From Candidatus Acidiferrales bacterium (GTDB lineage: Bacteria; Bacteroidota; Ignavibacteria; Kryptoniales; JAKASW01): a stretch of 53,266 bases of DNA. The first letter of the stretch is position 1. Each line of letters starts with the position of its first letter. The notes below the pieces were generated by a model, which did no database searches, was not told the origin of the DNA, and was given only the letters and a program-made list of their open reading frames with translations. The position numbers and the translations under genes were made by a program. The stretch covers positions 1 through 53,266 of the forward strand of contig DATJAY010000007.1 in NCBI GenBank assembly GCA_035515795.1. Direction: 5' to 3'. Shown here one piece after another: positions 1 through 53,266 of the stretch.

Positions 1-22
1 GTTTTAATTTCTTTAAGCCCAT
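1..22 (-). CDS. rplB: 50S ribosomal protein L2, first codons only (partial)
   Basis: The window edge cuts this gene after its first seven codons, which read MGLKKLK on the minus strand. That matches the usual start of L2 (M-G/A-x-K-K-x-K-P). An AAGGA-type ribosome binding site lies about eight bases upstream, and the gene follows rplW by 37 bases, as in the standard S10 operon order rplC-rplD-rplW-rplB. L2 helps form the peptidyl-transferase region of the 50S subunit. The call rests on position and a very short match, so it is well supported by context but only weakly by sequence. Confidence 0.8.
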
Positions 23-59
23 TTCAAAATCCTTTTCATGCTGTATCCGCTCGTTGCCA

Positions 60-347
60 TCAGGCTGTCCCGAGCAGATCTATTGTGAAACCTTCCTTCA
101 GAGTTATAATGGCTTTTTTTCTGTTTGCCCTTCTTCCTTCGAACCTGCCCCGCCTTGTCATCGAGGTAATAGATTTGCCCTTAACAACAATCGTGCGGAC
201 GCTTTTCACTTTTACATTGAACCGCTTTTCAATTTCTCTCTCAATTTCTATCTTGTTTGAATCCTTCGAAACTTCAAAAACATATTGCTGGTGCTCCTGC
301 AGTTTCGTGTTCTTCTCGGTCAAAAGAGGTCTAACGATCACACTCAT
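60..347 (-). CDS. rplW: 50S ribosomal protein L23
   Basis: A 95-residue protein of normal L23 length. It begins MSVIVRPLLTEK, the typical L23 opening, and carries the basic loop around residues 60-75 that contacts 23S rRNA. L23 sits at the nascent-chain exit tunnel and is the docking site for trigger factor and SRP. The ATG overlaps the end of rplD by four bases (ATGA), so the two are translationally coupled in the S10 operon. Nothing unusual is seen. Confidence 0.97.
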   Translation of the reverse strand: MSVIVRPLLTEKNTKLQEHQQYVFEVSKDSNKIEIEREIEKRFNVKVKSVRTIVVKGKSITSMTRRGRFEGRRANRKKAIITLKEGFTIDLLGTA

Positions 348-982
348 GCTGCCGCTCCGACTAACTTGTTTTGTAGAACATCTAATGCACTCTTTTGGAA
401 AACGATCACATCGTTGTTAAGTAATTCGTAAGGAGACACGCCGATGGCTTCCTTCGCAAAAACCTCCGGCAAATTTCGCACGGAAAGAGAAATCGCTTTA
501 TCATCCTTTGGAAGGAGCATCAGTACTTTTTTTCCTTTCAGCCCGAGCGAATTTAATATCTGGGTGACATGCTTCGTCTTCGTTTCAGAGAGACTGAAAT
601 CTTCGACCACCATCAAGCCGTTATCTTTCGCTTTGTATGACAGCGCGGATTTCTTGGCCAGAGTCTTGACCTTGTCGTTCACTTTTTTCTCATAACTATG
701 CGGCTGAGGCCCGAAGATGGTGCCACCGCCGACCCATACCGGATTCCGTATCGAACCGCTCCTTGCACGGCCGGTATGTTTTTGCTTCCACGGCTTCTTT
801 CCGCCGCCGCTTACTTCACCACGCATTTTCGTCTTGTGTGTACCCTGACGAGCGTTTGCAAGATATGCCGTAACGGCTTGATAGATCGCCTGGTCGTTCG
901 GTACTATCTCAAATACAGCCGGCGAAAGCTGAACCGTCTCGCCAGTCTTACTTCCATCGATTTTCAATACTTCTAATTGCAT
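344..982 (-). CDS. rplD: 50S ribosomal protein L4
   Basis: A 212-residue L4 (uL4). The central extended loop, with the conserved GGGKKPWKQKHTGRAR segment at roughly residues 60-75, is the part that lines the ribosomal exit tunnel. In E. coli, L4 also represses its own S10 operon; whether that holds here is unknown. It starts at ATG seven bases after rplC and overlaps rplW by four bases, so it is an internal operon gene. Confidence 0.97.
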   Translation of the reverse strand: MQLEVLKIDGSKTGETVQLSPAVFEIVPNDQAIYQAVTAYLANARQGTHKTKMRGEVSGGGKKPWKQKHTGRARSGSIRNPVWVGGGTIFGPQPHSYEKKVNDKVKTLAKKSALSYKAKDNGLMVVEDFSLSETKTKHVTQILNSLGLKGKKVLMLLPKDDKAISLSVRNLPEVFAKEAIGVSPYELLNNDVIVFQKSALDVLQNKLVGAAA

Positions 983-989
983 TTTCGTC

Positions 990-1610
990 TCACTTCCATA
1001 TCTGGACGTAACCGTTTGTCGGACCAGGTACCGGACCTTCGACCAAAATCAGATTCGAGTCTGGAATCAGTCGGACCACCTTTAAATTTTTTATAGTGGA
1101 ACGTTTGCCGCCCATCCTTCCCGCCATTCTGAGACCTTTGAATGACCTCGAGGGATAAGAAGAACTGCCTACTGAACCCGGAGCTCGGAGCCTGTCGCTT
1201 TGTCCATGAGTCACCGCACCGCCGCCGAAATGATGCCGCTTCACGACACCTTGAAAGCCCTTGCCTTTCGAAGTTCCCGTGACGGAAACCTTGTCACCGA
1301 TCGCAAAGACTTTATCGGCACTGATCACATCGCCCAATTTATACGAGCCGATTTCAAAGCCATCGAATTCACCGAGCAATGCCGCCGGTTTTATTCCAGC
1401 CTTCGCAAAATGGCCCTTCAATGGTTTGTTGACGACGCGTTCCGGCTTCTCTCCGAACGCAATTTGCAGCGCCTCGTATCCGTCGCGCTCTTTTGTCTTT
1501 ATCGCGGTAACCGGACACGGACCAGCTTCAATGACGGTGACGGAGATTGAATTCCCTTTGTCATCGAACACATTAGTCATGCCGATTTTTTTTCCCAGCA
1601 GACCCTTCAT
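990..1610 (-). CDS. rplC: 50S ribosomal protein L3
   Basis: A 206-residue L3 (uL3). It opens MKGLLGKKIGMT, the family signature, and has the GGGAVTHGQSDRLRAPGSVG-type loop in the middle of the chain that reaches the peptidyl-transferase centre. L3 is an early 50S assembly protein. The gene lies between rpsJ and rplD with short gaps (59 and 7 bases), the standard S10 operon position. Confidence 0.97.
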   Translation of the reverse strand: MKGLLGKKIGMTNVFDDKGNSISVTVIEAGPCPVTAIKTKERDGYEALQIAFGEKPERVVNKPLKGHFAKAGIKPAALLGEFDGFEIGSYKLGDVISADKVFAIGDKVSVTGTSKGKGFQGVVKRHHFGGGAVTHGQSDRLRAPGSVGSSSYPSRSFKGLRMAGRMGGKRSTIKNLKVVRLIPDSNLILVEGPVPGPTNGYVQIWK

Positions 1611-1669
1611 GGCATAATTCTCAATTTATAATTCATCATTTAGAAATTAAGATTTGAAATCCCTTATCG

Positions 1670-1978
1670 TCAGACTTTCATTTCGACATCGACGCCCGCG
1701 GGCAAATCCAGCTTCGTCAACGAGTCGACGGACTTCGAGGACGCATTGTAAATGTATATAAGACGTTTGTGCTGTCGAAGCTCAAACTGCTCGCGACTTT
1801 TTTTGTCGACGTGCGGCGAACGTAAAACGGTATAAATCGTTTTCTTCGTCGGCAGCGGAATAGGTCCTGAAACAACTGCTCCCGTCGATTTTATCGTCCT
1901 GACGATTTTTTCTGCCGATTTATCTATCAGAGCATGATCGTAAGATTTCAATTTAATCCTGATAGTCTGACCAGTCAC
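1670..1978 (-). CDS. rpsJ: 30S ribosomal protein S10
   Basis: A 102-residue S10 (uS10/NusE). It carries the [15 protein letters not shown] and GPIPLPTKK stretches typical of the family. Besides its 30S role, S10 pairs with NusB and NusG in transcription coupling and antitermination. The start is a GTG with a GAGG Shine-Dalgarno five bases upstream; no better in-frame ATG exists nearby. It is the first gene of the S10 block and follows tuf by 51 bases, so the str and S10 operons are joined here. Confidence 0.97.
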
Positions 1979-2029
1979 GCGTACCTCGTATGTAGATTGT
2001 AGAACTTCAGTTCTTGACCTTCAAATATT

Positions 2030-3244
2030 TTATTCTAAGATTTTCGTAACGACACCCGCTCCGACGGTGTGTCCGCCTTCACGAATAGCGAACTTAAGGC
2101 CTTCTTCCATCGCGATCGGGATTATCAATTCGATCTTCAGGCCATCCACGTTATCACCGGGCATCACCATCTCCGTGCCGGCAGGAAATTCAGTTGCGGC
2201 ACCTGTGACGTCTGTTGTGCGGAAATAAAATTGTGGACGATAATTCTTGAAGAACGGCGTGTGTCGTCCGCCTTCTTCTTTGCTCAGCACGTAAACCTGC
2301 GCATTAAACTTTGTGTGCGGGGTAATCGTACCCGGCTTCGCAAGAACCATTCCGCGCTCCAGTTCCGTTTTCTCTACCCCGCGCAGGAGAACTCCAATAT
2401 TGTCGCCGGCCATGCCTTCATCGAGTTCCTTTCTGAACATCTCAAGACCCGTGCAGACGGCCTTCTTATGAGCACCCAGCCCGATAACTTCGAGTTCCTC
2501 GCCGACCTTTACCTTTCCGCGCTCGACTCTTCCGGTTCCGACTGTGCCACGACCCGTGATGGTGAAGACATCTTCTACCGGCATCAGGAACGGTTTGTCA
2601 ATGTCGCGCTTCGGGAGCGGAATGTAGCTGTCAACGGCATCAAGCAGATCGTAGATGCATTTAAATCGGGGATCATCCGCCTTTGCATTTGGATCGCTCC
2701 CGGCTTCCATGGCTTTCAGCGCGCTTCCCCGGACGACGGGAATTTCATCGCCTGGGAATTCATATTTTTTCAAAAGATCACGGACTTCAACTTCGACCAG
2801 ATCGAGAAGCTCGGGATCGTCGACCATGTCCACCTTGTTCATGAAAACCACGATTTTCGGGACGTTCACCTGACGTGCAAGAAGGACATGCTCGCGCGTT
2901 TGAGGCATCGGTCCATCATTTGCCGCAACAACGAGAATGGCTCCGTCCATCTGAGCGGCGCCGGTAATCATGTTCTTTATATAATCCGCGTGTCCCGGGC
3001 AATCTACGTGAGCGTAATGCCGCTTCGCAGTTGAGTATTCAACGTGGGCAGTAGCGATAGTTATGCCGCGCGCTTTCTCCTCCGGTGCGTTATCGATGCT
3101 GTCGAAACTCCTCGCAGATGCCAGACCCTTCTTCGAAAGGGCGAGCGTTATTGCAGATGTAAGGGTTGTCTTACCATGGTCAATGTGCCCGATCGTGCCG
3201 ACATTGATATGCGGCTTGCTCCGATCAAATTTCTCCTTTGCCAT
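2030..3244 (-). CDS. tuf: Elongation factor Tu
   Basis: A 404-residue EF-Tu, the GTPase that brings aminoacyl-tRNA to the ribosome. The G1 motif GHIDHGKTT is at residues 18-26, the G3 DCPGH around residue 80 and the G4 NKVD in the 130s; domains II and III follow and the protein ends in a GVVTKILE-type tail. It is slightly longer than the usual 394-400 residues, partly because of a short insert in the G domain near residues 180-195. It is the last gene of the str group (rpsL-rpsG-fusA-tuf) and the only tuf copy in the window. Confidence 0.98.
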
Positions 3245-3317
3245 TTAAATTCTCCTTATGATTTTTTCAAACTATTAAACAAGACCAAAGAGGAACTATT
3301 GAACAATGAAATTACCA

Positions 3318-5411
3318 TCATGCAGCAACAGACTCCTTGCCGCGAACTTTTTCGATGATCTGCTCGGCAATGCTTCGTGGTACCTCATCATAATGAGAGA
3401 ACTGCATCGTGAAGATTGCGCGTCCCTGCGTCATGGAACGGAGCGACGTTGCGTATCCGAACATCTCCGAGAGCGGGACCATCGCTTTTACAACCTGAGC
3501 ATCTTTCCGAGAGCCAATTCCCTCGATGCGGCCGCGGCGCGAATTCAAATCTCCCATGACATCGCCCAGATATTCTTCCGGCGTGACAACCTCAACATCC
3601 ATGATAGGTTCGAGCAAAACCGGATCGGCTTTCTTAGAGCCGTCTTTGAACGCAATACTTCCTGCAATCTTAAAAGCCATTTCACTCGAGTCGACCTCAT
3701 GGAACGATCCGTCAAACAGTTTTGCTTTAACATCAACTACAGGATACCCGGCGAGCACGCCGCTCTGCAGTGCCTCTTGGATGCCCTCAGCAACTGCAGG
3801 AACATATTCTTTAGGGATTACGCCGCCAACAATTGCGTTTGTAAATTCAAAACCTTTTCCTTTTTCATTAGGCTCGATTTCAAGCCAAACGTCTCCGTAT
3901 TGACCATGGCCTCCCGATTGCCTTATGAACTTACCTTGCTGAGTGACTTTCTTTCTAATCGTCTCCTTATAAGCAACCTGCGGTCTTCCCACGTTCGCCT
4001 CGACTTTGAATTCACGTCTTAGTCGATCGACGATAATTTCAAGGTGAAGCTCTCCCATCCCACTGATGATCGTCTGGCCTGTCTCTTCATCTGTCGACAT
4101 TCTAAAAGTCGGGTCTTCCTCAGTCAGCTTTACGAGAGATTCTCCAAGCTTTTCCTGATCCGCTTTAGTCTTCGGCTCGATGGCAACATGGATAACCGGC
4201 TCCGGAAACTCCATTTTCTCCAAAACAATAGGAGCATTTTCATCACACAGTGTGTCGCCCGTCTTCGTATGTTTCAGCCCCACCGCGGCAACTATATCGC
4301 CCGTGAAAGCGGTTTCGATGTCCTCGCGGTGATTGGCGTGCATCCTGAGAACACGTCCGATTCGTTCCTTTCTGCCGGTGATTGAATTAAATACATAAGA
4401 TCCGCCGGAAAGCGTGCCGCTGTACACGCGGAAAAAGGTCAGCTTGCCGACATACGGGTCCGTCATGATCTTAAATGCCAACGCAGAAAATTTTTCGTCA
4501 TCGGAAGGCTCACGTGAGATTTGCTGTCCGTTGGGATCATGTCCATGAGTTGCGCCGACATCGATCGGAGACGGAAGAAAATCGACGACGGAATCCATCA
4601 AGCGCTGAACACCTTTATTCTTAAACGCGGTTCCACAGGCTACCGGAACAATTTTTCCATCTATCGTCGCTTTTCTGATAGTCGAAATAATTTCGTCTTC
4701 AGAAATTTCTTTTCCGTCTAAATATTTTACGAGAAGTGAATCATCAATATCGGAAACTGCCTCGAGAAGCTTCGTCCTGTACTCCTGCGCAATTTTCTGC
4801 AGGTCGTGAGGAATGTCGTACTCTTCCCAGGTAGTTCCCAAGTTTGTCTCGCTGTACATCACGGCTTTCATCTTAATGAGGTCAACCACCCCGGAGAACA
4901 AATCGCCTTCGCCAATCGGGAGTTGAATGGGAACCGGATTCGCTTTTAACCTGTCTTTCATCATCTGGATGACATTGAAAAAATCTGCTCCAACGCGGTC
5001 CATCTTGTTCACAAATGCGATTCGAGGAACTCCGTATTTGTCGGCTTGTCGCCACACCGTTTCAGATTGCGGTTCGACTCCTCCGACAGCGCAGAAAAGT
5101 GCGATAGCACCGTCGAGCACGCGAAGAGAACGCTCAACCTCGATCGTAAAATCGACATGTCCCGGAGTATCAATAATATTTATCCGGTGATCTCTCCAAA
5201 AACAGGTAGTCGCAGCGGAGGTGATTGTAATTCCCCGCTCCTTTTCCTGTTCCATGAAATCCATGGTGGCAGCGCCATCATGCACTTCCCCCATGCGGTG
5301 AGTTTTTCCTGTATAGAAAAGTATTCTTTCAGTCGTAGTCGTCTTGCCTGCATCTATATGCGCCATTATCCCGATATTGCGTGTTCGTTCTAACGGATAT
5401 TCTCGAGTCAT
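3318..5411 (-). CDS. fusA: Elongation factor G
   Basis: A 697-residue EF-G, the GTPase that drives translocation. The G1 motif [15 protein letters not shown] sits near residue 17, followed by [15 protein letters not shown] and NKMDR; domains II-V follow at normal length. It starts at ATG 45 bases after rpsG and is followed by tuf after 73 bases. It is a canonical-length EF-G rather than a short paralogue or a tetracycline-protection type, judged by length, motifs and operon position. Confidence 0.98.
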
Positions 5412-5456
5412 AAATCTATGTTTAACCTTCCAACGCTATTCATTATTTACTTAGCA

Positions 5457-5924
5457 TCACCATCTATAATGAGCAAACGCTTTATTTGCCTCAGCCATCT
5501 TGTGTGTGTCTTCACGTTTCTTTATCGCGTTCCCTTCTCCATTGGAAGCTGCGATTATCTCGGCGGCAAGTTTAAGCGACATCGATTTATCTTTTCGATC
5601 TCGTGCATATCTGATGAGCCACCTCATTCCGAGAGCGAGACTTCTTTCCGGACGAACTTCGCTCGGAACCTGATACGTAGCTCCACCGACTCTTCTTGCC
5701 CGGACTTCGATAATCGGTTGAACATTAGTCAGGGCTTTCCTGAAAACGTCGAGCGGATTGTTCTTCGTGCGCTGTTCGACGACATCGAGTGCGTCATATA
5801 ATATCCGACGTGCCAGATGTTTCTTGCCGCAACTCATGATGTTGTTCACAAATTTCGCAATGAACACATCGTTATATTTTGGGTCAGGTATGACCTGACG
5901 CCTATCAGAGCGTTTTTTCCTCAT
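5457..5924 (-). CDS. rpsG: 30S ribosomal protein S7
   Basis: A 155-residue S7 (uS7), a primary 16S rRNA binder that nucleates the 30S head. The opening MRKKRSDRR and the internal [17 protein letters not shown] segment are diagnostic. In E. coli, S7 represses the str operon post-transcriptionally; the 21-base gap to rpsL is much shorter than the E. coli regulatory spacer, so that mechanism is not evident here. Confidence 0.97.
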
Positions 5925-5945
5925 TTCAAACTCTTTTTGTTATTC

Positions 5946-6326
5946 TTATGCAGAAGCTTTAGGCTTCTTGGCACCGTACTTTGATCTGCCCTGCTTCCTG
6001 TCCGTTACGCCGGCAGTATCAAGGGTGCCTCTGATGATGTGGTAACGCACGCCTGGGAGATCTTTCACGCGGCCGCCCCTAATCAAAACGATAGAGTGTT
6101 CCTGAAGATTGTGTCCCTCTCCCGGGATATAGGCTGTCACTTCAATTCCGTGTACCAGTCTAACGCGCGCAACTTTGCGGAGAGCCGAATTCGGCTTCTT
6201 TGGTGTGGTAGTATAAACGCGGGTGCATACACCTCGCTTTTGCGGGCTTCCCTGAAGCGCGGGGGACTTACCTTTCAGGAGGAGTCTTCTTCTCCCCTGC
6301 CTTATCAGTTGGTTAATTGTCGGCAA
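5946..6326 (-). CDS. rpsL: 30S ribosomal protein S12
   Basis: A 126-residue S12 (uS12), part of the decoding centre. The [12 protein letters not shown] loop is intact, with the lysines at 43 and 44 that are altered in classical streptomycin resistance left unchanged. The start is TTG, placed 6-7 bases after a strong GGAGG; it gives the conserved MPTINQLIR opening, so the start is secure despite the rare codon. It is first in the str unit, 33 bases downstream of the likely transcription start of the promoter at 6366-6394. Confidence 0.97.
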
Positions 6327-6365
6327 TGTTTTCCTCCAAAATACGTACCTTCATCATAGATAAAA

Positions 6366-6394
6366 AATATAAAAGATATTCACCAAATATTCAA
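6366..6394 (-). promoter_or_regulatory. Probable sigma-70 promoter of the str-S10 unit
   Basis: On the minus strand a -35 box TTGAAT (6389-6394) and a -10 box TATATT (6366-6371) are separated by exactly 17 bases, in an AT-rich stretch directly downstream of the rpoC terminator. The -10 matches the consensus at five of six positions and the -35 at four. The inferred start point near 6359 would leave a leader of about 33 bases before rpsL. It is a match by eye without experimental support. Confidence 0.6.
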
Positions 6395-6405
6395 GAAATC
6401 TCGGC

Positions 6406-6435
6406 AAAAAAACGGGGAGAAAGCTTGTTCTCCCC
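6406..6435 (-). terminator. Intrinsic terminator after rpoC
   Basis: On the minus strand a perfect 8-bp stem (GGGGAGAA / TTCTCCCC, 6-base loop) is followed after one base by seven T residues. This is a textbook Rho-independent terminator 21 bases past the rpoC stop codon. It separates rpoBC from the str genes transcriptionally, even though all genes lie on one strand. Confidence 0.85.
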
Positions 6436-6456
6436 TGTTGAAAGATTTTCTCTGGA

Positions 6457-9400
6457 TCAGGAGGCAACCTTCTGGCTGGGCACTTCTTCCTCCTCAGGTT
6501 CACCTTCCTTTTCAAGTATCTCCGCTTCAGTCAGGATCAAATTGCGGAATTTCTTAAGGCCGGTTCCAGCGGGAATCAGCTGCCCGATGATGACATTCTC
6601 TTTCAAACCGATAAGCTTATCGAGTTTTCCTTCGACAGAGGCGTCGGTCAAGACTTTTGTCGTTTCCTGGAACGAAGCCGCAGATATGAAGCTGTCAGTC
6701 GAAAGCGCGGCAGAAGTTATTCCGAGCAGAACATCCTCCGAGGTTGCAGGAACCGCATCGCGAAACTCGGCAACTTTCTTTTTTGCGCGCCTTAGGTCAC
6801 GATTCTTCGCCATAACCAGGGCACGCTCCACAATTTGGCCGACCCTGTATTTGGAATCACCTTTTGCAGAGACGACGACCTTCTTGCTGATCCCGGCGTT
6901 CTCTTCTCGAATCCTGTGAACATCCGCAATGTCACCTTCAAGGAACGGAGTGTCCCCGGAATCGACGACGCGAACTCGCTGAAACATCTGACGCACAATT
7001 ACTTCGATGTGCTTATCGTTGATTGTAACGTTCTGCTGCCGGTAAACTTCCTGTATCTCGTCCAGAAGATACTTCTGGACATCAGCAGGTCCTTTGATTT
7101 TCAAAATATCATGAGGATCGATCGGGCCGTCCGTTAACCGCTCGCCGGCAATGACAAAATCATTCTCTTGTACCAGAATGTGCTGACGCAGGGACACCTT
7201 ATAGGTTTTTCTGTCTTTTCCGTCCGCGCTGGTAACTATGACTTCCTTTGTTCCTCTTGATTGTCCACCGAAACTGATGTAACCGTCTATTTCGCTAACG
7301 GTGGCAGGGTCTTGAGGGGCACGGGCTTCAAATAATTCCTGTACTCTTGGAAGACCGGTAGTCACGTCGCGAACACGCGACAATTCTTTCGGTTTCTTCG
7401 CAAGCGTTTCGCCGGACTGCACTTCCTCACCGTCTTCGACGACGATATGGGCACCCACAGGCAGGTTGTAAGTCCGCCTTACTTTGTTGCCATGGAGAAT
7501 TTCCACGGATGGCGTCACATTTTTATCGATGCTTTCTATGACGACTTTTTCAACCTGGCCCGTTTGTTCATCCGTTTGTTCGCGGTATGTTCCGTCCTTC
7601 TTCAAATCAACCCAACGAACTTTGCCGCCGAATTCAGTCAATATCAACGTGTTGTACGGATCCCATTGATATACCAAATCACCTTTATTGACAGCGGCGC
7701 CTTCTGCAAGAAGCAAGTGTGCACCTTGAGGCACGTCCATCTTCTTTATGGCGCGATTGTCTTTATCGAGAATGTGTATGACGCCATGGCGTCCCAACAA
7801 TACTTTCTCAGGCTTTCCGGTTGTACGGTTAGCATAATCAACCAGCGGCTGCATGTTTTCGAATCTTAATCTTCCCTCGGAAGGCGCAATAACATTCGAC
7901 TCCTGCGACTCCACGCTTGCGACGCCGCCAGTATGGAACGTGCGCAATGTCAATTGAGTACCGGGTTCACCGATGCTCTGAGCAGCAATGATTCCGACCG
8001 CGTCTCCGATCTCCACCATCTTGCCCGTTGCGAGGTTTCGCCCGTAGCATTTAGCGCAGACTCCGCGAGGAGCCTCGCACGTGAGCACCGAACGAATGTC
8101 CACGCTGTCGATCGCGGTGTTTGCAATTTTCTCCGCGAGATCTTCGGTAATTTCCTCGCCGCCTTTGAGGATAATCTCGTTTGTCAGAGGATCAATTACG
8201 TCGTATAAAGCGACACGGCCGAGAATACGTTCCACCAGAGTTTCTTGAACGCGCTCGCCGTCTTTGATGGCGCTGACTGAAATACCTCTGATTGTCCCGC
8301 AATCATCGCTTGCAATAACAACATCCTGAGAAACATCGACAAGTCTTCGTGTAAGGTAGCCTGCATCGGCAGTTTTCATGGCGGTATCTGCAAGACCTTT
8401 CCTCGCACCGTGCGTCGAGATGAAGTACTCCAGAATCGAAAGTCCCTCACGGAAATTCGCGATGATCGGGTTCTCGATAAGGTCACCGACCTGGCCCGTG
8501 AGAGATTTCTGAGGTTTCGCCATCAGGCCGCGCATCGCTGCAAGCTGCTTAACCTGATCCTTCGAACCTCGGGCGCCGGAATCAAGCATCATCCATATTG
8601 AATTGAAACCTTCTTTGGATACTGACAGAGTCTTATACGCCGCGTCGCTTACCAGGTTGGTCGCTCTCTGCCAGACGTCGATGATCTTATTGTACCGCTC
8701 TCCGGCAGTGATGAAGCCACCTTCATAGCTGGCTTCTATCTCTTTAACTTCGCGGTCAGATATGTCGATGAACTTTCTCTTGACCTCCGGAATTATCACG
8801 TCGCTGACGTTAATCGAAAGCCCGGCAGCAGTTGCAGTTTCAAAGCCGAGCTCCTTCAGGTCATCGAGAAATTTCGCAGTCTTAAGCGGTCCCGCTTTCT
8901 TATATGACTCCGCAATGATTGAAATGATTTTGCTCTTGGTGAGAACCTCGTTTATGAATCCAAGCTCACCGGGCACGATTTCATTGAACAAGACTCTACC
9001 GGGCGTCGTATCAATAAACTCACCGGCTATTTTGAACTTGATCGGATCGTGGTAGCTGATTTTTTTCCACTCCAGCAAAAGCCGAATTTCGTCAATAGAT
9101 GCAAAGCACACTGTAGAAGATTCGGAGCCGCTCTTTCTTATTTTTGTGAGATAGTATAGCCCGAGCACCATGTCTTGCGTTGGATGCACGATCGGCTTAC
9201 CGTGTGCAGGAGAAAGCAAATTATGACTCGACAGCATCAGAATGCGCGCTTCGAGTTGAGCCTCAAAAGACAGTGGTACGTGCACTGCCATCTGGTCGCC
9301 ATCGAAGTCCGCATTGAACGCCGTGCAGACCAACGGATGCAATCTTATCGCCTTCGCATCGACCAGGACCGGCTGGAAGGCCTGGATGCCAAGTCTATGT

Positions 9401-10734
9401 AAAGTCGGCGCACGGTTCAACATAACCGGATGACCTTCAACGATGGACGGCAGGACCTCCCAAACTTCCTTTACTTTTCTATCGACAAGTCTCCGTGCAG
9501 TCTTAGCCGTTTTCGCTTCGCCGCGCTCCAAAAGTTTTCGGATGATCATCGGCTTGAAAAGTTCTACCGCCATATCTTTCGGCAAACCGCACTCATGCAG
9601 CTTAAGCTCAGGGCCGACCACAATAACAGATCGACCGCTATAGTCAACACGCTTTCCGAGCAAGTTCTGTCTGAACCTTCCCTGCTTCCCTTTAAGAACA
9701 TCGGAGAGAGATTTCAGCGCGCGCTGGCTGTCCGAGTTGACTGCACTTATTCTGCGGCTATTGTCGAGCAATGCATCGACGGCTTCCTGCAGCATTCTTT
9801 TTTCATTGCGCAAAATCACTTCCGGCGCTTTTATGTCGATCAATCTCTTCAACCGATTGTTCCTAATAATCACACGCCTGTACAAATCATTAAGGTCGCT
9901 TGTGGCAAACCTGCCGCCCTCAAGCGGAACCAAAGGACGCAGTTCGGGCGGGATGACCGGTATGACTTCAAGGACCATCCACTCCGGCTTGTTAATAAAC
10001 TCTTCCCCGTCTCTTGATCTGAACGCCTCCGCGACTTTAAGCCGTTTGAGCAAATCAAGCCTTTTCTGCTCGGACTTTTCGGTACGCGCGCCGACGCGAA
10101 GTTTTTCGCTCAGCTCATCGACATCCACCCTCTTCAACATCTCTTTGATGGCTTCACCGCCTATCTTGATCACGACTTTTCTGGAGTCCGTATCGTCAAG
10201 CTCATTGTTGTGAGGATACTTCTCAAGTAATTCGTAATATTGTTCTTCGGTAAGCAACTCACCTTCTGTGAGATCAGTGGCAGCACCTGGTTGTACCACG
10301 ACGTAGGATTCATAATAAACCACCTTTTCCAAATCCTTAGTCGACATGCCGAGAAGGTTTCCGATTTTGCTCGGCAATGAACGCAAGTACCATATATGAA
10401 CGACGGGAGTCGCGAGCGTTATATGCCCCATTCTCTCACGACGTACGCTCTTCTGCGTGACCTCGACACCGCAACGATCGCATACAATTCCCTTGTATCT
10501 GATCTTCTTGTACTTACCGCAGTGGCACTCCCAGTCTCTGACCGGTCCAAATATTTTCTCACAGAAGAGCCCATCTTTTTCAGGACGATAAGATCTGTAG
10601 TTTATGGTTTCAGGCTTTGTGACTTCGCCGTGTGAACGGTCGATAATCGCATCCGGAGATGCGAGACTTATCCGGATACCGGTAATAACTCTGCGCGTTT
10701 GCTGCGCTTCACGGCGGAATTCAAAATTAGGCAT
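6457..10734 (-). CDS. rpoC: DNA-directed RNA polymerase subunit beta'
   Basis: Largest subunit of RNA polymerase, about 1425 residues. The N-terminal zinc site (CHCGKYKK ... CDRCG), the catalytic [12 protein letters not shown] motif that holds the active-site magnesium, the second zinc site ([14 protein letters not shown]) and the trigger-loop region are all visible. The open frame extends 12 codons further upstream to 10770, but the ATG at 10732-10734 has a GGAGGA eight bases before it and gives MPNFEFR, a typical beta' start, so I chose it. It follows rpoB by 65 bases and ends just before a strong terminator. Confidence 0.98.
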
Positions 10735-10799
10735 CAAAAATATCCTCCTCCGAAGGAACCCTTCGGACATTTTTTATTGCGGCATACGTCATCGATTCT

Positions 10800-13700
10800 T
10801 TACTTGCCATTGCTTCGTCCAAATTCACCATCGTGCATAACTTTCACTTCGAGTCCTAGACCTTGAAGCTCACGTACCAGGACACTAAATGCCTCCGGAA
10901 TTCCCGGTTCAGGCGTGTTGTCACCTTTGACAAGAGATTCAAATAGCTTGGACCGTCCGGGGACATCGTCGCTCTTCACGGTGAGGATTTCCTGGAGCAC
11001 GTGAGACGCGCCATAAGCCTCGAGCGCCCACACCTCCATCTCTCCAAACCTTTGGCCACCGAATTGAGCCTTGCCTCCAAGCGGCTGTTGAGTTATCAGC
11101 GAATACTGTCCCGTCGATCGGGCATGAATCTTATCCTCGACCAGGTGATCGAGCTTCATCATATACATATAGCCGACGGTCACTTCATTGGCAAAAAGTT
11201 CTCCGCTCTTACCATCGTAAAGAGTCGTCTTAGAGTTTTCATCGAGTCCAGCTTTACGAAGTTCTCCTTGCACTTCTTCCCAAGTCGCGCCGTCAAATAT
11301 CGGAGAGGCGTACTTCACTCCGAGTTTCTTCGCGGCCCATCCGAGGGCAGTCTCATAAAGCTGGCCGATATTCATGCGAGACGGCACACCGAGGGGGTTC
11401 AAGACAACTTCAACGGGCGTTCCGTCCGGCATAAATGGCATATCCTCCTTCGGCACAACTATGGAGACTACGCCCTTATTACCATGGCGCCCTGCCATCT
11501 TGTCGCCAACCTGCAGCTTCCGCTTCGAAGCAACATAAATCTTTGCAAGCTGGACAATTCCCGGGGGAAGCTCGTCGCCGGTGATCGCCTTATTTCTCTC
11601 ACGCCGTGCCTCTTCTTCGAGGTCGAGAATTCGCGTGTGGTAATTTTTGTAAATCTGCTCGACGAGTTTGTTCTTGCGCGAGTTTTCGACCCACGGCTCG
11701 GTGAAGTCCAGCTTCTCAAGGTCGTCGAACTTCTCAAGCGTTTCTCGTTTGAGAACTGTCCCACTGCGGATGGCGACTGATTCATCTTTCGCTCGTATTC
11801 CGGCGGACTCTTCACCCTCAAGAACTTCAGTAAGCTTGTCGATGAACTTGCCGTGAACTTCGCCCTTCATGGTTTTCAACCATTTTTCTATCTCTTCTAA
11901 TCGCTTTTTCTCTTCCTTTTTCGACTCCGCATCCTTTTTCTTCCTTGCAAAGAGTTTAGTATCAATTACGACGCCACGCATCCCGGGAGGAGCCTTAAGA
12001 GATGCATCCTTTACGTCGCCTGCCTTGTCGCCGAATATTGCACGCAAGAGTTTCTCTTCCGGTGTCACATCTGTTTCCCCCTTCGGAGTTATCTTTCCGA
12101 CAAGGATGTCGTTTTCGACAACTTCCGCACCGACTCTGACGACGCCATTCTCATCAAGATTCTTTGTCATCTCTTCCGATACGTTAGGAATATCGCGGGT
12201 AAGTTCTTCCTCCCCGCGCTTCGTGTCTCTGACACTGGTCTCGAGCGCCTGGATGTGAATCGAGCTGAATGCATCTTGTGCAACAAGGTCCTCGCTGACA
12301 ATGACCGCATCTTCGAAATTATATCCGTGCCACGGCATGAAGGCCACAAGCACGTTTCTACCGAGAGCGAGTTCTCCGGTTTCGGTTGAGCATCCGTCCG
12401 CAAGCACATCGCCCTTTTTGAACCTCCGGCCGACATTGACGAGAGGTTTCTGGTTTACCGTTGTGTCCTGGTTCGTTCTGAAGAACTTGCGCAGCTTGTA
12501 TTCGGCAGTTCTCAAATCTTCAAAGCTGGCAATCACCTCATCAGATTTTTCATTTATGTCATACCTGACCACAATTCGGCTGGCGTCTACACCCTCCACG
12601 ACGCCGTCGTGTTGCGCAATTATCAGTGATCGTGAGTCAACCGCAACCTTCAGTTCAAGCCCGGTTCCAACAAGAGGAGCTTCATTGCTCACGAGAGGGA
12701 CTGCCTGACGCTGCATGTTTGCGCCCATCAGTGCTCTGTTCGCATCGTCGTGCTCGAGGAATGGTATTAAAGCCGCCGCAGGGCTGACAATCTGGTTCGT
12801 TGCAACATCCATGAAATGTATCTCTGAAGGCTTCTCAAGGATGAAGTCTCCATGAAACCTCGCACGCACGCGGTCAGTTCCAATTTTTCCTTTCTCGCCT
12901 ACAGGCGTATTAGCCTGCCCAATTTTGTACTCATCCTCCTGCGCAGCACTCAGGTATACGATTTCGTCTGTAACGACTCCGTTGACGACTTTGAAATACG
13001 GCGTCTCAATGAATCCGAAGTCATTCACCCTGCCGTGGACCGCAAGTGAAGAGATCAAGCCAATGTTCGGGCCTTCAGGTGTTTCAATGGGGCATAGACG
13101 ACCATAATGGGTATAGTGGACATCGCGGACTTCAAATCCAGCCCGCTCTCTCGTCAATCCCCCCGGTCCGAGAGCGCTCATTCTTCGTTTATGTGTCATC
13201 TCGGCGAGAGGATTTGTCTGGTCCATGAACTGAGAAAGCTGGCTCGTCCCGAAAAATGAATTCAGGACGGTCGTAATAACGCGAGCGTTTACCAAACCCT
13301 GCGGGGTGAAGTTCTCCTCATCGTGAATATTCATCCTTTCCTTGACGTTTCTCACCATTCTTGTCAAAGCAAGATTGAATTGAGATTCCAACTGCTCCCC
13401 GACGGTCTTTATACGCCTATTTCCCAAATGATCGATGTCATCGATCTGCCCTTCATCACGCCGCAACTTCAGCATGTAATCGATGATGGCAACGATGTCA
13501 TCCTTCGCAAGAACAGTAACCGTGGTTGGAATATCGAGACTGAGCTTTGCGTTCATTCTATAACGACCGACGTTCCCGAGATCGTAACGCTTCTCACTAA
13601 AAAACATTTTCTCAAGAAGTCCTCGCGCGGTCTCAGTGTCCTGCGCTTCAACGGAACGGAGTTCCTGATAAATTTTCTTCAAGGCGACTTCACTCGAACC

Positions 13701-14648
13701 CGTGGAATCTTCCCTGATCGTGTTGAACAGAATCGGATCATCACCTTTGCGAGTGCTCTTTAGAAATCTGAGTTTCTTTACATTCGCCTTCTTTATTATG
13801 CCAACCTGCTCTTCAGTCAGTTTTAATTCTTCAAGCGACATATCCGAAGTATCGATTATTACCTCGCCGGTTTTTGTATCAACCACATCGCTTACGAGTC
13901 TTCTACCCACATAATCATTCAAGTTAACTTTGGAAACATTGATTTCTTCAACCTGATCAAACAAATCGAGTATGTCTTCATTCTTTTCATATCCAAGAGC
14001 GCGAAGAAGAGTGGTCGCATAGAATTTTTTCTTGCGATCAATATAGACCCATAATATGTTATTGATGTCCGTCGTGAACTCAAGCCAGGCGCCCCTCATC
14101 GGAATGACGCGCGAGCTCCAGATTCTGGCGCCGTTCGGATGCTCGGTTTCTACAAAGAACACCCCGGGCGACCGATGAAGCTGGCTCACCACGACACGCT
14201 CCGCTCCGTTTATTATGAAGGTCGCACGATCCGTCATGTATGGGATAGAACCGAGGTAGACCTCCTGCTCCTTCGCCTCCATATATCCTTCCTTGCCGGG
14301 ATCGGGATCTTTGCTTGCCAAACGAAGCTTGGCCTTAAGAGTCACGGAGTACGTCAAACCTTTCTCTATACACTCCTCGACCCCGTAGCGAGGCTTTTCT
14401 ATGCTATACTCGACAAAACCTAAGGCAAAATGTTCCTTGTTATCGTAGATGGGGAAATTAAGCTGAAACACTCCCTGCAGGCCCATCGATTTCCTTTTCT
14501 TGGCCTGCACATCTTCCTGAAGAAATTTTTTGAAAGACTGAATCTGCACATCGAGCAAATCAGGGTAATCCACCCTCTGAGGAATCTTTGCAAAGTTTAT
14601 TCGCCCTGAATCCTGTCCGTTAGAATTAAGACTCTTCAACGTAGTCAC
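10800..14648 (-). CDS. rpoB: DNA-directed RNA polymerase subunit beta
   Basis: Beta subunit of RNA polymerase, up to 1282 residues. The rifampicin-site region SQLSQFMDQTNPLAEMTHKR with the following SALGPGG is wild type, and the C-terminal part reads GGKAQFGGQRFGEMEVWALE, the conserved contact region with beta'. The GTG at 14648 is only about one base from the GAGGAG ribosome binding site; a TTG three codons later (14637-14639) has a more normal 10-base spacing and may be the true start. It is separated from rplL by 149 bases that contain a hairpin. Confidence 0.97.
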   Translation of the reverse strand: MTTLKSLNSNGQDSGRINFAKIPQRVDYPDLLDVQIQSFKKFLQEDVQAKKRKSMGLQGVFQLNFPIYDNKEHFALGFVEYSIEKPRYGVEECIEKGLTYSVTLKAKLRLASKDPDPGKEGYMEAKEQEVYLGSIPYMTDRATFIINGAERVVVSQLHRSPGVFFVETEHPNGARIWSSRVIPMRGAWLEFTTDINNILWVYIDRKKKFYATTLLRALGYEKNEDILDLFDQVEEINVSKVNLNDYVGRRLVSDVVDTKTGEVIIDTSDMSLEELKLTEEQVGIIKKANVKKLRFLKSTRKGDDPILFNTIREDSTGSSEVALKKIYQELRSVEAQDTETARGLLEKMFFSEKRYDLGNVGRYRMNAKLSLDIPTTVTVLAKDDIVAIIDYMLKLRRDEGQIDDIDHLGNRRIKTVGEQLESQFNLALTRMVRNVKERMNIHDEENFTPQGLVNARVITTVLNSFFGTSQLSQFMDQTNPLAEMTHKRRMSALGPGGLTRERAGFEVRDVHYTHYGRLCPIETPEGPNIGLISSLAVHGRVNDFGFIETPYFKVVNGVVTDEIVYLSAAQEDEYKIGQANTPVGEKGKIGTDRVRARFHGDFILEKPSEIHFMDVATNQIVSPAAALIPFLEHDDANRALMGANMQRQAVPLVSNEAPLVGTGLELKVAVDSRSLIIAQHDGVVEGVDASRIVVRYDINEKSDEVIASFEDLRTAEYKLRKFFRTNQDTTVNQKPLVNVGRRFKKGDVLADGCSTETGELALGRNVLVAFMPWHGYNFEDAVIVSEDLVAQDAFSSIHIQALETSVRDTKRGEEELTRDIPNVSEEMTKNLDENGVVRVGAEVVENDILVGKITPKGETDVTPEEKLLRAIFGDKAGDVKDASLKAPPGMRGVVIDTKLFARKKKDAESKKEEKKRLEEIEKWLKTMKGEVHGKFIDKLTEVLEGEESAGIRAKDESVAIRSGTVLKRETLEKFDDLEKLDFTEPWVENSRKNKLVEQIYKNYHTRILDLEEEARRERNKAITGDELPPGIVQLAKIYVASKRKLQVGDKMAGRHGNKGVVSIVVPKEDMPFMPDGTPVEVVLNPLGVPSRMNIGQLYETALGWAAKKLGVKYASPIFDGATWEEVQGELRKAGLDENSKTTLYDGKSGELFANEVTVGYMYMMKLDHLVEDKIHARSTGQYSLITQQPLGGKAQFGGQRFGEMEVWALEAYGASHVLQEILTVKSDDVPGRSKLFESLVKGDNTPEPGIPEAFSVLVRELQGLGLEVKVMHDGEFGRSNGK

Positions 14649-14713
14649 GCTCCTCTAAATATTTTTCAAAGAGAAAATTAAATCGCAGGCAAGAAACGCA
14701 TGTAAAACGGCTG

Positions 14714-14740
14714 ATCCGTCCAGAAAAAACCTGAACGGAT
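14714..14740 (-). promoter_or_regulatory. Hairpin in the rplL-rpoB leader
   Basis: A 10-bp stem (one G-T wobble) with a 7-base loop lies midway between rplL and rpoB. On the minus strand the T residues sit in the loop and not after the stem, so it does not look like a terminator. In E. coli this junction holds a partial attenuator and an RNase III site that set the ratio of ribosomal protein to polymerase. A similar processing or attenuation role is an inference from position. Confidence 0.45.
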
Positions 14741-14797
14741 TGCCAGTTTAAACTTATCCACTACTGATGAAACGTTCAAACGCCTGCCAAAGTTCAG

Positions 14798-15181
14798 TTA
14801 CTTCAGCTCGACAGTTGCTCCAGCCTCTTCTAATTCTTTTTTCAGCTTTTCCGCGTCTGCCTTGGATAACCCTTCTTTAACTACTTTTGGAGCGCCGTCA
14901 ACAAGGTCCTTTGCTTCTTTGAGACCGAGACCCGTTGCTGCACGCACCACCTTAATCACATTTATCTTTTGCGCACCGGTGCTTGCCAGGTGAACATCGA
15001 ATTCTGTTTTCTCCTCTGCAGCGGGAGCTGCGGCAGCGGCGGCGCCTGCCCCTCCGGCAATCACGACCGGAGCTGCCGCTGTGACGCCAAATTTATCCTC
15101 CAGTGCTTTCTTTAATTCCGACGCTTCTAAGAGAGTAAGTTGGCTTATTTTTTCTACCAGATTTTGGACAACTTCTGACAT
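14798..15181 (-). CDS. rplL: 50S ribosomal protein L7/L12
   Basis: A 127-residue stalk protein. It has the N-terminal dimerisation helix that binds L10 (about residues 1-33), an alanine/glycine-rich hinge (about 35-55, [15 protein letters not shown]) and the C-terminal factor-binding domain with the [15 protein letters not shown] helix. It recruits EF-Tu and EF-G to the ribosome. It follows rplJ by 35 bases. Confidence 0.98.
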
Positions 15182-15216
15182 TTTTTATTTCTCCTTTTAA
15201 AATTCTTGTTAGTAAT

Positions 15217-15747
15217 CTATGATGCCTGTTGCGGGAGCTTTTCCCCTACGGCATCAATCACCATAACTAGGTCGCGCATTACTGCAGAAATCGATCCGGC
15301 TATTCCCGCGATCGGCGACTGCAAACTGCCGAGAATTGAGGCGACAACCTCCGCTTTCGACGGCATCGATGCAAATTCGGCAAGCCTTTTCCCATCAAAA
15401 ACCTGCTTGTCAACGACAAAAGCCTTTGTCGTGGGTTTCTGATTCTTGTCAAAGAATTTCTTCAGAACTTTCGCCGGTGTAGTAGGGTCGTCACTCCCAA
15501 ATGCTACGGCAGTCTGTCCGACCATGTACTCGTTCACACTTTGATCGGACGAAAAACCTAGCATGGCCTTCTTGATCAATGTATTCTTGACGACCTTATA
15601 CTTCACTCCGTTTTTCTGGAACTCCCGGCGCAGTTCATTGCTTTCCGCAACGGTCATTCCGGCAAAGTCGGTGAAGAAAAGGCTGCTCGAATTGGACATC
15701 AGGTCCGTCACTTCAGCGACGATCTGTTCCTTTTCGTTCCTTTTCAT
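15217..15747 (-). CDS. rplJ: 50S ribosomal protein L10
   Basis: A 176-residue L10 (uL10), the base of the ribosomal stalk; its N-terminal domain binds 23S rRNA and its C-terminal helix binds L7/L12 dimers. The opening MKRNEKEQIV and the VVKNTLIKKA segment near residue 55 are typical. It starts at ATG after a GAGG site. The 80-base leader between rplA and rplJ, where L10 autoregulation operates in many bacteria, contains a small CCCGA palindrome hairpin. Confidence 0.97.
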   Translation of the reverse strand: MKRNEKEQIVAEVTDLMSNSSSLFFTDFAGMTVAESNELRREFQKNGVKYKVVKNTLIKKAMLGFSSDQSVNEYMVGQTAVAFGSDDPTTPAKVLKKFFDKNQKPTTKAFVVDKQVFDGKRLAEFASMPSKAEVVASILGSLQSPIAGIAGSISAVMRDLVMVIDAVGEKLPQQAS

Positions 15748-15782
15748 CTATTCCTCGATGATTGAAATAATTTTTTAACTTA

Positions 15783-15799
15783 TCCCGATAAAGTCGGGA
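15783..15799. repeat. CCCGA-type palindrome in the rplJ leader
   Basis: TCCCGA and TCGGGA form a perfect 6-bp stem around a 5-base loop. No T-run follows on either strand, so it is not an intrinsic terminator. The same core palindrome recurs at 18710-18727, 40360-40390 and, in a longer form, 48141-48178. Confidence 0.5.
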
Positions 15800-15827
15800 A
15801 GGGCTTAGAAGCGCTTAGTGCGTAAAC

Positions 15828-16529
15828 TCAATGAATTGCTGAAGCAACCGTCTTGTCAATCTTGACGGACGGGCCCATCGTCGATGATATAGCGACGGTC
15901 TTTATGTACTGACCTTTGGCAGAAGCGGGCTTCAGGCGGTTGATCGCAGCAAGAAATGTATTCACGTTATCGACAAGCTTTTGCTTATCGAACGATGCTT
16001 TGCCCACGACCGAGTGCAAATTTCCAGCCTTGTCAACCCTGAACTCGATTTTTCCAGCCTTAATTTCTGTGACGGCTTTGCCAACGTCCATCGTGACCGT
16101 TCCGCTTTTCGGATTAGGCATCAAACCTTTCGGACCGAGCACCTTGCCCAGTTTTCCAACGTCTGCCATAGAATCGGGCGTAGAAACTATTACATCTATA
16201 TCCGCCCAGCCTTCCTGGAGCTTCTTGATGTAATCATCGAAGCCAACATGGTCTGCGCCGGACTGCTTAGCTTCGTCCTGTTTCTGCACTTGTTTCGTCA
16301 AGACCAAAACGCGCACTTTTTTTCCGATGCCATGTGGCAAAGAAACCGTGCCACGAATTGCCTGATCGGCATGACGCGGATCGACACCCAGCCGAATCGC
16401 TATGTCAATCGTTTCGTCGAACTTGGCCTTGGCGGTTGTTTTGATTTTTTCCACCGCCTCGTCGACCGAATACTCTTTTGATTTTTCAATTTGTTTTGAT
16501 ACTTCCGTGAACCGCTTGCTATGTTTCAT
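15828..16529 (-). CDS. rplA: 50S ribosomal protein L1
   Basis: A 233-residue L1 (uL1), which forms the mobile L1 stalk that handles the exiting tRNA. The opening MKHSKRF, the [18 protein letters not shown] signature near residue 125 and the [18 protein letters not shown]-terminal segment are present. It starts at ATG 25 bases after rplK. L1 represses the rplK-rplA mRNA in E. coli; I did not identify the binding site here. Confidence 0.98.
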
Positions 16530-16554
16530 TTCTAAAACTCTTATTTTTGTATTC

Positions 16555-16980
16555 TTAGCCTTCTACCACAATTCCCATGCTTCGGGCAGTGCCCGCTACC
16601 ATGCTTATCGCAGACTCGATGTCGGTCGTATTCAGATCCGGCAATTTCATCTCTGCAATTTTCTTGACCTGCTCGCGAGTGACTTTGCCGACTTTCAGAC
16701 GATTTGGTTCTCCAGATCCTTTTTCTAGTTTAGCTTCCTTCACCAGAAGCACCGATGCGGGAGGAGTCTTCGTTATAAATGTAAATGACTTGTCAGAGAA
16801 AACCGTGATCACTACAGGTATGATTAGTCCTTGCTTATCCTGCGTGCGGGCGTTGAACTGCTTACAAAACTCCATTATGTTCACGCCCTTCTGACCAAGT
16901 GCAGGTCCAACTGGCGGTGCAGGCGTTGCCTGTCCAGCAGGTATCTGCAATTTTACAAAGCCTACAACTTTTTTAGCCAT
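16555..16980 (-). CDS. rplK: 50S ribosomal protein L11
   Basis: A 141-residue L11 (uL11), the GTPase-centre protein whose N-terminal domain is the switch for stringent response and thiopeptide binding. The proline-rich [20 protein letters not shown] stretch at residues 14-33 and the C-terminal [12 protein letters not shown] end are characteristic. It follows nusG by 13 bases in the same transcript. Confidence 0.98.
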
Positions 16981-16993
16981 TATTCACCTGGGT

Positions 16994-17716
16994 TTATCTT
17001 TCTAGTTCAACTTCGGTAAAATTCAATTCAACGGGAGTCGGCCTGCCGAATATCGTTACGGTCACTTTGAGTTTCATTTTGTCTTCGTTGACCTCTGAGA
17101 CTTCTCCTTTGAAGGTCGAAAATGGACCGCTGATGACTTTCACCTTGTCGGAAATTTTGAAAGGAACTTCGGTAACCTGCCGCTCTTCATGCTCGTCCAT
17201 TCTCCCTTTGAGCCTGACAACCTCGTCCGGACGAAGCGGACTCGGCGCGCCTTTCGGACCGACAAAACTTATTATCGATGGCACGCTTTGTATGAAGGCC
17301 TTGACACGATCATCCATCTCCGCTTCAACCATTACGTATCCGGGCATGAAATTCCTTGTCTTGACCTTCTTCTTGCCACTCTCGCTGATCGTCGGAACTT
17401 TTTCAGTTGGGATAACGATTTCCCCGAACTTTGCTTTTAGATCGGAATCCTTCAACTGACTTTCCAAATAAGCCACTGTTTTGCCTTCCTGGCCCGAATA
17501 AGTCCGAACAACATACCACCTTTTGGTAGTTGATCTTACTGCCTCGACCGGTGTCTGAGGCACATCAACTTCTCCTGTGGTATGAACCTCCGCCTCATCG
17601 ACCTTTGGCGAAGATTCATCCTGGGCCGGATTCGGCTGGACTTCAGAATCTCCTTCGGGCAGGTTCCCTTGTGAGGGCTCGTCTGCCGGAATTTTTGGAT
17701 CTATTTCCTCATTCAT
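16994..17716 (-). CDS. nusG: Transcription elongation/antitermination factor NusG
   Basis: NusG binds RNA polymerase through its N-terminal NGN domain and Rho or S10 through its KOW domain. The NGN domain starts at about residue 65 (RWYVVRTYSGQE) and the KOW motif VISGPFSTFKGEV lies near residue 200. At 240 residues it is longer than the typical 175-185 because of an acidic, proline-rich, probably disordered N-terminal extension of about 64 residues. The ATG at 17716 lies ten bases after secE; no good internal start with a ribosome binding site was found, so I kept the long form. Confidence 0.95.
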   Translation of the reverse strand: MNEEIDPKIPADEPSQGNLPEGDSEVQPNPAQDESSPKVDEAEVHTTGEVDVPQTPVEAVRSTTKRWYVVRTYSGQEGKTVAYLESQLKDSDLKAKFGEIVIPTEKVPTISESGKKKVKTRNFMPGYVMVEAEMDDRVKAFIQSVPSIISFVGPKGAPSPLRPDEVVRLKGRMDEHEERQVTEVPFKISDKVKVISGPFSTFKGEVSEVNEDKMKLKVTVTIFGRPTPVELNFTEVELER

Positions 17717-17726
17717 AAAACCGTTC

Positions 17727-17909
17727 TCAGAATACCTTTCTCAAGCTCCAGTTAACAATCAGATCGACTGCATATACAAAGACAGCGATAATAAGCGTCG
17801 CCACAAGTACAACTCCGGTCGAATCTTTTAATTCATCCTTGGTCGGCCAGGTGACTTTTTTCATTTCCTTCACCACGTCATTGAAAAAACCAATTATTTT
17901 CTCTTTCAT
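17727..17909 (-). CDS. secE: Preprotein translocase subunit SecE
   Basis: A 60-residue short-form SecE with one membrane span (about residues 32-52) preceded by the amphipathic, conserved NDVVKEMKKVTWPTKDEL segment. It stabilises SecY in the inner-membrane translocon. The frame stays open upstream to 18023, but that part crosses toward the tRNA-Trp gene. The ATG at 17907-17909, behind a GAGGAAAAGGA site, gives the family-typical MKEKIIGFF start. The order secE-nusG-rplK is the usual bacterial one. Confidence 0.95.
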   Translation of the reverse strand: MKEKIIGFFNDVVKEMKKVTWPTKDELKDSTGVVLVATLIIAVFVYAVDLIVNWSLRKVF

Positions 17910-17996
17910 TCCTTTTCCTCGGTTGTGCACGCCGGTGTGCTCAGACATTTGCTCCCGGATAGCTGTACGGCGAATACAGACACATCGGCGTACAAG

Positions 17997-18069
17997 CACG
18001 TCAGGAGGGACTCGAACCCCCAACCTGCGGTTTTGGAGACCGCTGCTCTACCAATTAAGCTACTGACGT
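17997..18069 (-). tRNA. tRNA-Trp (CCA)
   Basis: A complete 73-base cloverleaf: acceptor stem ACGTCAG/CTGACGT fully paired, anticodon loop CTCCAAA with anticodon CCA, T-loop GTTCGAG, discriminator G as expected for tryptophan tRNA. The 3' CCA is not encoded. It lies between rpmG and secE and is probably cut out of a shared transcript. Confidence 0.95.
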
Positions 18070-18172
18070 ATCTCATGACCAAAATCTTCCACCCACGGGA
18101 TCTCTCAAGAAAATTCCAAATTTTCAACCTTGATCTTTCCATTGAGAACTCAAGATCAAAAATTTAAAATTC

Positions 18173-18322
18173 TTATTTCGTCTCCTTATGCGATGTATGC
18201 TTGTTGCAAAAGCGGCAATATTTCTTATACTCGACTCTTCCTGTCTGCTTCCTCTTGTTTTTTGTTGTCGTATAATTTCGATGTTTGCAAACCGTGCATT
18301 CGAGTGTGACTATGTCCCTCAT
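18173..18322 (-). CDS. rpmG: 50S ribosomal protein L33
   Basis: A small 49-residue protein: [20 protein letters not shown] opens it, and it ends in a lysine-rich tail. Two CxxC pairs (CTVC at 9-12 and CRFC at 36-39) form a zinc ribbon, so this is the zinc-binding (C+) form of L33. It lies between tRNA-Thr(GGT) and tRNA-Trp, and the order rpmG-(tRNA-Trp)-secE-nusG is frequent in bacteria. Its start lies 29 bases after the tRNA-Thr(GGT) gene. Confidence 0.95.
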
Positions 18323-18350
18323 TGTTTTTCCTTAATATATGAAATTAGCG

Positions 18351-18423
18351 AGCTGACGACGGGACTCGAACCCGTGACCTACGCCTTACCAAGGCGTTGC
18401 TCTACCAGCTGAGCTACGTCAGC
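18351..18423 (-). tRNA. tRNA-Thr (GGT)
   Basis: A 73-base cloverleaf with a perfect acceptor stem GCTGACG/CGTCAGC, anticodon stem ACGCC/GGCGT around a loop with anticodon GGT, and T-loop GTTCGAG. The 3' CCA is not encoded. It is the fourth tRNA of the Thr-Tyr-Gly-Thr group. Confidence 0.95.
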
Positions 18424-18491
18424 AAAAACCGGCAGAACGACTTTGCCATACCATGGTATATCCGAGGAATCCTGCCGTATCCTCAGTGTTG

Positions 18492-18564
18492 AGCGGGAGA
18501 CGGGACTCGAACCCGCGACCAACAGCTTGGAAGGCTGTGACTCTGCCAACTGAGTTACTCCCGC
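18492..18564 (-). tRNA. tRNA-Gly (TCC)
   Basis: A 73-base cloverleaf: acceptor stem GCGGGAG/CTCCCGC, anticodon stem ACAGC/GCTGT with anticodon TCC, T-stem CGGG-rich with loop TTCGAGT. The 3' CCA is not encoded. It reads NNR glycine codons GGA and GGG. Confidence 0.95.
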
Positions 18565-18609
18565 GAATAATCGGCGTACCATCTTACAACCTTGTAAATG
18601 AACGAGCTG

Positions 18610-18693
18610 TGGGCGGCGGGGGATTCGAACCCTCAAAGGCCTAAGCCAACGGATTTACAGTCCGCCCCGGCTCTCCAACTCCGGCGTCCGCCC
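18610..18693 (-). tRNA. tRNA-Tyr (GTA)
   Basis: An 84-base class II tRNA with the long variable arm expected for bacterial tyrosine tRNA and anticodon GTA in the loop CTGTAAA. Two pairs near the acceptor/T-arm junction are not Watson-Crick: A7 faces G66, and A50 faces C64. All other stems are good and the T-loop TTCGAAT is normal. The 3' CCA is not encoded. Probably functional, but the mismatches merit a look. Confidence 0.92.
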
Positions 18694-18709
18694 ATAAGCC
18701 TTGTACCAA

Positions 18710-18727
18710 GTCCCGACAAATCGGGAC
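18710..18727. repeat. CCCGA-type palindrome between tRNA-Thr and tRNA-Tyr
   Basis: GTCCCGA and TCGGGAC form a perfect 7-bp stem around a 4-base loop, in the 49-base spacer between two tRNA genes. No T-run follows. It shares its core with palindromes at 15783, 40360 and 48141. In the transcript it could guide tRNA processing, but that is only inferred from position. Confidence 0.5.
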
Positions 18728-18742
18728 GAAGCATCGCAGCCG

Positions 18743-18815
18743 AGCTGGCGAAGGGATTTGAACCCCCGACCTGCTGATTACAAGTCAGCTGCTCTACCAA
18801 CTGAGCTACGCCAGC
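18743..18815 (-). tRNA. tRNA-Thr (TGT)
   Basis: A 73-base cloverleaf with acceptor stem GCTGGCG/CGCCAGC, anticodon stem GCTGA/TCAGC and anticodon TGT. The T-stem contains two G-T wobble pairs but is otherwise regular. The 3' CCA is not encoded. It is the first gene of the whole minus-strand tRNA-sec-rif unit. Confidence 0.95.
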
Positions 18816-18835
18816 GTACATATCTTGAGCTTATA

Positions 18836-18863
18836 AATTTAACAAAATTTGCCAAAAAGTCAA
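18836..18863 (-). promoter_or_regulatory. Candidate promoter of the tRNA-rpmG-secE-nusG-rif unit
   Basis: On the minus strand TTGACT (18858-18863) and TAAATT (18836-18841) are spaced by 16 bases in an AT-rich stretch just upstream of the first tRNA. The -35 matches the consensus at five of six positions, the -10 at four. A start point near 18829 would place the first tRNA about 14 bases into the transcript. Support is by pattern and position only. Confidence 0.45.
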
Positions 18864-19066
18864 GGTGCAAAAGAAACTTGATAAGTGTCACAAAAACAGC
18901 GACATAGCTTCCCACCAAAGCGGCGCTTCATTTTCAGGCATTCTTTTTGTTGCTTCACACTTCAAACTCCTACGTTCGCGGCGAATTTAGATCCATTATC
19001 GATTGCAGTATCACAAGGTTCAGTGTAATACTTTGATAAAATCACACTGCCTGTTATTTTCTTTTT
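18864..19066. other. Divergent intergenic region before the DUF362 gene
   Basis: No gene is seen here. A 6-bp inverted repeat, CAGTGT (19021-19026) and ACACTG (19044-19049) with a 17-base spacer, lies 18 bases before the DUF362 start codon and could be a protein-binding site. No convincing promoter for the plus strand was found, and the DUF362 gene has only a poor ribosome binding site. Confidence 0.35.
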
Positions 19067-20191
19067 ATGACAAAATCAAAGGTCGCAGTAATAAGAACTA
19101 AGCCAATCACTGTACTCGAAGACATTCAGCGATTAACCGAACTGGGTGAAATGGAGACCGCTCTCGACAAAAGTGCGGCGACAATTCTTAAAGATAATAT
19201 TTCATGGCACTTCCCTTTTCCCGGAGCAAACACGACCCCCTGGCAAATGGAGGGGACGATACTCTCTTTGAAAAAAATCGGCTGCAAAGAAATCGTTTGC
19301 GTTCAAAATAAGACGGTAGTCACAAACGCGTTCAAAGGAGAAGACCTCAATAATTATGTGCCGATTTTTCGGCGGTACGATATCCCGGTTCTGTATAATT
19401 TCAAAGAAGAAGACATGACATGGATCGAGTATAAACCGAAAGCACAGATGCATGTCCTGTATAATGTTTATCCGGATGGGATCTATATCCCGGAATATTT
19501 CATTGGAAAAAACATCGTTCATCTTCCGACAATCAAAACTCATATTTATACCACCACTACCGGAGCAATGAAGAACGCCTTCGGCGGGCTGCTCAACACG
19601 AAGCGGCACTATACTCATTCCTGGATTCATAAAACACTGGTTGATCTGCTCGCAATTCAAAAGGAGATCCACAGCGGCATTTTTGCTATCATGGATGGGA
19701 CAACTGCGGGGAACGGGCCCGGTCCAAGAACGATGTTCCCGGTAGTGAAAGATCATATACTCGCGAGCGAAGACCAGGTTGCAATTGATGCAGTCGCGGC
19801 AAAGATGATGGGATTTGATCCAATGTCCATTGAGTACATAAGAGTAGCACATGAAGATCGCTTAGGTATTGGCGATCCGCGTGAGATCGAAATCGCGGGC
19901 GATGACATATCTAACGAGTCATGGGGATTTTCTGTCGGAGACAATGGAGCGAGTTTGGTCGGGGATATCCTTTGGTTCGGACCTTTGAAGAAGGTTCAAA
20001 ATTTGTTCACTCGGACACCACTTGTTGGGGCGCTCATTTTAGGATCCGAGGTGTATCACGATTACTATAGATGGCCGTTGAAAGACAGAAAAACTTTTGA
20101 ACGCTGGCGCGCAAATACACATTGGGGCAAGTTATTTCAGCAATACGAGCAGACAGAACTGATGTTGGACACACAGAACGTAGAAGAGTGA
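19067..20191 (+). CDS. DUF362 domain protein
   Basis: A 374-residue protein with the DUF362 signature: a KTHIYTTTTGAMKNAFGG segment around residues 150-170, followed by conserved DGT and DHILAS motifs. Many DUF362 proteins carry a ferredoxin-like [4Fe-4S] domain; this one has no CxxCxxC cluster and so is the stand-alone form. The biochemical role of the family is not settled. No signal peptide or membrane span is seen, so it is probably cytoplasmic. It stands alone on the plus strand between the ribosomal block and the sugar locus, convergent with the GH5 gene. Confidence 0.75.
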   Translation: MTKSKVAVIRTKPITVLEDIQRLTELGEMETALDKSAATILKDNISWHFPFPGANTTPWQMEGTILSLKKIGCKEIVCVQNKTVVTNAFKGEDLNNYVPIFRRYDIPVLYNFKEEDMTWIEYKPKAQMHVLYNVYPDGIYIPEYFIGKNIVHLPTIKTHIYTTTTGAMKNAFGGLLNTKRHYTHSWIHKTLVDLLAIQKEIHSGIFAIMDGTTAGNGPGPRTMFPVVKDHILASEDQVAIDAVAAKMMGFDPMSIEYIRVAHEDRLGIGDPREIEIAGDDISNESWGFSVGDNGASLVGDILWFGPLKKVQNLFTRTPLVGALILGSEVYHDYYRWPLKDRKTFERWRANTHWGKLFQQYEQTELMLDTQNVEE

Positions 20192-20299
20192 TGACGTTCA
20201 GAATCTTGTGAAGACATGGTTCACAGGTGATCTTGCATCTGCCTCAATTAGTTGCGCTGCCATCGATCTTTGACTTGCAGTTAAGAATTGTTTACAGAT

Positions 20300-21409
20300 T
20301 CATCTTCCGTTAGACTTCTCTGAAGAATCAGCGCCAGTAACGAGTCCGTGCGCTGCAGCCTCAAAGAATTTTCCGCCTTCATTCAATTTGAATTCTTCCC
20401 ACGACTGCAGCATCGCCGGCTGCCACAAAGGATCCAGTATCCACCATATCCAGCTTATGTGGTTCTTGCTAAAGTATTTTATGACCGAATTTCCAAATTC
20501 AAGATTCGCCTGCCAATCCGGCAAAGTAAAGCCTAGTTCCGTTGCAACAAGCGGATACTTTGCCGCGACAAATCCGAAGTCCTCATTCCACTTCGGCTCA
20601 TAAGGTGGCGTTCTCTTGTGCGGATACGGATGGACTGAGTAAGCGATTCCCTCAGCGTCAATCGATGCATAGCGAATCGGTGACAAATCGTAAGCCCAAT
20701 CGAATCCAGCTACCAACGGTATGCTCTGATTGTTGTAGGCTCTGATCAACTTTATCAGTTCTTCATTGATCTCTTTCCATTGATCCCACGAAACACTGCC
20801 TAGTTTTCCGAGCTGATTCGTCGGCTCATTGAATAATTCCGAGAAAGCAACAGTATGATGTCCACTGTAGCGGCCGGCGATGGTTGCCCAGAAATCAAAA
20901 GTCTCCTGAAGGCTGGTTACATAAACACTGTTCTGGTATAATCCCTTCTCGAGATTTCCGATGGAGTGCCAGTCGATGTCGACATACAAGCTCTCCTCCG
21001 TGCACCATTCGACCGCCTGATCAAGGAGCTTCAAATACTTTTCCGGTGTCCTGTCGCGCCACGCCGCAGGATGAACGGGGAGCCTCACCAAATCCGCCCC
21101 CAAACGCTTTGCCTCGATAAAAAGATCTTTGTTCCACACTCCTCTTTGTTCGAGATTGTCCGGATCAGCGACGGCAATGCCATGGAACAAGATTGTGTCA
21201 CCGTTTGAATTGACAAATCTATTCCCGACTACTTTTATAAGCGGAAGGACTTTTGCATTCAGGGTGTCCGGTCGCTCACCGAATTGCCTGTCGGCATCCC
21301 AATTGTGTCCTCTCGTCCACGCCTTCGGTGGATCGATCTGAGCTGACGCCGTAACGAAAAAGCTTATGTAGGAAACGAAAATCAGAAATAGAGTGCCGCT
21401 ATTCTTCAT
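20300..21409 (-). CDS. Secreted GH5-family endoglycanase (cellulase/mannanase type)
   Basis: A 369-residue protein with a signal peptide (about residues 1-23, ending TASAQ) and one GH5-like (beta/alpha)8 domain. The acid/base is Glu195 in FSELFNEPT and the nucleophile Glu291 in VATELGF; His260 in HPYPH is also typical. GH5 enzymes are retaining endo-acting hydrolases of beta-1,4-glucans or mannans; the exact specificity cannot be read from the sequence. There is no lipobox and no T9SS tail, so it is probably periplasmic or released. It is the last gene of the minus-strand sugar run, 133 bases after a GH94 gene. Confidence 0.85.
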   Translation of the reverse strand: MKNSGTLFLIFVSYISFFVTASAQIDPPKAWTRGHNWDADRQFGERPDTLNAKVLPLIKVVGNRFVNSNGDTILFHGIAVADPDNLEQRGVWNKDLFIEAKRLGADLVRLPVHPAAWRDRTPEKYLKLLDQAVEWCTEESLYVDIDWHSIGNLEKGLYQNSVYVTSLQETFDFWATIAGRYSGHHTVAFSELFNEPTNQLGKLGSVSWDQWKEINEELIKLIRAYNNQSIPLVAGFDWAYDLSPIRYASIDAEGIAYSVHPYPHKRTPPYEPKWNEDFGFVAAKYPLVATELGFTLPDWQANLEFGNSVIKYFSKNHISWIWWILDPLWQPAMLQSWEEFKLNEGGKFFEAAAHGLVTGADSSEKSNGR

Positions 21410-21542
21410 GGTATTCTCTTTTTAAAAATCTTCGGACGGTCCAATGGGTTAATCCACAAGTCCACTATTCTCACGCCGGAACGCTCCGTATAAGCCATGT
21501 GTGGCAGCTTCTTTGCAGAAACATTGTTCTGCATTCCAGCTC

Positions 21543-23939
21543 CTATCCCATCGTCACAATAACTTCATTTTCAACTTTCATTTTTGCCACAGGGATAAAA
21601 TTATTTTCCAAGGGTTCCTCGTTCAAGACAATCTTCTTTACGCCCTTTTCCACACCTTTCGGATTTTCAACACGGATCCTCAAAATCTTTCCGCGGAACT
21701 TACGCTCAATGTCAAAAGATTTCCATTTCGCCGGTACGCAAGGATCAATTCGCAATCCATTTATCTCAGGTCGAACTCCGAGAATGAATCTCGTGATGGC
21801 ATAATAAGTCCATGATGCCGAACCCGATAGCCATGGTATGCGCGATACGCCATGCTTGGGACTTTCCTTCGAGTGGGTCGACTGGCAGACAACATAAGGT
21901 TCAATTTCACGGATCTCTGCTTTCTTGTTATAAGCGGCCGGCAGATATGCCCGCAGGTATTCATATGCTTGATCGCCATGTCCCAGGATTGCCTCAGCCA
22001 TCACTGCCCACGGTTGCGTGTGGACGAAAATACCAGCGTTCTCCTTGAGACCGGGATTGAAGAACGACGCTCTCACGACCTTATAATCTGTCTTCGTATA
22101 CGGCGGATCACAGAGCGCGAGACCATACTTCGTAAAAAGCCGCTTGCGGACCTGTTGCATAGCCGCCTCAGCGTGCTCGCGAGAGGCGACCCCCGATATC
22201 ACCGACCATGTTTGAGTATTCAGGAAAATCTGACCTTCAGCACAATCCTTCGAGCCGAATTTCACACCATCATGCCGAAAGCCGCGGGCGAACCATTCTC
22301 CGTCCCACGCATATCGCTTTATGTTCGCATCGAGTCTTTCGAGAATAAGCTTTGCCCACGACGATTCGTCCGCCTTCTTGAGAAAGAGAGCGACGTCAAT
22401 ATAGACCTTGAAGGCGTACCGAAGCTGCATTGTGACGAAAATCGATTCACCTTTCCGGCCAAATCTTAGTGTGTCGTTCCAGTCTGCCATCAAGCCGCAC
22501 GGAAGTCCATGGGCACCGGACCTCTCCAGACTAAACTGGAGTGCACGTTTCATGTGAGCGAAAACCGTGTCGGCCCCTTTGTCGGCATATGGCAAAACTT
22601 TCCTGTAGAATTCAGTATCCCCAGTTTCCTCAACGTAAGCGGGAATGGCGTTGAAAAGCCAAAGGGCATCGTCTGAGCGATAGTCCTCTTCTTTCGGCGC
22701 AGGTTCGTGACCTGGGTTATGACTGAACGGCAAGATGACCGGCATTGCTCCGCCAGTCGAAACCTGGCCGGTTATCATCAGCTCCAATCGTTTCCTTGCT
22801 TCATCCGGAATTGCGTGTATGACACCAAGAAAATCTTGAACCGTGTCGCGATACCCCAACCCATCGCGATCGACGCCGGTGTAGACAAGACTTGCGGCTC
22901 GCGACCATGCGTAGGTTATCATTGAATTATAGATTCCCCAGGTATTGATTGTTGCGTTGAGTTCCGGGTCAGGAGTCTTCGCGCTAAACCCTTCGACCCG
23001 TTTGTGCCAGAATGATTTCAGCTCCGAGAATGCCTCATCAACCTTTTTAACCTGACGAAATTCATCTGCAGCTTCTTTTCCTTCCTTCTCGGCGCTTCCA
23101 ATCCCAACGATGACGGCAAACTCTACAGTCTGACCCGGCCTCAGAGAAAACTTTACCTGGAGTGAACCGCAAGGATTATCTCCATACGCCAGGCTGTCAG
23201 AACATTTTCCCCGTTCAACTGCGATAGGATTTGCATAAGTCCGGTATGGACCAAGAAATACTTCACGATCTGTGTCGTAGCCGGAGACTTTTGCTCCTAC
23301 CATGACTTGAAACGTATGACGACCCTGGTCCTTTTCCTTGAAATGTTCCGGCATCGCCGGGATGTTTATGTTTGTACCATGATCGATGATTCCATCAATA
23401 ACCTTCATCTGCGCAATGTACTGAACATACTGGATGTTTAATAGATCATCCATAGCATTCCAGTTTCCTGCATACTCGAGATAACTAAATGCACTCAACG
23501 ATCTTTTCTTCTTGGAGGCATTCGTGACTTTAACTTTCCAGATCTCGAAACAGCGACCGAGCGGCACAAAGTAAGTTACCTCAGATTTGATGCCGCTGTA
23601 TTGAGACTCTATAATTGTATAGGCCATACCATGACGACAAATCGATTTGTATCTTGAAAGCGGTTTCCCTACGGGTTGCCATGATGCGGACCAGAAATCG
23701 CGTGTGCCATGATCATGGAAATAGATGTACCGGCCTGGCTGGTCCGTAGGAATGGAGTTGAAACGAAAACGGACAAATCGTCCCATCCCGCCGGATTTGT
23801 AAAAGCTGTAGCCGCCAGCATTGTTCGTGATTATCGCACCGTACTCCGTTGAACCCAGGTAGTTCGTCCATGGCTTCGGTGTGTCCGGACTAGCGATAAC
23901 ATATTCTTTGTGTTTGTCGTCAAAATTTCCGTACTGCAT
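21543..23939 (-). CDS. GH94 glycoside phosphorylase (cellobiose phosphorylase-like), copy A
   Basis: A 798-residue cytoplasmic enzyme without a signal peptide. GH94 enzymes cleave beta-glucosides with phosphate and inversion, giving glucose 1-phosphate. Visible family marks are STEYGAIITNNAGGYSF near residue 30, RDGLGYRDTVQD near 360, the ADWND motif at 485-489 whose last Asp (489) corresponds to the catalytic acid, an HTQPWAV phosphate-site region, and the C-terminal GLRIDPCVP. It is nearly the same length as copy B (25544-27940) and aligns with it end to end with about one residue of gap. Cellobiose is the obvious substrate, but cellodextrins or other disaccharides are possible. It follows the transporter gene by 74 bases. 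Confidence 0.9.
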   Translation of the reverse strand: MQYGNFDDKHKEYVIASPDTPKPWTNYLGSTEYGAIITNNAGGYSFYKSGGMGRFVRFRFNSIPTDQPGRYIYFHDHGTRDFWSASWQPVGKPLSRYKSICRHGMAYTIIESQYSGIKSEVTYFVPLGRCFEIWKVKVTNASKKKRSLSAFSYLEYAGNWNAMDDLLNIQYVQYIAQMKVIDGIIDHGTNINIPAMPEHFKEKDQGRHTFQVMVGAKVSGYDTDREVFLGPYRTYANPIAVERGKCSDSLAYGDNPCGSLQVKFSLRPGQTVEFAVIVGIGSAEKEGKEAADEFRQVKKVDEAFSELKSFWHKRVEGFSAKTPDPELNATINTWGIYNSMITYAWSRAASLVYTGVDRDGLGYRDTVQDFLGVIHAIPDEARKRLELMITGQVSTGGAMPVILPFSHNPGHEPAPKEEDYRSDDALWLFNAIPAYVEETGDTEFYRKVLPYADKGADTVFAHMKRALQFSLERSGAHGLPCGLMADWNDTLRFGRKGESIFVTMQLRYAFKVYIDVALFLKKADESSWAKLILERLDANIKRYAWDGEWFARGFRHDGVKFGSKDCAEGQIFLNTQTWSVISGVASREHAEAAMQQVRKRLFTKYGLALCDPPYTKTDYKVVRASFFNPGLKENAGIFVHTQPWAVMAEAILGHGDQAYEYLRAYLPAAYNKKAEIREIEPYVVCQSTHSKESPKHGVSRIPWLSGSASWTYYAITRFILGVRPEINGLRIDPCVPAKWKSFDIERKFRGKILRIRVENPKGVEKGVKKIVLNEEPLENNFIPVAKMKVENEVIVTMG

Positions 23940-24013
23940 AGATTGCCCTTAATTTTGAATATTAGATTCTAAGTTTGAATTAAGGATTCATAATTCAAAC
24001 TCACATTCAAATT

Positions 24014-25510
24014 TCACCTTGCCTCTGCAACACCGGCCGCAGCGCGTCTCGCTTCGACTTCTTCCTTTATCTTCTTGACCACGGGCTCGTTGAGTCCGTA
24101 GAAGAAAATGAGGAGCAGAACAGCGACAAGCCCTGGAACCACTGGAATAACGCTCATCATGGATTTTATGCCCGATAAGACCTCGACATTTTGTGCCACG
24201 TTGGCCTGGAACCCCGTCATAGCGAGAATCCATCCTGCGATGGCCGTACTGATGGCCCATCCCAATTTGTTAGACATGATAGAAGCGGAATAAACGAGAC
24301 CTGTGGCCCTTCTTCCCGTCTTCCACTCAGAATAGTCAGCCGTGTCCGCGTACATCGCCCACAACAGCGGAGAGATCGGTCCACCGACGACAGAACCAAC
24401 AATTTGAAGGATAAACATCCAGAGAAGATCCGCGGGCCCGAGCACGAAAAACAATCCCGTCGAAATCAGGGCAGCAACAAAAAGCGCGATAGCCGCGTTC
24501 TTCCTGCCGAATACGCGTGAAAACCAGGGAACGAGCAAAACTCCGAGAAGCGAAGATCCCTGTCCGACAACGTTGAAGAATGAAGCGAGAACCTCGTATC
24601 CGTACTTATGGCTCTCATCCACGAGAGAAATCGGCTGCTTTCCGAAGAATCCCCATAGCGGATTGATCACGTATCTGACCATGAAATTGATGAAATGCGT
24701 CATCCATGGAACAACCTGCTCGCTGACATAGTACTTAAAATAGTAAACTGTTGCATTGAGCCTTATCGCTACAAAAAGAATTAGCAGAATGGTCACGCCA
24801 AATAATACAATCCATGGAGTGTTCTTGGAAATATCCTTAAGATCGCCCCTGACTGATGTCTTCTCTTTTGACATCGGCTGGATCCGTTCGTGCGTGGAGA
24901 AAAATACTATCGTAAAGAAAATTATTGCAACGATTGCGTAGAGCACCATGGTCGTTTGCCAGCCTTTTGCGCTGTTCCCGCCTCCGAAGTACTCGGCGAG
25001 CGGCAACGCGGTGGCTGAAACAACTATACCGGCAGAGTATGCACCGACAAACTTGAAAGAAGAAGCGCTCGTTCGTTCGTTGGGTTCGCCGCTTATCACG
25101 CCGAGGAGCGACGTATAAGGAATATTTATTGCCGAATAGAAGAACATGAACGCAATGAACGTCACATAGGCGTAGACGAGTTTTCCCGTCGGAGAGAAGC
25201 CAGGAGTGGAGAACGCTAGCACGGCGGCTATCGCGAGCGGGAGAGACATCCAGATCAGATACGGCCTGAACTTGCCCCAACGCGTTTGTGTACGGTCCGC
25301 GGTCATGCCGATGCCGACATCAAAGAAAGCGTCCAGCGCCCTCGAGATCGCGATCATGGTACCCGCGGCGGCGGCGGCTAATCCGAATACATCCGTGTAA
25401 AAGAAAAGTAAGTACACCATAATTGTCTGCCAGAATAGAACAGATGCAAAGTCACCGCATCCGTATCCAGTCTTTTCCAAGAAAGAAAGTTTCTGACTAT
25501 CTGTGCTCAT
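24014..25510 (-). CDS. GPH-family (MelB-like) sugar:cation symporter
   Basis: About 498 residues with roughly 12 hydrophobic spans. The first loop carries the GPH-family pattern RALDAFFDVGIGMTADRT followed by TRWGKFRPYL, typical of glycoside-pentoside-hexuronide symporters that take up di- and oligosaccharides with Na+ or H+. The frame is open to 25534, but the ATG at 25508-25510 has GGAG six bases upstream and is the better start. It sits between the two GH94 genes (gaps 74 and 33 bases), so cellobiose-type or mannobiose-type disaccharides are the likely cargo. Confidence 0.9.
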   Translation of the reverse strand: MSTDSQKLSFLEKTGYGCGDFASVLFWQTIMVYLLFFYTDVFGLAAAAAGTMIAISRALDAFFDVGIGMTADRTQTRWGKFRPYLIWMSLPLAIAAVLAFSTPGFSPTGKLVYAYVTFIAFMFFYSAINIPYTSLLGVISGEPNERTSASSFKFVGAYSAGIVVSATALPLAEYFGGGNSAKGWQTTMVLYAIVAIIFFTIVFFSTHERIQPMSKEKTSVRGDLKDISKNTPWIVLFGVTILLILFVAIRLNATVYYFKYYVSEQVVPWMTHFINFMVRYVINPLWGFFGKQPISLVDESHKYGYEVLASFFNVVGQGSSLLGVLLVPWFSRVFGRKNAAIALFVAALISTGLFFVLGPADLLWMFILQIVGSVVGGPISPLLWAMYADTADYSEWKTGRRATGLVYSASIMSNKLGWAISTAIAGWILAMTGFQANVAQNVEVLSGIKSMMSVIPVVPGLVAVLLLIFFYGLNEPVVKKIKEEVEARRAAAGVAEAR

Positions 25511-25543
25511 ATACAGCTCCTTATTGTTTAGCAATTGACCTTT

Positions 25544-27940
25544 TCATTTGCCCATTACAACTTTTACAACATTTTGGTCTTTCATACAATCAACCGGAAT
25601 AAGATTCCTTTCGATCTTTTTTCCATTAACCGAAATTTCCTTGATTCCCTTTTCAACTCCATCCGGATTCGATACTCCGATGTGCAGCTTCTTGCCTCTA
25701 AAAACTCTCGCGACCTCGAATGACTTCCAGCTTGGTGGCACACACGGATCGATACGGAGACCATCGACTTCCGGTTTAATTCCCAAAATGAATTGCGTCG
25801 CCGCGTAATACGACCATGCTGCCGATCCTGAGAGCCACGGGAGTCTCGACGCGCCTCGACGCGGACTCCGCGGGCTGTTTATGAATTGGGAATAGACATA
25901 AGGCTCAATTTCCCTTACTTCAGCTCGCTCGCTATACGATGCCGGCATATAGGCCCGAAAAATATCAAACGCCTTGCCGCCATGTCCCAACATGGCCTCT
26001 GCGATGACCGCCCAACCTTGTGTGTGGCAAAAGATGGAGCCGTTCTCTTTCATACCCTTATTGAAAAGCGCAGCCTTCATCACCGAAATGTCGGTCTTCT
26101 CATAAGGCGGATCGCAAATCGTCAAGCCGTATTCCGTCCAGAGATGCTGATGAGTTCTTTGCATGATCAGTTCGGCGGTCTCTTTCGAGGCATGTCCACT
26201 AATCACCGCCCAGGTTTGCGGATTCAAGAAAATTTTGCCTTCATCATTTTTGCGAGAACCGAATGTTGCACCGTCTTCACGATAGCCGCGCAAGAACCAT
26301 TCTCCATCCCAGGCATGCTTCGCCAGACTTTCATCCAACTTCTCAAGATTTTTCTTAGACCACAAGATTTCCTTTTTGTTGCCCAGATACTCATTCACTT
26401 CGATGTAAGTATCCAGTGCATATCTCAATTGAAATGCCACAAAAACCGATTCGCCTTTTTGTCCAAGCTGGAGACAATCATTCCAGTCAGCCGCCAACCC
26501 GCACGGCAAACCATGCCGTCCGGAATGGTCCAAACTAAATTCGATGGCACGCCTCATGTGGCCGAGCACAGTATCTTTGCCTTTGTCCGCGTATGGAAAA
26601 ACCTTCCTATAAAAATCGACATGCCCGGTCTCTTTCACATAGGCCGGCACGGTATTGAAAAGCCACAGACAATCGTCGGAACGATATTCATTTTCCGACG
26701 GCGGTTTCTCGTGTCCTGGATGATGGCTGAATTGTTTCACGACAGGCATTGCTCCTCCCGTAGAGGCCTGTCCCGTCATCATCAGCTCAAGACGTTTCTC
26801 AGCTTCATCGGGGATGATGGACAAAACCCCCAGCAGGTCTTGAACCGTATCGCGGTAACCGAGTCCGTCACGCTCGCCTGCATACACGATGCTCGCTGCA
26901 CGCGACCATACATATGTAATCAGACAGTTGTACGGGCTCCACATATTCATCATACTGTCGAACTGAGGGTCGGGGGTTTTTACAGTCATGGACTTAAGTC
27001 TCGAATGCCAGTGAGATTTTACGTTTTCAAATTCATGCTGAGCCTTTTTGATGTCCGAAAATTCACCGACCGCCGCCCGGCCTTCCACCTCGGCCTGACC
27101 GATTCCCAGCAGGACTAACAATTCCTTCGATTCACCGGGATTAATTTCTAAGTCGGTTTGAAAAACGCCGCAGCCGTTGTCGCCGACGGCAATTGAATTC
27201 CCACATCGTCCCTGTTCCACAACCAGTGGATTCGCATATCCACGATAAGCGCCGATAAACTTTTCGCGATCGGTATCGAAACCGACGATGTCTGCACCGA
27301 CTAATGCAAAAAACATGTGCCGCGATTGAGGGTCCGCAGCAAAATCGCCGCGCACAACCGGCAGGAAAGGATTTGTGCAGTGATTGATGATGTTGTCGAC
27401 GACTTTCATCTCCACGATGAACTGCGTGTACTGGAGGTTCACCCAGTCCATCCACATCTGCCAATGGGATGAATACTCGATGAAAGGGAATATACTCAAC
27501 CGGCGTTTCTGATCGCTTAGGTTCGACACCTTCAGGAGCCAGCATTCCATTTGTTTCTCCAGCGGGACGAAGTAGGTACTTTCAGTGCGGACGTTCGAGT
27601 ATTCCGACTCGATAACCGTATAAGCTGTACCATGACGACAAATGGATTTGAATTTATCCAAAGGTTTGCCGGTCGGCTGCCACGATGCCGACCAGAAGTC
27701 ACCCGAATCTTTATCGCGCAGATAAAAGTACCTGCCGGGTTGGTCCATCGGTAGATTGTTCGGGCGCCATCTAGTAAACCGCCCCTGTGCTGCCGAGTTG
27801 AAGAAGCTGTATCCGCCGGCGTTGTTGGTGATAATCGCGCCGTACTCCGTCGAGCCGAGATAATTACTCCACGAGCGCGGCGTATCAGGCCGCGTAATTA
27901 CATATTCTTTGTTTTCATCGTCAAAGTAACCAAATTTCAA
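25544..27940 (-). CDS. GH94 glycoside phosphorylase (cellobiose phosphorylase-like), copy B
   Basis: Also 798 residues, cytoplasmic and clearly paralogous to copy A over its whole length. The catalytic WND acid is Asp488 in GLAADWNDCLQLG; copy A has DWNDTLRFG, so residues next to the acid differ. The N-terminal beta-sandwich contacts (GSTEYGAIITNNAGG) and the C-terminal GLRIDPCVP are kept. Differences cluster around residues 155-205 and in the loop after the acid, regions that could set acceptor length or identity. It follows the small outer-membrane gene by 34 bases. Confidence 0.9.
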   Translation of the reverse strand: MKFGYFDDENKEYVITRPDTPRSWSNYLGSTEYGAIITNNAGGYSFFNSAAQGRFTRWRPNNLPMDQPGRYFYLRDKDSGDFWSASWQPTGKPLDKFKSICRHGTAYTVIESEYSNVRTESTYFVPLEKQMECWLLKVSNLSDQKRRLSIFPFIEYSSHWQMWMDWVNLQYTQFIVEMKVVDNIINHCTNPFLPVVRGDFAADPQSRHMFFALVGADIVGFDTDREKFIGAYRGYANPLVVEQGRCGNSIAVGDNGCGVFQTDLEINPGESKELLVLLGIGQAEVEGRAAVGEFSDIKKAQHEFENVKSHWHSRLKSMTVKTPDPQFDSMMNMWSPYNCLITYVWSRAASIVYAGERDGLGYRDTVQDLLGVLSIIPDEAEKRLELMMTGQASTGGAMPVVKQFSHHPGHEKPPSENEYRSDDCLWLFNTVPAYVKETGHVDFYRKVFPYADKGKDTVLGHMRRAIEFSLDHSGRHGLPCGLAADWNDCLQLGQKGESVFVAFQLRYALDTYIEVNEYLGNKKEILWSKKNLEKLDESLAKHAWDGEWFLRGYREDGATFGSRKNDEGKIFLNPQTWAVISGHASKETAELIMQRTHQHLWTEYGLTICDPPYEKTDISVMKAALFNKGMKENGSIFCHTQGWAVIAEAMLGHGGKAFDIFRAYMPASYSERAEVREIEPYVYSQFINSPRSPRRGASRLPWLSGSAAWSYYAATQFILGIKPEVDGLRIDPCVPPSWKSFEVARVFRGKKLHIGVSNPDGVEKGIKEISVNGKKIERNLIPVDCMKDQNVVKVVMGK

Positions 27941-27974
27941 TTTATCGTCCTTATTGATAATGATTCATAGGGGA

Positions 27975-28583
27975 TTACAGCAAAATTGAAAACCCCACCA
28001 AGAGACCGACGTGAGAAAAGACGTAGTCATACTTGTATGAACCATAGCCAAAATCTTCGCTGCTAGACCACGCATGGCTTCGGTAGTTCACTTCAGCACG
28101 CAAAACTACAGACTGAGTTAATAAGAATTTTGCACCGGCACCCAGGTTGATGACCCCTATGTCGAATTTGTCGCTCATTTGTACAACCGTGCCGCCGCCC
28201 ATCATAGGTACTTGGATAGAATTTGAGATACCATAACCGGCTCGAACGAACAGCGCTGCTTTCGAATTGGGAGGAAGGTAAGTATAAGAAAGATTAAGTA
28301 GAAAATACTGAGCCGGTTGCGCATGTTGAACTGCCATGAGACTGATTTCAGGCTCGACTGAGAGACCATCAAGCAAATAGTATCCGGGAGAAATTGAGAA
28401 GAAAAGGAATTGTTCGGTTTGAGAATCGCTAGATGAATTGCCTAAATAAGTCCCGGTACTCTTATCTGTGGTTGAGCCGAGGCTGCCCGAAAACGAAAGT
28501 TCTAAATCTCCCTTGTTGAATTGTGCGTTGCTCATCGACGACGTTAACAGCAAAAAGCCGATTACTGCCACCATGGATTTCAT
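27975..28583 (-). CDS. Small outer-membrane beta-barrel protein
   Basis: A 202-residue protein with a clear signal peptide (about residues 1-20, ending SNAQ) followed by alternating hydrophobic strands, glycine-rich turns, and a final strand ending in hydrophobic residues (VGLLVGFSILL). This is the pattern of OmpW/OmpA-like 8-strand barrels (outer-membrane protein beta-barrel domain). It has no assigned substrate. Its place inside the sugar run, between GH130 and GH94 genes, hints at a role in passing oligosaccharides or in the envelope response to them. Confidence 0.65.
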   Translation of the reverse strand: MKSMVAVIGFLLLTSSMSNAQFNKGDLELSFSGSLGSTTDKSTGTYLGNSSSDSQTEQFLFFSISPGYYLLDGLSVEPEISLMAVQHAQPAQYFLLNLSYTYLPPNSKAALFVRAGYGISNSIQVPMMGGGTVVQMSDKFDIGVINLGAGAKFLLTQSVVLRAEVNYRSHAWSSSEDFGYGSYKYDYVFSHVGLLVGFSILL

Positions 28584-28743
28584 TGTTGCCTCCCTTATTA
28601 TTAGTTTTGTTCACATCGGGCGTCGCATGTACCGGAAGAACATGAACACTGCAAACAGCCGCGACCTGTTTAAAATATAAATGATTCCTCAATTTTACCA
28701 GCCTAGAAACAGGGATCGCCAACGGCATATTTTGGTTTGCCTT

Positions 28744-28759
28744 CTGACCACGTGATCAG
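28744..28759. promoter_or_regulatory. Near-perfect 16-bp palindrome downstream of GH130
   Basis: CTGACCACGTGATCAG is symmetrical apart from one mirrored mismatch pair, with a CACGTG core. It lies 15 bases after the GH130 stop codon, in the 191-base gap before the barrel gene. No T-run follows, so a terminator is unlikely; an operator or a transcript hairpin is possible. A hypothesis from symmetry alone. Confidence 0.3.
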
Positions 28760-28774
28760 GTGCAGGCCTTCGAT

Positions 28775-29767
28775 TTACCTTTGTGGATGACTCTGAACAA
28801 AACTGACAATTTCATCTACGGTCGAAAACACGAGTCCTGTCACTGTATCAGCAGCGCCGTAGTAGATAGCCAATCGTCCGGTCGCACCATCACATAACAT
28901 GGCGCACGGGAAAACCACGTTCGGCACATCGCCGACGCACTCATATATTGTCTGCGGAGACCAGAGGTAAGGCTCGGCTCTTGCAATCACTTTCCACGGC
29001 CTCTCCGGATCAAGAAGCACCGCTCCCGCACTGTAAACAAATCCGTTGCATGATTGAAGAACGCCGTGATATATCAGAAGCCAGCCTTCAGACGTCTCGA
29101 TAGGAATCGGTCCCGCTCCAATCTTTGTGTATTGCCACGAATTCCCAACTGGACTCATGACATGGCGATGCTTGCCCCAGTAACAGAGGTCGGGGCTTTG
29201 ACTTAAGTAAATATCGCCGAACGGTGTATGCCCGCTGTCGGACGGGCGCGAGAGCATCACAAAATTTCCTTTTATCTTACGAGGGAACAAGACGCCGTTT
29301 CGATTAAACGGCAGGAAGGCATTCTCGAACTGATGAAATGTCTCGAAATCATTTGTCCAACCCACGCCGATTGTCGGGCCATGATAATAATTGCACCACG
29401 TGACGTAGTACCGATCCTCGATCCACACAACGCGCGGATCGTAGCCGTAAACGAAATTGCCGACTTCAGGATCATCACACTTGAACTTCAATGGGCTCGG
29501 ATCGAGCTTCCACGTCAGTCCATCCTTACTGAATCCACGATGCAGTCTCATTTGTCTCGCCCAGTTGTCGCATCGGAAGACGCCCGCGAACTCGCCTTTG
29601 TACGGAACGACCGCACTGTTGAATATGCTGTTTGAAGTCGGCAGGAGGTCGCGCGGTATCACAGGATTTTTCGAATATCGCCACACCGGCTTGTTATGTC
29701 CAGCAGGTTTCTCTTCCCATGGTAAATTTGGAATCGGATTTTGATTGATGATTTTGACTGAGCTCAT
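28775..29767 (-). CDS. GH130 beta-mannoside phosphorylase
   Basis: A 330-residue five-bladed beta-propeller enzyme. The catalytic Asp110 lies in the family motif [17 protein letters not shown], and the [10 protein letters not shown] block near residue 230 and [17 protein letters not shown] block near 295 are also GH130 marks. GH130 enzymes phosphorolyse beta-1,4-mannosides to alpha-mannose 1-phosphate. The length is nearer to mannooligosaccharide phosphorylases (subfamily 2, about 330) than to mannosylglucose phosphorylases (subfamily 1, about 390), so either substrate is possible. The epimerase at 33974 would make mannosylglucose from mannobiose. No signal peptide, so cytoplasmic. Confidence 0.9.
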
Positions 29768-29786
29768 ATTATCCTCGCTGTTTCAT

Positions 29787-29807
29787 AAACAATAAAGACT
29801 ATTGTTT
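29787..29807. repeat. AT-rich inverted repeat at the esterase stop codon
   Basis: AAACAATA and TATTGTTT form a perfect 8-bp arm pair with a 5-base loop, overlapping the stop codon of the esterase gene and lying just upstream of the GH130 ribosome binding site. It lacks G-C pairs and a clean T-run, so it is more likely an mRNA stability or translation-coupling hairpin than a terminator. Confidence 0.35.
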
Positions 29808-31826
29808 CCAATTGTCCGTCCTGAAGGTTGGTGCCGGTAGCCCTTCCTTATTAAAGAACGTTGCTTCATCGGTGTTGGTCCATGTGTATCTCACCGCAAT
29901 CGGTTTCTTTATCTCATCGCTATAGACAATCAACTTTCTTCCCTCGACTTTGACATTCGCCTTGACAAAGACGCTGTCTTTCCCCGCGATCAAGAAATTC
30001 GCATTGCCGCTGCTGTCTTTGATAATCAAACCGCCATCGGCGTTATCGAACGAGAGGAAAATTTTCCCGTTTTGAATTTTCATTGAGCGGTACAAAGGTC
30101 CGGAGTAAATGACTTTCTTGTGATAATCTTTGGCGAGTGCCCACAAAGCCAAACGCGAGCCGACATCCTGCTTATCGGGTGGATGAATTGTCGAGGTTGG
30201 AGCGATGTCGAGCGTGACTGCAATACCCGTGTTCGGAACGGAGAGAGTGCGGAATTGGGCATCGCGAACCACATATGATTTTGATTTCTCACCATACGCG
30301 AAGGGTGCTATCTGCACGTAGTAAAACGGGAAATTGCCTTCCCCCCAATCGGTCCTCCAATTCTTGATCATGAGTCTGAACAGCGCCTCATAATTATCGT
30401 AATCGCTCGGCAGATTCGAATTCGATTCTCCCTGATACCATATCGTCCCCTTGATGCAATACGGTATAAGTGGGGCTGTCATGCCGTTGAAAAGCATGGT
30501 CGGCGTGTCCGGACCGACGTCGACAGAAGTTTTCGGACGACTGTTGAACTCACCTGCGGCACCATACCTGTAGAATTTGTTATTCATGAATTCCGCGACA
30601 GGCAAATATTTCCAATCGCCGGAAAGCGAGATGCCCGACAAAGTGTCCGGCTTGCTATAGATTTGCATCTTGACGTCATTTCCCCAGATACCGCCGCCTC
30701 CGCCCGTGTCGATAACTCTGACAGCAATCACCAGAACAGAATCCTTCACAATTCCCTTAGGGATTTCGTAAATCCTAGGAGTCGCCCAGAATCCGCCGCC
30801 GAGCATTCCGCCGACCTTCACGCCGTTTACATATGTTTCGTCCATATCATCGATGGGGCCAAGCGCCAGCACAAGATTTGTGTCAAGCCAACTTTTTGGT
30901 ATCTCGATTTTTTTCCTGAACCAGACCGTGCCATCGAACTCTCCTACTTCCGTTGCTTCCCAGTAGGTCGGCAGCTTCATGGTACGCCAACTACTGTCAT
31001 CAAAATCAGCTCTGTGACAAAGGCTGTCTTCGAAATCAAGATTCTCAAATTGATGCGCCGGCGGCTTTGCACTGATGTCGATCACGGGGTGGCTGAATAT
31101 CCAGTCGTTCAGCTTCTTCACCTGACCACGCGCGCTGTCGATCTTCTCAACGATCGGCGTGTAGTCAGGCATCCCGCCTAGAAACTTTCCGCCTATCCAC
31201 GATTGTATCCTTGTTCCTCCCCAGCTCGACACGATCAAACCGATAGGCACATGAAGCTCTTCGTAGAGTTTTCTTCCGAAAAAATATCCCACCGCGCTAA
31301 ACTTTGCCACGGTCTGAGGGTTGCACTCGTTCCAAGCTCCCACGCAATTAAACTCGGGCTGGGCCGAAACGGCTCTCGCTACGGTGAACAGTCTAATGTT
31401 TGGAAAATTGGCAGCCTGAATTTCTTCTGCGGAATTCTGGATCGGATTGTCCGGAGGCCATCCGGCAAGTGGCATTTCCATATTCGATTGACCGGAACAC
31501 AGCCAAACTTCTCCGAGCATTACGTTCTTATATATGATTGTCGAATCTCCAATCTGCAGGCTCACCTCATACGGACCTCCCGCCTTGACCGTCTTCAATT
31601 TGACCTTCCAGAGGCTGTCGGGTAAGACTTTTGTCTTCGCCGATGCTCCCCAGCTCGCTTTAATCGAAACGGGTGCACCGGGCGTTGCCGTGCCCCAGAA
31701 AGTTACATTTGTTTTTTGCTGCAGGACCATGTTGTCAGAAAATATAGACGGGATTTCAATAAACGGTTTGTTTGACTCCGCCTTTGCAATCACAATGAGA
31801 AACAAGAATAACGCAATGAGTTTCAT
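29799..31826 (-). CDS. Sialate O-acetylesterase-type carbohydrate esterase
   Basis: A 675-residue exported SGNH esterase. A signal peptide covers about residues 1-17. Block I is GEVWLCSGQSNMEMPL with the catalytic Ser114, a second block GTIWYQGESNS lies late in the chain, and the His block is TIHPPDKQDVG. Between them, roughly residues 260-400, lies an inserted beta-sandwich with GH2-like features (WFRKKIEIP). Although the family is named after sialic acid, such esterases in plant-polysaccharide loci remove acetyl groups from mannan or xylan. Here deacetylation of acetylated glucomannan is the likely job. It lies 31 bases before GH130 in the same run. Confidence 0.85.
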   Translation of the reverse strand: MKLIALFLFLIVIAKAESNKPFIEIPSIFSDNMVLQQKTNVTFWGTATPGAPVSIKASWGASAKTKVLPDSLWKVKLKTVKAGGPYEVSLQIGDSTIIYKNVMLGEVWLCSGQSNMEMPLAGWPPDNPIQNSAEEIQAANFPNIRLFTVARAVSAQPEFNCVGAWNECNPQTVAKFSAVGYFFGRKLYEELHVPIGLIVSSWGGTRIQSWIGGKFLGGMPDYTPIVEKIDSARGQVKKLNDWIFSHPVIDISAKPPAHQFENLDFEDSLCHRADFDDSSWRTMKLPTYWEATEVGEFDGTVWFRKKIEIPKSWLDTNLVLALGPIDDMDETYVNGVKVGGMLGGGFWATPRIYEIPKGIVKDSVLVIAVRVIDTGGGGGIWGNDVKMQIYSKPDTLSGISLSGDWKYLPVAEFMNNKFYRYGAAGEFNSRPKTSVDVGPDTPTMLFNGMTAPLIPYCIKGTIWYQGESNSNLPSDYDNYEALFRLMIKNWRTDWGEGNFPFYYVQIAPFAYGEKSKSYVVRDAQFRTLSVPNTGIAVTLDIAPTSTIHPPDKQDVGSRLALWALAKDYHKKVIYSGPLYRSMKIQNGKIFLSFDNADGGLIIKDSSGNANFLIAGKDSVFVKANVKVEGRKLIVYSDEIKKPIAVRYTWTNTDEATFFNKEGLPAPTFRTDNWKQ

Positions 31827-31937
31827 ATTAATCCTCGAAGTTGAGTAAACATTTTACCATCGGCAGGTGTAAATATGACGACACAAAAGTCAAAAGAAAC
31901 GCTGCTCGAGAACTGACTTTCAGGTTGCATTCTGAAT

Positions 31938-33791
31938 TCAATATGCCGTTACAATATTTGGATCTGGGTTTTCTATTTTCGAATAAATTATCTCAACGCG
32001 GCTGAGCTGAGCCACGTCGTTGAATCTTATTTTCAAATACCTGCTGTTCGGCGGAAACTCCGCACATGTATAGACTGCCGGCGTAAAAAACCTGTAGAAA
32101 TTCTTATAAGGAGGAAAAGTTTCCACTTTTGCGCCAAGCGGCTTCAGGGTATTTACAGAATCAGATGCGGAAAAATCCAATCCGCATTCTCCGTTCGTCA
32201 AAAACACTTCTACTCTAAATGAATCGATCGGGTGTGGAACTCGATATATAATGTAGGAACCAGCCGTTCCCCTCAGCCTGCTGAAATCATCTTTAGCTCT
32301 GTAAGAATCCTGGTATGTGAGAAACTGCAGGCTATCCGACTTCATAAAAATTTTCGTAGAGTCACTCAACTCATCCACCAACTCTTTGCAATTGACATCG
32401 ACTGGTCCGACAGCATTCGAAGGCGAAGAGACCCCCGAAGAATTCTCGGCGCTCACTCTGTAAAGATAACTTTTCCCGAGCTGCGCGGTTGTATCCTCGA
32501 AAAGTGGACGGAACACTTCGCCTGCGTCGCTCACACCGTCTGCGACGATTTGCCATTGAGTAGAATCACCCGCCATCCTCTGTATCTCATACGAAGAAGC
32601 GCCGGCAGAACCCTGCCATGAGATATGATATACATCAGGCACGGGTAACATGGTCGGCGAATCCGGGATCGGAAGCGGCGGCTCCGGCAGACTGTCAATC
32701 GCATACGCGGCATTTCTCATGATATCAACAATTTCTTTCTCGTGATAAATGCTGTCCGAGGGAAAACCGGGAAAACGGTACGATCCCACTCCATAATTTT
32801 CCCCATGTTGGTAGAAGCCGCCGTCACGACTGTGAAACCTCAAACTCCATATCATTATTCCTGAAATGCCGTTATCGATCACCGTATCGACAAGGGCTTT
32901 TGCGTCCTGAGGATTTCTAAAACCAAATTCGCCGATGAAATAAGGTTTCCTCCCTTCCGTCAATTTACGATTCGAAAGTGCATCGCGAACCGCATTACTC
33001 AGAGTTGTATAATAATGAGTTGAAAGCACATCGAAGTTTGAGTCGGCGACCTCATTCTCCGTAAGAAGCGGCGCGTGCATCCCCTCAAGCACTAAATGAT
33101 TTTTGTCTATGCGCTTTATGTAAGCCGCAATTGTATCCTGCCATGAGAGAGGTGTTTCAAGTTCATTGCCGGTTTCCCACCCTAAAATGGCTTTGTCATC
33201 CTTATAGAGGATGCCGGTGTAAACATTTTTTCTATGCAAAACATAGCTGATCGTCTTCTCAAAATCGGAAATTAACTGCAGGTCCGTCCAGAAATCGTTC
33301 GGCTGCTTGCCTCTAAATGCTGCATATTCCGCCCTTCCACCCCACCACCACCAATTATCGACGAAGGGGATTATCAGCCGCACTCCTTCTTCATTTGCAG
33401 TTTGGAGCACCTTGTCCAATGCGTGGAAGGCCCGCTCGTCAAACTCTCCCGGCCCTTCGACATGACGAATTATGTTCCGTGATTCTCCTGCTCTCCGAAC
33501 TGACAAAGTATAAATCCGCGCCACTTTCCCGCCTTCAATCTTGATAGTTCTAAGAGCGTCTCTAATTTCAAATTCGGTCGGCAGACGCCAAGGATTTGAG
33601 TCATCAAATGGCAGGTAGTCTTCTATATATGACAGGTTTGGTATATTATATGAAACGAATCTGAACTCTTTCTTCCCATCCATCAGCTTGTCTTTGTTTG
33701 CGGAGATAAAATTCTCGAATTGACCCGACGCACCGCAACCCGCGTTCAGGATACTTACGGCAAAAATAATCGCCCATAGAAATCGCCTCAT
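31938..33791 (-). CDS. GH5-like lipoprotein with C-terminal Fn3-like and beta domains
   Basis: About 617 residues. The frame extends to a TTG at 33812, but the ATG at 33789-33791 gives MRRFLWAIIF and a lipoprotein signal ending NAGC (Cys19), so I chose it. The catalytic domain spans about residues 35-375, with an acid/base Glu210 in GWETGNE and nucleophile Glu288 in FIGEFGF, a clan GH-A layout close to beta-mannanases. A fibronectin-III-like segment (about 390-470) and a C-terminal beta domain with no recognised name follow. Probably anchored in the outer membrane and acting on extracellular mannan-type chains. First gene of the minus-strand sugar run. Confidence 0.8.
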   Translation of the reverse strand: MRRFLWAIIFAVSILNAGCGASGQFENFISANKDKLMDGKKEFRFVSYNIPNLSYIEDYLPFDDSNPWRLPTEFEIRDALRTIKIEGGKVARIYTLSVRRAGESRNIIRHVEGPGEFDERAFHALDKVLQTANEEGVRLIIPFVDNWWWWGGRAEYAAFRGKQPNDFWTDLQLISDFEKTISYVLHRKNVYTGILYKDDKAILGWETGNELETPLSWQDTIAAYIKRIDKNHLVLEGMHAPLLTENEVADSNFDVLSTHYYTTLSNAVRDALSNRKLTEGRKPYFIGEFGFRNPQDAKALVDTVIDNGISGIMIWSLRFHSRDGGFYQHGENYGVGSYRFPGFPSDSIYHEKEIVDIMRNAAYAIDSLPEPPLPIPDSPTMLPVPDVYHISWQGSAGASSYEIQRMAGDSTQWQIVADGVSDAGEVFRPLFEDTTAQLGKSYLYRVSAENSSGVSSPSNAVGPVDVNCKELVDELSDSTKIFMKSDSLQFLTYQDSYRAKDDFSRLRGTAGSYIIYRVPHPIDSFRVEVFLTNGECGLDFSASDSVNTLKPLGAKVETFPPYKNFYRFFTPAVYTCAEFPPNSRYLKIRFNDVAQLSRVEIIYSKIENPDPNIVTAY

Positions 33792-33866
33792 ATCAGTCGT
33801 CTCTGATTTCAATAAAATTCTTATGAAGATAACACTGTTCGCCCTTAAGATGAAGAGAAAATTTTC

Positions 33867-33895
33867 TTGAACCGTATGTCAAAAAGTATTATCAT
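33867..33895 (+). promoter_or_regulatory. Probable promoter of the epimerase-GH5 unit
   Basis: TTGAAC (33867-33872) and TATCAT (33890-33895) are separated by exactly 17 bases; the -10 matches at five of six positions. The start point would be near 33902. A perfect minus-strand -35 hexamer TTGACA (33877-33882) overlaps the spacer, so the divergent lipoprotein gene may start from an interlocked promoter, though I found no good -10 for it. Confidence 0.5.
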
Positions 33896-33903
33896 TTTTT
33901 CGA

Positions 33904-33916
33904 GAAAGGGTCTTTC
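33904..33916. promoter_or_regulatory. Operator-like palindrome at the epimerase transcription start
   Basis: GAAAG-GGT-CTTTC is a perfect 5-bp palindrome with a 3-base centre, placed at the inferred start point of the plus-strand promoter. The position is ideal for a repressor, but the arms are short and no regulator gene is present in the window to pair it with. Confidence 0.25.
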
Positions 33917-33973
33917 ATTCAACCTTTTAGAAATCTGTTAAGAGAAACCGCGCGAATCCGCAGGAGAACTTGA

Positions 33974-35365
33974 ATGTCAGAAGATAATCGAAGCATAATC
34001 AAAAAGATGATCCCGTCATTGAATCAGAGCTTGCTCAAAAAGTGGTATCCCATGGTTGTCGACAAGGTTAACGGCGGCTATTATACTAATATTACCTACG
34101 ATTGGAAGTTAGAACCCGAGCAGCCTAAAATGGCGGTAACCCAGGGGCGACACATGTGGACGGCAGCAAAGGCGGCGATGTACTTCGACGAAGGTGTTTA
34201 TGCAGACGCAGCGAAGCACAGGTTCGACTTTTTCAGGAAAAAGATGTGGGATCAAAAATACGGCGGCTTCTACCAGATGCGCGACCAGAAAGGTGAAACA
34301 ACCGATTACCTCGGATTCTTCGATGAGAAACGCACATACGGAAATGCATTTCTGATTTACGGCCTGGCCGCTTTGTACGAGTTAACCGGAGATGCAAAAG
34401 TTCTCGACTTTGCCAAGGAAGCTTTCCACTGGGTTGAGGAACATGCCAAGGATCCGAAGGGCCTGGGCTATTTTCAATTCCTGACGAGAGATGGAAAACC
34501 AATAAGCAAAGAAGGCGAGTACAAAACTAAAGCTGACGACACCGTAGAGGCGGGATACAAAGACCAAAATTCTTCGATCCACCTGCTTGAGGCTTACGCA
34601 GAATTATATAATGTATGGCATGACAACATGCTGAAGGAAAAACTTTACGATCTTTTGACTCTCATCAGGGACGTTATCACAGCCCCCGAAGGTTACATGA
34701 ACCTCTTCTTCGACAACGACTGGAAGCCGGTGTCATTTCGAAACGCGCCGAAGGAAGTGAGAGAAAAAAACTACCGGCTGGAGCACGTTTCATTCGGACA
34801 TAACTATGAAACGGCATTCTTGATGTTGGAGGCATCCCACACGCTAGGATTAAAAGATGACGTGAAGACACTGACAGTCGCAAAGAGAATGCTTGACCAT
34901 GCAATCCAGAACGGCTGGGAAAAGGACAACGGCGGATTTGTCGACGCGGCATATTATTTTGCCGGAGAGAATAAGTGCACGGTCATCCAGGATACCAAGA
35001 ACTGGTGGGCTCAAGCTGAAGCGATAAATGTTCTGCTGATGATGTCAAAGATTTTCCCGAAAGAACCGATCTACAAAGATTACTTCACTAAAGAGTGGAA
35101 TTATATAGAGAATTTCCTCCTCGATCACGAGCATGGCGACTGGTTCGAAGGCGGACTTGACAAAGAGCCTCACTACAAAACCGGTAGGAAAGGACACATC
35201 TGGAAAGGTTGTTACCATACGGGAAGATCGCTGATGAATTGCACTAAGATGCTTTCTGAAGACTATCCTGATTTAACTCCGACAAACAAAGGGTTTGCAG
35301 AAGTTGCGAACAGCTTCAATCGAATGATAAATCACTGGAAAAAAGTGGGTGAAAAGCTCCAATAG
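33974..35365 (+). CDS. Cellobiose/mannobiose 2-epimerase (AGE superfamily)
   Basis: A 463-residue (alpha/alpha)6-barrel enzyme of the N-acylglucosamine 2-epimerase superfamily. Active-site histidines match cellobiose 2-epimerases: His276 in FGHNYETAF and His415 in WKGCYHTGRSL; the KNWWAQAEA motif near residue 343 is also conserved. It interconverts glucose and mannose at the reducing end of beta-1,4 disaccharides, turning mannobiose into mannosylglucose for GH130. It is longer than the usual 390-412 residues. No signal peptide, so cytoplasmic. An AGGAG site seven bases upstream supports the ATG. It is 110 bases ahead of a GH5 gene on the same strand. Confidence 0.9.
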   Translation: MSEDNRSIIKKMIPSLNQSLLKKWYPMVVDKVNGGYYTNITYDWKLEPEQPKMAVTQGRHMWTAAKAAMYFDEGVYADAAKHRFDFFRKKMWDQKYGGFYQMRDQKGETTDYLGFFDEKRTYGNAFLIYGLAALYELTGDAKVLDFAKEAFHWVEEHAKDPKGLGYFQFLTRDGKPISKEGEYKTKADDTVEAGYKDQNSSIHLLEAYAELYNVWHDNMLKEKLYDLLTLIRDVITAPEGYMNLFFDNDWKPVSFRNAPKEVREKNYRLEHVSFGHNYETAFLMLEASHTLGLKDDVKTLTVAKRMLDHAIQNGWEKDNGGFVDAAYYFAGENKCTVIQDTKNWWAQAEAINVLLMMSKIFPKEPIYKDYFTKEWNYIENFLLDHEHGDWFEGGLDKEPHYKTGRKGHIWKGCYHTGRSLMNCTKMLSEDYPDLTPTNKGFAEVANSFNRMINHWKKVGEKLQ

Positions 35366-35475
35366 ATAACGGAGACACCAAGGACCCCGATTCATACCGA
35401 CAGAGAAAGTGAAAACTCAAGAACATATCAGGGGAATCTCTCATAGCAATCATCGGTTTTGTAATACGGTACCTA

Positions 35476-36873
35476 ATGAGCAGGAATCAGTCTCTGAGGC
35501 CTAAGCGGGCCTCTCGTGTCGTAATTCTTCTTTGTGTCATAATTTCGTTCTCATTCCAAGGATGTATCACTTTCCTTTTTCAGGGAAAGCCAAATTACGT
35601 CATGGTTAATGGCACACAATTCATTTATAAAGGCAAACCATACTATTATATTGGAACAAACATGTGGGACGGCTGTTATCTCGGAGCACCCGGGGCAATT
35701 GGAGACAGACCAAGATTGATCCGGGAATTGGACAATTTGAAATCATTAGGGATCACCAACTTACGAATACTCGCCGCGTCCGAGAACTCATACATAACGA
35801 ATTCCCTGAAGCCAGCAATCCAAATGAAACCCGGCATTTATGATGAAGATTTGTTGGAAGGACTGGATTTTATTCTTTCCGAAATGAACAAGCGGGACAT
35901 GCACGGCGTGATTTTCCTGAACAATTACTGGGAATGGTCTGGGGGTATGGCCCAATATAATGATTGGGCAAACGGCGGTGGAGGCATCGATCCGGCGAAC
36001 GGCAATTACGGTCCTTTCATGGATTATTCAGCGACGTTTTATGTCAATGAAAAAGCCCAGAAGTCGTTCTTCAATTTTCTAACGGACATCCTGACAAGAA
36101 GAAACAAATACGATGGATGTTATTATTACGAAGAACCGGCGATAATGGCGTGGGAGCTTGCAAATGAGCCGCGTCCCGGAAGAGACGACAAATATCTCAA
36201 AGAATATTATCGCTGGATAGACTCGACGGCGCATTTCATTCACAGCATCGACCGCAACCATCTTGTCACGACGGGCAATGAAGGTTTGATCGGAAGCTTG
36301 ATGGATTCCACAATTTACCTGACAGCGCAAGGGTCCAAGTATATCGATTACGTTACGTTTCATCTGTGGCCCAAAAATTGGGGCTGGTTCAACGCGAAAG
36401 ATATCGCCGGGACATATCCTCGAACTGAGATGAACGCCATCCAATACGTCGATCGGCATATCGAGCTTGCACGTGAACTTGGGAAGCCAACAGTCATGGA
36501 AGAATTCGGGATACCACGCGACAGCGAGTTCTACGCGCCAGGCACGCCGACGACGTCGAGAGACAAATATTTTGAAAAAATCCTGGGACTTATATATGAC
36601 AGCGCCGCCGTCGGTGCACCGATTGCCGGCACAAATTTCTGGGGATGGGGCGGTGAAGGAAGACCTCAACACTCCGACTACAGGTGGTTGCCGGGCGATC
36701 CGTTCACCGGCGATCCGCCGCAGGAGCCGCAGGGATTAAATTCCGTTTACGATGTCGACACAACCACTCTGTTTATTCTCAAAGCCGACGCAATGAAGAT
36801 GATTGCACTCAGCGACACCGAAAGAATTCGCGGTGAAAAGAAAGTGGTGCAGGGCAAAAATATTAAATTCTGA
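35476..36873 (+). CDS. GH5 beta-mannanase-like lipoprotein
   Basis: A 465-residue protein with a lipoprotein-type N-terminus (hydrophobic span then QGC, Cys30) and a GH5 domain close to subfamily 7 mannan endo-1,4-beta-mannosidases. The acid/base is Glu231 in WELANEPRPG and the nucleophile Glu343 in VMEEFGIPRD; the NNYWEWSGGMAQY loop near residue 150 and the GTNFWGWGGEGRP segment near 415 are typical of that subfamily. It probably sits on the outer membrane and cuts beta-mannan internally. It is the second gene of the plus-strand unit, with a weak ribosome binding site. Confidence 0.88.
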   Translation: MSRNQSLRPKRASRVVILLCVIISFSFQGCITFLFQGKPNYVMVNGTQFIYKGKPYYYIGTNMWDGCYLGAPGAIGDRPRLIRELDNLKSLGITNLRILAASENSYITNSLKPAIQMKPGIYDEDLLEGLDFILSEMNKRDMHGVIFLNNYWEWSGGMAQYNDWANGGGGIDPANGNYGPFMDYSATFYVNEKAQKSFFNFLTDILTRRNKYDGCYYYEEPAIMAWELANEPRPGRDDKYLKEYYRWIDSTAHFIHSIDRNHLVTTGNEGLIGSLMDSTIYLTAQGSKYIDYVTFHLWPKNWGWFNAKDIAGTYPRTEMNAIQYVDRHIELARELGKPTVMEEFGIPRDSEFYAPGTPTTSRDKYFEKILGLIYDSAAVGAPIAGTNFWGWGGEGRPQHSDYRWLPGDPFTGDPPQEPQGLNSVYDVDTTTLFILKADAMKMIALSDTERIRGEKKVVQGKNIKF

Positions 36874-37001
36874 AGTCGAAGCTCCGCACTGATTCAACAT
36901 CTGAAATCAAAAACTTGAGAGGACGAACGCAAGCAATGAGGATCGTCATTCCGAAAACATGGAATTCTCTATACTGTAGGGTAGGTGCTTCGAGTCCTAA
37001 C

Positions 37002-37952
37002 TCAGTATTTACTTGCTTCGTTAAGCGTTAGGACCGCCTCATCACTCAGCTTTATTTCTGCTGCCTTCATCAATGATTCCAATTGGGCGAGATTCGTCGC
37101 ACTCGCGATAGGCGCAGCCACCGATGGTCTCGACTGGAGCCATGCTATCGCAATGCTCGCCGGTGTGCTGTCATACTCCCGCGCCACTTCATCAAGCCCG
37201 GAAAGGATTCTGAAGCCTCGTTCAGTCAAATATTTTTTCACACCGCTCCCTCTCGCGCTTTTTTGTAAATCGGCTTCAGAGCGGTATTTCCCCGTCAAGA
37301 AACCGCTCGCCAGGGAATAGTAAGAAATCACACTGAGGTTTTCTTTTAGACAGATTTTTTCATAAGACATTTCAAATTTTTCCCGGTCGTACAAATTGTA
37401 TTCGGGCTGAAGGGTCTGGTAGCGCGGATAGTCCTTTTTTCCACTCGTCTCGAGAGAACTCTTCAACCTCTCGGGCGAAAGATTGGAAGCCCCGATCCAT
37501 CTTACCTTTCCTTCAGTCACCAACTGCGAGTAAGCCTCCAAGGTTTCTTCAACCGGGACGGTTTCAACATCCCAGTGAGTCTGGTACAGATCTAAGTAAT
37601 CGGTTTGCAGACGCCGCAATGAATCTTCAGCGGCATGGAGAATATATTTCCTTGAGATGTCTCTTTTCCCCTGTCCCATGTCCGATCCGACTTTTGTCGC
37701 AATCATCACTTCATCGCGGTTGCGACGCTGTCTCATCCAGTTACCGATTATCTTCTCGGATTCGCCTCCTTTATTTCCCGGTGCCCACCGGGAATACGAA
37801 TCCGCAGTGTCGATGAGATTGAAACCACGAGCGACGAAGGCGTCCAGCAACCGAAAAGCCGTCGTTTCGTCAACCGTCCAGCCAAATACATTCCCACCGA
37901 AGGCAAGCGGTGCAATACTAAGAGAAGATCTTCCAAGTTGTCGTCGTTCCAT
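37002..37952 (-). CDS. Aldo/keto reductase
   Basis: A 316-residue NADPH-dependent oxidoreductase of the AKR superfamily. The catalytic tetrad is Asp48, Tyr53 (IDTADSYS), Lys87 (ATKVG) and His126 (YQTHWD); the C-terminal coenzyme-binding stretch SRPSVAAPIASATN is present. It resembles the YajO/YdjG-type general aldehyde or ketone reductases; the real substrate is unknown. Cytoplasmic. It is convergent with the GH5 gene and stands without tight neighbours, so a link to the sugar locus is uncertain. Confidence 0.88.
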   Translation of the reverse strand: MERRQLGRSSLSIAPLAFGGNVFGWTVDETTAFRLLDAFVARGFNLIDTADSYSRWAPGNKGGESEKIIGNWMRQRRNRDEVMIATKVGSDMGQGKRDISRKYILHAAEDSLRRLQTDYLDLYQTHWDVETVPVEETLEAYSQLVTEGKVRWIGASNLSPERLKSSLETSGKKDYPRYQTLQPEYNLYDREKFEMSYEKICLKENLSVISYYSLASGFLTGKYRSEADLQKSARGSGVKKYLTERGFRILSGLDEVAREYDSTPASIAIAWLQSRPSVAAPIASATNLAQLESLMKAAEIKLSDEAVLTLNEASKY

Positions 37953-38030
37953 ATCTAAGGCAAATTCTATGATTACATAATCTCAACTAAGGCAAAACGT
38001 CTTGAAATACTGATTTGTTTCAGCGTCATT

Positions 38031-40259
38031 CTACTCTCTTCCTGAAATTCTTTTTTCAAATATCTCCTTGAGTTGTTTGTACTGCGGGTCGTTTACTCCT
38101 TGAAGCTTGGCAAAATCATTCATTGCCGACTTTGCCTTGGTCATGTCTCGTTTTATCATATATAGTACGCACAATCTATAAACCAGCGATGGATCGTTTT
38201 CAAGTTCCGCGCGCGCTTTTTCCAGGTATGGCAGCGCTTCGATATTCTTCTGTGCAAAAAGTATTTTCCCGATGAGTAGATCGGTGTATGGAACCTCCCG
38301 GATGTTATTGGCATCCTTCAAAACATCCAATGCCTCGGAAACCTGACCGACCTTCAACATCGCTTCAGCTTTGTCTATGTAGGGCTTTATTTTTGCCGGC
38401 ATCAAAATCATCATGTTCCCTGCTTCGTCAGACCCGGTGAATGTCGGATCCATGTTTCTAATTACGGCAAGTGTATTCCCTGCGTCCAAAGCAAGGCCGG
38501 AGTCTTTCTGGACTCTGTATTTCAGTATCTGGACCTGCAACGCAGTGCTGCGATTCAAACTTGCACTCTCCAATTTTTCTATGCACAAAAGTGCATCCTT
38601 ATAATGTTTTTGCGATGAATAGATAGAAGCAAGAGTGAACTGCGCATAAGAGCTTGTGTCTGAACCGGGCGATTCTTTCAAGTACCGTATCGCATTTGTA
38701 AAATCGCTTGCCTTGACCGCCAAACTAGACGCATAGTAATATGACGAAACGTCCAGGGGCGCGGTATAAGCTATTGCGAAGTATTCCTTGGAAGCACGTT
38801 CCGGATCTCCGATCGACTCGTAGTAGGCAGCCAATTTCTTATGGGCCGTGATAGAGTTTATGTTAGCATACTGTATAGTCATGAACGCTAAGGAATCAAT
38901 AATGCCATGAGGGATGTAAGTATTGCGGAAATTGTTTGCCGTGGACTCAGGCTGAAACGGCCATCCCGCTTTCAAATGTTCTATCCGCAGATGGGCAATC
39001 AAACTGTCAAGCTCGGTGTAACCCCAGTCGGCCCTGTCACATGTGGAGCAGTTGATTTTCGATGTATCCCATCTCTCTTCGATCATTCCATGCAGCCTGA
39101 GCGCGTCGAGAAAGCCGTCCGCCATCAGGAACTGTCCATCGATGTTCGGGTGAAGATGGTCGGTCATCAAATTATCTCCAACGATACCGTTCAGAGAATG
39201 CTCTTCGAAGAGAAGTTTCAGCGAGACACTATAGGCACCAAGCGAATCAGCAAGATGAGCAATGATCTCATTGAAGTCTTCCGGTGCCCTAAACCTGATT
39301 ACGTCCAGATCCTTCGCGCGGATATATTCATCTTTGGCCTTGTCTGAAAAGCCGTCTTCTTCAAGCCTTCGTGCATTCTGGTACACCGAGTCTGCCGGGG
39401 GATAGATTCCATAACGCACCGAGCGAAAAGGAGCCAAGTCCCTGACGTTGCTGACAAGATCGCTGATGATCACCGGCACGCCGGCATCTTTGAATTTCCA
39501 GAGGAGTGCACCCATGTTGTCCGAGAACTGTTTTAACCCTTCCGAATACATCTTTGAAGCATAAGGGACGAGGTCCTTGCCGACCATCTTCTCCATCAAA
39601 GTCCCCTTTGACTCGTCGTTACTCTGCGGGTGCATCATCTTAACAAAGTCGACAATGCCCGACTCGATTAGTTGATACGTTCTCAGATGGACGAGCCTAA
39701 GCCGGAGCTTCTTCGTCCAGACGGGGATCGACCCGTTCTCCATCGATGCGACGCCAAGTGCACCATAGTATTCGTTGTGTCCCGTGTAAATCAGGATGGC
39801 ATCTGGTTTCTGTTGCAGGATTTCGTCTGTAAAATCCAGCAAAGCGTAGCTATTTATCGCCGTCATGCCGAGATTAACGACCTCGATGGTACGATCAGGA
39901 AAGGTATCTTGAAGCCACTTCCTTAGGATCGTCGTGAAAGCAAGATTGGCATCGTAAGGAAAACCTTGCACCGAAGATTCTCCCAGCACGAAGATTCTAT
40001 ATTCGTCTTCCGGCTTCTCTCTCAGGAAATACTGAGACAGCGGAGTCGGAATCGGCTTTTCAAGCTTACTGAAAAATCTCTCACCAACGTGACGATTGAT
40101 TTCGTAATACCTTGGATCCGGGCTGGAGACGAAAAGACTCAGGTCCTCGCCGTAAGAAAATATCCTCAACGAGAATTCGAGGAGTGCGAGCAAGAAGAAT
40201 GGGAAAGCAACCACTATAAAGTTGAAAAGTATTTTCTTTTTATCTTTCAATTCAAGCAT
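38031..40259 (-). CDS. Membrane-anchored SGNH hydrolase fused to TPR repeats
   Basis: A 742-residue protein with one N-terminal membrane span (about residues 10-33). An SGNH/GDSL-like domain follows: block I LGESSVQG with Ser95, block III TGHNEYYGA near 160, and a DHLHPN block near residue 365 supplying Asp and His. From about residue 455 to the end there are tetratricopeptide-like helical repeats. SGNH domains act as esterases or acyltransferases on glycans or lipids; a TPR tail suggests protein partners. The substrate is unknown. It lies downstream of GH3, separated from it by the GH3 terminator. Confidence 0.75.
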   Translation of the reverse strand: MLELKDKKKILFNFIVVAFPFFLLALLEFSLRIFSYGEDLSLFVSSPDPRYYEINRHVGERFFSKLEKPIPTPLSQYFLREKPEDEYRIFVLGESSVQGFPYDANLAFTTILRKWLQDTFPDRTIEVVNLGMTAINSYALLDFTDEILQQKPDAILIYTGHNEYYGALGVASMENGSIPVWTKKLRLRLVHLRTYQLIESGIVDFVKMMHPQSNDESKGTLMEKMVGKDLVPYASKMYSEGLKQFSDNMGALLWKFKDAGVPVIISDLVSNVRDLAPFRSVRYGIYPPADSVYQNARRLEEDGFSDKAKDEYIRAKDLDVIRFRAPEDFNEIIAHLADSLGAYSVSLKLLFEEHSLNGIVGDNLMTDHLHPNIDGQFLMADGFLDALRLHGMIEERWDTSKINCSTCDRADWGYTELDSLIAHLRIEHLKAGWPFQPESTANNFRNTYIPHGIIDSLAFMTIQYANINSITAHKKLAAYYESIGDPERASKEYFAIAYTAPLDVSSYYYASSLAVKASDFTNAIRYLKESPGSDTSSYAQFTLASIYSSQKHYKDALLCIEKLESASLNRSTALQVQILKYRVQKDSGLALDAGNTLAVIRNMDPTFTGSDEAGNMMILMPAKIKPYIDKAEAMLKVGQVSEALDVLKDANNIREVPYTDLLIGKILFAQKNIEALPYLEKARAELENDPSLVYRLCVLYMIKRDMTKAKSAMNDFAKLQGVNDPQYKQLKEIFEKRISGRE

Positions 40260-40353
40260 AAGACTCTTGGATATCAGGCTTTTTGTTCATCAAAGTTGGC
40301 GCGGATGACCCACAAATTTAACCATTTTCTCCACATCGTGAAATGAAAACCAT

Positions 40354-40390
40354 AAAAAAAGTCCCGATTCGCATGAAGCAAATCGGGACT
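40354..40390 (-). terminator. Intrinsic terminator after the GH3 gene
   Basis: On the minus strand a perfect 10-bp stem (AGTCCCGATT / AATCGGGACT, loop 11 bases) runs straight into a T-run of seven. It lies 18 bases past the GH3 stop codon. Its core is the same CCCGA palindrome seen at three other places in the window. Confidence 0.88.
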
Positions 40391-40407
40391 TCATAGAGAC
40401 CTTTCGT

Positions 40408-42888
40408 TTACTTCGTCAGCAGCATCTTTCTCACCTGACTTATGCCCGGTGCTATGAGGCGGTAGAAATACACACCACTTGAAAAGCGTGACCCATCAAG
40501 CCTAACTTCATAAGCCCCGGGCCGCTCGGTCTCATTTACCAAAGTCACTACTTCTCTGCCGAGCACATCATAGACTTTCAAACTCACGTGGCCGGTCGAT
40601 GAAAGCTGATAATTGATTACCGTCGACGGATTAAATGGATTGGGATAATTCTGCTCCAGCCTATCGGTTAGCGGGATTCGATCATCACCACCGTTACGAA
40701 CGGCAGAACTTATGCTCGACCAGTTGTAAACATCAAAATTCGTGAACGATTGGAGGGTTCCGCCGTCTGCGGACTCGATAGTACCCCCGCTATATGAAAT
40801 CGAAACGGTGTCACGTGTCGCGAACGAAGCCTCGTCGAAAACGAGCATGATTGTCGTGCTGTCATGGGCCTTCAGCGAGGCGGTTAGCGAAGATGACATT
40901 GTATGTCTATTGCGGACAACGATGAATTCGTAGGATTCGGAGGATGGATCTTTCATCGGTTTATTGAATGTCAATTCCATGTTCGCACCATCGGAAGTGA
41001 CTATCGAAGATAGACAGGCAGGCGGAGATCCGGAAGGAGCGTCAGCAAATGATTTGATGCCGAACCCATAAGAGTATAGTGGAGAATAGCTGCTGTCGCC
41101 GAAGTTCATCGGAATCTGTGAATTGCTCTTCGGCCACGTTCTCGACAGTACCCCGATCGGCTGAAAATCGCCAAATAGGATATCGGAGACTCCATCACCC
41201 TCCGTTCCTGGAAGCCACACTGCAAAGATGGCGTCACAGTAGTGAAGAACCGGCGCAAGGATCAGTGGTCTGCCTGAGACGAGAATCAGAACCACAGGGG
41301 CACCATAGCCTTTCATCTTTTTGATCAATGTCACCTGGTCAGATGGAAGGTTTAAGTCCTGTCTGTCTCCGTAAGTCTCCGCGTAAGGCGTTTCACCGAC
41401 TACAACTACGGAATAATCGGCGGATGTGTCTGCAAAATTGCCAGTTTTAGAGAAGACTATCGAATCGCCCGGTGCCGCCGCTTGCATTCCCTGCAGGATT
41501 GTCGTTCCGACCGTAATGTTGCCACTTGCGCCTTGCCAAGACATCGTCCACCCTCCGCATTGATATCCGAGATCATTGGCACTGGCACCGGCTACCAAAA
41601 TCCTTTTGCCTGTCTTTAGGAATGGAAGAATTCCATCTTTCTTCTTTAGAAGCACAACGGACTCCCGGACACCTTGGCGGGCAATGGCACGATGCGCTGA
41701 TGAGCCTACTGACGAGATCAAAGTCTTGTCCGCATAGGGATGTTCAAAAAGACCAAGCCGGAATTTTTGCGACAAAATTCTTTTCACGGCATCGTCAATC
41801 CGTTCAATTGGTATAACACCCTTGTTAATCAAACTTTTGATGGTATCAATATAAGTACGATGATTAAATCCAATGAAAACTGACATCATTGCCATGTCTT
41901 CGCCCGCGTTGATGGAATGCGCGATGGCAGCTCCGTATAATATCTGGCTGGGATAAGGGACAGTGGGATCACCCGCATACAGGAAGCTGTTGAAGTCTGA
42001 GACCGTAAGGCCATTGAAACCAAGTTCAATTTTCAAGAGCGAGTCTTCCAGGAAAGGATAACCGTTGATATGGATCCCGTTCCATTGATTCTGAGCTATC
42101 ATGATAGAGCCGACTTTTTGATTTATGGCAGACAGGTATCCCGGCAAATGAATTTCGCGCAACGTTTGGTCATCACATAGGGTATTTCCGTTCGTCACTC
42201 CGCCTGTAGTTCCTCCGTCGCCGATAAAATGTTTGGCGCATGCAAGCACGTCCACATACTTAGCAGACGTATCGCCTTGAAAACCGCGCACTGCTGCCGC
42301 GGCCATTCCTTTTACTAAGTCTGGATCTTCTCCGAACGACTCGTATGTACGGCCCCATCTTGCGTCCCTCGCCACTGCAACTACGGGTGCAAAGGTCCAA
42401 TCAATTCCTGTGGCTTTCATCTCTGCTGCCGTGGTCTGTTCTTCCTGAGCGACCAGGTCGGTATCTCTTGTGCATCCCATTCCGATGTTGTGTGGGAACA
42501 CTGTTGCACCGTACATTGCGCCAAAACCATGAACTGCATCGATGCCGAAGAGAATTGGGATCTTCAGACGTGTCTGCAAAGCATAAGCTTGAAGCGAATC
42601 ATGAAGATCAGCCCAGGCCTGCGGTGTTTTATCGGCCGGTCCGGTATCTGCGGTGGCAAGAACCGCACCAATATAGCAAGATGCGATGTCGGATGGTGTA
42701 GCTATGTCCGAGTAATTCATGAGCACCATCTGACCTACTTTTTCATCCAATGTCATCCTACCGATCAAATCATCAACTCTCTGCTGAATCGTCAGCGTCG
42801 TATCCTGATAGGGAAGAGTTTGAGAAAAAGTTTCAGTGGCACATGCAAGTACAAAATGGGCAACGAATAATGTAGTGGTCTTTCTCAT
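40408..42888 (-). CDS. T9SS-exported GH3 beta-glucosidase / exo-beta-glucanase
   Basis: An 826-residue secreted enzyme. Signal peptide about residues 1-23; GH3 N-domain with KHFIGDGGTTGG (about 219-230) and the nucleophile Asp298 in GLTVSDFNSF (most relatives have SDW); GH3 C-domain from about 390; then a T9SS type A sorting domain at about 750-826, with NYPNPFNPSTVINYQL, VYDVLGREV and a final lysine. The sequence is nearest to exo-1,3/1,4-beta-glucosidases. It would act at the cell surface to release glucose from beta-glucan or glucomannan ends. It has its own terminator. Confidence 0.92.
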   Translation of the reverse strand: MRKTTTLFVAHFVLACATETFSQTLPYQDTTLTIQQRVDDLIGRMTLDEKVGQMVLMNYSDIATPSDIASCYIGAVLATADTGPADKTPQAWADLHDSLQAYALQTRLKIPILFGIDAVHGFGAMYGATVFPHNIGMGCTRDTDLVAQEEQTTAAEMKATGIDWTFAPVVAVARDARWGRTYESFGEDPDLVKGMAAAAVRGFQGDTSAKYVDVLACAKHFIGDGGTTGGVTNGNTLCDDQTLREIHLPGYLSAINQKVGSIMIAQNQWNGIHINGYPFLEDSLLKIELGFNGLTVSDFNSFLYAGDPTVPYPSQILYGAAIAHSINAGEDMAMMSVFIGFNHRTYIDTIKSLINKGVIPIERIDDAVKRILSQKFRLGLFEHPYADKTLISSVGSSAHRAIARQGVRESVVLLKKKDGILPFLKTGKRILVAGASANDLGYQCGGWTMSWQGASGNITVGTTILQGMQAAAPGDSIVFSKTGNFADTSADYSVVVVGETPYAETYGDRQDLNLPSDQVTLIKKMKGYGAPVVLILVSGRPLILAPVLHYCDAIFAVWLPGTEGDGVSDILFGDFQPIGVLSRTWPKSNSQIPMNFGDSSYSPLYSYGFGIKSFADAPSGSPPACLSSIVTSDGANMELTFNKPMKDPSSESYEFIVVRNRHTMSSSLTASLKAHDSTTIMLVFDEASFATRDTVSISYSGGTIESADGGTLQSFTNFDVYNWSSISSAVRNGGDDRIPLTDRLEQNYPNPFNPSTVINYQLSSTGHVSLKVYDVLGREVVTLVNETERPGAYEVRLDGSRFSSGVYFYRLIAPGISQVRKMLLTK

Positions 42889-43286
42889 TGTGGGGCTTCC
42901 TCCGTTTCAACTGACGGGAATGGCGTTATTCAGAAAGGGACATCTTCGTTGCAGAAGCACCATTCCCTTGTTCTAAGTTATACGACCTTCCTGTTTTAAC
43001 TTCGAGTTTTCCTCACCTCTAGACTTCGTTTACTGCTTCAGAATTGCTCCGCAAAGAACAGCGGATATTTTTTTCCGATGCAAATCATTCTCCCAGCGGA
43101 CACTTTCCAGATTCAACTTCACCACAGCTACAGGAAAATCAACCTCTCATAAACCCTATCCATGACCATTTCCCCCTTACCGTCCGCCGGAGACCTGAGC
43201 TTGAAATCGCCGGTGTTCGATTAGCTAAGGGAACCAACAAAACAAAAAGAGTTTGACGCCCGACTCAATGCGCGATCCTTCCAAAT
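42889..43286. other. 398-base gene-free region upstream of GH3
   Basis: No convincing gene; the only frame of any length (70 codons, plus strand) has no family features or ribosome binding site. An 8-bp inverted repeat, GGGAATGG (42916-42923) with CCATTCCC (42960-42967), lies in what would be the GH3 5' leader, and a TATAAC box follows on the minus strand without a good -35. No terminator was seen for the propeller lipoprotein gene whose end borders this gap. Confidence 0.4.
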
Positions 43287-44894
43287 CTACCTTGGAGACT
43301 TTTGATAAATGTCCGGCTCTTCCTTTCTGGGCGGCGCAATGTGAAAGAACGGATTTTCCTTTACCTTTGGATCCAGTTTTGCAGCATAAACTTTTTTGTC
43401 CATAGCGACTTTAGCCCATTCTCTGGGATCGACATCGATATGCCCTGCAACCATCTCAGGCACATTATAAGTTTTCAAAAATGTCCCGTAGAAATTTGGA
43501 TCCTCTTGCGGCAGTATGAAAGGCTTTGATGAAACACCGTTACTGTCTAAATGACTGAAGTATGGTCTCGCTAGCAATTCATTATCTCGCTTCGAGCTGA
43601 ACACAAACCACCTTCCGTTCCTCGACCATGAGTGGAAGCTATCCGTCTCGTCGCTGTTGCATTCCAATCGCTTGCATTGTTTTGTCTCGAGGTTGAAGAG
43701 ATATAAATCCGCACTCTTGAGATAAATCGGAAAGTTGCTGTATTCCGATCCGGTGAAGAGCACGAACCTGCCGTCGGGAGAAACTCTCGGCTCTGTTATG
43801 CTTCCTCCAAAGTCTTCCGCCGACAGAACTGTTTCCAACTTTCCCCACGTGTTGGTCTGCGCATCATATGGAATTCTCATCAGATCGTATCGAATCCTTC
43901 TCCACGCAAGTCCTCTCCTGCCATTCTGAGTCATCCAAAATGTGTCGAGCTTACTCGTCGAACAAAAATACAGATACTTGCCGTCGGGCGACCAGCAAGG
44001 AAAAGTCTCCATACGGTCAGGATTGGCGAGATCAGGACAGGTAGTGATCATGTTCTGGTCGATCAGGTACAATACGATATCGGATGCCGCATCCAATACG
44101 TCGCGGCATTCGCTTTCCGCATGAAAGAACATGGAAAGCTTGTTCACTGAAAATGCGATGATATTCCCGTTGGGATGCCATGATGGATAGGCGCCGGCCC
44201 TGTTGAAAGAAGTTGCCGTATTTACTTTGCGGATATCGTTTCCTCTTCGGATCAATGTTCCGGATCCCTGACCCCCACGAATATGCATCATCATATACTG
44301 TGGATCGCCGCTTTTGAAATTATGGCAGTTCATGCAGCTGCCATCGGTCAGTTTGTTTGTAAGGATGGGAGTTTCTTCGAATGTCTCTATGTTGCGCTGG
44401 TACAATCCCACATTTCTCCAGAGATGGATGGCGGGGTTAATCAGGCGGTATGCTAAATACGGATCGATTGGATCATTTGAAATTGTATCGACGATCGGAC
44501 GATAGGCGTACCATCTTTCGTCCTTTTTGGCGTGCACTTTCATAACCAGGAGTTTGCCGGCATTCTGGCTCAAAAGCCGCTTCCACTCTTTCATCGGAAT
44601 GAAAAACGATCCGTCCGATGCACTGAGCTCAATCGGATCACCGACAGCGGAGGATATTTGCAGAGTGGCTTCATCGACTTCCTCAATAAGACGGAAATTC
44701 AATGGAGCTATGTTTGGCGGAATAACGATGCCCGCGTAATCAGGATCAATGTGTGGTACCCTGTTGATCGGTGCGCCGATCTGTTTGTCGGGCGACGACT
44801 TCCCGCAGCCCGACGCCATGATTAAAAGACAGCCCGCATATATGATAAGGCCGGAATGTTTCTGAATGGATGTAAACATTTTCCTGCGTCCCAT
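43287..44894 (-). CDS. TolB-like beta-propeller lipoprotein with a c-type heme site
   Basis: A 535-residue protein. A lipoprotein signal ends MASGC (Cys30). After a domain of about 150 residues comes one CMNCH heme-attachment motif (187-191), then at least four PD40/WD40-like propeller repeats with WSPDG-type turns (PSWHPNG, PCWSPDG, PRVSPDG, HSWSRNG) to the C-terminus. This would be a surface or periplasm-facing lipoprotein carrying one covalent heme next to a propeller. I recall similar unstudied proteins in Bacteroidetes, but their function is not established. The start could also be the ATG five codons on. It follows the DUF6057-like gene by 12 bases. Confidence 0.75.
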   Translation of the reverse strand: MGRRKMFTSIQKHSGLIIYAGCLLIMASGCGKSSPDKQIGAPINRVPHIDPDYAGIVIPPNIAPLNFRLIEEVDEATLQISSAVGDPIELSASDGSFFIPMKEWKRLLSQNAGKLLVMKVHAKKDERWYAYRPIVDTISNDPIDPYLAYRLINPAIHLWRNVGLYQRNIETFEETPILTNKLTDGSCMNCHNFKSGDPQYMMMHIRGGQGSGTLIRRGNDIRKVNTATSFNRAGAYPSWHPNGNIIAFSVNKLSMFFHAESECRDVLDAASDIVLYLIDQNMITTCPDLANPDRMETFPCWSPDGKYLYFCSTSKLDTFWMTQNGRRGLAWRRIRYDLMRIPYDAQTNTWGKLETVLSAEDFGGSITEPRVSPDGRFVLFTGSEYSNFPIYLKSADLYLFNLETKQCKRLECNSDETDSFHSWSRNGRWFVFSSKRDNELLARPYFSHLDSNGVSSKPFILPQEDPNFYGTFLKTYNVPEMVAGHIDVDPREWAKVAMDKKVYAAKLDPKVKENPFFHIAPPRKEEPDIYQKSPR

Positions 44895-44906
44895 TATTTT
44901 ATGATG

Positions 44907-46769
44907 TTAGTTTGTCGGAACGACCCGCAACAGGTAGAACCAATAAGTGTCGCCGTAATTCTGGCTAAGTTCTGAATAAATAGACCCAGCGTCGCCATGA
45001 TGTTGGGAAATCAAAGCATAGAGACCCTTGAATCGATCAACGGTTTCTTTCCGTATTCCAATCTTTGATGCGACACTGTCCATCGATGGATTTGTAGATA
45101 GAAATGCCACCAGGGCTTCCTCATACAGCTGCGGCATAGGCCCGTTTTCGTTCATCCTCAGCTGCAGAAAATCATTCGCGAAAAGATTGAGATTTCGAGT
45201 GAGCAGATCGTACATCAGTAAATAACGGTAAGCCATCTCGTTCCGCGGGAATTGGCCCAACATTATCCTGAGATCAATTTCGGGATGATTGTCATTTATA
45301 ATAAAATCCACCTTCGTCATGTAGGTGTGAAGTTGTTGAAGGTCAAACTCCTGTCGGAACTTAGAAGGATCCTTGATACACGCCAGGTAGTGATTTGCCC
45401 AGGAAGATGAAAACGGATTCTGTCTCAGTCGATATAAGAATTCTTGTGCAGCGGCGAAATTACCTTCGAGAATATTAGTTAATGCCAAACGCTTCAGCAC
45501 ATTTTCCGACTCTCCATAATGGGTCAACGCCTCCAATGCCCAATGCTTCGATTCGTTTATGCTCCCCAGTTCGTACATGAAATCGCTGTAGTCTAAAGGA
45601 TACTCGTAACAAATATCGTTTTTTAGAAAGAGACCCTGCGACGCGACATTCTGTCTAAGCCATGTGAACTCCTCATCCATCCTGCCGGTATGATAGTATG
45701 CCTGGACGAAGTGAAAGAGGTTCAAAAGATTCGATGTGGAGCTAGGATTGATGAAAGATAGAGTTTGGTTCCATTCACCGGCATGGGTCGTATAACGAAT
45801 TGCGAGGAATTCCTCATCGCTCTTGCTGACAACTTGCCAAAAACTCATGATCAGCACTGCTGCAGCAACTCCTATCTGGACCAGAATCATACGCAGATTT
45901 GATTTCACATTTCCCTGGCGTTCTGCTCTGTAAAAAAATATTCCTGCGGATGCTAACACAGACACGCCCAGAATTATTTCGAAATAAATCTTTCCTATAG
46001 GTGGAATGCCGAAGGTGTCGCCGACCCACAAAGGAGAGTGGCGGAGAAAGGCGTCAGAAGTTGAAATAATAAATAGATTCGACTTGGCAAGCCATGGTAC
46101 TATCAAAGCTGCCGCGATTAATGCGGCTGAAACAGATGTGCGAGATAGGAAAGAGCTGTTCCCGTTGAATACTTCGTACATAACACAAAGGACTGTGAAA
46201 ATCAGGAGTGCGTACGGCGACAGCAGATAAACGACAATGACGAATGGTACGGTTGAACTCAGTCGAACCCAGTTTCTGGCGGACTTTATGTTTCGATACA
46301 AAGCAAAAGCCGCCATCGCAATAATTAATGCGAGGCTCCCCACCAGAGAATAGTTCGAATCGGTCTGCAAAGCCGCTAGAATAATTGTCGGAATGAGCAG
46401 CGCGATCCACCATTTCCCCGCATGCAGAGTGAGGTTGAGCAGATGGTAAAAGACCAGCACAAGAATAGTCAACAAAGCTGCGCCCAGCAATTCGAATTGA
46501 AGCAACTCCGTCAGGAATGCTGCCGCATAATCCGAAATTCCGCCCGGCAATTGAAGTTGTTCAAGAAAGAAGCCCCTTTCCAGAAAAAATACAGGCTGTC
46601 TCGCGAACTGGATATATTCCGGATGAACAGCAAACCAATAATAAAAAAACAAACAAAGTGACAATCCTACCTCTATCCAGAAGCGCAGTCCGAATCGAGA
46701 TTTCAATGTGTCGGCCATGCGCTGTGAGAAAGATGCTTTTCCACCAGGTCCACTTTTAGTGTTTTCCAT
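44907..46769 (-). CDS. Polytopic membrane protein with TPR-like C-terminus (DUF6057-like)
   Basis: A 620-residue protein. About eight to ten hydrophobic spans fill residues 30-320, then a soluble, helix-rich half (about 330-620) with weak TPR-like periodicity (WALEALTHYGESENVLKRLA and similar). It resembles the uncharacterised DUF6057 family of Bacteroidetes as I remember it; I could not check this. It is only 12 bases upstream of the heme-propeller lipoprotein gene, so the two are almost certainly co-transcribed and probably act together at the envelope. No catalytic motif is visible. Confidence 0.6.
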   Translation of the reverse strand: MENTKSGPGGKASFSQRMADTLKSRFGLRFWIEVGLSLCLFFYYWFAVHPEYIQFARQPVFFLERGFFLEQLQLPGGISDYAAAFLTELLQFELLGAALLTILVLVFYHLLNLTLHAGKWWIALLIPTIILAALQTDSNYSLVGSLALIIAMAAFALYRNIKSARNWVRLSSTVPFVIVVYLLSPYALLIFTVLCVMYEVFNGNSSFLSRTSVSAALIAAALIVPWLAKSNLFIISTSDAFLRHSPLWVGDTFGIPPIGKIYFEIILGVSVLASAGIFFYRAERQGNVKSNLRMILVQIGVAAAVLIMSFWQVVSKSDEEFLAIRYTTHAGEWNQTLSFINPSSTSNLLNLFHFVQAYYHTGRMDEEFTWLRQNVASQGLFLKNDICYEYPLDYSDFMYELGSINESKHWALEALTHYGESENVLKRLALTNILEGNFAAAQEFLYRLRQNPFSSSWANHYLACIKDPSKFRQEFDLQQLHTYMTKVDFIINDNHPEIDLRIMLGQFPRNEMAYRYLLMYDLLTRNLNLFANDFLQLRMNENGPMPQLYEEALVAFLSTNPSMDSVASKIGIRKETVDRFKGLYALISQHHGDAGSIYSELSQNYGDTYWFYLLRVVPTN

Positions 46770-46871
46770 TTTTCCACTCGAAAATTTATGATCAAGAATT
46801 ATTGTTTAACATAGACTCCGTAATGGCATGCTGGATAAAAGCCATGGACATGCGCCCCGAGATGTTATAAT

Positions 46872-48062
46872 TCATCCGGCTGTGACGATGCCGTCAATTT
46901 CAAATAACAACTCATCCCTGCAAACATCCGCCACCATGCAAACAGCGGGAAGATTTTCCAACCCGAGTTCCCTAATTACGCGCTGATACTCCGGAAAATC
47001 GCTCGCATGCTTCAGAAAGACCGTTGCCTGACAAATATCTTCAAGAGATGCGTTCTCAGGTTTTAGCAGAGAATCAACGACGCCGATCGTATTTCTGATT
47101 TGTTCAGCCGGATCGTTAACTCCCAGGGTTCTTCCATCCTCACAAATTGAAGCTGTGCCTGATATGTAAATCGTTTTGCGCTTTTGTTCATGTATCACGG
47201 TGGAGCGTGAGAAGGCGGAGCCATATCGATATGGAGATCGTTGTCTCGAACCTGTATGGTGACAAATTGTGGCTCTATCATCGGCCTTTTGTTCCACGGC
47301 CAGAACATCCATCACTCCGGCCGCTCCATGACGATTCGCGCCCTTGATGCCGGTGCTTGCGGGGAGATAGATTTCCTCGGCTCCCAACCCGTTGAATTTC
47401 GTCGGGATCAGTCCGAACTCCTCGTACTTCGCGTTCCTAACATTATTGAACTCTTTGTACCACTGCAAAATATCCACGAGATAAATCCATGTTCGAACGA
47501 CATTTCGAAACGTCATTCCCTGCCGTTGAAGGAGACGTTCGGTCCGGTCAAACATCAGATGAGTCTGTTTTTCCCGACAATCATTCGAAGGGTTATCATG
47601 CTGAGATCCGTGGATGTCCTGTAACGACAAATACGTTGTGCCATGATATCGCCAGCCGCGGCCGCACGGTATTCCATCGTCGAAAATTGTCCAGATTTTG
47701 TCGCCCGTCTCGTCCTCCCTTATCGCATAAAGCTGGATCCCTGCTAAACCTTCTCCCCATACAGGCTCCCCTTCGATGTATGTGACCGGCGATTCTTCAT
47801 AGACCTCAGAACTGCAAAGGGACTTCTTGCGAGCATCTAGAATATCGCGTTGAATATTGATGCTACCAAAGATACGCTCTTGAACAATATGCAGATTCCG
47901 TTGCTTGAGCACACTTCCAATATGACGGTACAATTCTTCGCACGACAGGATCGGATCGACGTCCTCCCTGCAAACGGACGCCGTTATGTACAGCCGATTG
48001 TCGTCAATGCTGATCGGGTAAACGTTAAGAGATGTTTCTTTCAATACTGGACAAACAGCCAT
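46872..48062 (-). CDS. Tandem RidA-fold protein, chorismatase-like
   Basis: A 396-residue cytoplasmic protein. The C-terminal half is a RidA/YjgF domain (FSRSTVIHEQKRKTIYISGT, DPAEQIRNTIG, ATVFLK), and the N-terminal half looks like a degenerate copy. This two-domain layout, with the LPASTGIKGANRHG loop in the middle, is that of chorismatases (FkbO/Hyg5/XanB2), which hydrolyse chorismate to hydroxybenzoates or dihydroxycyclohexadiene acids. No pigment or quinone genes lie nearby to confirm this, so a plain imine-deaminase relative remains possible. It is flanked by envelope genes with gaps of about 100 and 130 bases. Confidence 0.65.
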   Translation of the reverse strand: MAVCPVLKETSLNVYPISIDDNRLYITASVCREDVDPILSCEELYRHIGSVLKQRNLHIVQERIFGSINIQRDILDARKKSLCSSEVYEESPVTYIEGEPVWGEGLAGIQLYAIREDETGDKIWTIFDDGIPCGRGWRYHGTTYLSLQDIHGSQHDNPSNDCREKQTHLMFDRTERLLQRQGMTFRNVVRTWIYLVDILQWYKEFNNVRNAKYEEFGLIPTKFNGLGAEEIYLPASTGIKGANRHGAAGVMDVLAVEQKADDRATICHHTGSRQRSPYRYGSAFSRSTVIHEQKRKTIYISGTASICEDGRTLGVNDPAEQIRNTIGVVDSLLKPENASLEDICQATVFLKHASDFPEYQRVIRELGLENLPAVCMVADVCRDELLFEIDGIVTAG

Positions 48063-48136
48063 ATTTCTTTGTTACCTCTTGTCATTTCGTTCACATCATG
48101 GTACAGCCCTACAGGTTCCAGCCTTTTCAATAAAAT

Positions 48137-48178
48137 AAAAAAGCGTCCCGCTTCGATAGGAGGTGAATCGGGACGCTT
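48137..48178 (-). terminator. Intrinsic terminator after the CBM9-like gene
   Basis: On the minus strand a perfect 10-bp stem (AAGCGTCCCG / CGGGACGCTT) ends in a T-run of six followed by further T-rich sequence. It lies 16 bases past the stop codon. The stem contains the GTCCCG/CGGGAC core shared with the GH3 terminator. Confidence 0.88.
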
Positions 48179-48194
48179 CATGAAGGAGAGTCGG

Positions 48195-49934
48195 TTACTT
48201 CAATAGCATCATTTTCTTGACGAGCATTTGGTTACCGGCTTCCAATTTATAGAAGTAGACACCGCTGGTAAGCCTGCTGGCATCGAAAGTTGCGGTGTAT
48301 TCTTGGCCTGCTGAGCGCACGCCAGAGAACAGTGTCGCTACTTCTTGACCGAGCACGTTGTAAACCTTCAACGTGGTGTAGCCTGTCTTGTCAACCGAAT
48401 ATGTGACCTTTGTCGACGGGTTGAACGGATTCGGGAAGTTCTGGTCTAATCTGAACTTGTTTGCGACAGGAGGCGCCGGCTGTTTCACGCCAACGAGAAC
48501 GTTCGCTGAGCTCAGAATGGCATTGCCCCAATGGCTCGTGTTCTGCCAATCGTCGTCCGTCTTCGACGGATTCCACCACTTCGTGAGGTGTATCCTACCG
48601 CTTCCATCGTTATCATCGGTCTGAAGTTCGAAGCTGAACCTGGTGCCGCCTGCAGCAAGTATGCCGAGGCTATCCAGCGAGAACTGGAATTGCACGGCAT
48701 ATCCGCTCATAGAGCTGAATATGCTGTCATTCGGAATGTTCGGGAGAACTTTCCACGTATACTCCATGCCATGCTTGACTCCATTTTCCACCGAGTCAAC
48801 GTTCTGCGGCGGCCTGCACTCAAATTGATGAGCGCCGGCGATAGCACTTAAGCTCGAACCGCCAACGTGAGTGTTACCATTGTCGGTGTAGAACTCAATA
48901 CCGTCCATCTGCCAGTCAGTCGCAGAGACACTATCAACGAAGTTGTCATATACAATGAAGAATCCGTATACGTTATTGTCATCATACAATCCATAGAATC
49001 TCCATGACTGATCTTGTGGGTCGGTCGGCAAAGCAAGGCCTCCGTAGGTCAAACCGCCAGGGGTAGCCTGGTTTGCGTCGCTCCAAACATTCTCTGATGG
49101 ACCGCCGTTGGGAGCAACGTCAGCGGTAAGAGTAGGCGCTTTCGTTGTATGCAGGAATACGTATGAACATGCGTTGTCAACGTACTCGCCAGTGGTGGAG
49201 TCGCCAAGCACTGCATCACCCCAATGCTGGGTGTTTTGCCAATCATCATCGACCCCGCTGCCGTTCGCCCACTTGGAGAGGTGAATACGGCCAGCTCCAT
49301 CGTTGTCATCCTGCTGCAATTCGAGACTGACCTTTGTCCCTGCTTGCGCTACTACGCTTAGACTGTCCAGCGGAATCTGGAATTCGCAGAACCAGCCGGT
49401 CGGGCCGCCGTTGTTGGCGGAGGCTGTGTCGACGAACCAAATGTATTGGACGCCATGCTTATAGGCGTTTTCGACCGAATCTATGTTCTGTGGAGGTCTG
49501 AAGCAGAACTGATAAGCGTTGGGAATAGCACTTAAGCTTGATCCCGGTACATGGGTATTGCCCGCATCCATGTAGAACTCATCGCCGTCCATTTGCCAGT
49601 CTGTAGCGGACACGGAATCGATAAAGTTGTCACAGGAATAGAACAAGCCATAGAGGTTCTTGTCATCCCACAATAATTTTACCCATCCCGAGAGGTCTGT
49701 CCAATCCGATGGATGAGAAGACCCGTAGTTGAAATACTGTAGAGGCTGACCATCGATCGCATTCCAAACTGTGTCGATCTGATAGTCGAGCTTCGGCGCG
49801 ATTTCAGTCTTCGGAATAACCCATACATTGTTGCCTACTTTGGACACTGTGTTCTTATGGACCACCTTCGCCTGGGCGAAACTGGCCAACATAGCAAAAC
49901 ACACGACCACTAGCAACATTTTACCTAGTCTCAT
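48195..49934 (-). CDS. T9SS-exported protein with two CBM9-like modules
   Basis: A 579-residue secreted protein with a signal peptide (about residues 1-22), two internally repeated modules of about 200 residues (about 45-250 and 262-465) and a T9SS sorting domain at about 500-579 (NPFNPSTKVTYSV, VYNVLGQEV, final lysine). The modules share DSVSATDWQMDG, GSSLSAI and RPPQN.DSVEN and have the layout of family 9 carbohydrate-binding or related DOMON-like domains. No catalytic domain is present, so the protein probably binds glycans at the cell surface. A strong GGAGA site precedes the ATG and a strong terminator follows the gene. Confidence 0.8.
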   Translation of the reverse strand: MRLGKMLLVVVCFAMLASFAQAKVVHKNTVSKVGNNVWVIPKTEIAPKLDYQIDTVWNAIDGQPLQYFNYGSSHPSDWTDLSGWVKLLWDDKNLYGLFYSCDNFIDSVSATDWQMDGDEFYMDAGNTHVPGSSLSAIPNAYQFCFRPPQNIDSVENAYKHGVQYIWFVDTASANNGGPTGWFCEFQIPLDSLSVVAQAGTKVSLELQQDDNDGAGRIHLSKWANGSGVDDDWQNTQHWGDAVLGDSTTGEYVDNACSYVFLHTTKAPTLTADVAPNGGPSENVWSDANQATPGGLTYGGLALPTDPQDQSWRFYGLYDDNNVYGFFIVYDNFVDSVSATDWQMDGIEFYTDNGNTHVGGSSLSAIAGAHQFECRPPQNVDSVENGVKHGMEYTWKVLPNIPNDSIFSSMSGYAVQFQFSLDSLGILAAGGTRFSFELQTDDNDGSGRIHLTKWWNPSKTDDDWQNTSHWGNAILSSANVLVGVKQPAPPVANKFRLDQNFPNPFNPSTKVTYSVDKTGYTTLKVYNVLGQEVATLFSGVRSAGQEYTATFDASRLTSGVYFYKLEAGNQMLVKKMMLLK

Positions 49935-50245
49935 TGTTTTGTCTCCTTACGTAAGGTTTGTGATAGATTTTAGTTGTCTGCAAACTAATTGGTTGTTGAA
50001 AATCCCTCTAGTATCACCCTGAGCTGCGACTTCCCATGTGCAACCTCCTGATGGGGCCTTTCTCAGAATCTCAAAACGAGCGAGGTTCCGAATGCAATCC
50101 GGAGCGACAGACTCATCCTTCAGATTTTCCAACAGCCTTCCAACTCTCTTCCCTTCCTTCAACCACCTCCTTTCGGAAAGACCGCCGTCATTCCGATTTT
50201 TGATATTGCATGACTTAATGTTCTGTTTAGAAAAAAAGGTCATGT
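49935..50245. other. 311-base leader between the IPT and CBM9-like genes
   Basis: A 100-codon minus-strand frame crosses this stretch but has no family features. Within it, an AGGAGG site (50044-50049) stands six bases before an ATG that opens a tiny seven-codon frame, MGSRSSG (50014-50037), some 80 bases upstream of the CBM9-like start. It could be a leader peptide or chance. No clear promoter or terminator was identified. Confidence 0.35.
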
Positions 50246-51580
50246 TCACAGTCCGCGACCAAGATACGGCGCGCCGTTCAGCGGTGTGCCGTCTTCTTTC
50301 GCCATTCCCATCCTGTAGAACCTGACGGCCGTCGCGGACGCTGTCTTGCCTCTGCTCAAATATAGATATTTGTCATTTCCCCAAATCAGCTGATCTATGC
50401 CATTTGGAAGAATGTTATCATGATAGTACGATACGAGCACTCCATTATCCAGTGCATATAATGAGCAAGTCAACGAGCTCCCTGAAACAGAGATGACAAC
50501 TGAGCCATCAGATCCGACATTGAACGAGGTCAAGGCGTTGCTTGTCGTAAAACCTGTATCTTTCGAGATATCATAAAGTACCTCGTGATTGCCCAGATTC
50601 CCAACCGAACTGATCAGACTCCTAGATAATGTAGTGAAATGGGCCGGAGTCCCGGTGCCTGTAATGGCATATAGATATGTGTTTCCGTCGGCATCCTTAA
50701 TCACGCGGACCTCTCCAAATGTGAGGCCACTGAAATCGCCGGCAGTCTGAGATGTCCCGTCGGTTTTTATGCAGTACAGGCCTTTCGTATTTCCCGTATA
50801 AATGTCACCGTTCGCGTCAAAATCAAAATAGCCCACGGTCTTCTGCTGCGACGTTACTCCGGCGAAGACCTTGGGGACCGTGGTATCCATGTCCAGTTGA
50901 TATATCTTGTTAGATGCACTGCTGTTGAAAGACGCATACAGAAAGCCGCCCGGACCAACTTTTAAATCAATGAAGGTGGAAGCAAAATCGGTCTTGACGC
51001 CGCCGATTTTCGGCTTAAAGTAAGAAGTATCCCTGACCCGACTCAAGCTTGTGCCATCTGACGAAAGCTTATATAGAGAACAGCCGGGAACCGATACATA
51101 GCCTCCGATCCACAATGTATCTCCTTTGCCTGCATCCATCACAAGAAAGGTTGGGATTGCACTCAGGTCTGCGGTAGTAAAGGGGGCCTCCATAGCGTAA
51201 GGGATGGTAACGCTGGAATCTGCCGCCGGGATAACTACGTTCAATGTTGAGGAACCAAAGTTAGGCGGCCGGTAGATAACAATTGTATCGGCAGGTGAAC
51301 CCACCGAGAGGCGTTTTATATTTGCCCGCTGTGTGCCGAACCAGACCCAATCCGAATCGGGATCTGCCGAAAAATTCTGTCCGACGATCGTAATTTCTCG
51401 TACTCCCGCAATTGCGGTACTTGCAGGCAGAACTCCGGTAATGACTGCTCCCGAGGCGTATTTTTGGTTGGGATTCCATACCGACGTCGGAGCATTATAC
51501 TTATTGCAGGAGCCTATGGCGAGTCCGAAAACAACCGAACTCAAAATTAAGTATGTGAGTTTTCTAAGTTTCATGTTCAT
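50246..51580 (-). CDS. IPT/TIG-domain lipoprotein with propeller-like repeats
   Basis: A 444-residue lipoprotein: the signal ends IGSC (Cys25) and is followed by a linker. An IPT/TIG immunoglobulin-like domain occupies about residues 45-130 (GVLPASTAIAGVREITIVGQ, then VWFGTQRANI). The rest is made of beta-propeller-like repeats with G-D-I-Y and L-Y-A turns. IPT lipoproteins in polysaccharide loci of Bacteroidetes often bind glycans at the surface; a sugar-binding role here is inferred. It is nine bases downstream of the PorV-family gene, hence co-transcribed. The second ATG (residue 3) is an alternative start. Confidence 0.7.
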   Translation of the reverse strand: MNMKLRKLTYLILSSVVFGLAIGSCNKYNAPTSVWNPNQKYASGAVITGVLPASTAIAGVREITIVGQNFSADPDSDWVWFGTQRANIKRLSVGSPADTIVIYRPPNFGSSTLNVVIPAADSSVTIPYAMEAPFTTADLSAIPTFLVMDAGKGDTLWIGGYVSVPGCSLYKLSSDGTSLSRVRDTSYFKPKIGGVKTDFASTFIDLKVGPGGFLYASFNSSASNKIYQLDMDTTVPKVFAGVTSQQKTVGYFDFDANGDIYTGNTKGLYCIKTDGTSQTAGDFSGLTFGEVRVIKDADGNTYLYAITGTGTPAHFTTLSRSLISSVGNLGNHEVLYDISKDTGFTTSNALTSFNVGSDGSVVISVSGSSLTCSLYALDNGVLVSYYHDNILPNGIDQLIWGNDKYLYLSRGKTASATAVRFYRMGMAKEDGTPLNGAPYLGRGL

Positions 51581-51589
51581 GCCATTCCA

Positions 51590-52621
51590 TTACATTGAAA
51601 AAGTGACTGTAAATCGTTGGATGCTATTCAAATACTTGAACGGAGTGTAGGAATAATCGATGTTAAAGTTAACCGAAGATATTCCCAGCCCGGCAGAAGA
51701 GATACCGAGACCATAAGTTACTCCATCTTCGTCGTCACCCGTAATGTACCCCCCCCTCAGTGCAATTACATTCATGAATTTGTACTCTGCACCCAGTTTT
51801 ATCTGTTCCGGATGGGCGGTAGGATGGGTGACATCACAAGAAAGCAGGAACGCCTGATTTGGCCCCGCCACTTCGTAAAAATCAAGGAGATTGGCCGAGA
51901 TCCCGAAAGTAAACAACAACGGGAGCTGGAATGCTTCCTGCTCATATTTTACGTCCTGAGAGAAATTTCTGACCGACATACCAAAGTTAAGGCTCTTGAT
52001 CCCTGTCTTAAAAATTGTTCCGAAATCATAAGCGACGGTACTGGCAACATTCTGCTTGGTTGTAAAGGTGTTGCCGTTGGGAACTATACTTTTACCCAGC
52101 GACTGATAGACAAGCTTAACCTGCCCGCCGACTCCGAACTGCGTACTAATCATATCTGCATATGCAATTCCCGCCTCGAAAGCCGAAGGAGTCAATAGCT
52201 CGGTGTCTATATACCCCTGGTCGTTTTGCGCGACCACGGTCCCTTCAACATCACCGTAATTAACTGATTGGAAAGACAATCCAACCACTCCGTACCTTCC
52301 GGAGAGAGGAGAAACAATCGCATCAAGTGCCATATATTTGATACCGGCGATCCAGGAATTGATACTGAAATCGATGTTAACCAGGGATTGTACATCGCCC
52401 ATGGTCGACGGGTTATGAGACAACGCTCCGGTGTATCCATCGAGAGAGTTTACCGCATCTCCAATGGCGCTGGCCCGCGCATCTGAGGATACAAGGAGAA
52501 AATTGAAACCGGTTTGTGCCAACTTCGTCTGCCCAAACGATAGAGAAGTAAGCAATCCGATTAGAATGATCATTCCGAAAATCTTTTGGATAGTTAACGG
52601 TATTGCTAGTAATCTATTCAC
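51590..52621 (-). CDS. PorV/PorQ-family outer-membrane protein
   Basis: A 343-residue beta-barrel with a signal peptide (to about residue 30, LSFGQ). The N-terminal SSDARASAIGDAV and NPSTMGDV stretches match the PorV/PorQ (UPF0164-like) family, relatives of the FadL barrels; PorV carries T9SS cargo at the outer membrane. The protein ends in strand-like sequence with a final aromatic pattern (RFTVTFSM). The start is a GTG seven bases after AAGGAG. It is close-packed between the partial gene upstream (19-base gap) and the IPT lipoprotein downstream (9-base gap). Confidence 0.8.
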   Translation of the reverse strand: MNRLLAIPLTIQKIFGMIILIGLLTSLSFGQTKLAQTGFNFLLVSSDARASAIGDAVNSLDGYTGALSHNPSTMGDVQSLVNIDFSINSWIAGIKYMALDAIVSPLSGRYGVVGLSFQSVNYGDVEGTVVAQNDQGYIDTELLTPSAFEAGIAYADMISTQFGVGGQVKLVYQSLGKSIVPNGNTFTTKQNVASTVAYDFGTIFKTGIKSLNFGMSVRNFSQDVKYEQEAFQLPLLFTFGISANLLDFYEVAGPNQAFLLSCDVTHPTAHPEQIKLGAEYKFMNVIALRGGYITGDDEDGVTYGLGISSAGLGISSVNFNIDYSYTPFKYLNSIQRFTVTFSM

Positions 52622-52640
52622 CTTTGTTCTCCTTATCGAA

Positions 52641-53266
52641 TTACATACTTGCTGAGGATAGAATAACGACTTTAAACTGATTGCTGATGAGCGGGTAGAC
52701 GCTTTGACTTGGCGTTGTCTGCGGATTACTTATTTCAGACGAATTAGTCAAAATGAACCGCACTATGTAAACTCCGCCCTGGTCCAAATGAAGCGAATAA
52801 CGAGCACTTATCGCGGCCATCGATCTCGGAGCATTGGCGTACAAGATTGTTTCGGCGGAGTTATAAACGTTTTCCGGGGAGATGGCAACCGAAGAACTCA
52901 GGGAAGAAGTGTCTTTGGTCATGAGATCAACAGAAACATAATCATTAATGTTAGAACTGCCACTGCAAGAGTTATAATAATATTGCAGGCTCGTGTATAG
53001 ATAGATGTCCTCGGCTTTTGTAGCCTTCAATACTGCATAAGAAGTATCTCTACTTGGGTACTTGACCAACAGCAATGTGTCTGTGGGGAGGGAAGGCAAA
53101 CTGTCAACCAACGCATCAAAGTTTGAATTCATGATTTGATTGTCAGTGGAGCCGGCAGAAGTCACAAAGTCTGTCAACTCATGTGAACGAATCACAAGCC
53201 AGGATATTGGTATGGCCGGGCGAGCCAAGGTATCTCCGAGCAAGGTCCCCCTGTTACTGCACACGC
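52641..53266 (-). CDS. Unrecognised protein, C-terminal part only (runs off the window)
   Basis: The frame is open to the window edge and gives at least 207 residues ending at a TAA. The apparent GTG start at 53264 is probably just internal. The chain is rich in serine, threonine and short beta strands, with segments such as GGVYIVRFILTNSS and YPLISNQFKVVIL that suggest an extracellular beta domain. I do not recognise a family. Only 19 bases separate it from the PorV-family gene, so it belongs to the same operon as the outer-membrane genes that follow. Confidence 0.6.
   Translation of the reverse strand, partial: VCSNRGTLLGDTLARPAIPISWLVIRSHELTDFVTSAGSTDNQIMNSNFDALVDSLPSLPTDTLLLVKYPSRDTSYAVLKATKAEDIYLYTSLQYYYNSCSGSSNINDYVSVDLMTKDTSSLSSSVAISPENVYNSAETILYANAPRSMAAISARYSLHLDQGGVYIVRFILTNSSEISNPQTTPSQSVYPLISNQFKVVILSSASM

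Follow-up and report, generated by a model that had tools for sequence, protein, structure and literature searches.

The envelope protein TolB of the Tol-Pal system, built from an N-terminal domain followed by a six-bladed PD40-type propeller, is the closest described relative in fold of the lipoprotein considered here. A c-type heme and a six-bladed propeller are combined in the alpha subunit of hydrazine synthase (HZS-alpha), where the heme follows the propeller according to the available text of PMC12758564 and PMC12607021. Chorismatases (FkbO, Hyg5, XanB2) are enzymes whose roles, in the available portions of PMC7170507 and PMC3949708, lie in polyketide, pigment (xanthomonadin) and ubiquinone precursor pathways. 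The same portion of PMC7170507 assigns roles to a catalytic glutamate (Hyg5 E334) and to a Gly, Gly, Cys set in CH-Hyg5, and that of PMC3949708 reports that XanB2 makes 3-hydroxybenzoate, the diffusible factor, and that accurate prediction of a chorismatase product from an alignment is impossible. DUF6057 (PF19529) is a Pfam family that carries a name without a function, and our literature search returned no mention of it.

Here we describe a locus from an Ignavibacteria genome (contig DATJAY010000007.1; the window is the whole 53,266-nucleotide stretch analysed) that touches on all of these. Its lipoprotein differs from TolB in having a CxxCH motif, a lipobox and a DUF6057 partner, and from HZS-alpha in carrying the heme site in another domain. 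Its chorismatase is associated with c-heme proteins and not with the pathways of polyketides, xanthomonadin or ubiquinone. In the literature searched we found no description of such a system, in line with what an earlier note on this DNA had supposed; the available parts of PMC12423496 and PMC3949708 provide background, with nothing on the module.

Samples and thresholds

Loci of the heme protein were collected by scanning for [SN]CMNCHN or GI[VE]IPPNI, so that motif conservation within them is biased. A search that started from DUF6057 in Bacteroidales avoids this bias and gave 30 loci from 36 genomes that score over the cut-off; L158 belongs to a genome that the heme-protein scan had also picked up. 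The Bacteroidales samples for DUF6057 and chorismatase are the same 295 genomes (the order of G372), the overlap of the two lists being read by eye. The DUF6057 alignment (A2) holds 35 of 46 ORFs, leaving out L003, L032, L055 (over-long start), the fragments L063, L065, L068, L078 and L093, and also L084; the heme protein alignment (A3) holds 39 of 46, leaving out L003, L032, L058, L084, L088, L093 and L094; and A4 holds 18 of 19, leaving out L003. Larger sets of 74 DUF6057, 82 heme and 55 chorismatase proteins comprise the alignment members plus matches of E <= 1e-30 whose minimum lengths are 480, 420 and 300 residues, respectively, with duplicates removed; a few long TPR-fused forms are among the 82. 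Full-length chorismatases are those with E below 1e-30, excluding weaker RidA-type matches. A chorismatase ORF is seen in 61 of the 65 stretches of the chorismatase-locus set; of the other four, L236 and L240 had been retrieved on account of different genes, and the longest-ORF rule masks the ORF of L241 and L244. CcsBA denotes ResB plus Cytochrom_C_asm on one chain.

Results

The coordinates, strand and 12-base gap that the earlier note gave for the gene pair hold (Table 1), but the note's picture of a two-gene system falls short, as it overlooked a third component: a chorismatase-family gene that lies 102 bases upstream of the pair and belongs to the same unit. The terminator candidate ahead of this gene would mark the 5' border of the unit, although the terminator scan found 8 sites in the stretch against 5.4 expected and the promoter and terminator scans together yielded results near chance.

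Table 1. Positions of the three genes, the heme-motif codons and a candidate border element in the window.
Feature	Position	Strand	Basis
Chorismatase-family enzyme, first gene of the unit	46872..48062	-	profile match; residues 55/55; co-occurrence; below TIGR04444 cut-off
DUF6057 polytopic membrane protein	44907..46769	-	PF19529 287 bits; model; fold comparison
c-type heme beta-propeller lipoprotein (predicted)	43287..44894	-	ORF; PD40 matches; model; fold match; CxxCH 82/82
CMNCH codons, residues 187-191 of the lipoprotein	44322..44336	-	translation; invariant columns; arithmetic from ORF start
Possible intrinsic terminator between the CBM9 and chorismatase genes	48140..48154	-	terminator scan, weak

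The lipoprotein (535 residues) has its lipobox cysteine at position 30 and an N-terminal domain at about 41-141; as first read, a single CMNCH separates this domain from the PD40 matches, which form part of a TolB-type propeller reaching to about residue 485. Its AlphaFold2 model (mean pLDDT 90.5) superimposes on TolB with Z 26.6 and rmsd 3.1 over 276 aligned residues. Equivalence with TolB is nonetheless ruled out by TIGR02800, against which the protein scores 42.6 bits where 343.15 are required. Over the propeller, the model also matches HZS-alpha (5c2v_A, Z 23.4), but membership in that family is excluded, as profile comparison gave 3.4% over 70 columns and the PF18582 middle domain was not matched at E 0.1.

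Loss of the CxxCH motif among relatives had been named beforehand as one of two findings that would overturn the proposed system. Instead, each of the 82 aligned heme proteins has exactly one CxxCH, with the histidine and both cysteines invariant, and the motif is present in 28 of 28 Bacteroidales DUF6057 loci whose stretch reaches the heme gene. The lipobox cysteine is kept in 68 of the 77 relatives that have a residue at that column, so that a conserved CxxCH lies in a predicted exported protein, a feature of c-type cytochromes, and the lipoprotein is predicted to bind heme. In the heme-free model the CxxCH begins a strand and not a helix. Several polar positions are nearly invariant as well (R150 82/82, H421 80/82, R206 79/82, D268 79/82, R436 77/82), seemingly more of them than a plain electron carrier would need. 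Judged by conservation, H421 and H240 are candidates for the distal heme ligand.

The membrane protein (620 residues) matches PF19529 with 287 bits (cut-off 29.8; profile positions 11-567 of 569). It is thus a member of DUF6057 and not a protein without family, as had been thought, while the proposed architecture stands: the model (pLDDT 85.7) shows about nine membrane-length helices (25-313) followed by a TPR-like helical half (about 315-620).

The product of the upstream gene is predicted to be a chorismatase of the 3-hydroxybenzoate synthase type. It matches the profiles of 5ag3 (2e-29), 5a3k and 4bps, but falls below the curated cut-off of NCBIfam TIGR04444 (48.5 bits against 325). Mapped onto Hyg5 through the profile alignment, its Glu388 corresponds to the catalytic E334, and Glu388, Gly238, Gly302 and Cys381, the counterparts of the residues singled out in the available text of PMC7170507, are each invariant in 55 of 55 relatives. 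Both the substrate conversion and the product are predictions. A role in polyene or dialkylresorcinol pigments was considered, but pigment genes are absent among the annotated neighbours at the loci examined.

Of the 41 loci found via the heme protein, 37 have DUF6057 adjoining the heme gene (the exceptions are L079, L080 and L089, and L058 could not be scored), and in the reverse search from DUF6057 alone the heme gene adjoins in 29 of 30 Bacteroidales loci (exception L159). The second refuting outcome named beforehand, that the two genes are rarely found together, is therefore not seen. Of the 37 genomes with the heme protein, 34 encode a full-length chorismatase and three do not. Among Bacteroidales it is present in 29 of 36 genomes with DUF6057 (7/36 lack it) against 18 of 259 without, an association with a Fisher p of 2e-21 that is overstated, since the genomes are related and not independent. 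In the sample of the window's phylum, both carriers have it (2/2) against 2 of 294 other genomes (4/296 overall). At 17 of the 41 loci the chorismatase gene is present at the locus itself, always within 150 bases of the pair (17/17) and in several gene orders. Up to six full-length heme proteins occur per genome, and 18 of the 20 carriers with at least two (57 proteins in all) have exactly one chorismatase, as expected if its small product were shared.

Heme-propeller proteins occur in Bacteroidota, KSB1, Calditrichota, Ignavibacteria and Planctomycetota, sometimes near polysaccharide genes. In Planctomycetes, long relatives unite the heme motif, the propeller and TPR repeats on a single chain and are homologous to the heme protein over 412 aligned columns that include the CxNCH (100% probability); they differ in that the chain lacks the membrane half of DUF6057, and one adjoins a chorismatase gene (L239). 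Such a fusion links the TPR part of DUF6057 with the heme protein. The setting among secreted polysaccharide enzymes, which the earlier note had pointed out, is real in the window, where the surroundings form a mannan-type locus, but it is local and no constant of the system: neighbour clustering showed no further family in more than five of the loci clustered. SusC/SusD-type and hybrid two-component genes, both abundant in Bacteroidales, lie near some Bacteroidales pairs.

Cytochrome c maturation genes, for which the earlier note proposed a check, are encoded in the window's genome (four PF01578 matches). PF01578 or ResB is found in 34 of 37 carriers; the three with neither (G366, G385, G389) may be explained by unfinished MAGs. 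CcsBA lies within 5 kb of the chorismatase gene in 13 of 61 loci (a raw count), directly adjacent in several, and a heme-motif protein of any kind does so in 28 of 61, while 27 of 61 have none of the looked-for features in that range. One cluster (L238) reads DUF6057-heme-DUF6057-heme-CcsBA-chorismatase. The heme partners near chorismatases vary by clade (HZS-alpha-like, MauG-like, DHOR). HZS-alpha-like genes are also found near related chorismatases.

Discussion

Adjacency, co-inheritance, the conservation of heme motif and active site, and assembly genes in most carriers make the three-gene module itself well supported, while its chemistry (heme binding, product and substrate) is inferred. 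Our tentative reading, to which we give a probability of about 0.42, is that chorismatase, DUF6057 and heme-propeller lipoprotein (48062-43287) form one functional module with a shared diffusible aromatic partner. The lipoprotein would be exported, receive one covalent heme c and be lipid-anchored in the envelope, while in the cytoplasm the chorismatase would convert chorismate into pyruvate and either 3-hydroxybenzoate or a closely related compound. This aromatic or a derivative would then be a diffusible partner (a redox mediator, co-substrate or heme ligand) common to all heme-protein copies of the cell. DUF6057 could serve as a membrane platform whose TPR half holds the heme protein, and it may relay the partner, or electrons, to the other side. 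The actual substrate, in many cases in a carbohydrate setting, would bind to the propeller face beside the heme and be oxidised or reduced. The class of function originally suggested, which covers electron transfer, redox sensing and the oxidation of a substrate at the envelope, is still the best one, and the module, shared across numerous phyla, has the look of a so far undescribed redox system of the envelope.

It is conceivable, if improbable, that the chorismatase product instead serves c-heme attachment, for example as a ligand, reductant or chaperone-like factor acting with CcsBA, the heme propellers being simply the commonest clients. The CcsBA genes near chorismatases (13/61 loci, several adjacent) and the clade-specific variety of heme partners are what such a role would predict. 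However, cytochrome c is assembled in many bacteria that have no chorismatase, a full-length one is encoded by only 4 of the 296 genomes sampled from the window's phylum, and CcsBA is not a neighbour in most DUF6057-type loci.

Slightly less probable still is that hydroxybenzoate from the chorismatase acts as a diffusible signal, with the heme-propeller/DUF6057 pair as its envelope receptor. The precedent is the diffusible factor of Xanthomonas, the 3-hydroxybenzoate made by XanB2 (available text of PMC3949708), and the hybrid two-component regulators and SusC/SusD-type genes near some Bacteroidales pairs would suit it. Yet regulators do not recur with the pair among the loci clustered, and as many as six heme-protein copies per genome fit substrate-specific enzymes better than a single receptor.

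We rate as equally improbable a scenario in which DUF6057 is a GT-C-type transferase that adds a sugar or hydroxybenzoyl group to an envelope polymer, with the heme lipoprotein as an accessory. The membrane half aligns with the STT3/AglB oligosaccharyltransferases over about 270 residues (rmsd 5.4-5.8) and weakly resembles the GT-C fold in the model, but the Z of 9.2-10.5 is below 13, the value under which the tool advises caution with helical proteins, and Foldseek returned nothing for the model at E <= 0.001. GT-C proteins with TPR tails do exist (TMTC). GT-C enzymes have their catalytic acid in the first outer loop, but in the corresponding loop of DUF6057 (residues 48-92) no acidic column reaches 60% among 74 sequences.

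Least probable of all is that the lipoprotein is an ordinary one of TolB type, with a structural or assembly role, whose CxxCH is a metal site or disulfide and whose chorismatase link is metabolic coincidence: TolB provides the top fold matches (Z 26), AlphaFold places the CxxCH at a strand start and neither of the assembly families searched for is present in three carriers, but the score against the NCBIfam TolB equivalog is far too low (42.6 of 343 bits), the histidine and both cysteines are invariant in 82 of 82, and assembly genes lie within the L238 cluster and in 34 of 37 carriers.

With these results DUF6057 has a strict heme partner and also an enzyme partner that is testable. A wider generalisation, which we consider doubtful, is that hydroxybenzoate derived from chorismate acts as the dedicated small-molecule cofactor or redox mediator of an entire class of c-heme propellers in the envelope; the class would comprise the DUF6057-linked lipoproteins, the TPR-fused long forms and the HZS-alpha-like and MauG-like neighbours, and the whole would be a new kind of cofactor-and-heme system in many phyla. 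Should envelope c-heme proteins indeed need hydroxybenzoate, chorismatases would acquire a role not described before, and there would be a handle on the heme-propeller proteins without assigned function in the five groups named above. In one genome (G365), a decayed chorismatase remnant precedes a second pair, and an intact copy is retained elsewhere in the genome.

The pair and its upstream neighbour

In the window, three genes follow one another on one strand (see table), with 102 bases between the chorismatase-family gene and DUF6057 and 12 bases between DUF6057 and the lipoprotein gene. The lipoprotein has a signal that includes Cys30, as well as an N-terminal domain, a single CMNCH motif (residues 187-191) and PD40 repeats; its predicted model is confident and its fold TolB-like by structure comparison. 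The Pfam DUF6057 match spans the entire membrane protein, whose model has about nine helices of membrane length next to a TPR-like half. The whole window is a single contig; the genome, of 4.08 Mb, carries only one copy of the pair.

Features discussed, in the window and in fetched loci (L)
Feature	Source	Position	Strand	Transcription order
chorismatase-family gene	window	48062-46872	minus	first
DUF6057 gene	window	46769-44907	minus	second
heme-propeller lipoprotein gene	window	44894-43287	minus	third
mannan-type utilisation locus	window	20300-36873
decayed chorismatase piece	L067	7747-8010
long heme-propeller proteins	L240	4541-14132
HZS-alpha-like and chorismatase genes	L255	2151-8090
HZS-alpha-like and chorismatase genes	L251	3747-6928
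two-CxxCH protein and chorismatase	L242	6257-9185
pair, common block, chorismatase	L229	6258-15402
pair, common block, chorismatase	L230	2562-11379

Scanning genome contigs for the heme protein gave 41 loci, from MAGs judging by their titles, which name Bacteroidetes, Ignavibacteriae, Calditrichaeota, KSB1, WOR-3, Gemmatimonadales, Planctomycetes, Verrucomicrobia, Kiritimatiellae, Lentisphaerae and Chitinispirillaceae. DUF6057 lies immediately beside the heme gene in 37 of them. Conversely, DUF6057 exceeds the cut-off in 36 of 295 Bacteroidales genomes (four or five matches in some), and the heme gene adjoins it in 29 of 30 fetched loci; CxNCH is present in all 28 whose stretch extends to the heme site. 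The C, C and H of the motif are invariant across 82 distinct heme proteins. Neither outcome that the earlier note named as refuting its proposal, CxxCH unconserved in relatives or the two genes rarely found together, was observed.

The chorismatase and its link to the pair

For the upstream gene, Pfam reports only a RidA-like domain, and the FkbO/Hyg5 chorismatase model matches below its cut-off. A profile built from 18 relatives hits chorismatases of known structure, namely 5ag3, 5a3k and 4bps (2e-29 to 1e-21). In PMC7170507, Glu334 is the essential acid of Hyg5, and Gly164, Gly231 and Cys318 of Nat-hyg5 are subfamily marks; the profile alignment places E388, G238, G302 and C381 of the window protein at these positions, each kept in 55 of 55 chorismatase relatives. 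The product should not be inferred from alignment, according to PMC3949708, and that of the window enzyme is a prediction.

A chorismatase occurs in 17 of the 41 loci and is never more than 150 bases from the pair; the arrangement is DUF6057-heme-chorismatase, chorismatase-DUF6057-heme or divergent. In G049, a class-level relative, it lies on the opposite side of the pair. Genome-wide, 34 of 37 carriers of the heme protein encode a full-length chorismatase (E below 1e-30), the exceptions being G370, G384 and G389. Among Bacteroidales, 29 of the 36 genomes that have DUF6057 also encode one, versus 18 of the 259 lacking DUF6057 (p=2e-21, treating genomes as independent and ignoring kinship). In the sample of the window's phylum, 4 of 296 genomes encode a chorismatase, among them the sole two with DUF6057. 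Since the two main halves of the family tree each include chorismatases linked to the pair, the link is either ancient or has arisen repeatedly.

When a match must cover 400 or more profile positions (which excludes one of 393), 20 of the 37 carriers encode two to six heme proteins, 57 in total. Of these carriers, 18 encode a single chorismatase, one encodes two and one lacks the gene. A shared diffusible product would lead to such a ratio, which would not suit a chorismatase acting as a fixed-ratio subunit. In genome G365, a chorismatase remnant with stops directly precedes the second DUF6057 gene, and an intact gene lies beside the first pair. The decayed piece in L067 is N-terminal, contains stops and sits right upstream of a DUF6057-heme pair; its genome retains an intact chorismatase elsewhere.

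Possible function and alternatives

The heme motif, assembly genes and polar invariants point to an envelope redox or ligand-binding site. The presence of the chorismatase suggests a chorismate-derived aromatic as the partner. The simplest reading of DUF6057 is a membrane platform, because in the long forms an equivalent of the DUF6057 TPR half is part of the heme protein itself. These long Planctomycete relatives, which combine heme motif, propeller and TPR in one protein, are by sequence comparison true homologues; in L239 one of them precedes a chorismatase. L240 holds three long heme-propeller proteins close together (TPR repeats in both of two checked), and its Planctomycete-type source genome has 13 matches to the heme profile.

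Alternatively, the chorismatase product could serve heme attachment. A signalling role is another alternative. Perhaps DUF6057 is a GT-C transferase: its membrane half resembles STT3/AglB in fold comparison (Z 9-10.5), which is suggestive only, and its first outer loop has no conserved acid in the alignment of relatives. A plain structural protein is a further alternative. Three observations count against the proposed module: G366, G385 and G389 match neither of the assembly families searched, three carriers have no full-length chorismatase, and 27 of 61 chorismatase stretches show none of the listed neighbours.

Elsewhere in the window, a mannan-type locus encodes two GH94, GH5, GH130, an AGE-type epimerase and a sugar transporter, and GH3 and CBM9 proteins lie nearer to the pair; as a clue to the heme protein's substrate, these surroundings are only a hint. 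The mannan-type locus also has a SASA esterase, its transporter is of the MFS type, its GH5 members are GH5-like enzymes, and its GH94 phosphorylases are neighbours of the same length.

The open-licence papers searched contained no mention of DUF6057 and nothing on PD40 together with CXXCH or on TolB-like, cytochrome c and polysaccharide utilization combined; their titles and abstracts held nothing on topic for chorismatase with cytochrome c or heme. The literature search found no experimental work on the three-gene system. The component families are known; the combined system fits no named one known to us.

Wider chorismatase neighbourhoods

Stretches were fetched around every one of the 47 Bacteroidales chorismatases, along with 16 from other carriers. 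In the 61 with a recovered ORF, some picked for a nearby pair, features within 5 kb were CcsBA (13), a propeller plus di-heme MauG-like protein (9), an HZS-alpha-like protein (4), a heme protein of the DUF6057-linked family (8) and another CxxCH protein (9); with DUF6057 also counted, one or more of the features were present in 34 stretches and none in the other 27 within that distance. Individual loci combine HZS-alpha-like, chorismatase and CcsBA (L255), DHOR, porin, PSCyt1-like, chorismatase and CcsBA (L247), or two pairs, CcsBA and chorismatase (L238).

HZS-alpha-like proteins are a further c-heme protein tied to a chorismatase in Bacteroidales. Their genes adjoin chorismatase genes in L255, L251, L278 and L283; PF18582 is present in those of L255 and L251, and CcsBA accompanies the two genes in L255 and L283. 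In L242, L252, L253, L263 and L287, a two-CxxCH propeller-type protein ends no more than about 40 bases from the chorismatase gene, those checked having MauG-like and cytochrome c domains. The two genomes of L229 and L230 have in common a set of six additional gene families lying between pair and chorismatase.
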